Assembly: GCF_000143885.2 (NCBI RefSeq)
Contig: NC_018581.1
Coordinates: 4,402,001-4,466,000, forward strand
Direction of reading: 5' to 3'
Source: Gordonia sp. KTR9
GTDB lineage: Bacteria > Actinomycetota > Actinomycetes > Mycobacteriales > Mycobacteriaceae
DNA length: 64,000 nucleotides
How positions within the stretch are numbered: position 1 is the first letter of the stretch; each line of letters opens with the position of its first letter. The notes beneath the pieces are model-generated. The model searched no databases. It saw only the letters and a program-made list of their open reading frames with translations, and had not been told where the DNA came from. The position numbers and the translations under genes were made by a program. Below are positions 1 through 64,000 of the stretch, piece by piece.

Positions 1-3000
1 GTCGAACCGGATGTGAAGACGACCCACGCGGTGTTCGCGGGTCGGACCGGGCACACCCGATCGGACTGTTCGATCGGCGAGGACGACTGTTCGTCGACCG
101 CTGTGGTGGTCGCGGGATCGTCGAGGACCACCCAGTCGACCGCGCCGGACAACGCCGGCCGCGATTGGCCTGTCGTGATCCCCAGTGACGCAGCGGAATC
201 GGACACCATCTGCTCGATGCGTGCAGCCGGGTAGTGCGGATCGACCGGAACATAGGGGGCACCCGACTTCACGACAGCCCACCAGGCCACCAGTGAGTCG
301 ACCGACCGCTCGACGGCCACCACCACCGGCCGCTCCGGTGCAGCTCCGCTCCGGATCAGCTGCCGAGCAAGACGATTCGATCGGCGATCGAGGTCACCGT
401 AGGACAGCTCGACGTCGCCGGCGATCACCGCCGCACCGTCGGGATCGATCTCGACGGCGTTCGCGAAGACCTCCGGCAGCAGCCTGGGCTCGGTCACCGC
501 ACCCGATCCGACGACCGACAGCAGTTCGGCGCGCTCGGTGCCACCGAGCCAGTCGATGTCGCCGACGGGGGTCGACGCGTCGGTGACGATCGCATCGAGA
601 ACGAGCTGCAGGCGGCGGACGAAGACCGCCACGGTCGCCGGGTCGAAGAGATCGCGGGCGAACATCATCGTTCCGGAGATCCCCTGCGCCGCTCCGGTGT
701 CCGTGTACGACTCGGCGAGCACCAGCTGGAGGTCGAACTGGCAGATGCCGGTGTCCGCCTGCGCACGGGACACGCGCAGGTCCGGTAGTTCGAGGTCGAC
801 GCCGGACAGGTTCTGGAACGCGAGGGCGACCTGGAACAGCGGATGGTGGGCGGTGGACCGTTGGGGATTGAGTTCGGAGACGATCCGCTCGAACGGTACG
901 TCGGAGTGCTCGAAGGCGTCCAGGTCGACATCGCGGACGCGGTCGAGCAATCCGGCGAACGACTCCGCGGCATCGAGATCGGTACGGAGCGCGAGGGTGT
1001 TCACGAACATGCCGACAATCGGTTCCAGGCCCGGTTCGCCGCGCCCGGCAACGGGTGTGCCGATCACGACGTCGTCCCCGCCGCTCAGCCGGCCGAGGAC
1101 CGTCGCGAGCGCGGCATGCAGGACCATGAACAGCGACGCGCCGTGAGCGCGCGCCAGAGCGAGGAGCTGACCGTGCAGGCGGGCGTCGATCGCGACCGGC
1201 ACCTGCCCACCGGCGAGTGTCGCCACCGGCGGACGCGGCCGGTCGGTGGGCAGATCGAGCACGTCGGGGGCGTCGGCCATGGCCGACCGCCAGAAGTCGA
1301 GCTGGCTGCGCATCAGCGAGTCCGGATCGTCGTTGCGGCCGAGAACCTCTCGCTGCCACAGGGCGTAGTCGGCGTATTGGATCGCCAGTGGCTCCCAGGA
1401 CGGTTCGCCTCCGGCGAGTCGGGCGGTGTAGGCGGTCATCACATCTCGCGCCAGCGGCGCCATGGACTGCCCGTCCCCGGCGATGTGATGGACCACGAGC
1501 ACCAGCAGGAAACGTCCGTCGGCCCGCGACCCCGGGACCGCTCCGGCTCCGTCCGGATCGACCGCGACCACTGCCACCCGCATCGGCACCGACGCGGTCA
1601 CGTCGAAGCCGCGACGGACGAATCCGACGACGACGTCCTCGACCTCGGCGACAGACGCCCGGACCGACTCCAGGACCACCGGGGCCTCGTCGAGGATGAG
1701 TTGGCATGGCTCGCCGTCGGTCTCGGGATAGATCGTCCGCAGTACCTCGTGCCGCCCCACCACGTCCCCCAGTGCCTGCTCGAGTGCCGAGAGGTCCACG
1801 TGTCCCGTCAGCTCGAGGACCACCGGGATGTTGTAGGCCGGCGACTCGGGCTCCATCCGGTTGAGGAACCACATCCGCTGCTGCGCCAGCGACAACGGGA
1901 TGCGCTCCGGGCGAACGGCAGCCGTCAAGGGGGTACGCCGGGCGCCGACCGACGATGCGGCGAGCTCCGCCAGGGCCGCGACGCCGGGCGCCTCGAAGAC
2001 CGATCGCAGCGGGATCCGGACCCCGAGCTCCGCACCCAGCCGCGCGGTCACCACGGATGCGCTCAGCGAGTCGCCGCCCAGGGTGAAGAAGTCGTCGTCG
2101 GCGCCTACTCGCCGAATCCCGAGGACCTCCCCGAACACGGTGGCGACCGTGGCCTCGACGCGGTTGGACGGCGCGCGGAATTCCCGTGCGGCGAAGACCG
2201 GTTCGGGGAGTCGACGCCGATCCAGCTTGCCGGTCGGGGTGAGTGGGATCTCGTCCAGTACGACGACCGCGGCCGGAACCATGTAGGCGGGCAGCGTCTG
2301 CTCGAGCGACCTGCGTAGCTCGGCACCGGACAGCGACACCCCCGGGGCGGCGGTCACGTACGACACCAGACACTGCGGCGTTCCGCTCCCCCCGTGTGGG
2401 ACGGTCACGGCGTACGCGACGCCGTCGCGAGACCCGAGGCGTGCGTCTATCTCGGCGACCTCGACCCGAGTGCCACGCACCTTCACCTGGAAGTCGTTGC
2501 GTCCCAGATACTCCAGTTCACCGGCACGGGAGATCCGGACGAGATCACCCGTCCGGTACATCCGGGTACCGGGCCCATCGGCCGGGCAGGGCACGAATCG
2601 CGCGGCGGTCGTCGCGGCGCGGCCGACGTAACTGTCGGCCAGTCCGGGTCCCACGAGGTACAACTCGCCGACGACGCCCTGCGGGACCGGGCGCAGCCAC
2701 GAGTCGAGCACCAACGTGCCGACGGGCCCCACCGCGGTTCCGATCGTGATCGGTTCGCCCACGCGCAACGGCGTGCTCGCGGTGGCCCAGATGGTGGCTT
2801 CGGTCGGTCCGTAGAGGTTGACCATGCGGCGTCCACCAGCCCAGCGGGCGACCAGCTCGAGACCGACCGGTTCACCCGCGGTCGCCAGCACGCGCAGGGC
2901 GTCGAGACCGTCGGCCGGCACCGTGGCCAGAGCCGACGGTGTCAGCACCGCGTGTGAGATCTTTTCTCGCCGTATCAGGTTCGCGAGGTCGGGGCCACCG

Positions 3001-6000
3001 TAGACCTCCGGCGGCGACACGACCAGCCGTCCCCCGGAACCGTGCGCCATCAACAGCTCGAACACGAAGGCGTCGAAGCTCGGCGAGGCCACCTGGAGCA
3101 CCGTCGACGAGGGATCGACGCCGAGGACCGCACGCTGGGCCTCGACGACATGCGCGAGTCCACGGTGGGAGACGACCACACCCTTCGGTGTGCCCGTGGA
3201 CCCCGAGGTGTAGATCACGTAGGCGTTGTCCCCGATCCGGATCGGGCCGCCTCGTTCGGCATCGGTGACCGGGCCGGAGGGTTGACCCTTCGAGACGCTC
3301 GCAAGCTCGCTCCTCAGGGAGCGGGGGTCCGAGACGCTCGCAAGCTCGCTCCTCAGGGAGCGGGGGTCCGCCCGCGGATCGTCGAGGACGATCCAGTCGA
3401 CGCTGTCGGGCAGTCCCGCCCGGCACGCGCCGACCGTGATCCCCGAGCCGGCACGGGAATCGGCGAGCACGAACTCGAGGCGTTCGGCGGGCAGGTTCGG
3501 GTCCAGCGGCAGGAACGGCACCCCTGCCTTCGCCGCGGCCCAGATCGCGATGACCGCCTCGACCGACCGCGGCAGGGCGCACGCCACCACGCGCCCCTCC
3601 GCACGGCGCAGGATCTGCCGGGCCACCCGGTCGGACTCGTCGGTCAGCTGCCGGTACGACATCGACCGCTCACCGCACGTCACCGCGCTCGCATCCGGGT
3701 CGTGCGCGGCCGCGGCGGTGAGAATGTCGAGAAGGGTCGCCGGTTGCGGCATCTCGTCGATCCGACCGGCGCCGTCCTCGTGCCCGGCCGGGCTGAGGTC
3801 GCCGAGCCGTGAGCCCGGCTCGTCGGCGATTCGGGCCAGGCATTCGACGAAGTGGTCCACGATCTCACGCGCACGGCTCTCGTCGAACTCGTCCCGGTGG
3901 AACCGCACCGTGATCCCGAGTCCCGGTTCGCCCTCGCCACCGTCGACCTTCGGCGCCACGACGACGCTCAGCGGGTAGGGCGTGGCGTCGAGTCCGGTGA
4001 TGCCGTCGACGTGCAATCCGGCCGAGGCGACCAGCTGTTGCAGCACGTCCTCGCGCAGCGGGAACGACTGGAAGGCCAGCGCGGTGTCGAACAGGTCCGG
4101 CCTGCCCACCGCGCGGTGGATGGCCGGGAGTCCGACGTAGTGGTGGTCGAGGACCAGCGCATTCGTGTCCTGCACGTGTACCAGCAACTCACGCAACGAC
4201 ATCGATGGTTCGAGACGGACGCGGATCGGCACCGTGTTGAGGAACATCCCCAGCGCCCGATCGACGCCGGGCAGCTCCGGTGGTCGTCCGGCCACCGCGG
4301 AGCCCAGGACCACATCAGTGTCACCGGTGAGGGTTCGCAGGACGAGCGCCCATGCCGCCGACAACGCGGTGCCGACCGTCACGGCGGACTCCGCGGCCGC
4401 CGACCGCAGGCGCGCATACTCCTGCCCGGGGAGTTCGGCCGTGATCTCGCCGGCGGCGACCCCGGTGGTCGCGGCACCGCGACGGGTCACCCGGGTGGGG
4501 CCGTCGACGTCGGCGTAGGCCCGCGCCCACGCGGCCGCCGAGGCGTCGTGATCCTGATCGGCGAGCCACGAGAGGTAGTCCCGGTACGACGCCGCCGGTC
4601 CGGCCGCGCCGATCTGCGCGGGATCGCCGTAGTACTGCAGGAGTTCGCCGAGCAGCAGAGGCATCGACCAGCCGTCGAGGATCACGTGGTGATTGGTGAC
4701 GTGGAGTGCGAAGCGATCGCGGTCGAGCTGCACGAGGGTGAAACGGATCAGCGACGGCTCGGCGAGGTCGAAACCCGCGGCGGCGTCGTCGGCCGCGATC
4801 CGGCGGGCCGCTGCCCGGTCCCCGCCGGCGAGGTCGACGGCCCGGAAACGCACCTCGACGCCGCTGACGACGATCTGCCGGGGACCCCGCGACGTCGGGA
4901 CGAACGCCGTCCGCAAGATGTCGTGCCGGTCCACGAGAGCCTGCGCCGCGCGGTGCAACAGGTCCGCGTCGACCGGACCGGACAGGGCGATGGTCGACTG
5001 CACGGTGTAGTCGTCCACGACGTCGGGATCGAGCGTCGAATGGAAGTGGATACCCGACTGTGTCGGCGACAGCGGCCACACATCCGCGAGCCGCGGGAAC
5101 CGACGCCGGAGACCGTCGAGGTCGATGTCCGGCAACTCCTCCAGGTGCGCGGCCGACTCGGCGGCCGGGGCTTCCGCGCTTCCGCTCGAGCGCCGGACAC
5201 CGTCGGTCCCGGTCGCGACGGCGGCGAGTGCGGCCACGGTCTTCGCCTCGAAGACCGCGCGCGGGGTGATGGACAGGCCGGCGGCTTTCGCCGACGCGAC
5301 CAGCTGCATCGAGACGATGCTGTCACCGCCGAGCGTGAAGAAGTTGTCGTCGGCGGTGACGTCGTCGAGCTGCAGCACCTCGGCGAACAGGGCGGCGATG
5401 ATCCGCTCGGCGGCCGTCTCCGGCGGCCGTCCGCCGCTGCTCTCGGCCCGGAAGTCGCACTGCCGCAGAGCTTTCGTGTCGACCTTGCCGGATCGGGTGA
5501 CGGGCATCGACTCCAGTTCGACGATCGCCGCGGGAACCATGTAGTGCGGCAATGTGTTCGCGAGTTCGTCGTGCAGTGCGTGCACGTCCATCGTCTCGTC
5601 GGGCGTGCCCACGACGTAGGACACGATCACCGGTCGACCCCCCGGTCCGCGCTGGAGCACCGTGGCCGACTGGGCGACACCGGCGTTGCGCGCGAGGTGG
5701 GCATCGATGTCCCCGGTCTCGATCCGCAGGCCGTGGATCTTCACCTGATGGTCGTTGCGCCCCAGGTACTCCAGTCGGAGAGCGCCCTCCGCGCGTACCC
5801 ACCGCACCGCATCGCCGGTGCGGTACAGGCGTTCGCCGGAACCGCGGACGGGGTCCGCCACGAATCGTGTGGCGCTGACGCCCGGGCGGTCGAAGTAGCC
5901 GCGGGCGAGGCCGGGGCCGCCGAGATAGAGTTCGCCGACCACCCCGACGGGCACCGGGCGCAACCAGGTGTCGAGCACGAACGCCGACACACCCCGGATC

Positions 6001-9000
6001 GGCTCTCCGATCGTGACCGGCTCACCGGGCCGGAGATCGTTGGCCCCGGTCGCCCAGATCGTGGTCTCGGTGGGTCCGTAGTGGTTCATCAGACGACGCC
6101 CCGGCGACCACCGGTTCACGATGTCCGCGCCCGTCGCCTCGCCGACCACCGCGATGATCCGCAGTGCCGGCAGGCGGGACGGGTCCATCGTGTTCAGCAC
6201 GGTCGGCGTGATGATCGCGTGCGACACCCGCTCGGTCCGCAACAGGTCCTCGAGCTCGGAGCCGCCGTAGACCTCCGGCGGCGCGACGACCAGGCACGCG
6301 CCGGCGCTGTGCGCGACCAGCACTTCGGAGACACAGGCGTCGAAACCTGGCGACGCGACCTGCAGGATCGTCGAATCCGGCTGCACGGCGAACGATTCCG
6401 CGTATTCGACGACCCGGTCGGCGAGACCGCGGTGGGTGATGTGGACGGCCTTGGGCCGGCCGGTGGAACCGGACGTGAAGATGAGGTAGGCCGCATTGTC
6501 GGGCCGGAGCGGGCGCGAGCGGTCCGGCCGGTCCGAGAACGCGACGCCCTCCCCCAGCGGAAGCGTGCCGGGGCCGACCAGGGTCAGCCACTCGACGGTG
6601 TCCGGGAGGTTCGGGACGACGGCGTCGACGGTCACCCCGATGGTGGATCTCGCGTCGGTGAGCAGCTCGGCGATGCGGTACGCCGGGTTTCCCGGGTCGA
6701 CGGCGACGAAGGCAGCTCCGGTCCGCGCGACCGCCCAGATCGCCACGATGAGGGCGGCCGATCGCGGGACCGCCAGCGCCACTGCGGTTTCCGGACCGAC
6801 GCCACGAGCGGCGAGTTCACCCGCGAGCCGATCGCCGCGGCGTTCCAGTTCGCGGTAGGTCATGGTGGCGCCGTCGGCCCCTACCGCAGGCGCCTCGGGG
6901 TACAGCCGGGCGGTCTCCGCGAGGATGTCCCGGAGCACGCGGGCCGACACCGCGGGCGGGCCCTCGATCGGGCACAGTGCGCTGCGTTCGGTGTCCCAGC
7001 ACGAGGCCAGCGCGGCGACCTTGCGGCCCGGTTCGGCGGCGATCTGCCGCAGCAGCAGCACGAACCGCTCGAGCAGCACGTCGGCGGACTCCCGGTCGAG
7101 GCGGTCGACGGCGTATTTCAGCACCAGTTCATAGGTGCCGGACCGATCGGTGGCCGAATGGTCGGCTCGGCCGGGCCGGGGCGGTGTGACCTGGAGGCTG
7201 ACCGGATACGGGGTCGCGTCGTGCGCGGTCAGGCCGTTCCAGCGCAGCCCCGCGTCGGCGAGCATGCGGTTGATCTCGTCGGGATCGACGGGGTAGGACT
7301 CCAGCACGGTCGCGGTGTCGAACATGTCGGCCACCCCGGTCACCCGCTGCAGCTCGGCCAGACCGATATCGCGGTGGTCGAGCATCGCCGCCTGCTCGGA
7401 CTGCGCCCGCGTGAGCAGGTCGACCACGCGCTCGTCCGGGTCGAGCCGGATTCGTACCGGGAGGGTGTTGATGAACAGTCCGATCATCTGCTCGATGCCC
7501 GGGATGGAGGCGGGACGATCGGACACCGTGTTGCCGAACACGACGTCGGACCGTCCGGTCATGATCGAGAGCAGCAACGCCCAGGCCACCTGGATCGAGG
7601 TGTTGGCGGTGACGCCGTGGGCACGTCCGAGTCCCGCGATCGCCTCCGTCGTCGCGATGTCGAGTTCGAGGCCGGTCTCGCCGACCTCGCCGGTGGCGCC
7701 GCGTTCCGGGACACCGGTGAGCCGCGTCGGGCTCTCGATCCCGGCGAGGGTCTCCTGCCACGCGCGCGTCGTCGCGTCGTGGTCGCGGGTGTGCAGCCAC
7801 TGCAGGTAGTCCCGGAACGTCCGGGGCGCCGGGAGACCGGTGTCTCCCTTCTCGTCGCCGTCGGTGAGGTACAGGCCCAACAGCTCGGAGATGAGCACGG
7901 GCATCGACCACCCGTCGAGCACGATGTGATGGTTGGTGATCGACAGCAGGTACTCGTCGGCGTCCGCGGTATCGCCGCTGCCCGTCCGGACCAGCCGGAA
8001 ACGCAGCAGTGGCGGACGGGCCAGGTCGAACGGAGCGGCCGACTCGGCGATGAGTCCGCGCAGTGCGCGGTCCCGGTCGCCGGTGTCGGCGATGCCGGTG
8101 AGGTCGGAGTCCGACCAGTCGACGGACACGTCGTCGAGGAGGATCTGGCGCGGCCCGGCGCCCGTCTCGACGAACGCGACGCGGAGACTGTCGTGCCGGT
8201 CGATCAGCGCCTGCGCCGCACGCCGCATCCGTTCTGGTCGCAGGTGCCCGCCCAGCCGCAGTTCGGCCTGCACCGTGTAGCCGTCGGCGGCGTCGTCGTA
8301 GGTGGCGTGGAACAGCAGTCCGGACTGCAGCGCGGTCAGCGGCCACACGTCGACGATCGAGGGGTGGGCCCGGGTCCATCCGTCGACTTCCGCCTGGGTG
8401 GCCGAGACCAGCGGGAAGTCCGACGGCGTGTGCCCGCCGGCCGTACCGGAGCGCACGTGCTGGGCGAGGCCCTTCAGCGCTTGCACCCACAGGCCCGCGA
8501 GCTCCTCGACGTCGACCCGGTCGAGCACCAGGGATGCGTAGTCCCACCCGGCATCGAGTTCGAGGCCGGCCGGACCCTGTTCGGCGATCGCATTGATGTC
8601 GATGACGGCGGGCAGGGCCATCCAGGGGTCACCGGTCCCGGCCAGCGCGTCGAAGCCGCGTGCCGGCATCCAGGGACCGGTGTGGTCGCCGGTCCCCATC
8701 CGGCCCAGGTAATTGAGGCTGATCTGGGGTTCGGGCCGGCTGCCGAGCCGGTCGCGACCGATCGGATCGAGGTATCGGACCATGCCGTAGCCGACGCCGT
8801 GATCGGGTGCCGCGCGCAGCTGTTCCTTGACCTGTTTGATCGCCCGCCCCGCGGCCTCGCCACCGGTCAGGGCGTCCTCGACGTCGACGCCGTGCAGCTC
8901 GAGCCGGACGGGAAAGCGTGAGGTGAACCAGCCGACCGTCGAGGTGAGGTCCGCACCGGGTACCGCGGCCTCTTCACGGCCGTGACCTTCGAGTGCGATC

Positions 9001-12000
9001 AGTTCACTGCCGTCGTCCTGCCCGCACCGGCGTCGCCACTGCGCGAGCGCCAGGGCCAGAGCCGCGAGCAGGGCATCGTTGGCACTCCCGTGGAAGCGCG
9101 CCGGGATGGTGGTGAGCACCGCCTCGGTCACGTCCGCCGGAATCCGCATCCGCAGACGGCCGGCGGTGGCGACGATGTCGCGATCCGGGTCGAGCGCGCG
9201 ACGACCGAGCAACCGGTCGTCCGGCGCCATGACCTCTGTCCACCGATCGAGTTCGGCCGTGGTGCGCGCGGGGGCCTGCTCCACCAGGCCGTGGACCCAG
9301 CGCCGCACCGACGTGGTCGGCGGACCGAAACGCGGCGCTCTACCCTCTCGGACGTGGTGCGAGGCCATCGCCAGGTCGGCGAGGATGATCCGCCAGGAGA
9401 CCCCGTCGACGGCCAGATGGTGGATGACGAGCCACATCAGGTCGGGGACGGTGCGGTCCCGATCCTGCATCCAGACGAACCTCACCAGCTCACCGGCCCG
9501 CGGGTCCAGCCGGTCGGCGGCGGCCTGGAGGTGCCGGTCGACCTCGTCGGCGTCGCGTCGTTCCAGCCACACGTGCTCCAGCGCCTCGCCGGCGTCGATC
9601 GCGCCGGGCGGGCGGACCACCACGTGCGGCTGGTCGGCGAGATCGTCGACCAGCGCGGCCCGGAGAATGTCGTGCCGATCCAGGACGGCGCTGAGCGTGC
9701 GCACCAGTTCGTCGCGTTCGACGGCGGGCGGGAGTTCGACGAGCGCCGCCTGGCCGAACCGGTCGATGGGACCGCGTTCGAGCATCGCGTGCATGATCGG
9801 CGACAGCGGTAGGGACCCGATGGCACCGCCGGGCAGCTCGCCCAGTCCGGTGTCGTCGGCGACGTCGGACGCCATCGCGGCGAGGGCGGCGACGGTCTTG
9901 TGCTCGAACACGTCCTGGGTGGTGAACGACAGTCCGTTCGTCTTCGCCCGCGCCACGAGCTGGATCGACAGGATGCTGTCCCCGCCGAGGACGAAGAAGC
10001 TGTCGTCGGCACCCACCTCCGCCACTCCCAGGACTTCGGAGAAGAGCTGCGCCAGTTGGTATTCCCGGGGAGTGGACGGCGGCCGGCCAGACCGCGCGGA
10101 GGCGAACACGGGTGCGGGCAGGGCTCGCCGGTCGACCTTGCCGAACGAGTTCAGCGGAAGGGCGTCGAGAGTCGTGATGACGGCCGGGACCAGGTGCGGC
10201 GGCAGACATTCGCGCGCGAAACGCTCCAGCTCCGCCGGCTCGGCCCGCTCACCCGCGGCCGGCACCACGTACGAGGCCAGGACGGTCGTGCCGGCGTGGT
10301 TGCGTGCGGGCACGGTGACGGACTGGTCCACCGCGGCGTGGCCGGTGAGGGCGGCATCGATCTCGCCGGGCTCGATCCGGTAGCCGCGGATCTTCAGCTG
10401 GAAGTCGGTGCGGCCCAACAACTCCAGTCTCGGAGATGCCGACGGTCCCACCCAGCGGGCGAGATCGCCGGTCCGGTACATACGAGCGCCGGGCGCGCCG
10501 TGCGGATGGGCCACGAATCGAGCCGCGGTCTGACCGGACAGGTGCGCGTAGCCGCGCGCCAGCCCGGGGCCGGCGAGGTACAGCTCGCCCGCGGTCCCCA
10601 TCGGCACCGGCTCCAGCGCGTGGTCGAGGACCATCACCGAGGTCCCACGGATGGGGCCGCCCACGGTGACGTTCCCGGTGGGCTCGACAACCGAACTCGA
10701 GGCCGTGATCGTCGACTCGGTCGGTCCGTACTCGTTGATCATCGTCGCCGACCGCGTCCAGCGTTCGACGACGTGCGGCGCGCACCTGTCGCCGCCGACG
10801 ACGACCGTCTGCAGCCGGGTCAGCGGCTCCGGTTCGACGGTCGCCAGCATCGCGGGCGTCAGGGTCAGGTGGGTCACGCGCTCGTCGGCCAGCAACCGGG
10901 TGAGTCGGTCGCCGCCGATGATCTCCGGAGGCACGATCACCAGCGCGGCTCCGGTCGCGAAGCAGGTCAGGAGCTGTTCCATCGATGCGTCGAAGCTCGG
11001 CGACAGCGCATAGGACACCCGCGACGCGGGCCCGAGCCCGTACGCCTCGGTCCGGTCGGCGATGAGACTCGCCAGGCCGGAGTGGGTGACCTGCACACCC
11101 TTCGGCACACCGGTCGAGCCGGATGTGTAGGTCAGGTACGCGACGTTCTCGAGCCGCGCACGCACCGCGCCGTCGGTGCCGGCACCTGCGCCCAGGTCGT
11201 CGGCGCCGTCGCCCTGCGCGAGGTCACCGACGTCGATCCGGATTGCTGCCGGCGGGACGCGATCGGCGAACTCGTCGACGGTGATCGCGGCCCGGGCGCC
11301 GCTGTCGGCGAAGATGTGCTCGATCCGCTTGCGCGGGTACTCGGGATCCACCTGAACGATCGCGGCCCCGGTCTTCGCCACCGCCCAGACGGCCACGACG
11401 GTGTCCAGGGATCGCCGCAGCAGGACGGCGACCGACTCCTCCGGCGCACAGCCGGCGGCCAGCAGGCGATGCGCGAGTCGCGACGAGGCGGCATCCAGTT
11501 CGCGATAGGTCATCGATCGCCCCGGAGCGCAGACCGCGATCGAATCACCATGGCGCGCAACGGTGTCGGCGAGTATCTCGGCCAGCAGCCGTGGCCGGGC
11601 GGCCTGGGCGCCCCGGACGGGGAGCAACGTCGCGCGCTCCTGCTCGTCGAGCACCGGGAGTCGTCCCACGTGGTCGTCGGGCGCCCCGCCGAGGAACTCG
11701 TGCAGGAACATCAGGAACCGACGGTGGTGCGCGGTGAGCTCGTCGGGGGTGTAGATGTTCGGATTGCCCTGCAGGTCGATGTGCGTGCTGCTCTTACCCG
11801 CTCCCGGGTAGATGTTGACGAACAGATCGGACGTCGGACCGGAGGTCAGCACATGCAACCGCCCGGTGACCTCGCCCAGGACGACCTCGCTGTCGACCAT
11901 CATGAGGTTCACCGCGGGCCCGAACGCCGCCGACTCGTCGCGCGCCATCCCCATGTCGGCGAAGATGTCCTCCTGGCGGTACCGCTGGCGGCGCAGGGCG

Positions 12001-13055
12001 CTCAGGAGCTCGCCCTGCACGGAGGTCACCACGTCGCCGAGGGTGCGGCCGGCGACGGGGACGCGCAGCGGCACCACGTTCGCGACCATGCCGCCTGACC
12101 TGCGCAGCACGGCCGAGTGCCTGCCGGACACCGGCAGACTGAGGAGCACCTCGGCACTTCCGGTCATCCGCGCGAGGTACGCGGCGAAGGCCGCGACGAT
12201 CACCGGGGTGACGCCGCCTCCCTCGTGCGCGGCGACGTCGAGGAGTCGAGCCGTGTCCTCGGGTATCGGCGCGCTCACCAGGATCGGGTGCAGCGTCGGC
12301 TTGCCGTGCCGCCCGGCCAGCGTGACGACCGGTGGGGCGCCCTCGAGGTGTTCGCTCCAGTACTTCCGGTCGTTGTCGTGACGGGTCGACCCCGGATACG
12401 ACGCATCCTGGGCGATGATGTCGGCGATGTCGCTCGCCTTCGACGGCGGGGCCGCGTCGCCGCGAACCGCAGCGTTGTACAACTCGGTGATCCGCCGGAC
12501 CATCGTCACGGCGGCGAACCCGTCGAGCGCGATGTGGTGGGCACGGAGATACCAGATGTAGTGCTCGTCCCCGACTCGGTAGACGATGCTCGTCATCAGG
12601 TGATCCGCGAGCAGATCGAGCGGTCTCGTGTAGTCGAGCAGCATCAGCCGATGAGCCGAGGCGATCGGATCGGCCTCGTCCCGCAGGTCCACGGTGCTCA
12701 CCGGGCCGCCCTGCGCGGCCACGTACTGCCGTGGTTCGCCGTCGACGACGATCAGACGGAGGTGCCCCGATCCGAACTCCCGCCCGGTGATCCGGCAGAC
12801 CCTTGCCAGCAACTCGGTGTCCAGCTCGCCATCGATGTCGACGTACTGCGCCACCGAGATCGGCAGGTCCCCGGCGAGATGCTGCGCGAACCAGATCCCG
12901 CGTTGCGCGGCGGACAGCGGCAGCGAGTCGATGCCGGAGTCCGGTCTCGTCGGGGCGTCGGCGCCGACCGGTTTCGGCGAACGGCCGTCGGTTGTGGGCT
13001 GGGTCGTCGCGGCATGCGCGGACGGGTGTACGAGGTCCTTGTCGGAGATGGTCAC
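1..13055 (-). CDS. Multimodular non-ribosomal peptide synthetase (3' end beyond window)
   Basis: Builds a peptide by thiotemplate chemistry; the product is unknown. The open frame runs from a GTG at 13055 (GGAGG four bases upstream) off the left edge, giving about 4350 codons. Approximate domains: C1 12930-11640 (HHIALDG); A1 11600-10100; T1 10060-9870 (LGGDSI); E1 9830-8480 (HHLAVDG); C2 8400-7100 (HHIVLDG); A2 6920-5480; T2 5400-5210 (LGGDSI); C3 5085-3790 (HHVILDG); A3 3740-2190; T3 2150-1900 (LGGDSL); C4 1880-600 (HHIAGDG); A4 530-1, cut in its FTSGS motif. Starting with a C domain suggests acylation of the first residue or an upstream partner. By hand alignment to GrsA the A1-A3 pocket residues read DAETVGEIT, DASIAVHIW and DAFVAALIW, which I cannot assign. 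Module 1 epimerises its residue. C3 resembles C2 although no E domain lies between them. A repeat adds two 13-residue units in A3. No MbtH gene is visible. Confidence 0.95.
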   Translation of the reverse strand, partial: MTISDKDLVHPSAHAATTQPTTDGRSPKPVGADAPTRPDSGIDSLPLSAAQRGIWFAQHLAGDLPISVAQYVDIDGELDTELLARVCRITGREFGSGHLRLIVVDGEPRQYVAAQGGPVSTVDLRDEADPIASAHRLMLLDYTRPLDLLADHLMTSIVYRVGDEHYIWYLRAHHIALDGFAAVTMVRRITELYNAAVRGDAAPPSKASDIADIIAQDASYPGSTRHDNDRKYWSEHLEGAPPVVTLAGRHGKPTLHPILVSAPIPEDTARLLDVAAHEGGGVTPVIVAAFAAYLARMTGSAEVLLSLPVSGRHSAVLRRSGGMVANVVPLRVPVAGRTLGDVVTSVQGELLSALRRQRYRQEDIFADMGMARDESAAFGPAVNLMMVDSEVVLGEVTGRLHVLTSGPTSDLFVNIYPGAGKSSTHIDLQGNPNIYTPDELTAHHRRFLMFLHEFLGGAPDDHVGRLPVLDEQERATLLPVRGAQAARPRLLAEILADTVARHGDSIAVCAPGRSMTYRELDAASSRLAHRLLAAGCAPEESVAVLLRRSLDTVVAVWAVAKTGAAIVQVDPEYPRKRIEHIFADSGARAAITVDEFADRVPPAAIRIDVGDLAQGDGADDLGAGAGTDGAVRARLENVAYLTYTSGSTGVPKGVQVTHSGLASLIADRTEAYGLGPASRVSYALSPSFDASMEQLLTCFATGAALVIVPPEIIGGDRLTRLLADERVTHLTLTPAMLATVEPEPLTRLQTVVVGGDRCAPHVVERWTRSATMINEYGPTESTITASSSVVEPTGNVTVGGPIRGTSVMVLDHALEPVPMGTAGELYLAGPGLARGYAHLSGQTAARFVAHPHGAPGARMYRTGDLARWVGPSASPRLELLGRTDFQLKIRGYRIEPGEIDAALTGHAAVDQSVTVPARNHAGTTVLASYVVPAAGERAEPAELERFARECLPPHLVPAVITTLDALPLNSFGKVDRRALPAPVFASARSGRPPSTPREYQLAQLFSEVLGVAEVGADDSFFVLGGDSILSIQLVARAKTNGLSFTTQDVFEHKTVAALAAMASDVADDTGLGELPGGAIGSLPLSPIMHAMLERGPIDRFGQAALVELPPAVERDELVRTLSAVLDRHDILRAALVDDLADQPHVVVRPPGAIDAGEALEHVWLERRDADEVDRHLQAAADRLDPRAGELVRFVWMQDRDRTVPDLMWLVIHHLAVDGVSWRIILADLAMASHHVREGRAPRFGPPTTSVRRWVHGLVEQAPARTTAELDRWTEVMAPDDRLLGRRALDPDRDIVATAGRLRMRIPADVTEAVLTTIPARFHGSANDALLAALALALAQWRRRCGQDDGSELIALEGHGREEAAVPGADLTSTVGWFTSRFPVRLELHGVDVEDALTGGEAAGRAIKQVKEQLRAAPDHGVGYGMVRYLDPIGRDRLGSRPEPQISLNYLGRMGTGDHTGPWMPARGFDALAGTGDPWMALPAVIDINAIAEQGPAGLELDAGWDYASLVLDRVDVEELAGLWVQALKGLAQHVRSGTAGGHTPSDFPLVSATQAEVDGWTRAHPSIVDVWPLTALQSGLLFHATYDDAADGYTVQAELRLGGHLRPERMRRAAQALIDRHDSLRVAFVETGAGPRQILLDDVSVDWSDSDLTGIADTGDRDRALRGLIAESAAPFDLARPPLLRFRLVRTGSGDTADADEYLLSITNHHIVLDGWSMPVLISELLGLYLTDGDEKGDTGLPAPRTFRDYLQWLHTRDHDATTRAWQETLAGIESPTRLTGVPERGATGEVGETGLELDIATTEAIAGLGRAHGVTANTSIQVAWALLLSIMTGRSDVVFGNTVSDRPASIPGIEQMIGLFINTLPVRIRLDPDERVVDLLTRAQSEQAAMLDHRDIGLAELQRVTGVADMFDTATVLESYPVDPDEINRMLADAGLRWNGLTAHDATPYPVSLQVTPPRPGRADHSATDRSGTYELVLKYAVDRLDRESADVLLERFVLLLRQIAAEPGRKVAALASCWDTERSALCPIEGPPAVSARVLRDILAETARLYPEAPAVGADGATMTYRELERRGDRLAGELAARGVGPETAVALAVPRSAALIVAIWAVARTGAAFVAVDPGNPAYRIAELLTDARSTIGVTVDAVVPNLPDTVEWLTLVGPGTLPLGEGVAFSDRPDRSRPLRPDNAAYLIFTSGSTGRPKAVHITHRGLADRVVEYAESFAVQPDSTILQVASPGFDACVSEVLVAHSAGACLVVAPPEVYGGSELEDLLRTERVSHAIITPTVLNTMDPSRLPALRIIAVVGEATGADIVNRWSPGRRLMNHYGPTETTIWATGANDLRPGEPVTIGEPIRGVSAFVLDTWLRPVPVGVVGELYLGGPGLARGYFDRPGVSATRFVADPVRGSGERLYRTGDAVRWVRAEGALRLEYLGRNDHQVKIHGLRIETGDIDAHLARNAGVAQSATVLQRGPGGRPVIVSYVVGTPDETMDVHALHDELANTLPHYMVPAAIVELESMPVTRSGKVDTKALRQCDFRAESSGGRPPETAAERIIAALFAEVLQLDDVTADDNFFTLGGDSIVSMQLVASAKAAGLSITPRAVFEAKTVAALAAVATGTDGVRRSSGSAEAPAAESAAHLEELPDIDLDGLRRRFPRLADVWPLSPTQSGIHFHSTLDPDVVDDYTVQSTIALSGPVDADLLHRAAQALVDRHDILRTAFVPTSRGPRQIVVSGVEVRFRAVDLAGGDRAAARRIAADDAAAGFDLAEPSLIRFTLVQLDRDRFALHVTNHHVILDGWSMPLLLGELLQYYGDPAQIGAAGPAASYRDYLSWLADQDHDASAAAWARAYADVDGPTRVTRRGAATTGVAAGEITAELPGQEYARLRSAAAESAVTVGTALSAAWALVLRTLTGDTDVVLGSAVAGRPPELPGVDRALGMFLNTVPIRVRLEPSMSLRELLVHVQDTNALVLDHHYVGLPAIHRAVGRPDLFDTALAFQSFPLREDVLQQLVASAGLHVDGITGLDATPYPLSVVVAPKVDGGEGEPGLGITVRFHRDEFDESRAREIVDHFVECLARIADEPGSRLGDLSPAGHEDGAGRIDEMPQPATLLDILTAAAAHDPDASAVTCGERSMSYRQLTDESDRVARQILRRAEGRVVACALPRSVEAVIAIWAAAKAGVPFLPLDPNLPAERLEFVLADSRAGSGITVGACRAGLPDSVDWIVLDDPRADPRSLRSELASVSDPRSLRSELASVSKGQPSGPVTDAERGGPIRIGDNAYVIYTSGSTGTPKGVVVSHRGLAHVVEAQRAVLGVDPSSTVLQVASPSFDAFVFELLMAHGSGGRLVVSPPEVYGGPDLANLIRREKISHAVLTPSALATVPADGLDALRVLATAGEPVGLELVARWAGGRRMVNLYGPTEATIWATASTPLRVGEPITIGTAVGPVGTLVLDSWLRPVPQGVVGELYLVGPGLADSYVGRAATTAARFVPCPADGPGTRMYRTGDLVRISRAGELEYLGRNDFQVKVRGTRVEVAEIDARLGSRDGVAYAVTVPHGGSGTPQCLVSYVTAAPGVSLSGAELRRSLEQTLPAYMVPAAVVVLDEIPLTPTGKLDRRRLPEPVFAAREFRAPSNRVEATVATVFGEVLGIRRVGADDDFFTLGGDSLSASVVTARLGAELGVRIPLRSVFEAPGVAALAELAASSVGARRTPLTAAVRPERIPLSLAQQRMWFLNRMEPESPAYNIPVVLELTGHVDLSALEQALGDVVGRHEVLRTIYPETDGEPCQLILDEAPVVLESVRASVAEVEDVVVGFVRRGFDVTASVPMRVAVVAVDPDGAGAVPGSRADGRFLLVLVVHHIAGDGQSMAPLARDVMTAYTARLAGGEPSWEPLAIQYADYALWQREVLGRNDDPDSLMRSQLDFWRSAMADAPDVLDLPTDRPRPPVATLAGGQVPVAIDARLHGQLLALARAHGASLFMVLHAALATVLGRLSGGDDVVIGTPVAGRGEPGLEPIVGMFVNTLALRTDLDAAESFAGLLDRVRDVDLDAFEHSDVPFERIVSELNPQRSTAHHPLFQVALAFQNLSGVDLELPDLRVSRAQADTGICQFDLQLVLAESYTDTGAAQGISGTMMFARDLFDPATVAVFVRRLQLVLDAIVTDASTPVGDIDWLGGTERAELLSVVGSGAVTEPRLLPEVFANAVEIDPDGAAVIAGDVELSYGDLDRRSNRLARQLIRSGAAPERPVVVAVERSVDSLVAWWAVVKSGAPYVPVDPHYPAARIEQMVSDSAASLGITTGQSRPALSGAVDWVVLDDPATTTAVDEQSSSPIEQSDRVCPVRPANTAWVVFTSGS
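3284..3369. repeat. Dispersed repeat with in-frame 39-bp tandem duplication inside the NRPS
   Basis: Two exact 39-bp units (3292-3330 and 3331-3369) lie in the A3 domain just before the YTSGSTG motif. Read on the minus strand each adds DPRSLRSELASVS, so the frame stays open. The full element, 3284-3322, starts and ends like the intergenic repeat at 47453-47497: minus-strand GCTCCCTGAGG at one end and CGAAGGGTC at the other. It therefore looks like a dispersed repeat that entered a coding sequence and then duplicated. Confidence 0.8.
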
Positions 13056-13608
13056 TTGGCCTCCATGCGTTCGTATAGATCGCACTCGTCCGAGGCGGGA
13101 CGACCCGAGCGGACCCCGCAGACCACGGGACGAAGAATTCCACGACCCCGCGCAAGATCAAGCCAAGAAGCCCCCCTGGAGAGCTGTCGCCCCGTCGACA
13201 AATCGGAACATTACTCCCGATTAACATTCGCCGACATCAATTTTCGGCAAAGGCAAAATGTGGGTAAAGGTGCGGTAATGAGACCTGGGATAACGTCTCG
13301 AAAACGTCACGAAACATCGAATGGTCTCATCGGATGAGTTTCCCGAAAAGCATGGATTTTCGGGCATGTCTCTGATTTTCAGTTACGCATGCAAAAAAAT
13401 CGAATGCGGATTCATCAGTCTTGACTCTTGTGTCAAACATCAAGCGACAGTTGTGATTTGAGCCCATGCACCATTGGCACCATTGAACACATTGGTCACG
13501 AATCGCCCAGAAAGGTCATATGTACTGTTAGGTTCTATTGCTAACGAATAACTTCTTCACGCTAAACCTCGGAATATCGTCGGATACTCCGGTCACACTT
13601 TGATGTAA
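13056..13608 (-). promoter_or_regulatory. AT-rich, dyad-rich promoter/leader region of the NRPS
   Basis: No credible gene lies in these 553 bases, and 13200-13600 is clearly more AT-rich than its surroundings. Inverted repeats: AATCGG/CCGATT (13201-13222), GCCGA/TCGGC (13230-13248), GAGAC/GTCTC (13280-13299), an 8-bp stem CCCGAAAA/TTTTCGGG with a 7-nt loop (13342-13364), TTGACTCTTGTGTCAA (13421-13436) and GTTAG/CTAAC (13527-13545). On the minus strand the fifth dyad contains TTGACA, a perfect -35, though no good -10 follows at 17 bp. If transcription starts there, the NRPS mRNA has a structured leader of roughly 350 nt. Which protein or ligand acts here cannot be told from the sequence. Confidence 0.5.
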
Positions 13609-14142
13609 TCACTCCGGTGAATCACTCGGATTCGCAGTGTCATTCACCGATACGACACGGTCCACATCCGGCCGGCTTCGAGCCAGACGACCGGCAGCGG
13701 TGGCCGTCCCCGCCCCGACCGGGCACCATCCGACCGCCCGCGCCAGACCCTGCGGGGCCATCCCGCTCGAGATGGACTCGTGTTTGCCGACGACGTAGGT
13801 CTCGTGCCAGATCCCGACGGAGTCGGTGTCGGCGAGTTCCCGGTTGAACCACCGCCAGACAGGCAGGTGCGGCGCGCCGGGGTCGGACGCGAATCGCCTC
13901 AGATCGTCGGCGCTGCGCCAGTACGACAGCACCATGAGGGAGCGGCCCATATACAGACGGGCGTCGAGCATGCCGGCTTCCGGTCGCCGCCGGAGGTGGA
14001 TCAGCATCTTCGGCATCGCCGCCATCACGGGGAGCCAGGCACGCACACGCCACGGACGGGTCACCCGCATCCCGATCACGAACACCGCCGTGCCCGCGGG
14101 TGGAACGGCATTGGTCATCCGGGCGGCTCGACGAGAAGACAT
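13609..14142 (-). CDS. DUF4188 domain protein (dimeric alpha/beta-barrel monooxygenase-like)
   Basis: A 177-residue protein of the DUF4188 family, which has the fold of antibiotic-biosynthesis-type monooxygenases; no substrate is established. Typical family stretches are visible: FVIGMRVTRPWRVRAWLPV near the N-terminus, YMGRSLMVLSYWRSADDL in the middle and SVGIWHETYVV followed by MAPQGLA. The start at 14142 is chosen because GGAGG lies five bases upstream; an ATG six codons earlier has no ribosome binding site. It is divergent from the TetR gene at 14205, with direct repeats between them, so it is probably that repressor's target. The C-terminal 30 residues are polar and low in conservation. 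Confidence 0.75.
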   Translation of the reverse strand: MSSRRAARMTNAVPPAGTAVFVIGMRVTRPWRVRAWLPVMAAMPKMLIHLRRRPEAGMLDARLYMGRSLMVLSYWRSADDLRRFASDPGAPHLPVWRWFNRELADTDSVGIWHETYVVGKHESISSGMAPQGLARAVGWCPVGAGTATAAGRLARSRPDVDRVVSVNDTANPSDSPE

Positions 14143-14167
14143 GGTGACCTCCGGATTCATTTTCTAA

Positions 14168-14193
14168 CGTTGTTATGAAACGATGTTATGAAA
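14168..14193. promoter_or_regulatory. Tandem 13-bp direct repeat, likely TetR operator
   Basis: CGTTGTTATGAAA is followed at once by CGATGTTATGAAA (one mismatch) between the DUF4188 and TetR genes; TAACGTTGTTA (14165-14175) overlaps the first copy as a short inverted repeat. Position between divergent genes, one encoding a TetR-type repressor, makes this the obvious operator. It covers the predicted 5' region of both genes. Confidence 0.55.
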
Positions 14194-14204
14194 TCATCGG
14201 GATC

Positions 14205-14789
14205 ATGGCAAGACCGCGATCCCATACCGACGACGTGCGTACCCGGTTACTCGACGAAGCGGTTCGCATGGTGGCCGCGAACGGCATCGGCGCACTGTCG
14301 GTTCGACAGGTGGCCCACGCCGCCGACACGTCCACCGCCGCGGTCTACTCCCTGTTCGGCAACAAAGAAGGTTTGTCACGCGCGATCCTGGTGCGCGCGT
14401 TCGACTCGTTCGCGCATGCACAGCGCTCCGCCGCCGCGGGTGCTGCCGACCCGGCGACGCTGACCGGTCTGGGGATCGCCTACGTCGGGTGGGCGCTGGA
14501 GAATCCCCGGCTGTACGAGCTGATGTTCGGGGATGCGCTCGTGGGAGTCGAGCGCACCGAGGAGACCCGCGCGGCCGCGAAGCGCGCGATCACCCCGTTA
14601 CGCGAGGGAGTGCAGGCAGCGATCGGAGCCGGGCTGCTCCGTGCCGCGGACACCGACACCGTCGTCGCGTCGTTGTGGGCGCAGGTGCACGGCATGGCGA
14701 CGCTCCTGCTGTCCGGCAACTACCCGGAGGGAGCCGACCCGGTGGCCGCCGCAACCGCCGTCATCGACGGGTGGCGCACTCCCGCCTGA
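14205..14789 (+). CDS. TetR/AcrR-family transcriptional regulator
   Basis: A 194-residue one-component repressor. The N-terminal helix-turn-helix is clear (LSVRQVAHAADTSTAAVYSL followed by FGNKEGL, residues about 30-60), and the C-terminal part resembles the TetR_C_33/WHG ligand-binding domain, with YVGWALENPRLYELMFGDAL. The chosen start, MARPRSHTDD, is typical of the family; an ATG ten codons upstream lies inside the direct repeats. It probably represses itself and the divergent DUF4188 gene. The ligand is unknown. Confidence 0.85.
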   Translation: MARPRSHTDDVRTRLLDEAVRMVAANGIGALSVRQVAHAADTSTAAVYSLFGNKEGLSRAILVRAFDSFAHAQRSAAAGAADPATLTGLGIAYVGWALENPRLYELMFGDALVGVERTEETRAAAKRAITPLREGVQAAIGAGLLRAADTDTVVASLWAQVHGMATLLLSGNYPEGADPVAAATAVIDGWRTPA

Positions 14790-14815
14790 CCGCGACGGGC
14801 CACTAGGGTGTCGGT

Positions 14816-15319
14816 ATGGCAGGGCGCAGCATGGATTTCGACCCCATCGCCGAGGCACGGGAGAACTGGACCCAGGCGGGGTGGGGCGAGGTCGCCGACG
14901 GCATGGTGGCGGTCACCTCGGTGATGCGTGCGCACCAGATCCTGCTCGCCCGCGTCGAGGCCGCGCTCCGGCCGTACGACCTCAGCTTCTCCCGCTTCGA
15001 ACTCCTCCGGCTGCTGGCGTTCTCGCGGCACGGCTCCCTGCCCATCACCAAGGCGAGCGACCGGCTCCAGGTCCATGTCACCAGCGTGACCCACGCGATC
15101 CGCCGGCTCGAAGAGGGCGGACTCGTCCGCCGCGTCCCACATCCCACCGACGGACGCACGACACTCGTCGAGATCACCGAGCTCGGACAGAAGACGGTGA
15201 GCGACGCGACGGAGACCCTCAACAGCGAGGTCTTCGGCGACGTCGGCATGTCCGACGACGAGATGACCGGGCTCGTCGGCGCGATCCAGTCACTGCGGAA
15301 GCACAACGGGGACTTCTGA
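14816..15319 (+). CDS. MarR-family transcriptional regulator
   Basis: A 167-residue winged-helix regulator. The DNA-binding region spans about residues 70-125: LPITKASDRLQVHVTSVTHA, then RRLEEGGLVRR and the wing PTDGRTTLVEITELG. Flanking helices would form the dimer interface. A TAGGGT -10 at 14804-14809 lies six bases before the ATG, so the mRNA is probably leaderless. An in-frame ATG five codons in is a less likely start. Targets are not evident; the neighbours are an independent TetR unit and an AbiEi/DUF559 gene. The stop codon is followed four bases later by a hairpin (15323-15361). Confidence 0.85.
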   Translation: MAGRSMDFDPIAEARENWTQAGWGEVADGMVAVTSVMRAHQILLARVEAALRPYDLSFSRFELLRLLAFSRHGSLPITKASDRLQVHVTSVTHAIRRLEEGGLVRRVPHPTDGRTTLVEITELGQKTVSDATETLNSEVFGDVGMSDDEMTGLVGAIQSLRKHNGDF

Positions 15320-15322
15320 TCG

Positions 15323-15361
15323 GTATGACTTTGTAGTCGGTTTCCGGACCCGATGTCATAC
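15323..15361. repeat. Imperfect hairpin related to the one at 16292-16334
   Basis: A 39-nt inverted repeat with perfect 7-bp ends GTATGAC/GTCATAC, weaker pairing inside and a CGG/CCG stem around a TTT loop. Its ends and CGG-type core match the stronger hairpin at the 3' end of the following gene, so the AbiEi/DUF559 gene has a related palindrome on each side. It also sits directly after the MarR stop codon and could act as a 3'-end hairpin; no T-run follows. Confidence 0.65.
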
Positions 15362-15419
15362 AGGTCTCTCGCGCCGCCGCCGATGGGAACCGCATTACCG
15401 TCGGCGGCGTCGAAGCATC

Positions 15420-16340
15420 ATGGACATCACCGAATTGACAGTTCGCCGCGACGGCATCTTCTCAGCCCGAGAAGCTCGTGAGTGCGGCGCGGACTCGTCG
15501 ACGATCCGCCGCAGAGTGGCAGCCGGGGAGTGGACCGCGGTGGCCCGCGGTGTGTATCTGGTGACCGGGCATGCCCGAGCGGCGTGTGCCCAGGCCCGGA
15601 TCGCGGTGCTGTCGGTGCATGCCGATGCGGTTCTGGGCGGTGCAGCGGCCGCCTGGTGGCTCGGACTCCACGACACCGAGCCCAGAAAGCACGTCGTCTA
15701 CACGGGAACCCGGGGTAAGGCACGACGATCGTCGGCAACCGCGGTGGTTCGGTACCGGCACCTGCACGACGAGGACATCGCGGTACACCGAGGACTTCGG
15801 ACCACCGCGCCTGCCATGACCGTCCTCGACGCATCGTTGGAGTTGGGGATCAGCGTCATCGACTCCGCCCTGTTGACGAAGCGGGTGACCGTCGACGCGC
15901 TCCTGGTTGCCCACGCCCGCTATCCCCGACGCCATGGCGCTCCGCGCGTTGCGTCGTATCTGCGGCTGCTCGGGGAGGGGGCTCGTTCGGAAGCCGAGCG
16001 GATGACGGTCCGATTGTTCACCGCGGGCGGGCTCACCGGATGGGTGGCGAACATGCCTGCCCACGGCTACGTCATCGATTTCGCGTTTCCAGACGTGAAG
16101 GTCGCCATCGAGATCGACGGTTTCGCGTTCCACCGGGACACGCGAACCTTCCAGCGGGACCGGGTGAAGAGAAATCTCCTGACCGCGAAAGGGTGGACGG
16201 TCCTCAACTTCACCTGGGCTGACCTCGTCGACCGCCCGACAGAGGTCGCTGCGAACGTCCGAGCTGCGCTCGATCGAGCAGCCGGTTGTACCCGTATGAC
16301 GTTGCGTCCGGAATACGGACACAACGTCATACGGATCTGA
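15420..16340 (+). CDS. Orphan AbiEi-type antitoxin / DUF559 endonuclease-fold protein
   Basis: A 306-residue two-domain protein of a kind common in actinobacteria. The N-terminal 55 residues match the winged-helix of type IV AbiEi antitoxins (FSAREARECGADSSTIRRRV, then GEWTAVARGVYLV). Residues about 210-290 form a DUF559/Vsr-like nuclease core: YVIDFAFPDVKVAIEIDGFA with the E-x-D pair, then FHRDTRTFQRDRVKRN and GWTVLNFTW. No AbiEii nucleotidyltransferase toxin gene is adjacent, so it is an orphan. Its last 17 codons are built from a near-perfect hairpin (16292-16334), and a related hairpin lies upstream. The biological role of this family is not established; defence or mobile-element functions are guesses. 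Confidence 0.75.
   Translation: MDITELTVRRDGIFSAREARECGADSSTIRRRVAAGEWTAVARGVYLVTGHARAACAQARIAVLSVHADAVLGGAAAAWWLGLHDTEPRKHVVYTGTRGKARRSSATAVVRYRHLHDEDIAVHRGLRTTAPAMTVLDASLELGISVIDSALLTKRVTVDALLVAHARYPRRHGAPRVASYLRLLGEGARSEAERMTVRLFTAGGLTGWVANMPAHGYVIDFAFPDVKVAIEIDGFAFHRDTRTFQRDRVKRNLLTAKGWTVLNFTWADLVDRPTEVAANVRAALDRAAGCTRMTLRPEYGHNVIRI
16292..16334. repeat. Near-perfect 19-bp-stem hairpin overlapping the 3' end of the AbiEi/DUF559 gene
   Basis: Arms CCGTATGACGTTGCGTCCG and its inverted copy pair at 18 of 19 positions around a GAATA loop. The element lies within the coding sequence and ends four bases before the TGA at 16338. No T-run follows, so it is not a classical intrinsic terminator. 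Arm ends match the hairpin at 15323-15361, suggesting a repetitive extragenic palindrome family that has become coding here. Confidence 0.8.
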
Positions 16341-16356
16341 GGGTAGCGTCGAACGA

Positions 16357-17226
16357 CTAGTGCAGCGAGGTGATGATCGCGCTGAAGTCGAGGTCGGCGT
16401 GCTGTTCGGCGAAGTTGCGGTAGAGCTGTGCGGCGTGGGTGCCCAGCGGTGCGCGGGCCCCGGTGCTGGCGACGGCGTCCATCGCCAGGCCGAGGTCCTT
16501 GTTCATCAGGGCGGTCGCGAAGCCCGGCTTGAAGTCGTTGTTCGCGGGCGAGGTCGGGACCGGCCCCGGGACCGGGCAGTTGGTCTGCACGGCCCAGCAG
16601 TTGCCGGTGGCGCCGGTGATCACGTCGTAGAGCGCCTGGTCGTCGAGCCCGAGCTTCTGGGCGAGGACGAAGGCCTCCCCCACCGCGATCTGCTGGACGG
16701 CGAGGACCATGTTGTTGCACACCTTGGCGGCCTGGCCGGCGCCGGCGGCGCCGCAGTGGATGATCTTGCCCGCCATCGGATCCAGGGTCCCGCGGGCGGC
16801 GGCGAAGGCCTCGTCCTCACCGCCGACCATGAACGCGAGGGTGCCGGCGACGGCTCCCTTGACCCCACCCGAGACCGGTGCGTCGACCTGTGCGAAGCCG
16901 TGCTCGGAGGCGAGCCGGTGGATCTCTCGCGCATCGTCGACGGAGATCGTCGACGAGTCGATGAACAGCGCACCGGTCGGGGTGGCCGGGAGGATGTCGT
17001 CGTACAGCTTCTTCACGATGCCGCCGTTGGGCAGCATCGTGATCACGACCTCGGCGGCGGACACGGCCTCGATCGCGGCCGGGAAGGTCTCGATGCCGTT
17101 GTCCTGGGCGGTCTTCACCGCCTCGGGAACCGGATCGAACCCGCGAACGGTGTGGCCGGCTTTGACCAGGTTGGCGGCCATCGGGCCACCCATGTTGCCG
17201 AGGCCGAGGAAGGCGATCGTCGTCAT
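16357..17226 (-). CDS. mmsB: 3-hydroxyisobutyrate dehydrogenase
   Basis: Oxidises 3-hydroxyisobutyrate to methylmalonate semialdehyde with NAD+ in valine degradation. This 289-residue protein has normal family length. The N-terminal Rossmann signature is GLGNMGGPMAANLVKAGH. DAPVSGGVKGA is the substrate-binding loop, and the catalytic lysine lies in GAGQAAKVCNN. It is the last gene of the mmsA-fadE-mmsB operon, 39 bases after the acyl-CoA dehydrogenase. The same three-gene order occurs in M. tuberculosis (Rv0753c-Rv0751c). Confidence 0.93.
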   Translation of the reverse strand: MTTIAFLGLGNMGGPMAANLVKAGHTVRGFDPVPEAVKTAQDNGIETFPAAIEAVSAAEVVITMLPNGGIVKKLYDDILPATPTGALFIDSSTISVDDAREIHRLASEHGFAQVDAPVSGGVKGAVAGTLAFMVGGEDEAFAAARGTLDPMAGKIIHCGAAGAGQAAKVCNNMVLAVQQIAVGEAFVLAQKLGLDDQALYDVITGATGNCWAVQTNCPVPGPVPTSPANNDFKPGFATALMNKDLGLAMDAVASTGARAPLGTHAAQLYRNFAEQHADLDFSAIITSLH

Positions 17227-17265
17227 TGTCTCTGCTTCCTACGAAAGTGGTTGTGTGGAGCGGAT

Positions 17266-18441
17266 TCAGCTGTCCCGGTAGCGGGTCGCGATCGAGCGGC
17301 CGAGCACGACCCGCATGATCTCGTTGGTCCCCTCCAGGATGCGGTGCACACGGAGGTCGCGGACGATTTTCTCGATTCCGTACTCGGTGAGATATCCGTA
17401 TCCGCCGTGCAGCTGCAACGCCTGGTCGGCGACCTCGTAGCACGTGTCGGTGACGAAACGCTTGGCCATCGCGCACTGCTCGACCTTGTCGGGCGCGTCG
17501 TCGTCCAACGCCGACGCCGCCTGCCACAACATCAGACGCGACGCCTGCAGGGAGGTCGCCATGTCGGCGAGGGTGAACCGGATGGTCGGCTCGTCGATGA
17601 GCGCGTGCCCGAAGGCACGGCGACTGGCGACATAGGCGGCCGCCTTGTCGAACGCGGCCTGGGCGCCACCGAGCGACGACGCCGCGATGTTGATGCGGCC
17701 GCCGTTCAGTCCGTTCATCGCGATGCCGAAGCCGAGGCCCTCGGTACCGCCGAGCAGGCTCGTCGCCGGCACCCGCACCTCGTCGAGGATGACCTGCGCC
17801 GTGGGCTGCGCATGCCAGCCCATCTTGTGCTCCTGGGCTCCGAAACTCAGTCCGGGCGAGCCCTTTTCGACCAGGAACGTGGAGATCCCCTTGGGACCTG
17901 CGTCGCCCGTGCGGGCCATGATGACGTACAGGTCCGACGACCCGGCGCCGGAGATGAACTGCTTCACCCCGGTGAGCACGTACTCGTCACCGGACCGCTC
18001 GGCGCGGGTCGCGAGCGCGGCCGCGTCCGAGCCGGCGCCCGGCTCGGTCAGGCAGTAACTCGCGACCGTCTCCATGGTCGCCAGGCGCGGCACCCAGGTC
18101 GAACGCTGCTCCTCGGTGCCGTACTTGTCGACCATCCACGTGCACATGTTGTGGATGGACAGGAACGACGCGACGGCCGGATCGGCGTACGCCAGTTGCT
18201 CGAAGATGCGCACCCCGTCGAGACGACGCAGGCCACTGCCGCCGGCGTCCTCCGAACAGTAGATGGCGCCCATCCCGAGCTCGGACGCCTCGCGCAGTTC
18301 GTCGACCGGGAAGTGGTTGGCGGCGTCCCACTCCAGCGCGAACGGCGCCAGCTTCTTCGCCGCGAAACCCGCCGCGGTCTCGACGATGACACGGTCGTCA
18401 CCGTCGAGCCGGGCGAACGCGGCGTCGGCAAAGGTGGTCAA
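17266..18441 (-). CDS. Acyl-CoA dehydrogenase, probably isobutyryl-CoA dehydrogenase
   Basis: FAD enzyme expected to convert isobutyryl-CoA to methacrylyl-CoA in valine degradation. The 391-residue length is standard. Landmarks are CLTEPGAGSDAAAL (FAD/substrate binding), GVKQFISGAGSSDLYVIMAR, LHGGYGYLTEYGIEKIVRDL and the C-terminal EGTNEIMRVVLGRS. It begins six bases after mmsA and is followed by mmsB, equivalent to M. tuberculosis fadE9. Substrate choice rests on this context; other short branched acyl-CoAs remain possible. Confidence 0.9.
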   Translation of the reverse strand: MTTFADAAFARLDGDDRVIVETAAGFAAKKLAPFALEWDAANHFPVDELREASELGMGAIYCSEDAGGSGLRRLDGVRIFEQLAYADPAVASFLSIHNMCTWMVDKYGTEEQRSTWVPRLATMETVASYCLTEPGAGSDAAALATRAERSGDEYVLTGVKQFISGAGSSDLYVIMARTGDAGPKGISTFLVEKGSPGLSFGAQEHKMGWHAQPTAQVILDEVRVPATSLLGGTEGLGFGIAMNGLNGGRINIAASSLGGAQAAFDKAAAYVASRRAFGHALIDEPTIRFTLADMATSLQASRLMLWQAASALDDDAPDKVEQCAMAKRFVTDTCYEVADQALQLHGGYGYLTEYGIEKIVRDLRVHRILEGTNEIMRVVLGRSIATRYRDS

Positions 18442-18447
18442 CGCCGA

Positions 18448-19980
18448 TCAGTCCATCGTCGGGATGACGAACTCGGCGCCGTCCTTGATGCCGGACGGCC
18501 AGCGCGTCGTCACCGTCTTGGTCTTGGTGTAGAACTGGATCGACGCCGGGCCGTGCTGGTTGAGATCGCCGAAGCCCGAGCGCTTCCAACCGCCGAAGGT
18601 GTAGTACGCCACCGGAACCGGGATCGGCACGTTCACGCCGACCATGCCGACGTCGACGCGGGCCGTGAAGTCGCGGGCGGCGTCGCCGTCCTGCGTGAAG
18701 ATCGCGACACCGTTACCGTACTGGTGGTCCGACGCCAGCGCGAGGGCCTCCTCGTAGTCACCGGCGCGCACGATCGACAGGACCGGTCCGAAGATCTCCT
18801 CGGTGTAGATGGTCATGTCCTTGGTGACGTGGTCGAACAGGGTCGGGCCGATGAAGAAGCCCTTCGAGATGTCCTCGTCGCCGAAGGTCTGCTCGTTGCT
18901 GGTGCGGTCGCGACCGTCGATGACGACCTCGGCACCCTCCTCGGCTCCCTTGTCGATGAATCCGCGGACTCGCTCGAGGGCGGCGGCGGTGACCAGCGGC
19001 CCGTAATCGGCCTTGGGGTCCAGGCTGTGGCCGACGCGCAGCGCGTTCACCCTGTCGATCAGCTTGGCGCGCAGCCGGTCCGCGGTCTGCTCGCCGACCG
19101 GGACGGCGACGCTGATCGCCATGCAGCGCTCGCCGGCGCTGCCGTAGCCCGCGCCGATCAGCGCGTCGACGACCTGGTCGAGGTTGGCGTCGGGCATGAT
19201 GATCGCGTGGTTCTTGGCGCCACCGAAGCACTGTGAGCGCTTCCCGTGGGCGGCCGCGGTCGAGTAGATGTACTGCGCGATGTCGGAGCTGCCGACGAAG
19301 CCGAGAGCCTTGACGTCGGGGTGGGTCAGCAGCGCGTCGACGGCTTCCTTGTCGCCGTGCACGACCTGGAAGACACCGTCGGGAAGTCCTGCCTCGGTGA
19401 ACAATTCGGCGAGCCGGACCGGGACGGAGGGATCCCGCTCACTGGGCTTGAGGATGAAGGCGTTGCCGCATGCCAGCGCGGGGCCGGCCTTCCACAGCGG
19501 GATCATCGCCGGGAAGTTGAACGGGGTGATGCCGGCGACGACGCCGAGCGGCTGGCGCATGGAGTGCACGTCGATGCCGCCTCCGGCACCGGCGGTGAAC
19601 TCGCCCTTGATCAGGTGCGGGATGCCGATCGCGAACTCGATGACCTCGACACCGCGCTGGATGTCGCCGAGTGCGTCGGCGTGGGTCTTGCCGTGCTCGA
19701 GCGACAGCGTGGTCGCGAGCTCGTCGGCGTTCTTGTTGATCAGGTCGACGAACCGCATCATGACGCGGGCGCGGCGCTGCGGGTTCCAGGCGGCCCACTC
19801 TTTCTGGGCGGCCGATGCGGTCGCGATCGCGGCGGAGACCTCGTCGGTGGACGCGAGCGGGACCTGGGCGGCCACGGAGCCGGTGCTCGGGTTGAAGACG
19901 TCGGCGAAACGTCCGCCCTCGGCGGAAACGCGCTTGCCGTTCAGGTAGTGCGGGATCGAGGGGACAGCAGGAGCGGACAC
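18448..19980 (-). CDS. mmsA: CoA-acylating methylmalonate-semialdehyde dehydrogenase
   Basis: Converts methylmalonate semialdehyde to propionyl-CoA with NAD+ and CoA. The 510-residue aldehyde-dehydrogenase-fold protein has the NAD-binding GITPFNFPAMIPLWK, the glycine loop FVGSSDIAQYIY, and the catalytic cysteine in SAGERCMAIS. The GTG at 19980 is chosen because AAAGGTGA precedes it by a few bases and the protein then begins like family members (PHYLNGKRV); an upstream ATG at 20037 adds 19 unrelated residues. First gene of the valine operon, divergent from the flavodoxin. Confidence 0.92.
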   Translation of the reverse strand: MSAPAVPSIPHYLNGKRVSAEGGRFADVFNPSTGSVAAQVPLASTDEVSAAIATASAAQKEWAAWNPQRRARVMMRFVDLINKNADELATTLSLEHGKTHADALGDIQRGVEVIEFAIGIPHLIKGEFTAGAGGGIDVHSMRQPLGVVAGITPFNFPAMIPLWKAGPALACGNAFILKPSERDPSVPVRLAELFTEAGLPDGVFQVVHGDKEAVDALLTHPDVKALGFVGSSDIAQYIYSTAAAHGKRSQCFGGAKNHAIIMPDANLDQVVDALIGAGYGSAGERCMAISVAVPVGEQTADRLRAKLIDRVNALRVGHSLDPKADYGPLVTAAALERVRGFIDKGAEEGAEVVIDGRDRTSNEQTFGDEDISKGFFIGPTLFDHVTKDMTIYTEEIFGPVLSIVRAGDYEEALALASDHQYGNGVAIFTQDGDAARDFTARVDVGMVGVNVPIPVPVAYYTFGGWKRSGFGDLNQHGPASIQFYTKTKTVTTRWPSGIKDGAEFVIPTMD

Positions 19981-20085
19981 GGAGATCACCTTTGACTTCG
20001 TTGGGGGTATGGCCGGTGTCACCACATAGTAGGACATCCAAGTATTTCTTCCAACCCCCTGTCACCAGCGATTTCGCGACGGCGA

Positions 20086-20104
20086 GCCGGTTAGGCTACC
20101 CTCG
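20086..20104 (+). promoter_or_regulatory. Weak DtxR/IdeR-like iron box before the flavodoxin
   Basis: GCCGGTTAGGCTACCCTCG matches 13 of 19 positions of the iron-regulator consensus TWAGGTWAGSCTWACCTWA; the core GGTTAGGCTACCCT is good and the ends are poor. TAGGCT inside it could equally be a plain -10 box. Iron control of a flavodoxin would make sense, because flavodoxins replace iron-sulfur ferredoxins. Confidence 0.4.
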
Positions 20105-20138
20105 CTTTGCGAAAACGCCGACGTCGAGAGGAGTTCAC

Positions 20139-20579
20139 ATGTCGGTCGTCATCCTCTACGGAACCGAAACCGGTAACGGCGAGCTCGTCGCGGACGCCAT
20201 CGCCGACACGCTGGCCGCCGACCACGACCCCTCGATCTACGACATGAGCGAGTTCGCGGTCGAGGACCTCGACCCCGAGGACTTCCTCGTCATCGTGTGC
20301 TCGACCTATGGCGAAGGCGAACTGCCGACGGGCGCCGAGCCCTTCGCCGACGAACTCGAGAGCGTCGACCCCGACCTCACCGGCCTGCGGTTCGCGGTGT
20401 TCGGTCTGGGCGACTCGATCTACGACACGTTCAACCGCGGCGGCGAGATCGTCGCCGAGATGCTCACCAAGCGTGGCGCGGTCCAGGTGGGCGAGCACGC
20501 CCGCCACGACAACTCGTCGCCGATCAAGCCGGCGAAGCAGGCCGCCGAGTGGGCCGAGGGGATCTCGCAGGAGATCTGA
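20139..20579 (+). CDS. Flavodoxin domain protein (MioC-like)
   Basis: A 146-residue single-domain flavodoxin that should bind FMN and carry electrons in the cytoplasm. The phosphate loop is YGTETGNGE near the N-terminus; the isoalloxazine loops are CSTYGEGELPTGA and FGLGDSIYDTF. The ATG at 20139 has GAGAGGAG upstream. Its redox partners are unknown. The upstream region holds a possible iron box, which would fit induction under iron limitation. It stands alone between the divergent valine operon and a convergent permease gene. Confidence 0.85.
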   Translation: MSVVILYGTETGNGELVADAIADTLAADHDPSIYDMSEFAVEDLDPEDFLVIVCSTYGEGELPTGAEPFADELESVDPDLTGLRFAVFGLGDSIYDTFNRGGEIVAEMLTKRGAVQVGEHARHDNSSPIKPAKQAAEWAEGISQEI

Positions 20580-20607
20580 GAACGCCTGACGTCGATGCGG
20601 CCGGTGG

Positions 20608-21549
20608 TCAGGCCACCGGCCGCCGCGTCGCCGCTTCCGACTCTCCCGCCGCGGCCTCTTCCGCAGCCGCATCCTCGGCAGCGGCATCCTCGGCGGCATC
20701 TTCTGCGGCGGATTCCTCCGCAGCCACGGCCTGCTCCCACCCGCGCACGGCCGACAGCTTCGCGAGTTCGCACACCGCGCGGACCATGATCGCGAGCACG
20801 ATCCCGAGGAACAGCGCCGTCGGCACCGACACCTTCAGGTTCTCGCCGAGCAGCAGCACGCCGAGGACCATCGCGACGGCCGGCTCGGCCACCGTCATCG
20901 ACGGGAACGACGTCTGCAGGTCGCCGGCGCCGAAACCCATCTGCTGCGCGATGACCGCACAGACCACGACCAGCACGAACAGATAGATCTCCGGGTGCAC
21001 GAAGGTACGCCAGAAATGGTGTGTGACCTGGTAGATCACCGTCTTCACCAGTAGCGCCGACACGCCGAACAGGATGCCTGCCACCAGCCCGTAGAACAAC
21101 GCCTTGTAGTGCGGACTCGAGCGGTGCGCGAGGATCACCAACGCGACGACGACACCGATCACCGCCCCCACCGTGCTCCAGAGCAGCAGTGCGTCGGGCC
21201 GCCTCATCGAGGGTTCGGGGCGCGCCACGATGAGGAAGGTGACCACGCAGGCCACCAGCACCCCGCCCCATGCCCATTCGACGCGGGCCGGGTGCCGATG
21301 ATCGGCCCACGCCTCCAGCGGCAGCGCGAACAGCACCGCCAGCACGACGAGCGGCTGCACCAGCAGGATCGAGCCGAGCCCCAGCGCCGATGCCTGCAAA
21401 CCGAAGCCGCACAGCGCGATCGCGGCACCCGCCCACCAGCCCGGGGTGATGGCCCCGTTCACCCGGGAGGCGCGCTGACGCAGCACGGTGCCGGCCGCGA
21501 TCATCAGCGCGGCGAACACCGCGAGGAGCGCGGGTACCCAGGTGTGCAC
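20608..21549 (-). CDS. DMT-family (EamA-like) membrane permease
   Basis: A polytopic membrane protein with about ten hydrophobic segments, the pattern of drug/metabolite transporters of the kind seen in mycobacteria as conserved integral membrane proteins. QPLVVLAVLFALPL, LVAGILFGVSALLVK and PSMTVAEPAVAMVLGVLLLG lie in the conserved parts. The C-terminus is a cytoplasmic-looking tail of about 35 residues made almost entirely of Ala, Glu, Asp and Ser. The GTG at 21549 starts the protein just before its first membrane segment; an ATG at 21666 would add 39 Arg-rich residues and overlap the neighbour's promoter, so it is less likely. Substrate unknown. Confidence 0.75.
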   Translation of the reverse strand: MHTWVPALLAVFAALMIAAGTVLRQRASRVNGAITPGWWAGAAIALCGFGLQASALGLGSILLVQPLVVLAVLFALPLEAWADHRHPARVEWAWGGVLVACVVTFLIVARPEPSMRRPDALLLWSTVGAVIGVVVALVILAHRSSPHYKALFYGLVAGILFGVSALLVKTVIYQVTHHFWRTFVHPEIYLFVLVVVCAVIAQQMGFGAGDLQTSFPSMTVAEPAVAMVLGVLLLGENLKVSVPTALFLGIVLAIMVRAVCELAKLSAVRGWEQAVAAEESAAEDAAEDAAAEDAAAEEAAAGESEAATRRPVA

Positions 21550-21664
21550 GATCCCCAGGGTAACGGCGGCTCCTCGCGCACGCGGTCGCGGCCGGAGCCG
21601 CCCGAGGTGATGTTCGCGGTGTCGGAACACCCACCACCTGCCCGGACAACGTAGATTCGAACCC

Positions 21665-21955
21665 ATGCGTTATCGGTCAGATCTGGAACGGCTGGCCACC
21701 CTCGACGCCGCCGCGATCGAGGTGGCCTGCACCGACTGCGACTCGGTGGGCGAGTTCATCGCCTGCGCCGTCGACGAATATCTGGAGTTCGATGTCGCCG
21801 CCGAGGAGGCCGAGGCCCGCGGCGACGACGAGCACGCGGCTTTCCTCCGCCAGGAGGCCGCGGCATGGCGTGCCACCGTACGAGTGCTGCGGATGATGGA
21901 TGCGGAGTCCGGACAGCGCCACCGGAGCCGCGACCGGCGGCACGGCGCCGCATGA
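21665..21955 (+). CDS. Conserved hypothetical protein, small acidic
   Basis: A 96-residue soluble acidic protein (SDLERLATLDAAAIEVACTD near the start, EEAEARGDDEHAAFLRQEA in the middle) with a basic C-terminal tail. I do not recognise a domain. A TAGATT -10 at 21652-21657 lies seven bases before the ATG, so translation is probably leaderless. Its stop overlaps the start of the SixA-type phosphatase (ATGA), so the two are cotranscribed and probably translationally coupled. Confidence 0.75.
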   Translation: MRYRSDLERLATLDAAAIEVACTDCDSVGEFIACAVDEYLEFDVAAEEAEARGDDEHAAFLRQEAAAWRATVRVLRMMDAESGQRHRSRDRRHGAA

Positions 21956-22446
21956 GCCGGGCCCGCACGCTGATCCTCATGCGCCACGGCAAGTCGGGCT
22001 ACCCGCCCGGGACGCCCGACCACGGCCGCCCGCTGGCCGAACGGGGCGACCGGCAGGCCGCGCTCGCCGGGCGATGGATGGCCGATGAGGGCCTGCGGGT
22101 CGACGCGGTGCTCTGCTCGTCGTCGACGCGGACGCGGCAGACCCTGGTCCGGACCGGCATCGACGCGCCGGTGACCTTCGTCGACGACATCTACGGCGGG
22201 GCGCCGGAGGAGATCCTCGAGTCCATCCGCCTCCACGCGCCGGCAGACGCCCAGACGATCCTCGTCGTCGGACACGCGCCCGGGATGCCCGAGACCGCGC
22301 TGACGCTCGATCCGGACGGGTTCATCGAACGGTTCCCCACCTCGGCGTACGCGGTTGTCGCCGTCACCCACCCGTGGGACCGCATCGGCATGGCCCCCGA
22401 CCCCGGGGCCCGCCTCGTCGGCGTGCGGATCCCGCGCGAGGACTGA
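21952..22446 (+). CDS. Histidine phosphatase family protein, SixA-like
   Basis: A 164-residue phosphohistidine phosphatase-superfamily enzyme. The catalytic motif LILMRHGKSGYP is at the N-terminus; SSSTRTRQT supplies the second arginine region and VVGHAPGMPE the second catalytic histidine. SixA acts on phosphorylated histidine in phosphorelay proteins, but actinobacterial relatives are mostly uncharacterised, so the substrate is open. It overlaps the upstream small gene by four bases and is followed three bases later by nadE. Confidence 0.85.
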   Translation: MSRARTLILMRHGKSGYPPGTPDHGRPLAERGDRQAALAGRWMADEGLRVDAVLCSSSTRTRQTLVRTGIDAPVTFVDDIYGGAPEEILESIRLHAPADAQTILVVGHAPGMPETALTLDPDGFIERFPTSAYAVVAVTHPWDRIGMAPDPGARLVGVRIPRED

Positions 22447-22449
22447 CCG

Positions 22450-23292
22450 ATGACGCACACTGGAACCATGCGTGAGATCCAGCGAACCATCATCGACGCC
22501 CTCGGGGTGAAGCCCTCCATCGATCCCGACGAGGAGGTGGAGCGCCGCGTCCGGTTCCTCGCCGACTACCTCGGAGCGACCGGCGCCAAAGGCTATGTCC
22601 TGGGCATCTCCGGCGGGGTGGACTCCACCCTGGCCGGACGCCTGGCACAGTTGGCCGCCGACCGCGTCCGGGCCGACGGCGGCGAGGCCGTGTTCGTCGG
22701 CGTCCGGCTCCCCTATCGGGTGCAGCACGACGAGGACGACGCGGCCGCGGCTCTCGAGTTCGTGGCCGCCGACGAGATCGTGACCGTCAACGTGGCCCCC
22801 GGCGTCGACGCCCTCAACGCCGAGATCGAACGCGCCACCGGCACCGATCTGTCCGACTTCACCAAGGGCAACGCGAAGGCCCGGCACCGGATGGTCGCGC
22901 AGTACGCCCTGGCCGGCGACCGGGGACTGCTGGTGATCGGCTCCGACCACGCGTCGGAGAACGTCACCGGCTTCTTCACCAAACACGGCGACGGCGCCGC
23001 CGACGTGCTGCCGCTTTCTGGACTCGACAAGCGGCAGGGTCGTGCGCTGCTGCGTCACCTCGGGGCGCCGCAGCAGCTGTGGGAGAAGGTCCCGACCGCC
23101 GACCTGCTCGACGAGAAGGCCGGTCAGACCGACGAGGACGAGCTCGGCCTGCGCTACGACGACATCGACGACTACCTCGAGGGTCGCGAGATCCCCGCCG
23201 AGGCCGCGGAGAAGATCGAGGCCGCCTGGCACCGCAACCGGCACAAGCGCACGACCCCCGTGGAGGTCGACGACACCTGGTGGCGCTCCTGA
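22450..23292 (+). CDS. nadE: Ammonia-dependent NAD+ synthetase
   Basis: Makes NAD+ from nicotinic acid adenine dinucleotide, ATP and ammonia. The 280-residue length fits the single-domain type. The ATP-pyrophosphatase P-loop is [26 protein letters not shown] and [20 protein letters not shown] are typical NadE stretches, with GLDKRQGR and the C-terminal [20 protein letters not shown] lies upstream of the ATG at 22450. It is remarkable that a second, glutamine-dependent NAD+ synthetase follows 50 bases downstream. Confidence 0.93.
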
Positions 23293-23342
23293 CGATGCGC
23301 TCGGCGGAGGCATCGGGGCGCGCTCGCGATTAGGGTGTCGGA

Positions 23343-25376
<2,034 letters not shown>

Positions 25377-25393
25377 GCCGGGCGCACTGCCGG

Positions 25394-26794
25394 TCAGTCG
25401 CAGGCGGCAAGCAGTTGCTTGAGCTCGTCGTCGAACGCGTCGGCGATGGCCGAGGGGTCCGGGGTCTGGTCGGTGCACCCCACGATGCCGATGTTGAGGT
25501 TGCCGTCGGCGGAGAAGACCGTGATGTTCAGTCCGAGTCCGTGCATGATCGGGCCGAGCGGGTACACGCCGGTCACGCGCGCGCCGAGGAAGTACAGCGG
25601 GAAATCCGGTCCCGCGACGTTGGACACCAGGACGTTGAAGATCGGCGGGTGGGCCGACGCCCAGTTGCGGTCACCGTAGATCTTCATCACGGTGGACAGC
25701 GTTGTGCCGGGGGCGAACTGGGCCCAGGACCGCAGGATGTTCGCATCGATCTCCGCGTGATGCGCCTTCGAGGTGCGACTCAGTTCGGCCTGCTTTCGCA
25801 GCCGGGCAACAGGATCGGACTGGTCGGAGGAGAGCAGCGTGAACATGCCGGTGACCTTGTTGGTGCCGCTCACGACGAGGTCCTTCTCGTCGGCTCCGTG
25901 CACGGACACCGGCACCATCCCGACGAGCGGCCGGTCGGGGAGCTCATCGTGGCCGAGGAGGTAGGTACGTAGAGCACCGCCGACCATCGCGAGCACGACG
26001 TCGTTGAGCTTGACGTCGAAGTGGTCCTTCACGCGCTTCACGTCGTCGAGCGACAACTGCGTCACCGCGATGCTCCGATGCGGCGTGATCGGCGCGTTGA
26101 AGCGCGTACGCGGGGCCCGGAACGGTGCGGGCATCGCCGAATCCTGTTGCGCGCGACGGAGCCACCCGATGGGCACGCCGACCGTCCGGGGCAGGAGTTT
26201 GACCATGGCCAGCGGCCGTTGCACGAAGAAGTTGACGGCGCCGCCCGCCGCCATCGCGGCCCGCGACGACGGCCCCGCCGACTCGCCGACCTTGTCGGCG
26301 TCGAGCTCGGGGGGTTCCGGTGTGAGCGTGCACATCTGGGCCAGCATGTCGGCGCCGGTGACACCGTCGGTCCCGGCATGGTGCATCCGCAGCATCGCGC
26401 ACACCCGGCCGTTGGCGAGCCCCTCGATGACCCACAGCTCCCACAGCGGCTTCCCCCGGTCGAGGGTCTGACCGGCCAGATGACCGCACAATTCGGCGAC
26501 CTCTGCGGCGCCGCCGGGCGCCGGCACACCCACACGGTGCACGTGGCGCTCGATGTCGAAGTCCTCGTCCTCGATCCACACCGGGTGGTCGATGTTGAGC
26601 AGCGAATTGTCGAGCTTGCGCCGGAACGTCGGGATGGCGGCGACGCGGCGTTCCATCTCGGCCCGGAGCTTGTCGAACCGATACTCGTCCGGCATGGTGC
26701 TCGGATCGATCTCGAAGAGGCCGATGACGTGCATCAGTTGCGCACGAGTCTCGAGGTAGAGAAACGATGCGTCCAGTCCACTCAAGCGCTGCAT
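25394..26794 (-). CDS. WS/DGAT-family acyltransferase (wax ester / triacylglycerol synthase)
   Basis: A 466-residue enzyme expected to transfer acyl groups from acyl-CoA to diacylglycerol or a fatty alcohol for storage lipid. The catalytic HHxxxDG motif is MHHAGTDGVTG at about residue 137; LSGLDASFLYLET at the N-terminus and the PLW and NDVVLAM segments are typical, and the C-terminal DUF1298 part contains NVLVSNVAGPD. The ATG at 26794 gives the normal length and has an AGGAGAGG upstream; longer frames upstream are non-coding. Mycolata carry many paralogs, so the exact acceptor is unknown. Confidence 0.92.
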   Translation of the reverse strand: MQRLSGLDASFLYLETRAQLMHVIGLFEIDPSTMPDEYRFDKLRAEMERRVAAIPTFRRKLDNSLLNIDHPVWIEDEDFDIERHVHRVGVPAPGGAAEVAELCGHLAGQTLDRGKPLWELWVIEGLANGRVCAMLRMHHAGTDGVTGADMLAQMCTLTPEPPELDADKVGESAGPSSRAAMAAGGAVNFFVQRPLAMVKLLPRTVGVPIGWLRRAQQDSAMPAPFRAPRTRFNAPITPHRSIAVTQLSLDDVKRVKDHFDVKLNDVVLAMVGGALRTYLLGHDELPDRPLVGMVPVSVHGADEKDLVVSGTNKVTGMFTLLSSDQSDPVARLRKQAELSRTSKAHHAEIDANILRSWAQFAPGTTLSTVMKIYGDRNWASAHPPIFNVLVSNVAGPDFPLYFLGARVTGVYPLGPIMHGLGLNITVFSADGNLNIGIVGCTDQTPDPSAIADAFDDELKQLLAACD

Positions 26795-26925
26795 GAGTTC
26801 AGCCTCTCCTCGGCGTCGGGCACCCACCCCGCAGGCACCCCACGCCATCATGCCGCACCCGGTGTCCCTCGCGGAGCCGGTTCCGCCGACCGCCACCACC
26901 ACATCGGGACAGATCGTCGGGGCCG

Positions 26926-27759
26926 TCAGAGTGGCAGTGAGTCCACCATGTCGAGAATGTCCTGACCGTCGGTCTCGAGCACGACGATCATCGCCAGTTC
27001 GCGTGACGGGTCGTCGGTGATCTTGAAGACGCCGCGACCGTTCTCGTCGATCAACCCCGTCCCGTGCCGCCACCGCACCGGTCGCGAGGTCGACGACGAA
27101 CGCGAGTACTCCGCGTTCAGCGCATCCCTGGACGCGAACCAGAACACCCCGAAGGGCCGGTCGACCGAACCCGCCGCACACCGGACGACGAAGACGGTGC
27201 GCACCTGACCCGCGCCGGTCTCCGAAGGGCCGACCTCGTCCCGGCCCCCGGAGTACCGGCGGACGCACTCGGTGTTCATCCACTGCGCGGCGGTGTCGGG
27301 CGCCTGCGGGAGCAGCTCGGGGAACTGCGCCACGAGCGGTGCGAATTCTCCCCAGCTCGCTCCCGTCCGCACCCGCTGCACCGGGCCGGCCTCGGAGTAC
27401 ACGCCCCCGCGCATCGCGACCACCCGGTAAGCATGTTCCCCGGCACTCACGGTCGCATCCTCGGCGGTGGTCTCCGGACCCTGGTGGACGACGTAGCCGT
27501 CGCCGCGGAGAAGCTGATAGGCGGACGCCCCGGGGACCGGATCCCAGGTCGCGATCACCCGTCCCGGCCGCGCCTGCAGGGTCAGCCCGCCGGGCGCGTC
27601 CGGCGCGTCCGGCGCCGTCACCGAACGGACCACCGCGAATCCGCCGACCGCCACCAGCGCCGAGAGCAGCACGATCAGTCCGATCAGCCAGGGCGCGGGG
27701 CCGGTCCGCCGCGGTCGGGCCGGGACGGTCGGCGGGGTCGGCGAAGTCGGCGAGGTCAT
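26926..27759 (-). CDS. Single-pass membrane protein resembling the neighbouring kinase ectodomain
   Basis: A 277-residue protein with a short Pro/Thr/Arg-rich cytoplasmic start, one membrane segment (APWLIGLIVLLSALVAVGGF) and an exported domain. The exported part begins with a fibronectin-III-like unit (VIATWDPVPGASAYQLLRGD ... GEHAYRVVAMRGG) and continues with a Trp/Leu/Pro-rich unit and paired cysteines (NTECVRRY, FVVRCAAG). The same order occurs in the extracellular half of the kinase just upstream, so the two look paralogous. Its ATG overlaps the kinase stop (TGATG). It may be a decoy, partner or co-sensor for the kinase; function is unproven. Confidence 0.75.
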   Translation of the reverse strand: MTSPTSPTPPTVPARPRRTGPAPWLIGLIVLLSALVAVGGFAVVRSVTAPDAPDAPGGLTLQARPGRVIATWDPVPGASAYQLLRGDGYVVHQGPETTAEDATVSAGEHAYRVVAMRGGVYSEAGPVQRVRTGASWGEFAPLVAQFPELLPQAPDTAAQWMNTECVRRYSGGRDEVGPSETGAGQVRTVFVVRCAAGSVDRPFGVFWFASRDALNAEYSRSSSTSRPVRWRHGTGLIDENGRGVFKITDDPSRELAMIVVLETDGQDILDMVDSLPL

Positions 27760-29678
27760 CAGATCGGCAACCTCTTCAGGACATCCCCGGCGGCCGCCGC
27801 GGGCTTGCCCGGGACGACCACCCACACCACCGACCGCGCATGGTCGCCGTCGTCGAACGTGAGGATCGCCTGACCCTGCTCGCGTTGCTTGTCCGACAGG
27901 TACAACGTGCCGGTGTGTCCCTGCGCCGTCGTGTAGTCGACGCCGCGGAGGTCGTAGGCGGTCACCTTCGCCGACGCGACGGCCTCCTCCGGGGTGTCGT
28001 AGGCGTCGACGATCACCTGATACGCGGCCACCTCCGGACCGGACGGTCCAGCACTGCCGGCTCCGGTCGTGGTGTCGGCGTCCCTGGTGCACGAGACGGT
28101 GCGCTTGCTCGACGAGAAGGCGAGGTCGCCGTCCTCACCCCAGCAGCGCATCGCGTCGAAACCGTTGGTGCTCAACGGTGTCGCCGGGATCAGGTCGTGG
28201 TACAGGTCGGCGATCGGTTGCAGATGCCCCCACGTCATGAACACGTCAACCTGCTCGGAGTTCCGCGAGAAGTCCGACATCCGGCCGTCGTCGTGCGCGG
28301 CGACCTGATAGGTGTAGCTGCCGGGCACCGGCCGGGGCGCGGTGAACTCGGTGGCCGGCCCGGAGTAGATCACGGTGTCGTTCTGGGTGACCACGTAGCC
28401 GGTGGCGCCGGCCACGTGGTTCCAGCTCAGTTCGACGGCGGCGGTGGTGACCTCCGCATCCGGTGGGTCCGGGGTGTCGAGCGCGGTGGCCGACATACGC
28501 ACGAGACCGATTCCGGCGCCCAGGATTCCGGCGACGAGCATCGCCACGATCCCGATCACGATCAGGCTTCGTGGCCGACGGACCGGATTCGGTTGCGTCG
28601 CATCGTCGTCGGACGGCCACGCCGGCGGGGGTTCCGGCGCGACCCCGGACGGCGGCGCGTGCAGCGCCCCGCCCGGGCCGGGGTCGGAGATCGCCGGGCG
28701 AACACCCACATCGACGCCGGTTCCGGCGTACCCCGACCCGGCCGGGGGGTCGTCATCCGGACCCCGGGTCGCGGAGGCCTCCGGCGGATGGGGCTGCACC
28801 ACAGGGCCGATGAGCGTCGCACGGGAGTCGAATACGTCGGCCAGCGCGGCCGCGAACTCCCCGGCCGTCGGGTGACGGCGACCCGGCTCCTTGGCGATCG
28901 CCCGGGCGAGCACCCGGTCGACGGCCGCGGGCAGCGCCCGATTGCGCGCGCTGGCGGACGGAGGTTCGTGGTGCATGTGCGCGGTCATCAGCCCGTGCAG
29001 CGACGGTGAGTCGAAAGGCGGTGCACCGGTCAGCAATTCATAGGCGGTGGCGGCCAGGGAGTAGATGTCGCTCCGGCCGTCGACGCGCAGCCCCTCGATC
29101 TGTTCCGGCGAGGCGTAACGCATGGTGCCGATCGTGATGCCGGTACCGGTCAGGTGGGTGACCTCGTCGAGGACCTGCGCGATGCCGAAGTCGGTGAGCT
29201 TGATGGCCTCTGGGCCGCCGACGCCGCCGTCGTCTCCTGCCTCGCCCGGCGTGATCAGGATGTTGGCCGGTTTGATGTCACGGTGCATGACCCCGCGGCG
29301 GTGCGCCGCATCCAGACCCGCCGCCGCTCCGGCGATGATCGTGCACGCGAGCCCGGGGTCGAGGGGGGACTCCCGGGCGAGCATGCGAGCGGCGTCGGTA
29401 CCCGGCACGTATTCCATCGCGATCCACAGCAGACCCTCGAACACGCCACGGTCGTAGACGGCGACGATGTTGGGATGATGCAGGGGCGCCACGATGTCGG
29501 CCTCGCGTTCGAAACGCGCGCGGAAGACCGGATCGGTGGCGTGTACGGACCGGAGAACCTTGAGGGCGTCGGCGCGCGGCAACCGGGGGTGGGCGACCTG
29601 GTAGACCTCACCCATACCGCCGCGTCCGAGCACGCCGAGGACGCGGTACCCCGCTATCAGGTCCCCTACCTGGTACAT
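27759..29678 (-). CDS. Transmembrane serine/threonine protein kinase (PknB-like)
   Basis: A 639-residue Hanks-type kinase. The catalytic domain (residues about 10-275) has the P-loop GRGGMGEVY, the ATP-binding lysine in ALKVLR, HRDIKPANIL, the DFG motif in LTDFGIA, and YASPEQIEG in the activation segment. A Pro/Gly/Asp-rich linker leads to one membrane helix (residues about 371-395) and an exported fibronectin-III-like domain (VELSWNHVAGATGYVVTQND) with a cysteine-containing C-terminal unit. It lacks the PASTA repeats of PknB, so it is unlikely to sense muropeptides in that way. It heads an operon with the ectodomain-like gene downstream. Confidence 0.93.
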   Translation of the reverse strand: MYQVGDLIAGYRVLGVLGRGGMGEVYQVAHPRLPRADALKVLRSVHATDPVFRARFEREADIVAPLHHPNIVAVYDRGVFEGLLWIAMEYVPGTDAARMLARESPLDPGLACTIIAGAAAGLDAAHRRGVMHRDIKPANILITPGEAGDDGGVGGPEAIKLTDFGIAQVLDEVTHLTGTGITIGTMRYASPEQIEGLRVDGRSDIYSLAATAYELLTGAPPFDSPSLHGLMTAHMHHEPPSASARNRALPAAVDRVLARAIAKEPGRRHPTAGEFAAALADVFDSRATLIGPVVQPHPPEASATRGPDDDPPAGSGYAGTGVDVGVRPAISDPGPGGALHAPPSGVAPEPPPAWPSDDDATQPNPVRRPRSLIVIGIVAMLVAGILGAGIGLVRMSATALDTPDPPDAEVTTAAVELSWNHVAGATGYVVTQNDTVIYSGPATEFTAPRPVPGSYTYQVAAHDDGRMSDFSRNSEQVDVFMTWGHLQPIADLYHDLIPATPLSTNGFDAMRCWGEDGDLAFSSSKRTVSCTRDADTTTGAGSAGPSGPEVAAYQVIVDAYDTPEEAVASAKVTAYDLRGVDYTTAQGHTGTLYLSDKQREQGQAILTFDDGDHARSVVWVVVPGKPAAAAGDVLKRLPI

Positions 29679-29783
29679 GACGTCCTCACCGATCCGTGTG
29701 CGGTGTTTGTGCTGGGCACGAATGGTACCGAGTGTGGCGAAACGCGGTGGACGACGCCGCCCCGGACTCTACGATCGGCGACG

Positions 29784-30356
29784 ATGGACACCACCGAGAC
29801 ACCGACTCCACCGATCACCGCATCCACGCCGGCAGAGCTCACCCCAGCACAGTTCACGGCAGCCGAACTCGACGAGGCGTTCGCACAGTTCCAGCGCACG
29901 GTCGCCGAGATCGCCGTCAGCCGGGACTGGGATCGCTACGCCGAGCTGTTCACCGACGACGCCGACTACATCGAACACGCGCTCGGCACCATGCGCGGCC
30001 GCGAGGAGATCCGGGCCTGGATCTGGCGCACCATGACCTCCTTTCCCGGCAGCCACATGACCGGTTTCCCGTCGCTGTGGCATGTGGTCGACGCCCCGAC
30101 CGGCCGGGTCATCTGCGAAGTCGACAACCCGATGCGCGATCCCGGTGACTCGACCCACATCACAGCCACCAACATCACCATCCTCACCTACGCCGGTGAG
30201 GGGCGCTGGAGCTGTGAGGAAGACGTGTACAACCCGATGGAGTTCGGGCGGGCGGCGATGCGCTGGTGTGAGAAAGCGCGCGAACTGGGCACCATCGACG
30301 AATCCGCAGCGGCCTGGATGGAGACCACCGGCGCCATGTTCGCCTCGCGGCGCTGA
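29784..30356 (+). CDS. NTF2-like / SnoaL-fold protein
   Basis: A 190-residue protein with the cone-shaped alpha+beta-barrel signature of the NTF2-like superfamily: FQRTVAEIAVSRDWDRYAEL, then FTDDADYIEHALGTMRGREE and WIWRTMTSFPGSHM. Members include ketosteroid isomerases, dehydratases and non-catalytic binding proteins, so no reaction can be assigned. The N-terminal 30 residues are Thr/Pro-rich. A TACGAT box at 29770-29775 sits eight bases before the ATG, consistent with a leaderless mRNA. It is divergent from the kinase gene. Confidence 0.8.
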   Translation: MDTTETPTPPITASTPAELTPAQFTAAELDEAFAQFQRTVAEIAVSRDWDRYAELFTDDADYIEHALGTMRGREEIRAWIWRTMTSFPGSHMTGFPSLWHVVDAPTGRVICEVDNPMRDPGDSTHITATNITILTYAGEGRWSCEEDVYNPMEFGRAAMRWCEKARELGTIDESAAAWMETTGAMFASRR

Positions 30357-30721
30357 CCCCCGCCGAGCTGGCCGGATTCGGCTTCACCGGTCCGGGCTCC
30401 GGAGGTGACGGATGACACCCCGGCGGTCGGTAACGGTTCACCGGTGCTGCGACGACACCCTCACGACGGACTTGGGACACCGGTGAGCGTGCCGTACGCT
30501 AGGACTTTGACCATCGGCGTCGGGGGCCGTGGCACCATCCCACCCGGCTCACCCACGGTCCGGCGGGTACCGCACACCCCCGCCGGGGCGGCGAGTACCA
30601 CCGGCGACGTCGGGAACCACGACTGTGGCAGCCGGCCGCGCACGCGGACCGACCCACGACGACATACAGACGACGACACACGCACGATGACATACGCGGA
30701 CACCGTTCGGAGGACATCTAT
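30357..30721 (+). promoter_or_regulatory. Promoter and long leader of the desaturase operon
   Basis: No gene is supported in these 365 bases. TACGCT (30494-30499) is a plausible -10; transcription from there would give a leader of about 215 nt ending in the strong GGAGG just before the ATG at 30722. I see no recognisable riboswitch. Confidence 0.35.
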
Positions 30722-31714
30722 ATGGCACGCGAGCTGACGCAACTCGAGCTTCTCAAGGAGCTGGCCCCGGTTGCCGAGGACAACGTCAACCGTCACCTCA
30801 AGATCGCCAAGGACTGGAACCCCCACGATTACGTGCCGTGGGACGAGGGCCGCAACTTCGCCGCCCTCGGTGGCGTCGACTACGACCCCGAGCAGTCGCA
30901 GCTCGACGAGGTCGCCAAGGCCGCGATGATCACGAACCTCCTCACCGAGGACAACCTGCCGTCGTACCACCGAGTCATCGCCGACAACTTCTCCATCGAC
31001 TCCGCGTGGGGACACTGGGTCGGTCGCTGGACCGCCGAGGAGAACCGCCACGGCATCGTCATGCGCGACTACCTCGTGGTCACCCGCGGTGTCGATCCCG
31101 TCGCCCTCGAAGAGGCGCGGATGATCCACATGACCAACGGTTACGACCCGATGCTGGCCGCCGCCGGGCGCGTGGACGAGCTCGAAGAGCACGCCGACGA
31201 ACTGGGCATCCTGCACTCCGTGGCCTACGTGACCTTCCAGGAACTCGCGACCCGCGTCAGCCACCGCAACACCGGCAAGGCCTGCAACGACCCGATCGCC
31301 GACAAGATGCTCCAGCGCATCGCGGCCGACGAGAACCTGCACATGATCTTCTATCGCAACATCTGCGGTGCGGGCTTCGACATCTCCCCCGACCAGACGC
31401 TGCGTGCGGTCACCGACATCGTGACCAACTTCCAGATGCCCGGCGCCGGTATGCCCAACTTCCGTCGCCACGGCGTGCTCATGGCCAAGCACGGCATCTA
31501 CGACCTGCGCCAGCACCTCGAAGAGGTCGTCATGCCGGTCCTGCGCAAGTGGAACGTCTTCGAGCGCGATGACTTCACCAGCGAGGGCGAGAAGACCCGC
31601 GAGGAGCTCGCCGCCTTCCTCGAGCAGCTCGAGAAGGACACCATCCGCTTCGAGGAGATGCGCGACCGTTCGCTCGCCCGCGAGGCCAAGAAGCGGGAGC
31701 AGCAGGCATCCTGA
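30722..31714 (+). CDS. desA: Acyl-[acyl-carrier-protein] desaturase, DesA type
   Basis: Soluble diiron enzyme expected to insert a double bond into an acyl chain on ACP, feeding unsaturated fatty-acid or mycolic-acid synthesis. It has 330 residues, close to M. tuberculosis DesA1 (Rv0824c). The iron ligands are visible in two E/D-E-x-x-H motifs: TAEENRHGIVM and ADENLHMIFY. GGAGG lies before the ATG. The dusB reading frame begins at the stop codon, as in the M. tuberculosis Rv0824c-Rv0823c-Rv0822c order, so these genes probably share a transcript. Confidence 0.93.
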   Translation: MARELTQLELLKELAPVAEDNVNRHLKIAKDWNPHDYVPWDEGRNFAALGGVDYDPEQSQLDEVAKAAMITNLLTEDNLPSYHRVIADNFSIDSAWGHWVGRWTAEENRHGIVMRDYLVVTRGVDPVALEEARMIHMTNGYDPMLAAAGRVDELEEHADELGILHSVAYVTFQELATRVSHRNTGKACNDPIADKMLQRIAADENLHMIFYRNICGAGFDISPDQTLRAVTDIVTNFQMPGAGMPNFRRHGVLMAKHGIYDLRQHLEEVVMPVLRKWNVFERDDFTSEGEKTREELAAFLEQLEKDTIRFEEMRDRSLAREAKKREQQAS

Positions 31715-32904
31715 GCACCACCCTCTCGACGCACCCGGCGCCTTCGACCACCGAAGGCGCCGGTTCTGCGCTGCGCATCGGCTCGATCGAGCTGGCCAGC
31801 CCGGTCGTGCTCGCCCCCATGGCCGGTGTCACGAACGTCGCGTTCCGGACGCTGTGCCGTGAACTCGAACTCGCACGCACCGGCACCGTCTCCGGGTTGT
31901 ACGTCTGCGAGATGGTGACGGCTCGCGCACTCGTCGAGCGGCACCCGGTCACGATGCACATGACGACCTTCGGACCCGACGAGAATCCTCGGTCGATGCA
32001 GCTCTACACCGTCGACCCGGAGTACACGTACCAGGCCGCGAAGATGATCGTCGACGAGAACCTCGCCGATCACATCGACATGAACTTCGGCTGCCCGGTC
32101 CCCAAGGTGACGCGCAAGGGCGGCGGTTCGGCGATCCCGTACAAGCGCACCCTGTTCCGCAAGATCGTCGCCGCGGCCGTCCGCGCCACCGAGGGCACCG
32201 ACATCCCGGTGACGGTGAAGTTCCGCATCGGCATCGACGACGAGCACCGCACCCACCTCGACGCCGGCCGGATCGCCGCGGAGGAGGGCGCGGCCGCCGT
32301 GGCCCTCCATGCGCGCACCGCGTCGCAGCGCTATTCCGGCGAGGCCGACTGGGACGAGATCGCCCGGCTCAAGGAGCACGTGACCTCGGTGCCCGTGCTC
32401 GGCAACGGCGACATCTTCGAACCCGCCGATGCGGTCGCGATGATGAACCAGACGGGCTGCGACGGTGTGGTCGTCGGCCGCGGCTGCCTCGGCCGTCCCT
32501 GGTTGTTCGCCGAACTCGCGGCCGAGCTCGGTGGTTTCGCGGCCCCCACGCCGCCGAACCTGGGCGAGGTCGCCGACATCATGGTCCGGCACTGCCAACT
32601 CCTGGTCGATCACCACGGTGAGATGAAGGGCTGCCGCGAGATCCGCAAGCATGTCGCCTGGTACCTGCGCGGCTTCCCGGCAGGTTCGGAGATCCGCCGG
32701 CGGATGGCGCTGGTCGGCAGCGTCGACGAGCTGCGTGAGCTGCTCGCCGAGTTGCCCGCCGACGCCCCCTTCCCGTCCGACGGCCACGGCCCGCGCGGTA
32801 GGCAGGGTTCGCCGGCCAAGGTCGCACTGCCGGACGGGTGGCTCGACGATCCGGACGAGGACGTCATCCCGGCCGGCGCCGAGATCATGCACTCCGGCGG
32901 TTGA
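31711..32904 (+). CDS. dusB: tRNA-dihydrouridine synthase DusB
   Basis: FMN enzyme reducing uridine to dihydrouridine in tRNA. The core has APMAGVTNVAFRTLC at the FMN site, the catalytic cysteine in NFGCPVPKVTRKGGG, TVKFRIGIDDEH, and GNGDIFEPADA. The family N-terminus (LRIGSIELASPVVLAPMAG) is encoded upstream of the first ATG (31807) without any in-frame stop, so the real start must lie earlier. The best candidate is a CTG at 31711 overlapping the desaturase stop, giving 397 residues, the usual length; an ATG start would cut the first strand of the barrel. Gene order matches M. tuberculosis Rv0823c. Confidence 0.9.
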   Translation: MSTTLSTHPAPSTTEGAGSALRIGSIELASPVVLAPMAGVTNVAFRTLCRELELARTGTVSGLYVCEMVTARALVERHPVTMHMTTFGPDENPRSMQLYTVDPEYTYQAAKMIVDENLADHIDMNFGCPVPKVTRKGGGSAIPYKRTLFRKIVAAAVRATEGTDIPVTVKFRIGIDDEHRTHLDAGRIAAEEGAAAVALHARTASQRYSGEADWDEIARLKEHVTSVPVLGNGDIFEPADAVAMMNQTGCDGVVVGRGCLGRPWLFAELAAELGGFAAPTPPNLGEVADIMVRHCQLLVDHHGEMKGCREIRKHVAWYLRGFPAGSEIRRRMALVGSVDELRELLAELPADAPFPSDGHGPRGRQGSPAKVALPDGWLDDPDEDVIPAGAEIMHSGG

Positions 32905-33080
32905 ACCGAACTGCGAAAACCGTCACAACCGGCGCCTGGCTGAGACCCATTCTCAGGTGCAATCAGTACTATTGCGCGGAGGTCCCGGCCGCCGGGGCCT
33001 CACATCTGTGCGCACCGCGCTGGTCGAGCCCCGATCTGCGGTGACTTGCGAACCAGACCACGGGGCATGAGGAACGTGCA

Positions 33081-35336
33081 TTGAGTCGTAGGACACCGGG
33101 CCCGGACGACCCCGAGGCGGGCGACGCCGATCGCTCTCGTCGTGGCCGTCGCGCCGGACGCTCCCGCGACGACTCCGTCCCGGCGCCGGGTCAGGACGCG
33201 ACCGGCCCCGCCGATCCCGGTACTCAGCCGCCCGCACACCCCAGCCTCCGCGAGCCCCGCTCGGCGGATCGTTTCGTCCGCGGACGAACGCGGCTCACGG
33301 TCCGCCAGCTCATGGAGCAGATGAACGCGGAGGAGTCGGCACCCGCCGAGCCGCCCGCGGGCCCCGGCCGGCCCGGCACCCGCCGCGCGATGCCGCCACG
33401 TCCGGAGTCACGGACGCCCGAGACCCCGCCGTCGACCCGCGGACGGTCCCGCCGCCTCGGCCAGCCGTTCGGTTCGGGCGCCGAGTCCCCGCCGGCTCCG
33501 CCCGGTCGCGCGCCGGCCAGCCCGCAACCGGCACCCGACGACCGCCCCACCACGGTCCACCGCTTCGACAACGACGTCACCCAGAAGATCCCGACCGTCG
33601 GCGACTCCGCACCGGACCTGTCCGACCGCGCGACCGCGAAGCGGGCCATCGAGGAATCCCGTGCCCAGGAGCCGGTCGCCGGGCCTTCGGCCGGCGCCCC
33701 GGCCGTGCAGCCGCCGCTCGAGCGCACTCCCGACCTCACCGGCCCCCTCGCCCTGCGTTCGGCGCCCCGACGCCATCCCGGGCGCGACGAGGACCGCCCG
33801 GGCGCGATGCTCCGCAAAACCGCCGCGACCGGACGGATCCTGGTCGCCATCGCGTGCGTGCTCGCCCTCGTCGGCACCGGATTCGTCTGGGGCTACCTGC
33901 AGTCGTGGAACGGCAACTGGCGCAATGTCACCGCCGTCGACCCCGACGACCAGAACATCCGCAACAAAGACGCCCAGTACGGCGACGAGACCTATCTGAT
34001 CGTCGGAACCGACACCCGTGGCGGACAGAACGCCAAGGTCGGCGCCGGCACCACCGCCGACGCCGAGGGCGCCCGTTCGGACACCGTGATCCTGGTCAAC
34101 ATCCCGGCCAACCGCGGCCGCGTCGTCGCGGTGTCGTTCCCGCGTGACCTGCAGGTGGACCAGCCGGCGTGCAATGCGTGGGACAACGAGACCGGCCAGT
34201 ACGGCGCCGAGATGCCGCCCCAGAGCGGCGTCAAGCTCAACAGTGTCTACTTCTACGGCGGTCCGCAGTGCCTCGTCCGCGTGATCACCGCGATGAGTGG
34301 CCTCAACATCAATCACTTCATCGGGATGGACTTCTACGGTTTCGAGAAGGTCGTCCGCGCGATCGGCGGCGTCGAGGTCTGTTCGACGGTCCCGCTCTAC
34401 GACTACGAGATCGGGCAGATCCTGCGCAAGCCCGGCAAGCAAAAGCTCACCGGTCGCCGCGCCCTGAACTACGTGCGCGCCCGCAACATCGCCTCGGAGG
34501 GCAACGGCGACTACGGCCGGATCAAACGTCAGCAGTTGTTCATGTCGTCCCTGCTGCGGTCGAGCCTGTCGGGCAATGTCCTGTCGAACCCCAACAAGCT
34601 CAACGGGATCGTCAACACCTTCATCGAATACAGCTACGTCGACGGAGTCGACACCCAGTCGCTGATCAGCCTGGCCGAATCGATGCAGGGCATCGAGGCC
34701 GGACGCGTCTCGTTCCTGACGATCCCGACCTCGGGTACGTCCACCGACGGGGCCAACAACGAGATCCCGCGCACCAGCGACATCGACGCGATCTTCGACG
34801 CCATCATCGACGACCTGCCCCTGCCGGGCGAGCAGGCACGCAAGAAGCCGCCGTCGTCGTCGAGGGCTCCCTCGAGTTCGGACGCGCCGAGCACGAACGC
34901 CGACGCCGGAACTCCCGGGCCCGTCACCGCCACGGCACAGAATCCCGGCAACGTGGGCGTCCGGGTGCTCAACGGCACCGATCAGACCGGTCTCGCCACC
35001 GAGGTGTCCGAACAACTCACCCCGTACGGCTTCGACGTCCGCGGTGTCGCCGACGCCTCGGAGAACCGCGACGACACCGTGGTGCGCTACGGGCCGGGGC
35101 AGCGCGACGCCGCCGCGACCCTCGCCGAGATGTTCCCCAACGCGAGCATCCAGCTCGACCGAACGGTCAAATCGGGCGTCGAGCTCATCGTCGGTGCGGA
35201 TTTCGCCGGCACCCTCGGGTCCGTGCCGGCCTCCGGGGCGACGCTGACCGCGAATCAGCTCGCACCCGCCGAGAACACCGGCAATCTGCCCAACGACCTG
35301 GCGATCACCAACGCGGGTGACACCACCTGCACGTGA
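33081..35336 (+). CDS. LytR-CpsA-Psr (LCP) cell-wall glycopolymer ligase
   Basis: A 751-residue protein expected to attach arabinogalactan or another glycopolymer to peptidoglycan outside the membrane. A disordered Pro/Arg-rich cytoplasmic part of about 250 residues precedes one membrane helix (RILVAIACVLALVGTGFVWG). The LCP domain follows from about residue 303 (TYLIVGTDTRGG, ARSDTVILVNI, VSFPRDLQV, then LTGRRALNYVRARN), and a LytR_C domain starts near 624 (VGVRVLNGTDQTGLATEV). The start is a TTG at 33081 with GAGGA upstream. It corresponds to Rv0822c in the conserved block. The cytoplasmic tail may be a kinase or regulator target. Confidence 0.93.
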   Translation: MSRRTPGPDDPEAGDADRSRRGRRAGRSRDDSVPAPGQDATGPADPGTQPPAHPSLREPRSADRFVRGRTRLTVRQLMEQMNAEESAPAEPPAGPGRPGTRRAMPPRPESRTPETPPSTRGRSRRLGQPFGSGAESPPAPPGRAPASPQPAPDDRPTTVHRFDNDVTQKIPTVGDSAPDLSDRATAKRAIEESRAQEPVAGPSAGAPAVQPPLERTPDLTGPLALRSAPRRHPGRDEDRPGAMLRKTAATGRILVAIACVLALVGTGFVWGYLQSWNGNWRNVTAVDPDDQNIRNKDAQYGDETYLIVGTDTRGGQNAKVGAGTTADAEGARSDTVILVNIPANRGRVVAVSFPRDLQVDQPACNAWDNETGQYGAEMPPQSGVKLNSVYFYGGPQCLVRVITAMSGLNINHFIGMDFYGFEKVVRAIGGVEVCSTVPLYDYEIGQILRKPGKQKLTGRRALNYVRARNIASEGNGDYGRIKRQQLFMSSLLRSSLSGNVLSNPNKLNGIVNTFIEYSYVDGVDTQSLISLAESMQGIEAGRVSFLTIPTSGTSTDGANNEIPRTSDIDAIFDAIIDDLPLPGEQARKKPPSSSRAPSSSDAPSTNADAGTPGPVTATAQNPGNVGVRVLNGTDQTGLATEVSEQLTPYGFDVRGVADASENRDDTVVRYGPGQRDAAATLAEMFPNASIQLDRTVKSGVELIVGADFAGTLGSVPASGATLTANQLAPAENTGNLPNDLAITNAGDTTCT

Positions 35337-35382
35337 TCGGCGAACGTCCGCGACCGTCCGGGTGGACGGATCTGCACCCGAC

Positions 35383-35404
35383 GTTCACTGTGCGTTCATC
35401 GGTC
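35383..35404 (+). promoter_or_regulatory. PHO-box-like direct repeat before phoU
   Basis: GTTCACTGTGC is followed by GTTCATCGGTC, two 11-bp units beginning GTTCA, like actinobacterial PhoP/RegX3 boxes. They lie 28 bases upstream of the TATCCT -10 (35432-35437), the right place for an activator of the leaderless phoU promoter. Confidence 0.6.
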
Positions 35405-35443
35405 GGAGTCGGAGTCGTGTGATCACGCACGTATCCTGGGATC

Positions 35444-36106
35444 ATGCGTACCGCCTACCAAGAGCAACTCGAGGCGCTGACCTCGGTACTGGGTGAGATG
35501 TGCGAGCTCGCCGGCACTGCGATGGCGCGCGCCACGCAGGCCCTGCTGCAGGCCGATCTCGCCGTCGCCGAAGAGGTCATCGGGGACACCGACCGGATGA
35601 GCCGGCTGACGGCTCGCGCCGAGGAACAGTCCTTCGCGCTTCTCGCGCTGCAGGCCCCGGTCGCCGGCGACCTGCGCGGAGTCGTGAGTGGATTCCAGAT
35701 CGTCGCCGACGCCGACCGCATGGGTGCGCTGGCCCTGCACGTCGCGAAGGTCGCACGTCGTCGCCACCCTGCGAAGGCCCTCCCCGAAGAGGTCAACGGC
35801 TACTTCGCCGAGATGGGCCGCTTGGCGGTGACCCTGGCGAAGAACGCGCACGAGGTCCTGGTGACCAGCGACCCGCAGGCCGCGCTCCGCCTCCAGGAGG
35901 ACGACGACGCGATGGACGACCTCCATCGCCACCTGTTCACAGTGCTCATGGACCGCGAATGGAAGCACGGCGTCGCCGCCGCGGTGGACGTGACACTGCT
36001 CGGCCGGTACTACGAGCGGTTCGCCGACCATGCGGTGCTGATCGGACGCCGCGTGGTGTTCACCGCGACCGGCAAGACCCCGGAGCAGTTCCAGACCCTT
36101 GGGTGA
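35444..36106 (+). CDS. phoU: Phosphate-specific transport regulator PhoU/PhoY
   Basis: A 220-residue all-helical regulator that couples the Pst transporter to the phosphate-sensing histidine kinase and represses the Pho response when phosphate is plentiful. It has two PhoU repeats with the metal-binding E/DxxxD-type motifs ([20 protein letters not shown] in the first, [20 protein letters not shown] in the second). A TATCCT -10 lies six bases before the ATG, so it is probably leaderless, and a PHO box sits upstream. It faces pstB convergently, as phoY2 and phoT do in M. tuberculosis. Followed by an intrinsic terminator. Confidence 0.95.
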
Positions 36107-36147
36107 TTTCCCTCGCTGGCGCTGATCGCCGAGCGGAGGACCACACG

Positions 36148-36194
36148 AAAGAGGCCGAGAATTCAGTTTCGCACACTGAACTCGGCCTCTTTTT
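36148..36194 (+). terminator. Rho-independent terminator after phoU
   Basis: AAAGAGGCCGAG pairs with CTCGGCCTCTTT, extended by TTCAGT/ACTGAA across a two-base bulge, and the right arm runs into TTTTT. Stem, small loop and T-run are those of a classical intrinsic terminator for phoU. Confidence 0.85.
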
Positions 36195-36272
36195 CATGTC
36201 CGTGAAGATCTGTGCCCGGACCGAGTCCTGCGAGATTTCAGTTGCGTCCAGCTCGTCGTTAGGGTGGCGGAC

Positions 36273-36422
36273 ATGGCCCAGCACTATCCGACCGAGCCCG
36301 ATTTCAATGCGGTGACCGACGAGGACGCAGAGGCTGCCGCCCATCGACGCAAGATACTCACCTACCTGGGTGTGACCGCGTCACTGGTCGCCATGCTGGC
36401 GATCCTGGTGCTCAACATGTGA
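36273..36422 (+). CDS. 49-residue single-pass membrane protein
   Basis: A short open frame encoding an acidic N-terminal half (YPTEPDFNAVTDEDAEAAAH), the basic patch RRK and one C-terminal membrane helix (LGVTASLVAMLAILVLNM), ending at TGA 36420-36422. It has its own promoter: TAGGGT at 36260-36265, seven bases before the ATG, so leaderless. It lies between terminators, separated from phoU and from convergent pstB. I do not recognise the family; position next to the Pst genes is suggestive only. Confidence 0.6.
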   Translation: MAQHYPTEPDFNAVTDEDAEAAAHRRKILTYLGVTASLVAMLAILVLNM

Positions 36423-36478
36423 CTCCGCGGCTCGTCGACAGCCGGACCCCGCCGCACCCACCATCCGCCGACACGACG

Positions 36479-36509
36479 AGGCCCGCTCCCCGGACGGGTG
36501 AGCGGGCCT
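36479..36509. terminator. Hairpin between the small membrane gene and pstB
   Basis: A perfect 10-bp stem AGGCCCGCTC/GAGCGGGCCT with an 11-nt loop lies between two convergent genes. It lacks a T-run, so it is probably a bidirectional, factor-assisted terminator or mRNA end stabiliser. Confidence 0.6.
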
Positions 36510-36528
36510 GGTCGGTGTCGCGGTCGGC

Positions 36529-37305
36529 TCAGCCGAAGCGGCCCGAGATGTAGTCCTCGGTTTCCTTCTTCGTCGGGTTCGAGAACATCGTCTCGGTGTC
36601 GTTGATCTCGACGAGCTGACCGGGCTGGCCGACCGCCTCGAGATTGAAGAACGCGGTCTGGTCGCTGACGCGGGCCGCCTGCTGCATGTTGTGGGTCACG
36701 ATGACGATGGTGTACTCCTTCTTGAGTTCACCCATCAGATCCTCGATGGCCAGTGTGGAGATCGGGTCCAGCGCCGAGCACGGCTCGTCCATGAGCAGGA
36801 CGTCGGGCGAGACCGCGATCGCGCGGGCGATGCACAGACGCTGCTGCTGGCCGCCCGACAGGCCGCCACCGGGCTTGTCCAGACGGTCCTTGACCTCTTC
36901 CCAGAGGTTGGCGCCGCGGAGACTCTTCTCCGCGACGTCGTCGAGCTCTGACCGGTTGCGTACACCCTGCAGGCGGAGGCCGGCGACAACGTTGTCGCGG
37001 ATCGACATCGTCGGGAACGGGTTCGGCCGCTGGAACACCATGCCGATGGTCGCGCGCACGCTCACCGGGTCCACGGACTTGCCGTAGATGTCCTCGCCGT
37101 CGAGCAGGACGCTCCCCTTGGCGTAGGCGCCGGGGGTCACCTCGTGCATGCGGTTGAGGGTTCGCAGCACCGTCGACTTGCCACAGCCCGACGGGCCGAT
37201 GAAGGCGGTGATGCACCGCGGCGGGACCTCGAGGGTGACGTCCTTGACCGCGTGGAAATCGCCGTAGTAGATGTTCAGGTCTTTGATGTCGAGGCGCTTG
37301 GCCAT
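36529..37305 (-). CDS. pstB: Phosphate ABC transporter ATP-binding protein PstB
   Basis: Energises phosphate import through PstC/PstA. The 258-residue ATPase has Walker [11 protein letters not shown]-loop FQRPNPFPT, signature [14 protein letters not shown], Walker [13 protein letters not shown] and the switch histidine in IVTHNMQQ. The ATG at 37305 gives the family's [19 protein letters not shown] start; a longer upstream frame is Pro/Arg-rich and non-coding. Last gene of pstSCAB. It is the phoT equivalent that in M. tuberculosis lies beside mshD; here 15 kb of other genes intervene. Confidence 0.96.
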
Positions 37306-37351
37306 GGCATTGGTCCGTTCTGGAAAAAGATGACCCGAGATGGGTGGGAGG

Positions 37352-38257
37352 TCAGGAGGTCTTGGGGGCGAAGAGCTTCGACACCGCCTTGGCACCGAAG
37401 TAGACGATGGCGACGAGGATCACCAGCGTCAGCGCCGCACCCCACACCTGGTCGAAGGCGCCCGGCCCGTTGTTGTACTGCTGCACCATCATCAGCGGCA
37501 GCGACTGCTGGTTGCCGTCGAACGGGTTGAAGTTCATCGCTCGCGTCGCGCCGACGAGGATCAGCACCGGTGCCGATTCACCCATCACCCGGGCGATCGC
37601 GAGCATGACGCCGGTGACGATGCCCGACAGTGCCGTCGGCAGGACGATCTTCACGATGGTCTTCCACTTGGGGATGCCCAACGCGTACGACGCCTCCCGC
37701 AGGTCCTGCGGCACGATCTTCAGCATCTCCTCGGTGGCGCGGACCACCAGCGGAACCATCAGGAGCACCAGCGCGATGGCCACCACGAATCCCGAGCGGG
37801 GCAGGCCGAGTGTGGTGCGCCATACCGCGTAGACGAACAGCGCGGCGACGATCGACGGCACGCCGGAGAGGATGTCGACCATGAAGGTGGTGACGCGTGC
37901 CAGGAGCGATTTCTTGGTCGCGTACTCCACCAGGTAGATGGCGACGAAGATGCCCAGGGGAATGGAGATGACGGCGGCGAGCGCGGTCTGCATCAGGGTG
38001 CCGACGATCGCGTTGGCCGCACCGCCCTTCCGCTCGGCCTGGGTCCACCAGTCGATGTCGAGGATGGTCTCGATACCCCGCGACAGCAGGGTGAAGACCA
38101 GCCAGAGGAGCGGGACGAGTGCCACCAGGAGGGCGGCGATGACGGCGACACGCACGGTGGCGTCGGTGAAACGCCGGCGCCCGGACATCGGGGTGAAGCC
38201 CGACGGCTTCTTGACCGGGTCGGCCGCGGAAGTTGTCGTTGTCACAGACATGGTCAC
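37352..38257 (-). CDS. pstA: Phosphate ABC transporter permease PstA
   Basis: A 301-residue membrane permease with six predicted helices. The cytoplasmic EAA loop that docks on PstB is [20 protein letters not shown] followed by the [10 protein letters not shown] helix. The GTG at 38257 overlaps the pstC stop (GTGA), and an ATG two codons later is an equally possible start, so the two permeases are translationally coupled. The cytoplasmic N-terminus is Thr/Ser-rich. Confidence 0.95.
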
Positions 38258-39312
38258 TTCTTTCCGGCGACGACCGCGCGGGCGGCGGCGTTGACGATGA
38301 AGGTCAGGACGAACAGGGTCAGGCCGGCCGAGATGTAGGCGCCGGTCTTCGCCGGCGAGTCGAACTCGGCCGCGTTGTTGGCGATCTTCGTGGCGAAGGT
38401 CTCGCCGCTCTCCATCAGGTTGAAGTTCATCGGCCCGACGGTCGAGATGATGAGCAGCAGCGCCATCGTCTCGCCGAGCGCGCGGCCCAGGCCGAGCATC
38501 GACCCGGAGATGTAACCGGAGAACCCGAAGGGCAGCACCGCGACCTTGACGACCTCGAACTTGGTGGCGCCCAGCGCGAGCGCCGCCTCACGATGACCCT
38601 TCGGGGTCTGCATGAAGACCTCGCGGGTCACCGCGGTGATGATCGGCAGGATCATGACGGCGAGCACGATTCCCGCGGTCAGCAGCGTTCCGCCGGTGCT
38701 CATGTTGGCGACCTGGGTGGGCTGCTGGAAGAAGGGCAGGAAGCCGAGGTTCGCGACCAGCCACTCGTTCACCGGCACCAGCGCCGGGCCGAGCACGAGG
38801 ATGCCCCAGAGGCCGTAGACGATCGAGGGCACAGCGGCCAGGAGGTCGACGGTGTAGGTGATCGGGCCGACGAATCGCTTGGGCGCGTATTCGGTCAGGA
38901 AGATCGAGATACCGAGTGCGACGGGCATCGCGATCAGCAACGCGATCACCGACACGACCACCGTCGCATAGAAGAGCTGCGGGATGCCGAAGGCGAGCTG
39001 ATCTCCACTGGTGATCCACTGACCGGTGTAGGTGAAGAAGTTCTCCTCGTTCTTCGCCAGCGACGGGATCGCCTGTGCGAGAAGGAAGAGCGCGATCAGC
39101 GCGATGACGAGGGAGACCACGAACCCCGACCCGACGGCCAGATTCCGGAACACCTTGTCGGCGACCCGGTGATGCGCGGCTGAGTGCAGTGTGGATTCCG
39201 GTTGGTCTGGCGATGACCCGGGGGCGTTCGATTCACCGGTGTCCGGCGGAATCGCGCCACCCTCTTTGCTCAGCGAGGTCATGCGTCCTTCTTGTGATTC
39301 GGCTCTGGTCAT
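38254..39312 (-). CDS. pstC: Phosphate ABC transporter permease PstC
   Basis: A 352-residue membrane permease; the EAA loop is EAALALGATKFEVVKVAVLP followed by the GRALGETMALLL helix. The N-terminal 45 residues are polar and cytoplasmic. Two starts are possible: the ATG at 39312, or one at 39282 that has GAAGGA just upstream; the shorter form may be the real one. It follows pstS after a strong hairpin that probably lowers permease expression relative to the binding protein. Confidence 0.94.
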   Translation of the reverse strand: MTRAESQEGRMTSLSKEGGAIPPDTGESNAPGSSPDQPESTLHSAAHHRVADKVFRNLAVGSGFVVSLVIALIALFLLAQAIPSLAKNEENFFTYTGQWITSGDQLAFGIPQLFYATVVVSVIALLIAMPVALGISIFLTEYAPKRFVGPITYTVDLLAAVPSIVYGLWGILVLGPALVPVNEWLVANLGFLPFFQQPTQVANMSTGGTLLTAGIVLAVMILPIITAVTREVFMQTPKGHREAALALGATKFEVVKVAVLPFGFSGYISGSMLGLGRALGETMALLLIISTVGPMNFNLMESGETFATKIANNAAEFDSPAKTGAYISAGLTLFVLTFIVNAAARAVVAGKK

Positions 39313-39370
39313 TGGGGCACTTCCCGCCGTCTCGTGGACACGCGAAATGTCGTGTCAGTGTGTCAACCAC

Positions 39371-39405
39371 GTGCGCGGGGCCGCAACCGAAGCGGCCCCG
39401 CGCAC
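39371..39405 (-). terminator. Attenuating hairpin between pstS and pstC
   Basis: A perfect 14-bp GC stem (GTGCGCGGGGCCGC and its complement) with a 7-nt loop sits 19 bases after the pstS stop and 58 bases before the pstC start. No T-run follows, so partial termination or protection of the pstS mRNA end is likely, giving more binding protein than permease. Confidence 0.65.
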
Positions 39406-39423
39406 GCGATCAGATGGGGTTGA

Positions 39424-40500
39424 TCAGGCGTTCCCGGACCCACCGGACAGCGAATCGATGGTTCCCTGCAGCTTGGCCTTGAAGGCGTCGGGGACCGGCA
39501 CGTAGCCGATCTCCTCGAGGCCGGCCTGGCCGTCGTTGAGGATTCCGGTGAAGGCGTCCTTCAAGGTCTGGCTGGTGGCCTCGTCCTCGTAGCCCGCGGA
39601 GCAGACGATCGAGTACGGGGTGAGCAGCAGCGGGTACGCACCCGGAGCCTTGGAGGCGAACAGCGCGTCGGTGTCGACGACGAGGTCCTTGCTGGCCGGG
39701 TCCTTGAAGGCCAGCGACTCGAGGGCGGTACCGGCGCTCTCGGCGTTCAGCGCGACCGGGCCGGCACCGAAGTCGACCTGCGCCACTCCGAGGTCGTTCT
39801 CGGTGGCGAAGCCCCACTCGACGTAGGTGATCGATCCGGGGGTCTTCTTCACGGTGTCGCCGACGCCGGTGGACTTCGAGGCACCCGAGCCGACGCCCTT
39901 GGGAGCGAATTCCTTGCTGTGCTCGTACGGCCAGTCGGCGGGAGCCGAGTTCTCCAGGAAGCGCTGGAAGTTGTCGGTGGTACCGGAGCTGTCCGAGCGG
40001 TACACCGGGACGATGTCGCTGGCGGGCAGCTGCACGCCCGGGTTCAGCGCGGCCACGGCCGGGTCGTTCCACTTGGTGATCTTGCCGTTGAAGATCTTCG
40101 CGATGACGCTCGGGTTGAGCTTGAGGTCGTCGACACCTTCGAGGTTGTAGGCGACCGCGACGGGACCGACGACCAGCGGCAGGTGCCACGGGGCGTTGCC
40201 GTTGCAGCGCGCGGTGGCCTCGGTGACCTCGTCGGCCTTGAGGGCGGAGTCCGACCCGGCGAAGTCGACGTCACCCGCGATGAACTTCTTGATGCCGTCA
40301 CCGGAGCCGCTGCCGGTGTAGTCGAGCACGACGTCACTGTTGTCGGTCAGGACCTGGCTGAAGTGCTCCATGGCCTTCTGCTGCGCGGTGGAGCCCTCGC
40401 CGCTGACCGTCTGTTCGCTTCCCCCACCGCACGCCGTCACGAGAGTCAGTGCCGCGATCGCCGACACCGACGCCAGGGCGCCGTTCCGATTGATTTTCAC
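39424..40500 (-). CDS. pstS: Phosphate-binding lipoprotein PstS
   Basis: Extracytoplasmic phosphate receptor for PstCAB. The 358-residue precursor has a signal peptide ending in the lipobox LVTAC followed by Gly/Ser. Phosphate-binding loops are visible: SGEGSTAQQ, YTGSGSGDGIKKF and YRSDSSGTTDNF. The GTG at 40500, with AAAGG upstream, puts Lys/Arg residues right before the hydrophobic core; the longer upstream frame would bury the signal. A PHO-box-like repeat precedes it. It diverges from the iron-box-controlled operon at 40733. Confidence 0.95.
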   Translation of the reverse strand: MKINRNGALASVSAIAALTLVTACGGGSEQTVSGEGSTAQQKAMEHFSQVLTDNSDVVLDYTGSGSGDGIKKFIAGDVDFAGSDSALKADEVTEATARCNGNAPWHLPLVVGPVAVAYNLEGVDDLKLNPSVIAKIFNGKITKWNDPAVAALNPGVQLPASDIVPVYRSDSSGTTDNFQRFLENSAPADWPYEHSKEFAPKGVGSGASKSTGVGDTVKKTPGSITYVEWGFATENDLGVAQVDFGAGPVALNAESAGTALESLAFKDPASKDLVVDTDALFASKAPGAYPLLLTPYSIVCSAGYEDEATSQTLKDAFTGILNDGQAGLEEIGYVPVPDAFKAKLQGTIDSLSGGSGNA

Positions 40501-40601
40501 CGCTGGTGTTGCCTTTCCGTTCGCGTTCTCCGCCCCGACTGGCGTCGGGTCCGGAGTGTCCGAATGGAAAGCTATGGGGGCGTGGTGGACTGATCCCCTA
40601 C

Positions 40602-40623
40602 AAAAGATGAACTGCGGGTGAAC
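40602..40623 (-). promoter_or_regulatory. PHO-box-like direct repeat before pstS
   Basis: On the minus strand GTTCACCCGCA is followed by GTTCATCTTTT, two 11-bp units beginning GTTCA. GTTCACCCG matches the PhoP-box unit described in Streptomyces closely. The box is about 100 bases upstream of the pstS GTG, fitting activation by the SenX3-RegX3/PhoR-PhoP type system at low phosphate. Confidence 0.65.
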
Positions 40624-40695
40624 TGGCCAAGGCAGACGGGGTGAGAACAACTTCGGGGCGAGCGTACGTGATCTGCGTAACCCGACATTCGGGAC

Positions 40696-40714
40696 TTAGG
40701 CAAGCCTTGCTATA
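40696..40714 (+). promoter_or_regulatory. DtxR/IdeR-like iron box at the start of the glycan operon
   Basis: TTAGGCAAGCCTTGCTATA matches 15 of 19 positions of TWAGGTWAGSCTWACCTWA. It overlaps a TATAGT -10 (40711-40716) 16 bases before the ATG at 40733, where a bound iron-loaded repressor would block RNA polymerase. The leader would be very short or absent. Confidence 0.6.
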
Positions 40715-40732
40715 GTTTACCGGATCGCACTC

Positions 40733-42034
40733 ATGGCAACACCCTCACCCACCCCGGCTTCGACCCCCCGGCACGTCGACCCACCGGCATCCCGACCCGG
40801 CACGCTTTCGCGTTTCCGCTGCGCGGCGATCGACCTGCTGCACGGACACAACCGGGCGGCACTGGTGATCGGCCCGCTCGACCTCCCGTCCCGCGCGGTG
40901 GCCGCCGACCGGATCGTGCGCCTCGCGCGGGTGGGGCCGCACTCCCGCGTCGGCCTCCTTCCCTCGCCCCATCGACGCGAGTGGGTCTTCGACCCCGACG
41001 CCGCCGCCGACTCGGTCGTCGACGCGTCACCGCCGGCGCCCGGCACAGACCCGGCCCGCCTGTTCGATGTTCTGTACTCGTTGCCCCACCGGCCGTTGCG
41101 GATCGTGCTGGCCGGCGACCATCTCGCCCTGGACTACGACCACGGACTCGGCGACCTCACCCTGCTGAATCTCATCGTCGACGTCATCGTGGGCGCGGTC
41201 GACCCGTCGACGCTGCCGCGCCGGGGACCTGTTCTCCCCCCGCTGCTGGTCGCGTCTGCGATCACGGTGGCCGACCCGCGCCGCGCCGTCTCGCTGCTGC
41301 GCTTCCAGCGGCACCGCGAACCCGTCGAGCCGCCTCGCACCCGACGCCCGGTTCCGCCACGACGGCCGGTCTCCGCGAACGTCCACATCGCGGCCCCCGC
41401 GGTGGACGCGATCCGGGCCGGGCGGACGTCGTCCATTCCGGGAACGGGGCTGTTCGCCATCTACACGGTTGCCCTGGTCGCGGCGCTGACCGAGGCGGGC
41501 GTCCGGCTCGACCCGATGGTCACGTTGCCCTTCGACGCCCGCACATACCTGCCATCCGCGACGCGGACCTACGCCAATTTCTCTGCCGGGCTGAGCTTCC
41601 CCGTAGACGAGGCCACCTCGGCTGCCGCGCTGCAACGCGCGATGACCGCGTCGGCCCGGATGGGACGGCCGACCGCCAACCTGGCACTCGCCACGATCAA
41701 GACCCTGTGCCGTCCCCGCGACGACCGCGACTCGGCGTCGCCGGCCCAGCACGTCCCGGCCGACGGTCGGGTCCGTGCCGAACTGCTCCACTCGAGTGTC
41801 GGCCACCTGCCCGGACATGAACGCGGCTGGCAATGGTCCGACCCCGCCCGCGCCGCGGTCATCGGGGTGGCCACGCCGCCGTCGGCAACCGGGATCACGG
41901 TCACGACCGGTTTCGTGGGCGGCGCGGTCTCGATGACCGCGGCGTTCCGCGACGACGTCTTCGACCCGGCGCGCATTCGCGCGGCGATGGACGCCGTCGC
42001 CGGGCACGCCGCACGGATCGTCGGGGTGCCCTGA
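40733..42034 (+). CDS. Condensation-domain-fold (CoA-dependent acyltransferase-like) protein
   Basis: A 433-residue stand-alone protein of the NRPS condensation / PapA / WES fold. The active-site HxxxD is present in LDYDHGLGDLTLL at about residue 140, in the position of the HHxxxDG motif, and the C-terminal half has the expected FDARTYLPSATRTYANFSAG region. It carries no adenylation or carrier domain. As first gene of an operon with glycosyltransferases, and with an A-T-TE protein 10 kb away, it could transfer an acyl group onto a glycan or glycolipid. That substrate is an inference. Its promoter carries an iron box. The N-terminal 25 residues are Pro/Thr/Ser-rich. Confidence 0.7.
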   Translation: MATPSPTPASTPRHVDPPASRPGTLSRFRCAAIDLLHGHNRAALVIGPLDLPSRAVAADRIVRLARVGPHSRVGLLPSPHRREWVFDPDAAADSVVDASPPAPGTDPARLFDVLYSLPHRPLRIVLAGDHLALDYDHGLGDLTLLNLIVDVIVGAVDPSTLPRRGPVLPPLLVASAITVADPRRAVSLLRFQRHREPVEPPRTRRPVPPRRPVSANVHIAAPAVDAIRAGRTSSIPGTGLFAIYTVALVAALTEAGVRLDPMVTLPFDARTYLPSATRTYANFSAGLSFPVDEATSAAALQRAMTASARMGRPTANLALATIKTLCRPRDDRDSASPAQHVPADGRVRAELLHSSVGHLPGHERGWQWSDPARAAVIGVATPPSATGITVTTGFVGGAVSMTAAFRDDVFDPARIRAAMDAVAGHAARIVGVP

Positions 42035-42099
42035 CGTCCACCACTCCCCCGGTCACACCACGAACCACATCTGATCCCGAGCTACCGAAGGCCGAAACC

Positions 42100-43095
42100 G
42101 TGCTGTCCTCCCATCCTGTCGATCCACTGGCCGACCAGGCGACCCCCGTCCCGGGTGCCCCCGACCCCGACGCCCCGGTCCGCCCCTATCCGACCCTGTC
42201 GGTGGTCGTCTGCTGTTACACCGAACGCAGGCGCCGGCTGCTCGACATCGCGATCGCCGAGATCCGGGCACAGCTCGGCCCCGGCGACGAACTCGTCCTC
42301 GTCGTCGATCACAACGAGACCCTGTGGGCCGACCTCGCGGCCGCACATCCCGACGCGGTCGTGTGCGCGAACGAGGGATCCCGCGGGCTCTCCGACGCGC
42401 GCAACTCCGGCACCGCCGCCGCCCGCGGTGACATCGTCGTCTTCATCGACGACGACGCGTGCCCGGCACCGGGGGCACTCGCGGCCGTTCGGGCCCGATG
42501 CACGGACGCCGACGTCGTGGCGGTGGGGGGAGCCGTTGTGGCGCAGTGGGATTCGCCCGCGCCCCGGTGGTTTCCCGAAGAATTCGGATGGGTGATCGGT
42601 TGCGACTACCGAGGACTGCCCGGCGACGGCTCGGCCATCCGCAACCCGATCGGCGCCGCCATGGCGGTCCGCCGGGACGCACTGACCGACATCGGCGGAT
42701 TCTCGACGCGGCTCGGCCGGCGCGGCACGATGCCCGCCGGGTGCGAGGAAACCCTCATGGGCATCGACCTGCGTCGTCGCGATCCTTCCTCGAAGATCGT
42801 GCGCGACACCACTTTCGGGGTCACCCATGCGGTGACCGACGACCGCGCCCGGTTCGTCTACTTTGCCCGTAGGTGCTACCAAGAGGGACGCTCCAAGGCG
42901 ATTCTGTCCGAATTGGCCGGCACCGGCGATGCCCTGTCGAGCGAGCGGAGATACACCACCCGGGTGCTGCCCTCCGGGGTCTGGCGTCATCGCCGGACCC
43001 CGAGTCGTGTCGGCGCGCTCGTCATGGGCTTCGTGTTCACCTGTGCCGGATACGTTTCCGGCCTCGCCCGCCGCGACCGGGGTGTGTCCCGATGA
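42100..43095 (+). CDS. Family 2 glycosyltransferase
   Basis: A 331-residue GT-A-fold enzyme. The nucleotide-sugar site is visible in TLSVVVCCYTERRRRLL, the family SDARNSGTAAARGDIV stretch, and the metal-binding FIDDDACP (DxD). The acceptor region includes NPIGAAMAVRRDAL and GCEETLMGIDLRR, with Glu-Glu-Thr replacing the common ED motif. The C-terminus has a hydrophobic stretch and may touch the membrane. No ATG lies in the right place; the GTG at 42100 with GAAGG eight bases upstream is the best start. Its stop overlaps the next start (ATGA). Sugar donor unknown. Confidence 0.82.
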   Translation: MLSSHPVDPLADQATPVPGAPDPDAPVRPYPTLSVVVCCYTERRRRLLDIAIAEIRAQLGPGDELVLVVDHNETLWADLAAAHPDAVVCANEGSRGLSDARNSGTAAARGDIVVFIDDDACPAPGALAAVRARCTDADVVAVGGAVVAQWDSPAPRWFPEEFGWVIGCDYRGLPGDGSAIRNPIGAAMAVRRDALTDIGGFSTRLGRRGTMPAGCEETLMGIDLRRRDPSSKIVRDTTFGVTHAVTDDRARFVYFARRCYQEGRSKAILSELAGTGDALSSERRYTTRVLPSGVWRHRRTPSRVGALVMGFVFTCAGYVSGLARRDRGVSR

Positions 43096-43901
43096 TGGGG
43101 CCCGGACGACTGCTGGCGTCGATGGGCGCGGTGGTGGCGACGGCGGTGTCGGCGTGTTCGGCACCGACCGTCCTGGCCGAACCCGACAACGGGCCCGAGG
43201 TCATCTTCGTCGACGAGTTCGACGGCCCCGCGCGTGCACCGGACGACCCCTGGCAGATGATGACCGGCGGCGGGGGCTGGGGCAACGACGAAGCGCAGGT
43301 GTACACCGACTCGCCGGCCAACGCCCGGATCGACGGCGAGGGACATCTGGCCATCACCGCGCGACGGGGACCCGACGGTTACACCTCGGCCAGGTTGTCC
43401 ACGAAGGACCGGTTGTCGGTCACCTACGGCCGGGTCAGTGCCCGCATCGCCGTACCCGCCGGCACCGGCCTTCACCCCGCGTTCTGGATGCTCGGCGACG
43501 ACATCGACGAGGTCGGCTGGCCCGCGGCCGGGGAGATCGACATCATCGAGACACTCAACCAGGCACCCGAGTACCACACCGGCGTCCACGTCCCGCAGGC
43601 ATCATCCGAACGGGGACAGAACATCTCGAGGTCGGGCGTGCCCGCCCAGCCACTGGCCTCGACCTTCCGTACCTACTGGGTGAACAAGCTCCCGGGCCGG
43701 ATCGAGAGCGGGATCGACGACCAACGGCTGTTCGTCGTCGAGCCCGGGGATCTGGCACCGGACTCGCGGTGGGTACTCGATCAGCCCTTCCACCTACTTC
43801 TCAACCTCGCCGTCGGGGGCAACTGGCCCGGACCGACCGACGACACGACACCTGCGGAGAACATCATGCTCGTCGACTGGGTCCGGGTGACCGCACCGTG
43901 A
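43092..43901 (+). CDS. GH16 glycoside hydrolase lipoprotein
   Basis: A 269-residue exported endo-glucanase/transglycosylase-type enzyme. The signal peptide ends in the lipobox VSAC, so it is a lipoprotein. The retaining catalytic motif is GEIDIIETLN (nucleophile and acid/base glutamates); HPAFWMLGDD precedes it, and NLAVGGNWPG is typical of laminarinase-like GH16. A hydrolase inside a glycosyltransferase operon recalls ExoK of succinoglycan synthesis, which trims nascent polymer, and a similar chain-length role is likely here. Start and stop overlap both neighbours (ATGA and GTGA), so translation is coupled. Confidence 0.9.
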   Translation: MMGPGRLLASMGAVVATAVSACSAPTVLAEPDNGPEVIFVDEFDGPARAPDDPWQMMTGGGGWGNDEAQVYTDSPANARIDGEGHLAITARRGPDGYTSARLSTKDRLSVTYGRVSARIAVPAGTGLHPAFWMLGDDIDEVGWPAAGEIDIIETLNQAPEYHTGVHVPQASSERGQNISRSGVPAQPLASTFRTYWVNKLPGRIESGIDDQRLFVVEPGDLAPDSRWVLDQPFHLLLNLAVGGNWPGPTDDTTPAENIMLVDWVRVTAP

Positions 43902-45232
43902 CAACCGACTACGTCCACGACGCGGCGGGTGCCACCGCCGAGCCGGACCCCGTCCCACTCGATCCCGCGATGCCGCTCGAGGGCGCCCCCGAATGGCCGG
44001 GCGCCACCTGGGTAGGGATGCTCGATGTCGCCGAGATCACCGGCGACGACCGGGATCCCGATTCGGTCTCCGACGGAATGGTCACGTGCGCCCCACTCGA
44101 CGCCGCCGGTTATGGGCGAGCCCGGGTTCTCCTCCGGCACGGGTCCGCGCCCATCCGGTTCGTCGACGCCCCGATCGTCGACGGCCTGGTGCGTGTCCCG
44201 GTCGCACCGTACGCTCTGCCGGACTTGCCATCTCGTGCCTCACTGCCGCCGATCAGCGTCGTCGTCTGCACGCATGAGCGGCCGGGCATGCTGGCCGATG
44301 CACTGTCCTCGTTGCAACGACTCGACTATCCCGACTACGAGGTGGTCGTCGTCGACAACGCACCCCGCACCGACGGCACGCGACGCGTGGTGGACGCGCT
44401 CGACGATCCGCGGTTCCGGCTCGTGACCGAGCCGGTGGCCGGACTGTCCAACGCGCGCAACGCCGGTCTGCTCGCCGCCGCTCACGACCTCGTGGCCTAC
44501 ACCGACGACGACGTCGTCGCCGACGCCGGGTGGCTGCTCGGCCTGGCCCAGGGTTTCGGCCGGTCACCGGAGATCGCGTGTGTGTGCGGAATGGTGCCGA
44601 GCGGGGAATTGCGGACGCGGTCCCAGATCTACTTCGACTGGCGGGTTTCCTGGGCGGATTCCATGCGGGCACGGGTCTTCTCGCTCGCCGACCCACCGTC
44701 GGATCTCCCGTTGTTCCCCTTCCAGATCGGCGTCTACGGCACCGGTGCGAACTTCGCGATCCGCCGGGACGTCGCCCTGGCGCTGGGCGGATTCGACGAG
44801 GCGCTCGGGGCCGGGACACGAACGCGGGGAGGCGAGGACATCGACATGTTCTTCCGCATCCTGACGGCCGGCCATGCGCTGGCCAACGAGCCGGATTCGA
44901 TCATCTGGCACCGGCATCGCAGCACCGACGAGGATCTCCTGAAACAGTCACGGGGATACGGACTCGGGCTCGGTGCATGGCTGACGAAGGTCGCCACCGA
45001 GCGGCGTCATCTCGCGCTCGCCCTGCGCGTACTCCGGCGCCGGTCGCGAGCCGTCGCGAGAGCCGGTGCCGCCTACGGCGCGATCACCAGGCCACCGGAG
45101 GGGATCGCGGACGGCGTTGCGGCGCAGGCAGGCCGGCGTGAGGTGTTGTCGGTCGTCGGCGGGCCCGTCGCTCTTGCACGCGAACGGCTTCGCGGCCGGC
45201 GCGCCAGGCCTCTGGCGAAGGCGCGGTCGTGA
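43898..45232 (+). CDS. Family 2 glycosyltransferase with N-terminal extension
   Basis: A 444-residue enzyme. About 110 N-terminal residues of unknown role (MPLEGAPEWPGATWVGMLDV region) precede the GT-A fold: ISVVVCTHERPGMLADALSS, VVVDNAPRTDGTRR, GLSNARNAGLLAAAHDLVAY and the DxD in YTDDDVVAD. GTGANFAIRRDVALALGGFD and GGEDIDMFFR (the ED catalytic pair) follow, so the active site is complete. The GTG at 43898 overlaps the GH16 stop. The C-terminal 100 residues are Arg-rich and may bind the membrane surface. Linkage and donor unknown. Confidence 0.85.
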   Translation: MTTDYVHDAAGATAEPDPVPLDPAMPLEGAPEWPGATWVGMLDVAEITGDDRDPDSVSDGMVTCAPLDAAGYGRARVLLRHGSAPIRFVDAPIVDGLVRVPVAPYALPDLPSRASLPPISVVVCTHERPGMLADALSSLQRLDYPDYEVVVVDNAPRTDGTRRVVDALDDPRFRLVTEPVAGLSNARNAGLLAAAHDLVAYTDDDVVADAGWLLGLAQGFGRSPEIACVCGMVPSGELRTRSQIYFDWRVSWADSMRARVFSLADPPSDLPLFPFQIGVYGTGANFAIRRDVALALGGFDEALGAGTRTRGGEDIDMFFRILTAGHALANEPDSIIWHRHRSTDEDLLKQSRGYGLGLGAWLTKVATERRHLALALRVLRRRSRAVARAGAAYGAITRPPEGIADGVAAQAGRREVLSVVGGPVALARERLRGRRARPLAKARS

Positions 45233-47397
45233 CGGCCGCCGCGGAGGCCGCGCCGTCACCTCCCACCGACGCCGACGCCCGGGCCGGGATCTCCCCGGCA
45301 CCGGCCGGACCGTCGGGGTCCGTCGCGGTCCTGAGCCTCGTCGCCGCGATCGCCGGACTCGTCGGCGCCCTGCCCCTGCCGTCGGTGCCGAGCGCACTGC
45401 TGGTGGGCTTCTTCGTTCTCTGTGGACCCGGTGCCGCCGTGTGCACCTGGGTGACACTCCCGCGGCGCACCGTGCTCGCCGCGGTACCGACGCTCGGCAT
45501 GGCGCTGACCACCCTCGTCACCATCGCCGCGCTCTGGTCGTCGTGGTGGCATCCGACGGCACTCCTCGTGGCCGGCAGCGTGGCGGTCCTGGCATCCGGC
45601 ATCGTCCACCGTCGGCGAACGCACACCCCGGCGCCCGACGTCCGGGAGCTGCGGAGTCGACTCACATCCCGCGGACTCACCGCGGTCCGCAGTCCGGCGC
45701 TGCGCTCCACCGGCTTTCGCGTGTCGGTCGCATTGTGCGTTGCGGCGCTGACCTGCTGGGCAGTGGCCGTGCCGACGCTGCCCAGCGTTGACGCGAGCTA
45801 CTACGGCCTGTTGTTCTCCGGCAGCGGACGTCTGCTCATCCCGGCGACGGTGCTGACGGCGGCCGCAGCAGTCGTCGCGATCGCCACCCGCAGCAGCTCC
45901 GGACTGGTCGTCACCATCGGCACCGCGATCGTCGTCAGCCGCGTGACCACCTGGCTCGGTACCGAGATGCCGCTCTACGACTGGACCTACAAGCACCTCG
46001 CGGTCGTCGACTACATCCAGGACACGGGCACGCTCACCCCGGGCGGCACTGACATCTACGCCCAGTGGCCCGCCTTCTTCGCGGTCGCCGCATGGTTCTG
46101 CGACGCCACCGGGCTCGATCCGATGGTCCTGGCGCATCTCTTCGCCACGGTCGTCCACATCCTGCTCGCGGTCGTCGTCTATGCCACCGCCCGCACGTTG
46201 TCGATGAGCCGTGTCGTCGCACTGACCGCGGCTCTCATCGTCGAGACGGTCAACTGGGTCGGCCAGGACTACTTCGCGCCCCAGGCGTGGGCACTCGTCC
46301 TGGCCTACGGTGCGATCGCCCTTCTGCTGGCGTCCCGGCGTGCCCCGCGAGCCGCAGTCCTGGCGATCATCCCGTTCGCGGCGATCGTGCCGAGTCATCA
46401 GCTGACACCGTTCTGGGTTCTGGGTGCGGCCGTCGTACTGGTGGTCCTGCGCCGGGTGCGGCCGTGGTGGGCGGTGGCCATCATGCTCGGCATCGCCGGC
46501 GCCTATCTCCTGGCCAATCTCGAAGCCGTCGCGCCGTACGGCATCCTTTCCGGGGGTAACCCGATCGACAACGCGGCCACCAACTTCACGATGGCCGGTG
46601 TCCCCGCCAAGGAGACGACGTCGACGGTGTGCCGCGCCCTGTCGGCGGGCGTCGTGATGGCGGCGGGGATCTGCGCGCTCATCGGCTGGCGCCGCCGACG
46701 CGCACACTGGCTCACCCTGGCCGTTCTCGCCTTCTCCGCCCTCGCCCTGCTGCTGGGACAGAGTTACGGCGGCGAGGCGATCTTCCGTGTGTACCTCTAT
46801 GGGCTACTCGGGTGCGCGCTGCTCATCGCGCCCACCCTCGTGTGGTTGCTCACCGGCTTCGCACGCGGCGGCCGCGACCGGTTGCGCGCCGCCGGTGCCG
46901 CGATCCTGGTCTGTGCGGCGACTCTCGCCGGGATGTACTCCTACGTCGCGCTGTGGCCGGTGATCGTCGAGACGCGCGCGCAGTACGAGGCGATCGACGC
47001 CATCACCGAGACCGCCGAGCCCGGAACCCGGTTCATCACACTGCATCCGGCGGGCATGCCCACCCGGACGAACGGCAACTACGCCCCGATGACGCTGGCG
47101 AACCCCTACTTCGACTACCCGCTCAGTTTCGACCTCGCGGGCGACCGGATGACGTTCCCCAGTCCCGAACAACTCGGCGACCTCTTCTGGAAGGTCGACC
47201 AGTCCGACAAGCCGACCTACGTCACCTTCACCGAGCAGTCTCGTCGGATCTCCGAGTACTACGGCACCTACCGCCCCGGTGCGGCAGCGGAACTCGAGGC
47301 GGCCCTGCGGGTCGCGCCCGGTTGGCGGCTGATCCACGAGGACGGCGACACCGCGATCTTCGTCTTCGAACCGAAGCCCGCCGCCTCTGCTCCCTGA
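45229..47397 (+). CDS. Large polytopic membrane protein, possible GT-C glycosyltransferase or polymerase
   Basis: A 722-residue protein with a dozen or more hydrophobic segments and a soluble C-terminal domain of about 140 residues. It has the layout of GT-C enzymes or Wzy-type polymerases. A conserved-looking loop, YDWTYKHLAVVDYIQDTGTL then DIYAQWPAFF, lies about one third in and could hold the catalytic Asp; GQDYFAPQAWAL and IVPSHQLTPFW follow. No family can be named with certainty. In the operon it would be the membrane step that adds a sugar from a lipid-linked donor or joins repeat units. Its stop codon lies inside a tandem repeat. Confidence 0.65.
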   Translation: MTAAAEAAPSPPTDADARAGISPAPAGPSGSVAVLSLVAAIAGLVGALPLPSVPSALLVGFFVLCGPGAAVCTWVTLPRRTVLAAVPTLGMALTTLVTIAALWSSWWHPTALLVAGSVAVLASGIVHRRRTHTPAPDVRELRSRLTSRGLTAVRSPALRSTGFRVSVALCVAALTCWAVAVPTLPSVDASYYGLLFSGSGRLLIPATVLTAAAAVVAIATRSSSGLVVTIGTAIVVSRVTTWLGTEMPLYDWTYKHLAVVDYIQDTGTLTPGGTDIYAQWPAFFAVAAWFCDATGLDPMVLAHLFATVVHILLAVVVYATARTLSMSRVVALTAALIVETVNWVGQDYFAPQAWALVLAYGAIALLLASRRAPRAAVLAIIPFAAIVPSHQLTPFWVLGAAVVLVVLRRVRPWWAVAIMLGIAGAYLLANLEAVAPYGILSGGNPIDNAATNFTMAGVPAKETTSTVCRALSAGVVMAAGICALIGWRRRRAHWLTLAVLAFSALALLLGQSYGGEAIFRVYLYGLLGCALLIAPTLVWLLTGFARGGRDRLRAAGAAILVCAATLAGMYSYVALWPVIVETRAQYEAIDAITETAEPGTRFITLHPAGMPTRTNGNYAPMTLANPYFDYPLSFDLAGDRMTFPSPEQLGDLFWKVDQSDKPTYVTFTEQSRRISEYYGTYRPGAAAELEAALRVAPGWRLIHEDGDTAIFVFEPKPAASAP

Positions 47398-47497
47398 TCC
47401 GAAAGAACGACCTGCTTCCTGCTCCCTGATCCGAAAGAACGACCTGCTTCCTGCTCCCTGAGGTGCGAGGAGCGCAAGCGACGAGCCACGAAGGGTC
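47388..47497. repeat. 32-bp tandem repeat joined to a dispersed repeat copy
   Basis: Two identical 32-bp units (47388-47419 and 47420-47451) start TGCTCCCTGATCC; a third begins (47452-47461) but continues as the dispersed element 47453-47497, which has the same GCTCCCTGAGG and CGAAGGGTC ends as the copy inside the NRPS. The first unit contains the TGA stop of the membrane protein gene, so the repeat has supplied the last codons. Confidence 0.8.
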
Positions 47498-47514
47498 CGG
47501 CAAACACCCACGCG

Positions 47515-47582
47515 ACCGATGAACTTCAACTCGACTGATGGACTTCGATCGAAGTCCATCAGTCGAGTTGAGGTTCATCGGT
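47515..47582. repeat. 68-bp near-perfect palindrome between convergent genes
   Basis: The 34-bp arms (47515-47548 and 47549-47582) are complementary at all but one position, with no loop; the centre is TTCGATCGAA and the ends are ACCGAT/ATCGGT. It lies between two convergent genes. The length and lack of a loop exceed ordinary terminators. It would form a cruciform or a very stable RNA hairpin in either direction. Confidence 0.85.
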
Positions 47583-47592
47583 AGAGCGCGAG

Positions 47593-47620
47593 ACGCCGGC
47601 GACCACACGGTCGCCGGCGT
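47593..47620. terminator. Perfect 12-bp hairpin, probable bidirectional terminator
   Basis: ACGCCGGCGACC and GGTCGCCGGCGT pair perfectly around an ACAC loop, 52 bases before the end of the minus-strand glycosyltransferase gene. No T-run follows on either strand, as is common for actinobacterial terminators. Confidence 0.6.
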
Positions 47621-47671
47621 TCGTGTCACGCGAGTAGTCCAGCGTTGCGGCCGAACGTCTTTCGATGCTGC

Positions 47672-48517
47672 TCAGCGGACGGCTGAGGCCTTCGCGTCGC
47701 GATGGAGACGGCGCTCGAGGCCGATCGTCCGGAGCACGCGCATGCCGTCGGTCAGGGCGTTGAGGTTGCTGCGTCCGTGGATTCGCTTGGACTCCCGGCT
47801 GCCGACCTCCCGGATCGTCAAGCCGCTGCGCGCCATCCGCACGTTGATGATCGTCTCGATTTCGAATCCGTCGCCCCACTGGGGTTCGTCGAAGTCGGTG
47901 AGCGGAAGGTCGAGGACGTCCAGGTGCCGACGCCAGAATGCGTTGTAGCCGTAGCAGAGATCGGCGAACGAGGTGGCGAAGATCCGGTTCACGAGCCAGT
48001 TGAGGCCCTTGTTGCCGACGCGGCGGAAGGCGGTGATGTCATCGCTGTGTCCACCCAGGGAGAAGCGGCTGCCCTTGGCGAGGTCCGAGCCGGCCACGAG
48101 CGCTCCGACGAAGTCGGGGATCTCGGCGGGATCGGTGGACCCGTCGGCATCGATCATGACGATGATGTCGCCGGTCGCCACCTCGAACCCGCAGGCGAGC
48201 GCGTTTCCCTTCCCGGAACGGGTCTGCGAGACGATCGTCGCGTCGGGCCACAACGACCGCGCGACGTCCACCGTTCCGTCGACCGACGCACCGTCGACGA
48301 CGACGATCTGATCCACGGGCGGCATCCGCTCGGCAACATACGGCAGGTTGAGCGCTTCGTTCCGGGTCGGGATCACCACGGTGACAGTCGGTTTCGCCGT
48401 CTCCCCGATCCCGGCCTCGGAGACGCCCAGTTCGTTCTCGAACTCCGTCAAGTCGTCGAGCACCGCCGGATCGGCACCCCCCGTGCCATTCCCAGCGTCG
48501 ATCAAGTCGGTCACCAT
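47672..48517 (-). CDS. Family 2 glycosyltransferase, dolichol-phosphate-mannose-synthase-like
   Basis: A 281-residue GT-A enzyme with VTVVIPTRNEALNLPYVAER, QIVVVDGASVDGTVDVAR, the GKGNALACGFEVATGD stretch and the DxD motif in VMIDADGSTDP, closest in style to polyprenyl-phosphate sugar transferases. It has no C-terminal membrane segments. It probably charges a lipid carrier used by the polytopic protein or flippase nearby. GGAGGA precedes the ATG so closely that a GTG one codon later (48514) is a likely start. An iron box lies 76 bases upstream. Sugar unknown. Confidence 0.88.
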   Translation of the reverse strand: MVTDLIDAGNGTGGADPAVLDDLTEFENELGVSEAGIGETAKPTVTVVIPTRNEALNLPYVAERMPPVDQIVVVDGASVDGTVDVARSLWPDATIVSQTRSGKGNALACGFEVATGDIIVMIDADGSTDPAEIPDFVGALVAGSDLAKGSRFSLGGHSDDITAFRRVGNKGLNWLVNRIFATSFADLCYGYNAFWRRHLDVLDLPLTDFDEPQWGDGFEIETIINVRMARSGLTIREVGSRESKRIHGRSNLNALTDGMRVLRTIGLERRLHRDAKASAVR

Positions 48518-48592
48518 TCCTCCAGAGCATTCGCATCATCGATAAGCCATGAAGCGCCCCCCACGACGCTCAGCGAGAAGAAGCATAACCAG

Positions 48593-48611
48593 TAAGGTTA
48601 GGCTTCTCTTA
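48593..48611. promoter_or_regulatory. Strong DtxR/IdeR-like iron box in the divergent promoter
   Basis: TAAGGTTAGGCTTCTCTTA matches 17 of 19 positions of TWAGGTWAGSCTWACCTWA, the best match in the window. It is 76 bases from the minus-strand glycosyltransferase start and probably controls that gene, with the second box 137 bases away serving the plus-strand operon. Confidence 0.7.
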
Positions 48612-48747
48612 CTTTGTGATCAGCTTCATACGAACCGCCCAAAACGGACTCGCAGATGCGCACGGGGTCCTCGCCTTCCGCACTCCCCGCCGGTCAGGGC
48701 GCCGTCGACCCGAAAAGGGCTCCGGCACCACCGAATGGAAGCAATCT

Positions 48748-48766
48748 TCAGGATAGGCTACCCTCA
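48748..48766. promoter_or_regulatory. Second DtxR/IdeR-like iron box, before the flippase operon
   Basis: TCAGGATAGGCTACCCTCA matches 15 of 19 consensus positions and contains a TAGGCT -10-like hexamer (48754-48759) in the plus orientation. Binding here would silence the flippase/A-T-TE transcript, whose leader would be about 150 nt. Confidence 0.6.
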
Positions 48767-48817
48767 GCTCGGATCCGAGCGCCCCGCCAGATCTACAGCC
48801 GCCGGATCGGATCGGAG

Positions 48818-48922
48818 ATGTCAGTGTTCGACGCGCACACGCCGTCTCGACGATCACAAGACCGACTCGGGTCCCATCCGCGGATCTCGGCGACCGCACA
48901 CCGATCCGGACTCCGACGGTGA
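48818..48922 (+). CDS. Possible 34-codon leader ORF before the flippase gene
   Basis: An ATG at 48818 opens a 34-codon Arg/Ser-rich frame (SVFDAHTPSRRSQDRLG in its first half) whose TGA overlaps the GTG of the flippase gene (GTGA). That overlap suggests translational coupling. The GGAG touches the ATG, too close for normal initiation; a GTG two codons in has better spacing. No homology is recognised, so it may be non-coding leader. Confidence 0.25.
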   Translation: MSVFDAHTPSRRSQDRLGSHPRISATAHRSGLRR

Positions 48923-50253
48923 CCGTCACCCACCGTCGCATCCGGACGCGACGGGGACTCACCAGAAACCCGGGCGGACTCCTCGGCGACCAGACGGGCG
49001 TGGGCTTCAACATCATGGCCGTCATGACGTCGAGTCTGGCGACCGGCGTGCTCGGGTTCATCTTCTGGACGATCGCCGCGCGCGGCTACACCACCGCGGA
49101 AGTGGGTCGGGCGTCGGCGCTCATCACCTCGGCGACGCTGCTGGCCACCTTGTCGAATCTGAGCATCGGCAGTCTCTACGAACGCTTTCTGCCGGTCGCG
49201 GGCGGCAACGCACCGCGAATGATCACGTCGGGGCGCATGGTGATCATCGGTGCCGCACTTCTCCTCGGCCTCGGTTTCGTCCTCCTCGGACCGGTCGACT
49301 CGCTGTTCATGAGCCCCTGGGAGACTTGGCTTTTCCCGCTGTTCGTGGCCGTTCTCGGCATCTTCGCCATCCAGGACCAGATCCTCATCGGCCTGGGCCG
49401 TTCACGAACGGTCGCCACGAAGAACATCTCCCAGTCGACCATCAAGCTGGTCCTCGTGACGGCGTTCATCCCGATCGCCACCGGATTCGCCGTCTTCTGG
49501 GCCTGGGTCCTACCCGCCGCGGTGATCGCGGCGTGGGTGGGTCTGGGCGCGATCCGTCGAACCGCACGCTCGATGACCGGGCCGGGCACATTGCCGCGGC
49601 CCGGCGAGATCGCCCAGTTCTACGCCGGCTCACTGGGGATCACCGCCGTCGGAGTGGTCGTGCCGCTCATCGTCCCGCTGGTCATCGTGGCGCGCCTGGG
49701 CACCGAGATGAACGCCTACTTCTCGATCTGCTGGCTGGTCGTCAACACCGCGGCGATCCTCCTGCACGCCACGTCGGCACCCTTCGTGGCCACCGCCGCG
49801 GAGCCCGGCGCCGATCTCCGGTCGGCAACGCTCCGGTTCATCGCCCTGTGCGGCGGCGCCGGGGTCATCGGCTGCGTCGTGCTGTTCGTCACCGCGCCCT
49901 GGATTCTCGCGATCATGGGACCGCAGTACGCCGACGAGGGCACCGACCTGATCCGCTTGATGGCGCTCACCCTGCCGACGGTGTCGTTCGTGACGATCTA
50001 CACCGCTCTGGCCCGCGTGCGCCGCAAACTGCGTCTCGCGGTCGGCGTGCAGGGCGTGTTCGGCGTGATCGTCCTGTGCGGCATCGTCTTCGGCGCCGAC
50101 CACTGGGGCATCATCGGCGTCGGTTACGTCTACCTCACGGCCAACGTCGCCATCGTGATCCTCCTGCTCGTTCCCGGGCTGCGCCTCATCCGGCAGGCCC
50201 TCACCCCCACCACCACTGCTGCCGAGCTCTCGGCGAGGACGACCACACCATGA
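48919..50253 (+). CDS. Polysaccharide flippase-type membrane protein (MOP superfamily)
   Basis: A 444-residue membrane protein with about twelve helices, resembling Wzx/O-antigen translocases that move lipid-linked oligosaccharides across the membrane. The first pair (FNIMAVMTSSLATGVLGFIF with FWTIAARGYTTAEVGRASAL) is typical of the superfamily's first two helices. The GTG at 48919 is used because no ATG fits. It overlaps the A-T-TE gene by four bases (ATGA), so the two are co-expressed. Together with the GT2s and GH16 next door it implies an exported glycan; what it carries is unknown. Confidence 0.85.
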   Translation: MTVTHRRIRTRRGLTRNPGGLLGDQTGVGFNIMAVMTSSLATGVLGFIFWTIAARGYTTAEVGRASALITSATLLATLSNLSIGSLYERFLPVAGGNAPRMITSGRMVIIGAALLLGLGFVLLGPVDSLFMSPWETWLFPLFVAVLGIFAIQDQILIGLGRSRTVATKNISQSTIKLVLVTAFIPIATGFAVFWAWVLPAAVIAAWVGLGAIRRTARSMTGPGTLPRPGEIAQFYAGSLGITAVGVVVPLIVPLVIVARLGTEMNAYFSICWLVVNTAAILLHATSAPFVATAAEPGADLRSATLRFIALCGGAGVIGCVVLFVTAPWILAIMGPQYADEGTDLIRLMALTLPTVSFVTIYTALARVRRKLRLAVGVQGVFGVIVLCGIVFGADHWGIIGVGYVYLTANVAIVILLLVPGLRLIRQALTPTTTAAELSARTTTP

Positions 50254-52880
50254 CCATCGACACCTCTCGTGGCCCCCTGGCCGCGGTGCCCACGCCTGTC
50301 TCCGCCCCCGAGCCGGACCTGACCGGCGGACTGGCGCACGCGTTCGCGACGGCGGCCGACCGGTTCGGGGACGCGATCGCGCTCCGCTTGTCGGACACCG
50401 TGATCAGCTACCGCGAACTCCTCCGCGCCGCACGGGGAGTCGCCGCCCGCATCCGCGACCTGCAGCCCACTGATCAGGGCCCAGTCGTCGTCCAGCTCGG
50501 TCTGTCGCCGGACACCGTCGCCGTGGTCCTCGGCGTCTTCCTGACGCGGCGCCCCCTGGTCACGCTCGACACGGCCCTGCCCGCGGAGCGGATCGACGCG
50601 ATCCTCGCCTCGCTGCGCACCCACGGTCGGCCACCGGGACTGGCCATCGCCGACGCCGAACACATGGACGGGTTGCGCGACTGCGGAACCCGATGTGATC
50701 TCCCGGTCGTCGAGACGACCGACCTCCTCGTCGACGCGGCGTCCGCACCGGACACGGCGGCGCGGGCGGTCGAGACCGAGGACACCCGATCCGGATCCGA
50801 CGCCGCGTTCGGGGTCACGAACATCCAGTTCACGTCCGGTTCCACCGGAACGCCGAAGGGCGTGCTGCAACCGGGCGCGATGTGGCTGTGTGACTCGATC
50901 TTCATGCGGGAGCGCTTCGGGCTCGGTGAGCGCTTGCGCGTCGCCCTGTGCATGCCGATCAGTTTCGGCGGCGGGTTGAACGTCTTGATGGGTTCACTGC
51001 TGAGCGGCTGCGATGTCCTCGTGGCCGACCCCAGGCAGGGCACGCCGACCGACCTGCTCGACATGATCGCGGCGGAGCAGATCCACACCGTCTTCCTGAC
51101 CCCGTCGCTGCTGCGTTCACTCGTTCGCTCGAGTACCGCCGGCACCGTCCACCCCGCGTGGTCGGCGGTGCGGCGGGTCATCACCACCGGTGAGCCGCTC
51201 ACCGGTGAATCCGCGACCGCCACACTGTTGTTGGCACCCCAGGCGACGGTCACCAACTGGGCCGGTTCCTCGGAGACCTATGCGATCGGGCACTTCGACG
51301 TCCGCGCCGGCGACCCCGCGCGAACAGGACCGCTGCCCGCCGGCACACCGGCGCTCCACAAGACGGTGAGGGTCGAACGGTCCGGACGGGTGTCGATCTC
51401 CTCGCGATACATCGCTCTCGGCTACCTCGACCCGGCCGGCGACGTCGATCGGTTCTCTACCGACGACAACGGGATTCGCACGTTCCACTCCGGAGACAAC
51501 GGGCGGTTCGACGGCGAGGACCTCGTCCTGCTCGGCCGCGCCGACGATGCAGTGAAGATCCGGGGTTACCTCGTCGAACCGGCCGAGGTGAGCGCAGCGC
51601 TCCTACGCGAGGGCGATCTCTCCGAGGCCGTCGTCATCGCGCGCGAGAATGCGAGCCAGACAATAGAACTGATTGCATACGTGGTCCCGGAGGGAAACCG
51701 GCGCACACCGCCGACCGCCGCCCTGCGCGCGCGCCTCCGCGAGGCGTTGCCCCCCTGGATGGTCCCGGCGCACATCGTCGAACTGTCCGACCTGCCCCGC
51801 AATGCCCGGGGCAAGATCGATCGCACCGCCCTGCCCGAGCCCCGGCGCCACGTCGAACCCGTTGTCGGCGAACTCGAATCATCCGTCGCCGCGACCTGGG
51901 CCGGCGAACTCTCGCTGGATGTCGTCGGGCGGACCGAGAACATCTATGCCTTGGGTGCGGATTCGCTGACGATCCAGCAGATCATGGTGCGCCTCAACTC
52001 GACGCACCGAGCGGGCCTCACCCAGTCCGACATGGCCTCCGCGCCGACCGTCGCCGAGCTCGCGACGATCATCGCCGCCCGCACCGGCGGCTCGGGCACG
52101 GGGTCGCGGGATCGGCGAGGCGAACGCCTGGCACCGACGACGATCCCGTTGCGCCGGGGACACGGGCGACCGGTCTTCTGTTTCACCGGCGCGGGCGCCT
52201 CGGCACTCACGTTCGTGCCGTTCGCCGACCGCGTCGGCGAACTCGACGGCGTCGGACCGGTTTTCGCGTTCGCACCGCACGGCCTGGACACCCGCGGGAT
52301 CCCCGACTGGACGGTCAACGCCGCCGTGCGTCGCCATCTGCGCGACTTGCGTCGTATCCAGCCCGAGGGACCCTACGTCCTCGTCGGGCACTCGCTGGGA
52401 GGGTTCATCGCCCTGGAGACCGCGCGACGACTCGAGGCCGAGGGGCACCGTGTCGACCTGGTGGTCGTGGTGGACACGTTCGTCCCGCCGCGGATCCTGC
52501 ATCGCGCCAAACGCGCCGACCCGTCCCTCACCACCACCCCGGTGTACGAGCCGCTTCCGCGGAAAGAACTGTGGCGCCGACGCATTCGCGTCCCGCTCGC
52601 GGGCGTGGTGAAGACCTCGCCGACCGCCGACGCCCAGGCCCTCGAGGAACTCGGCGTCCGGGTCGGCCGGCTGCATCGCCCCCGCCCCTATTCCGGGCGC
52701 GCCCTGGTGGTGCAGGGCAGCGAGAACCGCGACGAACCGTCGATCTGGCGACGCCACATCGTGACCGGGGACGTCGACGTCCTCCGTCTCGACTGCAACC
52801 ACCTGTCCGTGGTCCGCGAACCCCACATCGGCGACATCGTCGACGCCATCGACAGCGTCCTGCGAACGCGGGACCGGTGA
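50250..52880 (+). CDS. NRPS-like A-T-TE enzyme lacking the alpha-amino anchor Asp
   Basis: An 876-residue single-module protein. The adenylation domain has IQFTSGSTGTPKGVL near residue 193 and GYLVEPAEV with the catalytic lysine in NARGKIDRTALP. The carrier domain has the phosphopantetheine serine in LGADSLTIQQI (about 569), and the thioesterase has VGHSLGGFIAL (about 712) and a late histidine in CNHLSVV. The A4 motif, normally F-D-x-S, reads SFGGGLN, so the Asp that binds the substrate amino group is Gly, and A5 reads WAGSSE rather than YGPTE. It therefore probably activates a carboxylic acid that is not an alpha-amino acid, then releases or transfers it through the TE. Cotranscribed with the flippase. 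Confidence 0.88.
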   Translation: MTIDTSRGPLAAVPTPVSAPEPDLTGGLAHAFATAADRFGDAIALRLSDTVISYRELLRAARGVAARIRDLQPTDQGPVVVQLGLSPDTVAVVLGVFLTRRPLVTLDTALPAERIDAILASLRTHGRPPGLAIADAEHMDGLRDCGTRCDLPVVETTDLLVDAASAPDTAARAVETEDTRSGSDAAFGVTNIQFTSGSTGTPKGVLQPGAMWLCDSIFMRERFGLGERLRVALCMPISFGGGLNVLMGSLLSGCDVLVADPRQGTPTDLLDMIAAEQIHTVFLTPSLLRSLVRSSTAGTVHPAWSAVRRVITTGEPLTGESATATLLLAPQATVTNWAGSSETYAIGHFDVRAGDPARTGPLPAGTPALHKTVRVERSGRVSISSRYIALGYLDPAGDVDRFSTDDNGIRTFHSGDNGRFDGEDLVLLGRADDAVKIRGYLVEPAEVSAALLREGDLSEAVVIARENASQTIELIAYVVPEGNRRTPPTAALRARLREALPPWMVPAHIVELSDLPRNARGKIDRTALPEPRRHVEPVVGELESSVAATWAGELSLDVVGRTENIYALGADSLTIQQIMVRLNSTHRAGLTQSDMASAPTVAELATIIAARTGGSGTGSRDRRGERLAPTTIPLRRGHGRPVFCFTGAGASALTFVPFADRVGELDGVGPVFAFAPHGLDTRGIPDWTVNAAVRRHLRDLRRIQPEGPYVLVGHSLGGFIALETARRLEAEGHRVDLVVVVDTFVPPRILHRAKRADPSLTTTPVYEPLPRKELWRRRIRVPLAGVVKTSPTADAQALEELGVRVGRLHRPRPYSGRALVVQGSENRDEPSIWRRHIVTGDVDVLRLDCNHLSVVREPHIGDIVDAIDSVLRTRDR

Positions 52881-52883
52881 GAC

Positions 52884-53813
52884 TCAGCCGTAGGCGACGT
52901 CGACGGCGTAACGGGTGAACCCGAGCCGCTCATAGGTGTGCAGCGCGGCGGCGTTGTCGCCCTCCACGTAGAGGTTGATCTCCGAGACGCCTGCGCGCGC
53001 GAGATGGTGCAGTCCGGCCAGCGTCAGCAACCGGCCGAGCCCCCGGCCCTGTGCGGCGGGATCGACCCCGACGATGTAGACCTCGCCGAGGTCGGCGTCG
53101 TGCCGCTTGGTCCAGTGGAACCCGAGGAGCCTGCCGGGCTCGTCGCCGGCCTCGGCGCCGGAACGGTCGAAGGCGAGGAACAACCCCTCCGGATCGAACC
53201 AGTCGGCGCCCACCCGTTCGCGGATCTGCTCCGCGGACCAGCCACCCTGCTCCGGATGCCAGTCGAAGGCCGCGTTGTTCACGCGCAGGATCTCGGCATC
53301 GTCGGACGGTCCGGCATAGGTCCGGAGCTCGACGGTCGGGTCGACGACGAGTTCCGGGAGTTCGTGGCCGGCTCCGACCGGACGACGCAGCTGCAGCAGT
53401 TCGCGACGCTTCGTCAGGCCCATGGATGCGGCGAGCGCCACCGCGCCGGGCAGGTCACCGTGCGCCCACACCCGCACCCCGGCTCCCGACTCGGGAACGG
53501 ATGCGGCACCGAAGGCCGCGTCGAGCAGTTGCCGGCCATGTCCCTTGCGCCGATGCGCCGGATCGACGACCGCCTCGATCATCGCCGGCTCACCGTCGCG
53601 ACCCGGGACAATGACGGCATAGGCCGCCGTCGACCAGACATGCACGACCGGCGATCCGTCCGGAGCGTCGAAGGCCGTCACGGCGCCCTCCGAGAGCGGG
53701 GCGACGCCGTCGGCCGCTGTCGCATCACGCACCAGGCGATGAGCGAAAGCCGCGACATCGTCGGGCAGCGCGCCCCGATGCACCTGCACCTGATCAGTTT
53801 CCGGCGCTTGCAC
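52884..53813 (-). CDS. mshD: Mycothiol synthase (cysteinyl-GlcN-inositol N-acetyltransferase)
   Basis: Last step of mycothiol synthesis: acetyl-CoA acetylates the cysteine amine of Cys-GlcN-Ins. The 309-residue protein has two GNAT domains. The N-terminal one has [19 protein letters not shown]; the active C-terminal one has [20 protein letters not shown] and ends with [20 protein letters not shown]. The GTG at 53813 lies inside the end of the upstream regulator gene and has GAGGAG at good spacing, so translation is coupled. It follows the GlnR-type regulator as in M. tuberculosis Rv0818-mshD. Confidence 0.95.
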
Positions 53814-54618
53814 TGAACTCCTCGTCGAAGGAATCCGGACCGTCGAGAGCGCCGTCGAAGTCGTCGGCGTCCGCCTGCTCGGCACCGACCGGGCCAGGAC
53901 CCGCCGGCTCGTCGTCGGACAGATCGGTGTCGGCTGCCGCCGCCCGGCCCCGCGTCGGACGCACGGCCTTGTAACCCACGTTGCGCACTGTGCCGATCAG
54001 CGATTCGTGCTCGCTGCCGAGCTTGGCGCGGAGTCGACGGACGTGCACGTCGACGGTGCGGGTGCCGCCGAAGAAGTCGTACCCCCACACCTCCTGCAGC
54101 AGCTGCGCCCTGGTGAACACGCGACCCGCGTTCTGCGCCAGATACTTCAGGAGTTCGAACTCCTTGTAGGTCAGGTCGAGCGGACGTCCGCGCAGCCGCG
54201 CGGTGTAGGTCCCCTCGTCGATCACGAGTTCACCCAGGGTGACCTTGCCCGAGGACTCCTCGGCCGCGACCCCGCGGGTGCGCACCACGAGCAGGCGCAG
54301 CCGGGCGTCGAGCTCCGCGGGACCGGTCCCCGGCAGCAGGAATTCGTCGATACCCCAGTCCGCGTTGACCGCGACCAGCCCACCCTCGGTCAGCACCGCC
54401 GCAACCGGCACCGAGGAGCCGGTACTGCCCAACAGCCGGCACAGTCCACGAGCTGCGGCCAGATCGGCGCGCGCGTCGACCAGCGCCACATCGGCGTTCC
54501 CCGCCTCCATGAGTGACGACACCTCGGTCGGAGCGGTCCTCACCGTATGCGCGAGGAGCGACAACGACGGCAAGACCGACTCCGGATTGGGGTCGGCCGT
54601 CAACAACAAGAGATCCAC
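53794..54618 (-). CDS. GlnR-family winged-helix response regulator
   Basis: A 274-residue OmpR/PhoB-type regulator, orthologous in position and sequence style to Rv0818. The receiver ([14 protein letters not shown] start, [20 protein letters not shown]) is atypical and probably not phosphorylated by a paired kinase. The DNA-binding domain is well preserved: [20 protein letters not shown], then [12 protein letters not shown] and [14 protein letters not shown]. The C-terminus is an acidic Asp/Gly-rich tail. The GTG at 54618 has GGAG six bases upstream; longer upstream frames are not supported. GlnR relatives control nitrogen or general metabolism, but its targets here are unknown. Confidence 0.88.
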
Positions 54619-54830
54619 CAAGCACTCCGATCTCGTTCGTCCCCGTCCCGGACCATCCAGATCGCTCACCACGACGTGAACGCCACCCCCACATGCGCTC
54701 GGCGATTGTTTACGCCGCCTTACCAACGTGTGCGGGATAGGTGACAGAATAGCGCCACCGGGGCGGTTCGCTGTTAACAAGGCGACCTCGACCGCAGGAT
54801 GACGACGACGGGGAGGGTGATCGGCCGAGT

Positions 54831-55688
54831 ATGCCGCGCATCCGGAAAGTGCTCGTCATCGGCATCGTCGCCGCCCTTGCCGCAGTGGGGGTCGCCGTCG
54901 GCGTCGACGTCGGGGCCGCCGTCCGCGGGGAATACCAGCTCTCCCGCGCGATCGCCGAATCCCCCCGCGTGACTTTCGATCCCGAGGTCACCATCGCCGG
55001 TTTCCCGTTCACCTCCCAGTCATCCGCCGGTCACTTCGCGGGTGCCACCATCGCCGCGCGGGGCGTCGAACTACCGGGATGCGAGCCGGTTCGCGGTGTC
55101 TGCCGGGGTGAGCTGGGTGCCTCGCTCGGCCCGTTCGACGTCGCCGACGGCAGCGGATTCTCCCCGAGTGATGTTCTCCACACCCGCTCGATCTCGGCAT
55201 ACACCCGCCTCGACGCCGTCACCCTCGCCCGGTACCTGCGCATCGTCGACCTGACCGTCAGCACCCCGGGGCCGGACGGCAAGGCCGGTGCGGGTGGCCC
55301 CCAGGACGGCACCGTCAGTCGCCAGAGCGGCGTGGTGTTCACCGGTACGGTCGCGCTGCCGCCGCGCGACGGCCTCGATCCCGCCGACCCGCCGTCGGCG
55401 TCGGCCTACGACGGGCCGAAGATCCGAGTCAGCGTCTCCGTCGACCTCACCGTCGTCGACGGCGCACTGGACATCCGGGCCACCGGCTTCTACACCGGGC
55501 CCGAACGCCACCTCGACGCCGAGGTCCCGCCCGAGATGCGCACCGCGGTACTCGACCGGTTCAGCATGACTCTCCCCCGCCTGCCGATGGCCTGGGATGT
55601 CACGGCCGAGCGCGCGGAGAGCTTCGGCGGGGACGTCCAACTGGTCGGCGATTCGGGTCCGGCCGCGGTCCGTCCCGACCGCTTCTGA
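54831..55688 (+). CDS. LmeA-family (DUF2993) exported lipid-binding protein
   Basis: A 285-residue protein with an N-terminal signal/anchor ([20 protein letters not shown]) and a DUF2993 domain. DUF2993 includes mycobacterial LmeA, which binds phospholipid and promotes lipomannan/mannan elongation; this one matches the Rv0817c position in the conserved block. Family stretches are [15 protein letters not shown] near the N-terminus and [15 protein letters not shown] near the C-terminus. A specific role is inferred from family only. Confidence 0.8.
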
Positions 55689-55798
55689 CGCGACCGTCCG
55701 AGGAGACTCTGAGCAGTTCAGACGGGTTTCTGGCGGTGTCGGCGCCAAAGCACCCCGGCCGTTGGGTGCGAGATCGGCTCTGTTGTACCCTCGTGGGC

Positions 55799-55888
55799 AT
55801 GCAGCAGCGCCGTGAGTACTTGCTCACACGACGCCGGGCGATCGACTTCTGTCGTGTCGCCGACTGTTGTTGTCGCACTCGCCGTTGA
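55799..55888 (+). CDS. Leaderless polycysteine short ORF, predicted cysteine-responsive attenuator
   Basis: A 29-codon frame beginning MQQRREYLL and ending DFCRVADCCCRTRR, with three consecutive Cys codons (codons 23-25). A TACCCT -10 at 55786-55791 lies seven bases before the ATG, so it is leaderless. It precedes the sulfurtransferase/DUF1416 genes. In mycobacteria, leaderless polycysteine short ORFs at the equivalent operon are known to attenuate downstream expression according to Cys-tRNA supply. Position, start type, Arg-rich context and the Cys run all match. A hairpin begins at its stop codon. The peptide itself probably has no function. Confidence 0.85.
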   Translation: MQQRREYLLTRRRAIDFCRVADCCCRTRR

Positions 55889-56036
55889 CGGTGTGACCAT
55901 CCGTGCTGCGTGAGCAGCCGGTCGCCCACACCGTCGATGAGGACGGGGGCGTCTCCACCGAGGTCTGAATCCTCGATTCCATGCGCCGCCACCCGCGCTC
56001 ATCATCTCCGCCGAGAACGCGGGAATCCGTCCCGCG
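55887..56036 (+). promoter_or_regulatory. Attenuator-like RNA structures after the polycysteine ORF
   Basis: GACGGTGTG (55887-55895, overlapping the stop codon) pairs with CACACCGTC (55927-55935), enclosing GCTGC/GCAGC (55905-55918). A second hairpin, CGCGGGA/TCCCGCG, lies at 56018-56036, about 68 bases before the sulfurtransferase ATG. A ribosome stalled at the Cys codons, about 10 bases upstream of the first arm, would prevent its formation, which is the geometry expected of an attenuator. Confidence 0.6.
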
Positions 56037-56103
56037 CCTCACCGTTCTCCATCATCTCCATCTGATCGACGACCATCACAGATCCACTGGAAAGGACACC
56101 GCC

Positions 56104-56943
56104 ATGGCACGTTCCGACGTCCTGGTCAGCACCGAATGGGCTGAGCAGAACCTCAATGCCGACAAGACCGTCTTCGTCGAGGTCGACGAGGACACCTCGG
56201 CCTACGACGGCGGCCACATCGCCGGCGCCGTCAAGCTCGACTGGAAGACCGACCTGCAGGATCCGGTCCGCCGCGACTTCGTCGACGCCGAGCAGTTCGG
56301 CGCCCTGCTCTCCGAGCGCGGCATCGCCAACGACGACACCGTGATCCTCTACGGCGGCAACAACAACTGGTTCGCCGCCTACGCCTACTGGTACTTCAAG
56401 CTGTACGGCCACAACGAGGTCAAGCTGCTCGACGGCGGCCGCAAGAAGTGGGAACTCGACGGTCGCCCGCTGTCCAGCGATGCCGTCAGCCGCCCCGCCA
56501 CGACCTACAAGGCAGGCGAGCCGGACCTCAGCATCCGCGCCTTCCGCGACGAGGTCGTCGACGCCATCAACGTCAAGAACCTCGTCGACGTGCGCAGCCC
56601 TGACGAGTTCTCGGGCAAGATCCTCGCGCCGGCTCACCTCCCGCAGGAGCAGAGCCAGCGTCCCGGCCACATCCCCAGCGCCATCAACGTGCCGTGGAGC
56701 AAGGCCGCCAACGAGGACGGCACCTTCAAGTCCGACGAGGAGCTCAAGGAGCTCTACGGCGAGGCCGGCCTCGACGGCTCGAAGGACACCATCGCCTACT
56801 GCCGTATCGGCGAGCGCTCGAGCCACACCTGGTTCGTCCTGAAGGAACTGCTCGGCCACCAGAACGTCAAGAACTACGACGGCAGCTGGACCGAATACGG
56901 CTCGCTGATCGGCGTCCCGATCGAACTCGGAGAAGGAAAGTAA
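56104..56943 (+). CDS. Thiosulfate sulfurtransferase (rhodanese, CysA2/SseA type)
   Basis: Transfers the outer sulfur of thiosulfate to a thiophilic acceptor. The 279-residue protein has two rhodanese domains: the N-terminal inactive one (YDGGHIAGAVKLDW, VILYGGNNNWFAAYAYWY) and the C-terminal active one with GHIPSAINVPW and the catalytic cysteine in IAYCRIGERSSHTW. GGAAAGGA precedes the ATG. It corresponds to Rv0815c (cysA2) and is coupled to the DUF1416 gene five bases downstream. Expression is probably governed by the polycysteine leader ORF. Confidence 0.94.
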   Translation: MARSDVLVSTEWAEQNLNADKTVFVEVDEDTSAYDGGHIAGAVKLDWKTDLQDPVRRDFVDAEQFGALLSERGIANDDTVILYGGNNNWFAAYAYWYFKLYGHNEVKLLDGGRKKWELDGRPLSSDAVSRPATTYKAGEPDLSIRAFRDEVVDAINVKNLVDVRSPDEFSGKILAPAHLPQEQSQRPGHIPSAINVPWSKAANEDGTFKSDEELKELYGEAGLDGSKDTIAYCRIGERSSHTWFVLKELLGHQNVKNYDGSWTEYGSLIGVPIELGEGK

Positions 56944-56948
56944 GAGAT

Positions 56949-57254
56949 ATGTGTGCTGCACCCAAGCAGGGACAGAAGCTGCCCGCGGGCGTCGACGTCG
57001 AGAAGGAGGTCGTCCTGACCGGACAGGTCACCGACGGCTCGGGCTCGCCCGTCGCCGGCGCCTTCGTCCGTCTGCTCGACTCGACCGGTGAATTCACCGC
57101 CGAGGTCGTTGCCTCGCCCACCGGTGACTTCCGCTTCTTCGCCGCCCCCGGCACCTGGACGCTTCGCGCCCTGTCCGCTGTGGGCAACGGCGACGTGACG
57201 ATCAGTCCCGAGGGCCCCGGCATCCACGAGAAGGACATCACCGTCTCGAAGTGA
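56949..57254 (+). CDS. DUF1416 protein (SseC-like)
   Basis: A 101-residue protein of the actinobacterial DUF1416 family, equivalent to Rv0814c (sseC2). The fold is a beta-sandwich carboxypeptidase-regulatory-like domain: VLTGQVTDGSGSPVAGAFVR, then GDFRFFAAPGTWTLRAL. The N-terminus has Met-Cys-Ala, placing a cysteine at position 2. It always accompanies the sulfurtransferase, so a role in sulfur handling, possibly thiosulfate formation or sulfur carriage, is likely but unproven. An 18-bp-stem terminator follows. Confidence 0.9.
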   Translation: MCAAPKQGQKLPAGVDVEKEVVLTGQVTDGSGSPVAGAFVRLLDSTGEFTAEVVASPTGDFRFFAAPGTWTLRALSAVGNGDVTISPEGPGIHEKDITVSK

Positions 57255-57268
57255 CGCCGATGTCGACC

Positions 57269-57308
57269 AGACAGCCCGGTCACCGCATCCGCGGTGACCG
57301 GGCTGTCT
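57269..57308 (+). terminator. Strong 18-bp hairpin terminator after the sulfurtransferase operon
   Basis: AGACAGCCCGGTCACCGC pairs perfectly with 57291-57308 around an ATCC loop, 15 bases after the DUF1416 stop. There is only a short TCTCGTT after it. It separates this operon from the leaderless small gene at 57361. Confidence 0.8.
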
Positions 57309-57360
57309 CGTTGCGACCCTGCGGAGGCCCACCCGCCGGCCCGGGGTTAGAATTTCTCTC

Positions 57361-57459
57361 GTGGTCCTCTTCTTCGAAATCCTGCTGATCCTGGCCGCTG
57401 TGCTGATCACCTGGTTCGGTGTCTACACGCTGTACCGCCTGGTGACCGACGAGTCGTGA
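57361..57459 (+). CDS. 32-residue leaderless membrane peptide
   Basis: A GTG at 57361 opens a 32-codon frame that is almost all one membrane helix ([20 protein letters not shown]) followed by [16 protein letters not shown] at 57348-57353 is a near-consensus -10 seven bases before the GTG, so it is leaderless. Its TGA overlaps the GTG of the nitrobindin-like gene (GTGA), which implies real translation and coupling. I do not recognise a family. Confidence 0.65.
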
Positions 57460-58163
57460 CGTCCGCACCCGGAGGTCCGGCCGCGGACAATCCAGGTCAT
57501 CCGGAGCCCTCCGATGACGGGTTCGTCGCCGACGCCGAACTCCGCCGGTCCGGCGACGAGGCGATCAGTCAGGCCGAAGCCCGTGCGGCGGAGTCCGGCA
57601 GCCGGGAACGCAACATCCCCACCTGGGATGATCTGCCGCTCCCCGCCGACACCGCCAACCTCCGCTTGGGTGCCGATCTCCACCCCGGCCTCCTCGCCCT
57701 GCTCCCTCTCGTGGGTGTGTGGCGCGGAGAGGGTGAAGGGCATGATCCCGAGACGGACACCGATTACCACTTCGCACAGCAGATCGTCGTCTCGCACGAC
57801 GGTCAGAACTTCCTCGCCTGGGAGTCCCGCTCGTGGGTGATCGACGAGGACGCCTCCTATCAACAGCCCGATCTCCGCGAATCCGGATTCTGGCGGATCG
57901 GTGAGGACGACTCCATCGAGTTGCTCCTCGCGCACGCCGAGGGATCGATCGAGCTCTTCTATGGCACCCCGCTGAACCAGACCACCTGGGAACTCGCCAC
58001 CGACGTCGTCATCAAGGCCGAATCCGGCCGACGCACCGGCGGCGCCAAACGCCTGTACGGCCTCGTCGCCGATGGCGACCTCGCCTACGTCGAGGAACGC
58101 GTCGACGCCGACGGGGACCTCACCCCGCGACTGTCCGCCAAGCTGCGCCGCCACGTCGGCTGA
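57456..58163 (+). CDS. FABP-like / nitrobindin-family beta-barrel protein
   Basis: A 235-residue protein orthologous in position to Rv0813c. After about 75 disordered residues the ten-stranded barrel starts with [13 protein letters not shown], the nitrobindin GxWxGxG motif; [20 protein letters not shown] and the C-terminal [10 protein letters not shown] are also typical. Nitrobindins bind heme and isomerise peroxynitrite, whereas Rv0813c has been described as fatty-acid-binding-protein-like; whether this one binds heme cannot be decided by eye. Translationally coupled to the 32-residue membrane peptide. Its 3' end overlaps the convergent gene by 44 bases. Confidence 0.88.
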
Positions 58164-59085
58164 TCGGGCCGGAACCCCCGCGTCGCCGATCCGAGAACGC
58201 CATGTACAGATTCCGCTTCGGGAGCGCGCTGTACACCGGCGCCCCGAGCATGACGACGACCGACCCGTAGGCGGTGGCCTCGCCCGGACGTCCCGCCCAG
58301 CCGGGATGCACCGTCCCCGACGGCGACATGTACGGTCCGTGCCCGGCCGTACCACCGACACGCCGCCCGACGACCGAGAACACCTCGGCCCGCGCGGCAC
58401 GTGGGGACAGTTCGAAGCAGACGCGTTCTCCCGGTGGACACTCGACGAAGGTGATGTCGGTCCCGGATCGATGCACCACGCCGATCCAGTCACGGCCTGA
58501 GTTGCGCACGACGAACGTCGAGCCGCCCGTGCGGTACTGATACGAGATGCCCGCCGCAGCGGCGTCGAGGATCTGTCTGCCGGAGACACCGCCGTTCCAC
58601 TCCGCGCTCCACGGGGTGAGATACCGGGCATCGAGAAACTCGCGCCGAGTGGGAATCGGCAGCGTCACCGGCATCACCCGTCCGGACCGCACCCACACCG
58701 CGCCGTACAGAACCGGCCGCCCGCCGGTGGTGCGCGGCGCCTGCACATAGGTGAGTGAATCACATTCCGGCAGAACGATTTCCGAGCCGGGAGTCAACGG
58801 TTCGAGATACGACGTGCCGTCGGCGAGCAGAACCACCGCGGCGGCATCGCGCACGCCGCGGTTGTGGATGGTGATGCGGTCACCGATGTCGTGGGACGTG
58901 CCTTCGGCGTGGAACGACCCCGCGTGGAACAACCCGGCGGCGTGGGGATCGGCGAACTCGAAACGGGGTGGCGACGCCGTCCCGAAGTCCGGATCGCCCG
59001 GGGTCCAATAGCGTTCGCCCACGCCGGGTTCATCCCGGTTGCGGTTCGACTCTCCGACCGCCGCGGCGACAGATGTGGCCACCAT
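58120..59085 (-). CDS. Uncharacterised beta-rich protein with an internal repeat
   Basis: A 321-residue soluble protein that I do not recognise. Two regions look alike: [20 protein letters not shown] followed by [16 protein letters not shown], and [20 protein letters not shown] followed by [16 protein letters not shown]. This suggests a duplicated beta-sandwich-like unit. It has no signal peptide or membrane segment; the C-terminus is Arg/Gly-rich. AAGGAG lies just before the ATG at 59085 and a GTG one codon later. The last 44 bases overlap the nitrobindin-like gene tail to tail, with no space for a terminator. Confidence 0.6.
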
Positions 59086-59221
59086 CGCTCCTTCTCCCTC
59101 TCGACGCCTCGACGGGCGCCGTGGACTCTGCTGTCTGACCATTCCAGCTGTTCGGTGCCGAAATCTCGCGAGTACTGCGCTACGCGGATCACCACGTCCG
59201 TCGCCGGTGCGCCGGCCTGGC

Positions 59222-61339
59222 CTACCTGCGCCCGGAGCGGGTTCCGACGGAACCGGGACGCAGGTCGAGCCGTCGCAGCAACTGGGCGTTCAGCGCCACC
59301 ACCACCGTCGACGCGGACATCAGGATGGCACCGACGCTCATCGGCAGGACGAAGCCGACCGGTGCCAGGATTCCGGCCGCCAAGGGCACCGAGACGAGGT
59401 TGTATCCCGCTGCCCACCACAGGTTCTGCCGCATCTTCCGGTAGCCGGCGCGCGACAGCTCGATGACCGACAGGACCGATCGCGGATCGGAGGAGGCCAG
59501 GACGACGCCGGCCGAGCCGATCGCCACGTCGGTACCGGCGCCGATGGCGATTCCGACGTCGGCCTGCGCGAGGGCGGGGGCGTCGTTGACCCCGTCGCCG
59601 ACCATGGCGACGCGATGTCCCTCTTGCTGCAGCTCGCCGACGATGGCAGCTTTGTCCTCGGGCCGGACCCCGGCGTACACCCGATCGATGCCCAGTCGAC
59701 CAGCGACGTCGTCGGCGACGGCCTGAGCGTCTCCGGTGATCATCACGACCTGTACACCGAGCGCGTGGAGTTCGTCCACGGCTTCGCGCGACTCCGGCCG
59801 GACCTCGTCGGCGAGCCGGATCGCTCCGGCGACGCGGTCGTCGACGAGCACGTGGAGGATGATCGCACCCTGCTCACGCCACGCCGCCGAGACGGGCAGC
59901 TCGTCGAGGCCCCGTTCGTCGAGCAGGTTGGGACCACCCACCCGGACCTCGTGCCCGTCGACGGACGCGGACACCCCCACCGCGGGTGACGAGGAGAAGT
60001 CCTGGGCGGCGAGCGTGTCGACCCCGTCGGCCCGGGCGGCACGCGTGATCGCCGACGCCAACGGGTGCTCACTGGCCGCCTCCGCGGCAGCCGCGAGGCT
60101 GAGCACCCGACGCCGATCGTGTCCCGGAGCGGGTTCGATCTCGACGACGGTCGGCTCCCCCTTGGTCAGGGTGCCGGTCTTGTCGAACAACACGGCGTCG
60201 ACGTTGCGCATCGACTCGAGTGCGAGCCGGTCCGTGACCAGGACCCCGGCGCGCGCAGCTCGCTCGGTCGCGATCGCGACGACGAGCGGGATCGCCAGTC
60301 CCAGTGCATGCGGGCACGCGATGACCAGCACCGTGATGGCGCGGACGACGGCGTCGTCGGGCGACCCGACTACGGTCCAGACGATCGCGGTGAGCACGGC
60401 GGCACCGAGAGCGAACCAGAACAGCCACCCGGCCGCGGTGTCGGCGAGCCGCTGAGCCCGCGACGAGGAGGCCTGCGCGTCGGCGACGAGGCGTCCGATG
60501 CCGGCCAGGGCGGTGTCGTCGCCGGTCGCGGTCACACTGACCCGCACTCCGGAGTCGGTCGCGACGGTGCCGGCGACGACGAGGTCGCCAAGCCCACGCC
60601 GAACGGGGGCCGACTCCCCGGTGACCATCGACTCGTCCATGTTCGCGGAGCCGTCGACGATGGTGCCGTCGGCGGGTACGGACGCTCCGGGCCGGACGAC
60701 GACCACGTCGCCGACGACCAGGGAGTCGGGCGGCACCGAGACGATGTCGTCCCCCACGATCTTCTCGGCCTCGTCCGGAAGGAGCGCGGCGAGTGAGTCG
60801 AGCGCCGACGTCGTCCGCGCCAGCGAACGCATCTCGATCCAGTGACCGAGCAACATGATCACCACGAGCAGGGCCAGCTCCCACCAGAAGTTCAGCTCAT
60901 GGTCGAACAGGTGCAGCGTCGAACCCCAGGAGGCGACGAACGCGACGGTGATGGCCAGCGAGATCAGGAGCATCATCCCCGGACGACGGGTACGGATCTC
61001 CTCTGCCGCACCGACGAGGAACGGACGTCCGCCCCACAGGTAGACAACGGTGCCGAACAGCGGCGACACCCATCGCACCCACTCCGCGTCGGGCAGCTCG
61101 TAACCGAGGATGCCGGCGAACATGTCATTGAAGGCGACGGTCGGGATCGCCAGGACCAGCATGATCCAGAACAGTCGCCGGAATCGGTCGACGTGCCCGC
61201 TGTGGTCGGCGTGCCCACCGTGGTCGGCATGCCCGTCGTGCTCCCCGTGGTTGCCGCGCCCGGCTGGGGTGTGAGGGCTCGCCGCGTGGCCGGTCGTCGA
61301 CGAGGCCGCTGCGCGTGGATGGTCGTGGTGCGTGTCCAT
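59222..61339 (-). CDS. copB: P1B-3 (CopB-type) copper-exporting P-type ATPase
   Basis: A 705-residue heavy-metal pump. The N-terminus is His-rich (GEHDGHADHGGHADHSGH) in place of CxxC domains. The membrane metal site is CPH (ACPHALGLAIPLV) rather than CPC, and the last helices carry the MSxST signature (LMSASTVVVALNAQ), which together define the P1B-3 group. The phosphorylation motif is DKTGTLTKGE; GEVP-type TGES, the HP motif in ASEHPLASA and GDGVNDAPAL are present. This group exports copper, with Cu(II) or Cu(I) debated. Two CsoR-like operators precede the ATG. No csoR or chaperone gene is in the window. Confidence 0.94.
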   Translation of the reverse strand: MDTHHDHPRAAASSTTGHAASPHTPAGRGNHGEHDGHADHGGHADHSGHVDRFRRLFWIMLVLAIPTVAFNDMFAGILGYELPDAEWVRWVSPLFGTVVYLWGGRPFLVGAAEEIRTRRPGMMLLISLAITVAFVASWGSTLHLFDHELNFWWELALLVVIMLLGHWIEMRSLARTTSALDSLAALLPDEAEKIVGDDIVSVPPDSLVVGDVVVVRPGASVPADGTIVDGSANMDESMVTGESAPVRRGLGDLVVAGTVATDSGVRVSVTATGDDTALAGIGRLVADAQASSSRAQRLADTAAGWLFWFALGAAVLTAIVWTVVGSPDDAVVRAITVLVIACPHALGLAIPLVVAIATERAARAGVLVTDRLALESMRNVDAVLFDKTGTLTKGEPTVVEIEPAPGHDRRRVLSLAAAAEAASEHPLASAITRAARADGVDTLAAQDFSSSPAVGVSASVDGHEVRVGGPNLLDERGLDELPVSAAWREQGAIILHVLVDDRVAGAIRLADEVRPESREAVDELHALGVQVVMITGDAQAVADDVAGRLGIDRVYAGVRPEDKAAIVGELQQEGHRVAMVGDGVNDAPALAQADVGIAIGAGTDVAIGSAGVVLASSDPRSVLSVIELSRAGYRKMRQNLWWAAGYNLVSVPLAAGILAPVGFVLPMSVGAILMSASTVVVALNAQLLRRLDLRPGSVGTRSGRR

Positions 61340-61350
61340 ACGGGTGAGGA

Positions 61351-61401
61351 TATACCCCCCAGGGGTACCTGCGCCAGGTCTACTTCTACCCCGTACGGGT
61401 A
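61351..61401 (-). promoter_or_regulatory. Two CsoR-like copper-responsive operators
   Basis: TATACCCCCCAGGGGTA (61351-61367) and TACCCCGTACGGGTA (61387-61401) are G/C-run inverted repeats of the CsoR operator type, with TACCCC and GGGTA halves. They are 12 and 48 bases upstream of the copper ATPase start, so a CsoR repressor would block its promoter until copper binds. Confidence 0.65.
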
Positions 61402-61428
61402 TTCACCGAACGCGGCCGGACATGGAAC

Positions 61429-61488
61429 GGCCCCCGCATCGCCCACGAGGGGCCTGCGCCGACCGGACCGGGTCGGGATGCGGGGGCC
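61429..61488. terminator. Long-loop hairpin between the mce operon and the copper ATPase promoter
   Basis: GGCCCCCGCATC (61429-61440) and its exact complement (61477-61488) form a 12-bp stem around a 36-nt loop. Both neighbouring genes read leftward, so it could end the mce transcript. The rest of 61489-61682 shows no gene. Confidence 0.5.
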
Positions 61489-61682
61489 GGGTGACCACCT
61501 GGTATTCGCTTGCGCCGACCGACGGATGGATCCCGTCTCGGTGCGACACGAATGCCACACGGTCAACTGCTAGCGGATGGTCACCTCACATGTCCGATGA
61601 GAAATCACTATCAGACCACCTCCTTCCTTGTGTACCCGCGAAAGTACGCCCGATTGCGGCGCGCCGCAACGGATTAACGCGG

Positions 61683-62351
61683 TCAGGGGGTGGGCACCGG
61701 CGCTCCGGCGGGGCCGGGGGCCACCGATGGCGTCCCCGACGGCGTCGCTGTGGGCGCGGAACTCGGGGCGGGTACCGGCTTCGCGTCGGGGGGCAGCGAC
61801 TCGACGACCTCGATCTTCGATCGGAACGTGTCGTCGGTGATGACCTCGATGGCGTTGATGAGCCAGCGGTCGCCCTCGCGCTTCATGTCGAAGGTCAGCC
61901 GCGACGGATTGATGCTGACGAGTTCCTTGTTGCCGCGGGTCACCGACTGGTTCATGAAGATCAAGACCTGCGAGGTGTCGGCCGTGTTGGTCACCACGCC
62001 CGCGTCCTGGATCGTCACCTCGGACACCACCGACTGCTTGCGCACCTCGGCGGCGAGGTTGTTGTCGGTGATCAGTTTCGTGTACTCCGGCTTGGCCGGC
62101 CCGGTGAGCACACTCATCGACTGATCGATGTGCTCGGTGACGTTCTCGGCGTTGTAGCCGAACATCGTCGTCGCATACTCACGAGCCGCCGCGAGTGACG
62201 ATGCACGCGCATCCTCGACGGTGCGGCCCTGGGTGAAGCGGAACCCGAGGAACGCTGTCGCCACGACCGCGGCGACCAGCACGACACCGAGCGCGATCAA
62301 CCCGAGACGCCCCTTCCCCACCGTGAATCGGGACCTCGACTTCGACGCCAT
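61683..62351 (-). CDS. Mce-associated membrane protein (distal)
   Basis: A 222-residue protein with one N-terminal membrane helix (LGLIALGVVLVAAVVATAFL) and an exported domain of the Mce-associated (Mas) type, related in fold to NTF2/VirB8 domains: EYATTMFGYNAENVTEHI, then INPSRLTFDMKREGDRWLIN. The C-terminal 35 residues are a Pro/Ala tail. The ATG overlaps the stop of the preceding gene (TGATG). These proteins are thought to stabilise Mce lipid importers. Last gene of the operon. Confidence 0.88.
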   Translation of the reverse strand: MASKSRSRFTVGKGRLGLIALGVVLVAAVVATAFLGFRFTQGRTVEDARASSLAAAREYATTMFGYNAENVTEHIDQSMSVLTGPAKPEYTKLITDNNLAAEVRKQSVVSEVTIQDAGVVTNTADTSQVLIFMNQSVTRGNKELVSINPSRLTFDMKREGDRWLINAIEVITDDTFRSKIEVVESLPPDAKPVPAPSSAPTATPSGTPSVAPGPAGAPVPTP

Positions 62352-63295
62352 CACGCCACCCACTCGAAGTCGGTCATCTTGAGGTCGCCGTTGATCCGTG
62401 TCATGTCGACCCGCCAGCGGAAGACCTTCTCCTGCGACGGCACCTCGCCGTCGAGGGACCGCTGGTGCCAGCCGAACACCATGATGACCGAGCCCTCGTC
62501 GGGTTCGGCCTTGGTGACCGCGGAGCTGAGGATGAGCGACCGTGTTTCCAGCTTGCCGTCCCGGACGAGTGCCGCGACCTGCTGGATGTTGGTCTCCACC
62601 TCCTGCTTGACCTTGCCGCTGGTGTCCTCCTGCACCGAGGTCAGCGTCTGGTCGACGGTGTCGGGGTTCATGCTGGTGAGGTTCACGAGCACCTGCGACG
62701 CGAACGCCGAATACTCGGCACGCAGGTCGTCGGTCCGGTCCTGTCGCGCGATACCGAGCGCGAACACCACCGACGCGATGGCACACACCACGATGACCAC
62801 GAGCGCCACCACGACACCCACGATCGTCCGCGGCGAGCGACGGCCGGAACCGCGATAACGGATGCGGCGCTTGCCCTTCGGTGCCCGGGCATTCGACGAC
62901 GCCGCAGCCGTCCGGGCTCGTCGGCGCTCCCGGTAGCTGACGGTCTTCTCGACCTCGGACGGGTCGGGCGCGATCGGTGGTTCGGCCTCGGTCCGCTGGC
63001 TCGACTCCGGCGGGGACACCGTCGACGTCGTGTCCTGCGCGGAATCGCCGGTGGCCGGCGACGGCTTGTCGGCGTCCCCACCTGTGGCTGCGGGATCGTC
63101 GGATGCGGGAGCCGGCGCGGTCGGCGTCGACGACTTCGACGGCTTCTTGCCGGCCGGACGGCCACGCCTGATCGGAGCCGACCGCACGGGCCGCTTCGTA
63201 TTCCGACTGTCACCCGTGCCGGTGCGATCTGGGGATGAGGTACCGGGCCCGTCCGGGGTCACGGGGCGACCGTCCCGCTGATCATCGTCTGCCAT
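62351..63295 (-). CDS. Mce-associated membrane protein (proximal)
   Basis: A 314-residue protein with about 150 disordered, charged cytoplasmic residues (many Pro, Asp, Arg), one membrane helix (TIVGVVVALVVIVVCAIASV) and an exported Mas-type domain (AEYSAFASQVLVNLTSMNPD, then FRWRVDMTRINGDLKM). The start overlaps the end of the MCE-family gene by 37 bases and the stop overlaps the next Mas gene, so all three are coupled. The long cytoplasmic tail is unusual in length for the family. Confidence 0.88.
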   Translation of the reverse strand: MADDDQRDGRPVTPDGPGTSSPDRTGTGDSRNTKRPVRSAPIRRGRPAGKKPSKSSTPTAPAPASDDPAATGGDADKPSPATGDSAQDTTSTVSPPESSQRTEAEPPIAPDPSEVEKTVSYRERRRARTAAASSNARAPKGKRRIRYRGSGRRSPRTIVGVVVALVVIVVCAIASVVFALGIARQDRTDDLRAEYSAFASQVLVNLTSMNPDTVDQTLTSVQEDTSGKVKQEVETNIQQVAALVRDGKLETRSLILSSAVTKAEPDEGSVIMVFGWHQRSLDGEVPSQEKVFRWRVDMTRINGDLKMTDFEWVA

Positions 63296-64000
63296 GTACT
63301 GCTCTGTCCCTGCTCATCGCTGCCGGCCCCGGCGTTGTAGGTCTTCCCGTCGGGTCCGATGAAGTTGCCCGAGTCCGGGTCGTATGTCGTGGCGTACACC
63401 GCGGGCTCCGCGTCGAAGTCCTTCGGTGTGCCCGGTGTCACGGTACCGGAGGAGGCCGGCTGCCATTTCAGCCCGAACGGCAGTCCGCTCTGGAACGGGT
63501 CGACCGAGCCCGGCTTGGGTACATAGCCGGTTTCACACTCAGCCGGGGTGGGCGCCCGTCGTCCCGGGAACTCCGCGCACGGGTAGTTGCGGGCGCCGCG
63601 GACGGCGATGTTCGAGTTCCGCGGCACCCGGCACAGCATGCCCGGCGGCAGTTCACGGGCGGTCTGCTCCGAGGGCCAGCGCCAGTCCTCCTTCGGCAGG
63701 AAGCCGATGTTGCACGGCGGCCGGTCCTGGAAGGCCAGCGAGAAGTTGACGTTGGGACCGAACCGCGTGGTTCCGGTGTTCAGCGCCGTGATCAGCGAAC
63801 TGACCAGTCGCGGATAGAGAACCAGCACCTGCTTCCAGTTCGGCAGGTACACCACCTGCGTCTTGGCGATGGTCCCCAGATTCGAGACCAGCAGCGGGTA
63901 CGACGCACCGAGGGACTCGAAGAGTTCCTGGCTCTTCGACGCGGTGGCCGGCCCCTTCCGCAGGATGTCGCCGATCTCGGGCCGGTTCGCGCGGAGCTGG
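63259..64000 (-). CDS. MCE-family protein, C-terminal part (5' end beyond window)
   Basis: The visible 246 residues are the C-terminal region of an actinobacterial Mce protein, which forms part of the periplasmic tunnel carrying lipids or sterols to the YrbE permease. Typical are SYPLLVSNLGTIAKTQVVYL, NWKQVLVLYPRLVSSLITAL, CNIGFLPKEDWRWPS and the PRNSNIAVRGARNYPCAEFP stretch. The MCE domain itself lies outside the window. Being followed directly by two Mas genes suggests that it is the last (F-type) Mce subunit of its operon. Substrate unknown. Confidence 0.93.
   Translation of the reverse strand, partial: QLRANRPEIGDILRKGPATASKSQELFESLGASYPLLVSNLGTIAKTQVVYLPNWKQVLVLYPRLVSSLITALNTGTTRFGPNVNFSLAFQDRPPCNIGFLPKEDWRWPSEQTARELPPGMLCRVPRNSNIAVRGARNYPCAEFPGRRAPTPAECETGYVPKPGSVDPFQSGLPFGLKWQPASSGTVTPGTPKDFDAEPAVYATTYDPDSGNFIGPDGKTYNAGAGSDEQGQSSTWQTMISGTVAP

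Follow-up and report, generated by a model that had tools for sequence, protein, structure and literature searches.

A Gordonia glycan locus with predicted IdeR boxes and an A-T-TE enzyme that may load an aryl acid

What does a bacterium make with a locus that sets glycan genes beside an adenylation–carrier–thioesterase (A-T-TE) enzyme, and is iron the signal that controls it? The locus considered here lies between pstS and mshD in a 64,000-nucleotide stretch of the Gordonia sp. KTR9 genome (the window, by which the whole analysed stretch is meant). The first-pass annotation had read it as an iron-controlled system for an exported glycan or glycolipid that bears an unspecified acyl group which the A-T-TE enzyme loads, and had left undecided whether the product would be an iron-scavenging polymer or a surface coat.

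Genes and boxes of the locus

The gene families named at first were confirmed and their arrangement was corrected: the five plus-strand genes from 40733 form a single overlapping run, the third GT2 gene runs on the minus strand, and a separate plus-strand pair comprises the genes for flippase and A-T-TE. Boxes were scored against TWAGGTWAGSCTWACCTWA, which we take to be the degenerate form of the 19-bp IdeR/DtxR consensus.

40696..40714, no strand: box 1, IdeR/DtxR-type, 15/19 match to TWAGGTWAGSCTWACCTWA, 5′ of the acyltransferase operon
40733..42034, plus: condensation-fold (PapA/C-domain-like) acyltransferase, 433 aa, HxxxD motif with His137
42055..43095, plus: GT2 glycosyltransferase a, AglG-like; precise start uncertain (42031–42055)
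43089..43901, plus: GH16 family protein, probably a lipoprotein (VSAC lipobox; both this and the start assigned by eye)
43898..45232, plus: GT2 glycosyltransferase b, with an MftF-like region; begins at a GTG that overlaps the GH16 stop (by eye)
45229..47397, plus: large membrane protein, GT-C-like fold (AftA/PglB/ArnT) by structure comparison
47672..48517, minus: GT2 glycosyltransferase c, AglJ/dolichyl-phosphate-hexose-transferase-like
48593..48611, no strand: box 2, IdeR/DtxR-type, 17/19, in the gap where GT2 c and the flippase gene diverge
48748..48766, no strand: box 3, IdeR/DtxR-type, 15/19, 5′ of the flippase gene
48919..50253, plus: MOP-type flippase; first in-frame start GTG 48919
50250..52880, plus: A-T-TE enzyme, 876 aa, with Pfam adenylation, carrier and thioesterase domains

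The acyltransferase, which has no Pfam or NCBIfam match, gives an AlphaFold model (pLDDT 77) whose Foldseek matches are C and E domains, PapA5 and TRI3; it is the sole condensation-fold protein of the locus and stands alone. The GH16 assignment rests on a Pfam score of 41 bits (cut-off 22), and the identity of the flippase, itself without a Pfam match, is taken from its fused homologues P0027 and P0045, which list PF01943. The large membrane protein is probably a polyprenyl-phosphate-sugar glycosyltransferase and GT2 c probably a polyprenyl-phosphate-sugar synthase.

Scans of the window and of the genome bear out the three reported boxes, with the same scores, and their location at promoters of the locus. 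Box 1 ends 18 bp before the acyltransferase ATG (40733), overlaps a −10-like TATAGT (by eye) and lies inside a promoter region common to pstS and the acyltransferase operon, while boxes 2 and 3 lie in the gap between the start of GT2 c (48517, minus strand) and the flippase GTG (48919). Nowhere else in the 64 kb does a position match TWAGGTWAGSCTWACCTWA at 14/19 or better, and first-order Markov sequence of the same composition is expected to yield 0.13 sites of at least 14/19 and 0.008 of at least 15/19 per 64 kb; sites of at least 16/19 were absent from 47 million positions of such sequence. The plain consensus TTAGGTTAGGCTAACCTAA, with up to three mismatches, has zero matches in the window, so that the degenerate form is required. 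In the whole genome (5.9 Mb) there are 12 places with at most three mismatches to the box consensus and none for the backward-read control, and the box at 48593 is one of three places with two mismatches, that is, among the three best.

Among the selected genes adjoining the other 11 places, the clearly iron-related one encodes a siderophore-interacting protein; an MFS transporter, an esterase, a DUF2470 protein and an AMP-binding fragment are compatible with iron, and cytidine deaminase, prephenate dehydratase and Acyl_transf_3, DoxX and Exo_endo_phos proteins have no obvious iron role. At two of these places the adjoining genes examined have no Pfam match. Boxes of this genome stand 5′ of a salicylate synthase gene and of a siderophore-interacting-protein gene, and it encodes DtxR-family repressors (PF01325 matches of 78 and 71 bits). 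G. lacunae keeps boxes 1, 2 and 3 at 19/19, 18/19 and 19/19 (56 of 57 box positions; of the non-box positions 457 of 573 are conserved), which by itself proves little, since many non-box 19-mers are equally conserved. With palindromic 19-bp boxes above chance at its promoters and a candidate iron-dependent repressor in the genome, the locus fits a predicted IdeR/DtxR regulon.

Iron boxes in related loci

Searching by the A-T-TE protein found 39 loci in named genomes (M. frederiksbergense and M. bacteremicum supply two each), and 37 of them contain IdeR-type boxes, counted at any position of a locus with flanks of up to 10 kb. Their 810 kb hold 63 boxes, compared with one for the reversed consensus. 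The box lies within 1 kb 5′ of a flippase or A-T-TE match in 21 of the 39; in the remaining 16 boxed loci boxes are farther away, mostly at genes for GT2 c, salicylate or 3-amino-4-hydroxybenzoate (AHBA). L083, a complete A-T-TE locus, has no box above 13/19, and L077 ends at its flippase, which makes its absent box uninformative.

The large membrane protein offers a second view of the same question. It has relatives in 40 of the 251 genomes of the family, and its 45 matches gave 40 fetched loci, those left out being the window and four weak or overlapping matches. All five glycan loci that have A-T-TE or AHBA genes are boxed (L021 was placed in the A-T-TE group, the A-T-TE of G202 being on a different contig from its glycan genes), whereas only 2 of the 35 loci with neither are boxed, a comparison set in which many members are distant (membrane protein identity 26–51%) and in which L059, with a weak A-domain match (29%), is counted as lacking an A-T-TE. 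From 37 of 39 on one side and 2 of 35 on the other it follows that iron control travels with the A-T-TE part. Iron control of glycan genes as such was therefore rejected, and iron control of the A-T-TE locus through predicted IdeR boxes is strongly supported. The first-pass annotation is thus partly supported: the pattern that would count against it, loss of boxes from loci that retain the genes, is not what the A-T-TE loci show, 37 of 39 having a box, but 33 of the 35 glycan loci lacking both A-T-TE and AHBA genes have none.

The A-T-TE enzyme and its candidate acids

The window A-T-TE has the make-up of NRPS-like A-T-TE enzymes, namely three domains, no condensation domain and intact active sites (A-domain Lys522, carrier Ser572 and thioesterase Ser715/Asp742/His851). 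At the equivalent of GrsA 235, which we take to be the amino-acid-binding Asp position of A domains, it has Gly240; lacking that Asp, it does not resemble an amino-acid-activating A domain. The same position, mapped via an LgrA alignment, is Gly in 25 and Ala in 30 of all 55 A-T-TE rows, and Asp in none. The window pocket is closer to the main AHBA type than to the salicylate type (pocket positions were set by motif rather than by structure, and three AHBA genomes are counted twice), which is not a neat match to salicylate as its substrate. Pocket comparison and tree divide the AHBA-associated enzymes into two distant groups with different pockets; the tree, built by a quick method, omits 7 of the 55 rows (five duplicates of named genomes and two truncated), keeps one identical pair and labels G. 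westfalica as glycan without examination of its locus.

What is encoded around the enzyme in relatives is informative about the acid. GriI/GriH-like AHBA genes adjoin the flippase and A-T-TE genes in 8 of the 39 named loci, and salicylate synthase and aryl-AMP ligase genes lie near the A-T-TE in 7 others; all 15 are boxed. GriH occurs in 13 of the 251 family genomes, at loci that are boxed in every case, and the regions fetched contain an A-T-TE in 10 and GT2 c in 11 of the 13. The three GriH loci without a nearby A-T-TE (L133, L134 and L135) include two that also lack a glycan gene, and in L133 and L135 the boxed AHBA cassette sits between mshD and pstS without glycan genes. Conversely, of the 251 genomes 11 have a strong A-T-TE match (E 1e-120 or better), and in 7 of these GriH lies no more than about 4 kb away.

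The aldolase and DHQ-synthase genes pass the cut-offs for the general families only (2-amino-3,7-dideoxyheptulosonate synthase and DHQ synthase II). With the narrow bagremycin/ferroverdin models the L066 pair stays well below cut-off (241 bits to BagB/FevI and 404 bits to BagC/FevH; cut-offs 500 and 750), so AHBA is a putative product. An aldolase and DHQ-synthase-II pair, present in 8 of the 39 loci, is shared with the grixazone, bagremycin and ferroverdin clusters (GriI/GriH, BagB/BagC, FevI/FevH). The Streptomyces 3,4-AHBA clusters yield pigments and antibiotics and carry o-aminophenol oxidases (PMC6692506), whereas the pair of the relatives is accompanied by a PHBH-like hydroxylase, and often by a luciferase-like monooxygenase, in boxed glycan-gene loci.

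Taken together, these genes support the prediction that the A-T-TE loads an aryl acid in relatives. In the window genome GriH was sought and not found, which sets it apart from the grixazone-type 3,4-AHBA pathway, and the PHBH-like hydroxylase is represented only by a partial 24-bit match; for these reasons an AHBA-decorated glycan is no longer proposed for this strain. Its genome has a boxed salicylate synthase elsewhere (L117, outside the A-T-TE locus), and the TIGR03494 salicylate-synthase model is above cut-off for both loci scanned, L082 and L117.

Proposed product, alternatives and known systems

The reading that an IdeR-repressed locus makes and exports a glycan or glycolipid with an aryl acyl group appears to us evenly balanced. 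At low iron, IdeR would very probably be released from box 1 at the acyltransferase operon and from boxes 2 and 3 in the divergent promoters of GT2 c and the flippase–A-T-TE pair. Judging by their families, the GT2 enzymes would make both a lipid-linked glycan and a polyprenyl-phosphate sugar, of which the flippase would flip the former, the GT-C protein would lengthen it outside and the GH16 protein would trim or transfer it. The A-T-TE may adenylate a carboxylic acid that has no alpha-amino group and keep it on its carrier domain, and the thioesterase would then move the acyl group onto a hydroxyl of the flippase cargo, a step for which the main clue is the fusion of flippase and A-T-TE into a single protein among many homologues from Mycolicibacterium. 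The acyl-bearing exported glycan of the first-pass annotation fits these fusions and the anatomy of the locus, with the attachment itself presumed. In relatives the acid would most likely be a hydroxylated AHBA derivative or salicylate; in the window species, which lacks GriH, salicylate or a different acid may serve. The aryl acid is probably an iron-binding one, and a glycan decorated with it would bind ferric iron either on the cell surface or in the surrounding medium. Against this reading stand the missing GriH and the weak hydroxylase match of the window genome, the two pocket types of the AHBA-associated enzymes, the scores below the narrow AHBA-pathway cut-offs, the three GriH loci without a nearby A-T-TE, the unboxed L083, and 11 of the 39 A-T-TE loci, of which 5 lie beside a PKS and 6 fall in no class.

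It seems unlikely that the A-T-TE product is instead a small aryl ester or oligomer, secreted through the flippase as a siderophore or pigment, with the glycan genes sharing only regulator and neighbourhood. Such a product would suit the glycan-free AHBA cassettes of L133 and L135 and the loci of L081 or L073 type, in which the A-T-TE has a PKS or an ABC exporter as its companion and the glycan set is missing. Bagremycin and ferroverdin are small esters of 3,4-AHBA-derived acids, of which the nitroso form binds iron (PMC6692506). However, a flippase is present in 21 of the 39 named A-T-TE loci, mostly with additional glycan genes, and both its fusion to the A-T-TE and the proximity of GT2 c to most GriH cassettes argue against it. 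The ferroverdin precedent cuts both ways for a low-iron chelator, since ferroverdin is produced under abundant iron (PMC6692506).

Still less probable is a low-iron surface coat, in which a non-chelating acyl group, such as a hydroxy or fatty acid, sits on the glycan, which serves in adhesion, masking or biofilm and not for capturing iron. The missing GriH of the window genome is in keeping with a coat, as is the PapA-like condensation fold of the acyltransferase, a kind used for lipid esters; moreover, glycan loci without A-T-TE are mostly unboxed, so that the glycan itself need not concern iron. The aryl-acid genes in 15 of 39 related loci, every one boxed, favour scavenging over a plain coat. 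That the boxes are no IdeR sites and the locus answers another signal, for example phosphate, is very improbable: the promoter region shared with pstS, the several genome boxes beside genes not obviously tied to iron and the purely sequence-based nature of the box evidence speak for it, but boxes accompany the A-T-TE in mycobacterial loci in which pstS was not found, stand before siderophore-related genes of the window genome and have candidate repressors there (best 78 bits).

The proposed aryl-decorated glycan has partial counterparts among known systems. Mycobactin-type operons (mbtI/mbtA, IdeR) share IdeR-type boxes, salicylate synthase and aryl-AMP ligase with 7 of the 39 loci; in contrast to these and to aryl-capped NRPS siderophore clusters of the mycobactin or enterobactin type, the proteins scanned at the window locus (39424–53885) include no multi-module NRPS containing C or Cy domains, and the protein that loads the acid has a terminal thioesterase and a flippase as its partner, either as a neighbour or in a fusion, together with glycosyltransferases. 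Wzx-dependent exopolysaccharide or lipid-linked glycan loci likewise have several GT2 enzymes, a MOP flippase, a GT-C-like transferase and a glycoside hydrolase, whereas here a carrier-bound acyl loader is fused or coupled to the flippase, the boxes are of iron type and no Wzy polymerase was recognised at the locus, the membrane protein there being GT-C-like. DltA–DltC–DltB, which D-alanylates teichoic acid, offers an adenylation and a carrier domain decorating an exported polymer, as is supposed here, and the DltA model is among the matches of the window A domain; unlike Dlt, the window locus has no MBOAT (DltB-type) match among its proteins scanned, has a thioesterase and has an A domain without the amino-group-binding Asp.

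A literature search, which covered mostly the openings of abstracts and few subscription papers or preprints, recognised no paper describing this gene set. To our knowledge, the siderophores described so far are small molecules. We tentatively propose, at somewhat less than even confidence, a macromolecular siderophore: in Gordonia and Mycolicibacterium, glycans induced through IdeR and exported by the flippase would be esterified with chelating aryl acids (hydroxylated AHBA or salicylate) by a flippase-coupled A-T-TE and form an iron-capturing surface polymer or glycolipid, the A-T-TE being a portable aryl-loading module that lineages may have combined, under iron control, with pathways for glycans, glycosyltransferases or polyketide lipids. 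The named genes, boxes and candidate acids make the aryl-glycan reading testable. If true, chelating aryl acids on a glycan or glycolipid would give cells another means of keeping iron at their surface, and a so far uncharacterised kind of glycan locus would gain a suggested role.

Boxes and proteins of the window locus

The glycan locus is flanked by pstS and mshD. It comprises a plus-strand run of five overlapping genes (acyltransferase, glycosyltransferase GT2 a, GH16 protein, GT2 b and a large membrane protein), GT2 c on the minus strand, and a plus-strand pair formed by the flippase and the adenylation-carrier-thioesterase enzyme (A-T-TE). The positioned features are:

40696, predicted IdeR/DtxR-type site of 19 bp (box)
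47387-47450, tandem pair of identical 32-base units
47515-47582, inverted repeat with two 34-base arms, 97% complementary, no spacer
48593, box
48748, box
48919..50253 (+), flippase
50250..52880 (+), A-T-TE, 876 aa

The three boxes, proposed in the first-pass annotation, are real and well above chance: they are the only sites of at least 14/19 in the 64-kb window, where 0.13 would be expected (0.008 at 15/19 or more). A genome-wide scan allowing up to three mismatches returned 12 places, against 0 for a backward control, and 48593 ranks in the top three. Other places adjoin, among selected genes, those of a siderophore-interacting protein, an MFS transporter, an esterase, a DUF2470 protein and an AMP-binding fragment, and also genes with no obvious iron role (cytidine deaminase, prephenate dehydratase, an Acyl_transf_3 protein). 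Elsewhere in this genome, which encodes DtxR-family repressors, a salicylate synthase gene (481 bits, cut-off 325) diverges from an aryl-AMP ligase gene (558 bits, under the narrow DHB-ligase cut-off of 724), and the gap between them contains two more 15/19 boxes.

Two further 16/19 boxes of the window genome were noted. One (L008, G000:C2:2623134-2623152) precedes, by ~80 bp, an Acyl_transf_3 (OafA-like) gene, possibly a second iron-controlled acylation gene; the other (L010, G000:C2:2933387-2933405) lies where a DoxX-family gene begins, and a Streptomyces DmdR1 regulon study likewise names a DoxX-like gene (PMC12161575).

The acyltransferase has no match in Pfam or NCBIfam. Its AlphaFold model (pLDDT 77) resembles condensation and epimerisation domains, PapA5 and TRI3 (best E 8e-13; query TM-scores ~0.4-0.65), and His137 of its HxxxD motif is invariant across the 11 sequences compared. 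The membrane-protein model (pLDDT 74) shows a weak likeness to the GT-C enzymes AftA, PglB and ArnT (E 2e-4 to 9e-4), while GT2 c is closest to AglJ and dolichyl-phosphate hexose transferases. The A-T-TE retains its active-site residues and is 99% identical to a homologue named from G. terrae C-6, G. terrae being the species to which the window genome is closest. The near-perfect inverted repeat, which follows the tandem pair and separates two converging genes, those of the membrane protein and GT2 c, is probably a two-way terminator. No recognisable description of this gene combination was found in the literature searched.

Distribution of the predicted boxes in related loci

A search based on an alignment of A-T-TE homologues located 39 loci in named Gordonia and Mycolicibacterium/Mycobacterium genomes. 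Their 810 kb hold 63 boxes of at least 15/19, against 1 for the reversed consensus.

A-T-TE loci by content (n = 39)
Flippase/glycan with AHBA genes: 8
Flippase/glycan without AHBA genes: 13
Salicylate: 7
PKS: 5
Other: 6

In 21 loci the flippase or A-T-TE match has a box at most 1 kb upstream of it; in 16 the boxes are farther away, mostly at the start of 3-amino-4-hydroxybenzoate (AHBA), salicylate or GT2 c genes. Of the two unboxed loci, L077 is truncated at the flippase and L083 has no site above 13/19. In many Mycolicibacterium homologues the flippase and A-T-TE are fused into a single protein, mostly of 1,240-1,330 aa.

Relatives of the large membrane protein occur in 40 of the 251 family genomes, and 40 loci were fetched around them. 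Boxes are present in 5/5 of those with A-T-TE or AHBA genes vs 2/35 of those without (L034, L051; Fisher p 3e-5, a value that ignores relatedness of the genomes). The glycan set thus exists without boxes, which accompany the A-T-TE and AHBA genes. Iron control, first suggested for the whole locus, is supported for relatives with an A-T-TE (37/39 boxed) and mostly not for glycan genes lacking both A-T-TE and AHBA genes. The window genome itself has a second cluster (L049, G000:C2:3174000-3193900), in which the membrane protein, GT2 b, GT2 c and acyltransferase all have relatives at 25-63% identity; it holds no box of at least 15/19.

Several boxed variants were observed. In L073, L078, L080, L084 and L092, A-T-TE relatives adjoin a PKS, a condensation-domain protein and an enoyl-CoA hydratase; an iron-controlled polyketide lipid bearing an aryl group is a possible product. 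The mycobacterial clusters L081, L082, L085, L088, L089, L095 and L097 combine salicylate synthase and aryl-AMP ligase with GT2, an ABC-2 exporter, a GT1-like protein and A-T-TE, a glycosylated salicyl siderophore being the candidate product. G. jacobaea L063 and L126 keep boxes and an A-T-TE whose pocket is of the AHBA type; neither the AHBA genes nor most of the glycan genes were found within these loci, which look as if partly deleted.

Aryl-acid genes and adenylation specificity

The interval between GT2 c and the flippase holds genes for a PHBH-like hydroxylase, a DeoC/LacD aldolase and a DHQ synthase II in several species, among them G. aichiensis, G. sputi and M. fortunisiensis. In one such locus, L066, the hydroxylase exceeds the cut-off of 351 for the 4-hydroxybenzoate 3-monooxygenase subfamily with 506 bits but misses the strict equivalog cut-off of 539 with 430; PHBH crystal structures match it at E ~1e-104. 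The L066 aldolase and DHQ synthase exceed general-family cut-offs and match the 3,4-AHBA models BagB/FevI and BagC/FevH, under the narrow cut-offs; this pairing suggests that they make 3,4-AHBA. A luciferase-like monooxygenase often joins them as a fourth gene (18/58 loci searched, 67-100% identity, three genomes counted twice).

GriH, the DHQ synthase II, occurs in 13/251 family genomes; within the regions fetched, these loci have boxes in 13/13, GT2 c in 11/13 and A-T-TE in 10/13. Among genomes with a strong A-T-TE match, it lies within ~4 kb of the A-T-TE in 7/11. A search of the window genome found no GriH. In L133, L134 and L135 a boxed AHBA cassette lies between mshD and pstS, the gene-order position of the window locus, with no A-T-TE near it.

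All 55 A-T-TE rows have Gly or Ala at the position equivalent to GrsA 235, and none has the Asp that, in domains activating amino acids, binds the substrate's amino group. Gly occurs in 18/18 AHBA rows (three genomes entered twice) and Ala in 7/7 salicylate and 6/6 PKS rows, a split that is not independent evidence because the rows are related; the AHBA rows fall into two groups whose pockets otherwise differ. The window enzyme has Gly and, although its genome has a salicylate synthase, a pocket nearer the main AHBA type. By a quick-method tree it groups with those of G. lacunae and G. westfalica, in a Gordonia clade (support 99) to which five AHBA loci also belong. The cassette may have been lost or replaced in the window lineage; alternatively, it may have been gained separately.

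Proposed mechanism

With boxes, gene order, domain content, conserved active sites, fusion and co-occurrence read from sequence, the proposal is that IdeR would repress the locus via the boxes, that the locus would make a lipid-linked glycan onto which the thioesterase domain would transfer an acyl group, and that the decorated glycan would capture iron. For the window itself, the proposal is least secure on which acid its enzyme loads. According to one report, esters of 3,4-AHBA-derived acids (bagremycin/ferroverdin) can act as iron chelators, but there they are produced under abundant iron (PMC6692506). Taken together, the sequence comparisons strongly support placing the A-T-TE module under iron control; the best-supported reading of its product is an iron-binding glycan decorated with aryl groups, a reading about as likely to be right as wrong.
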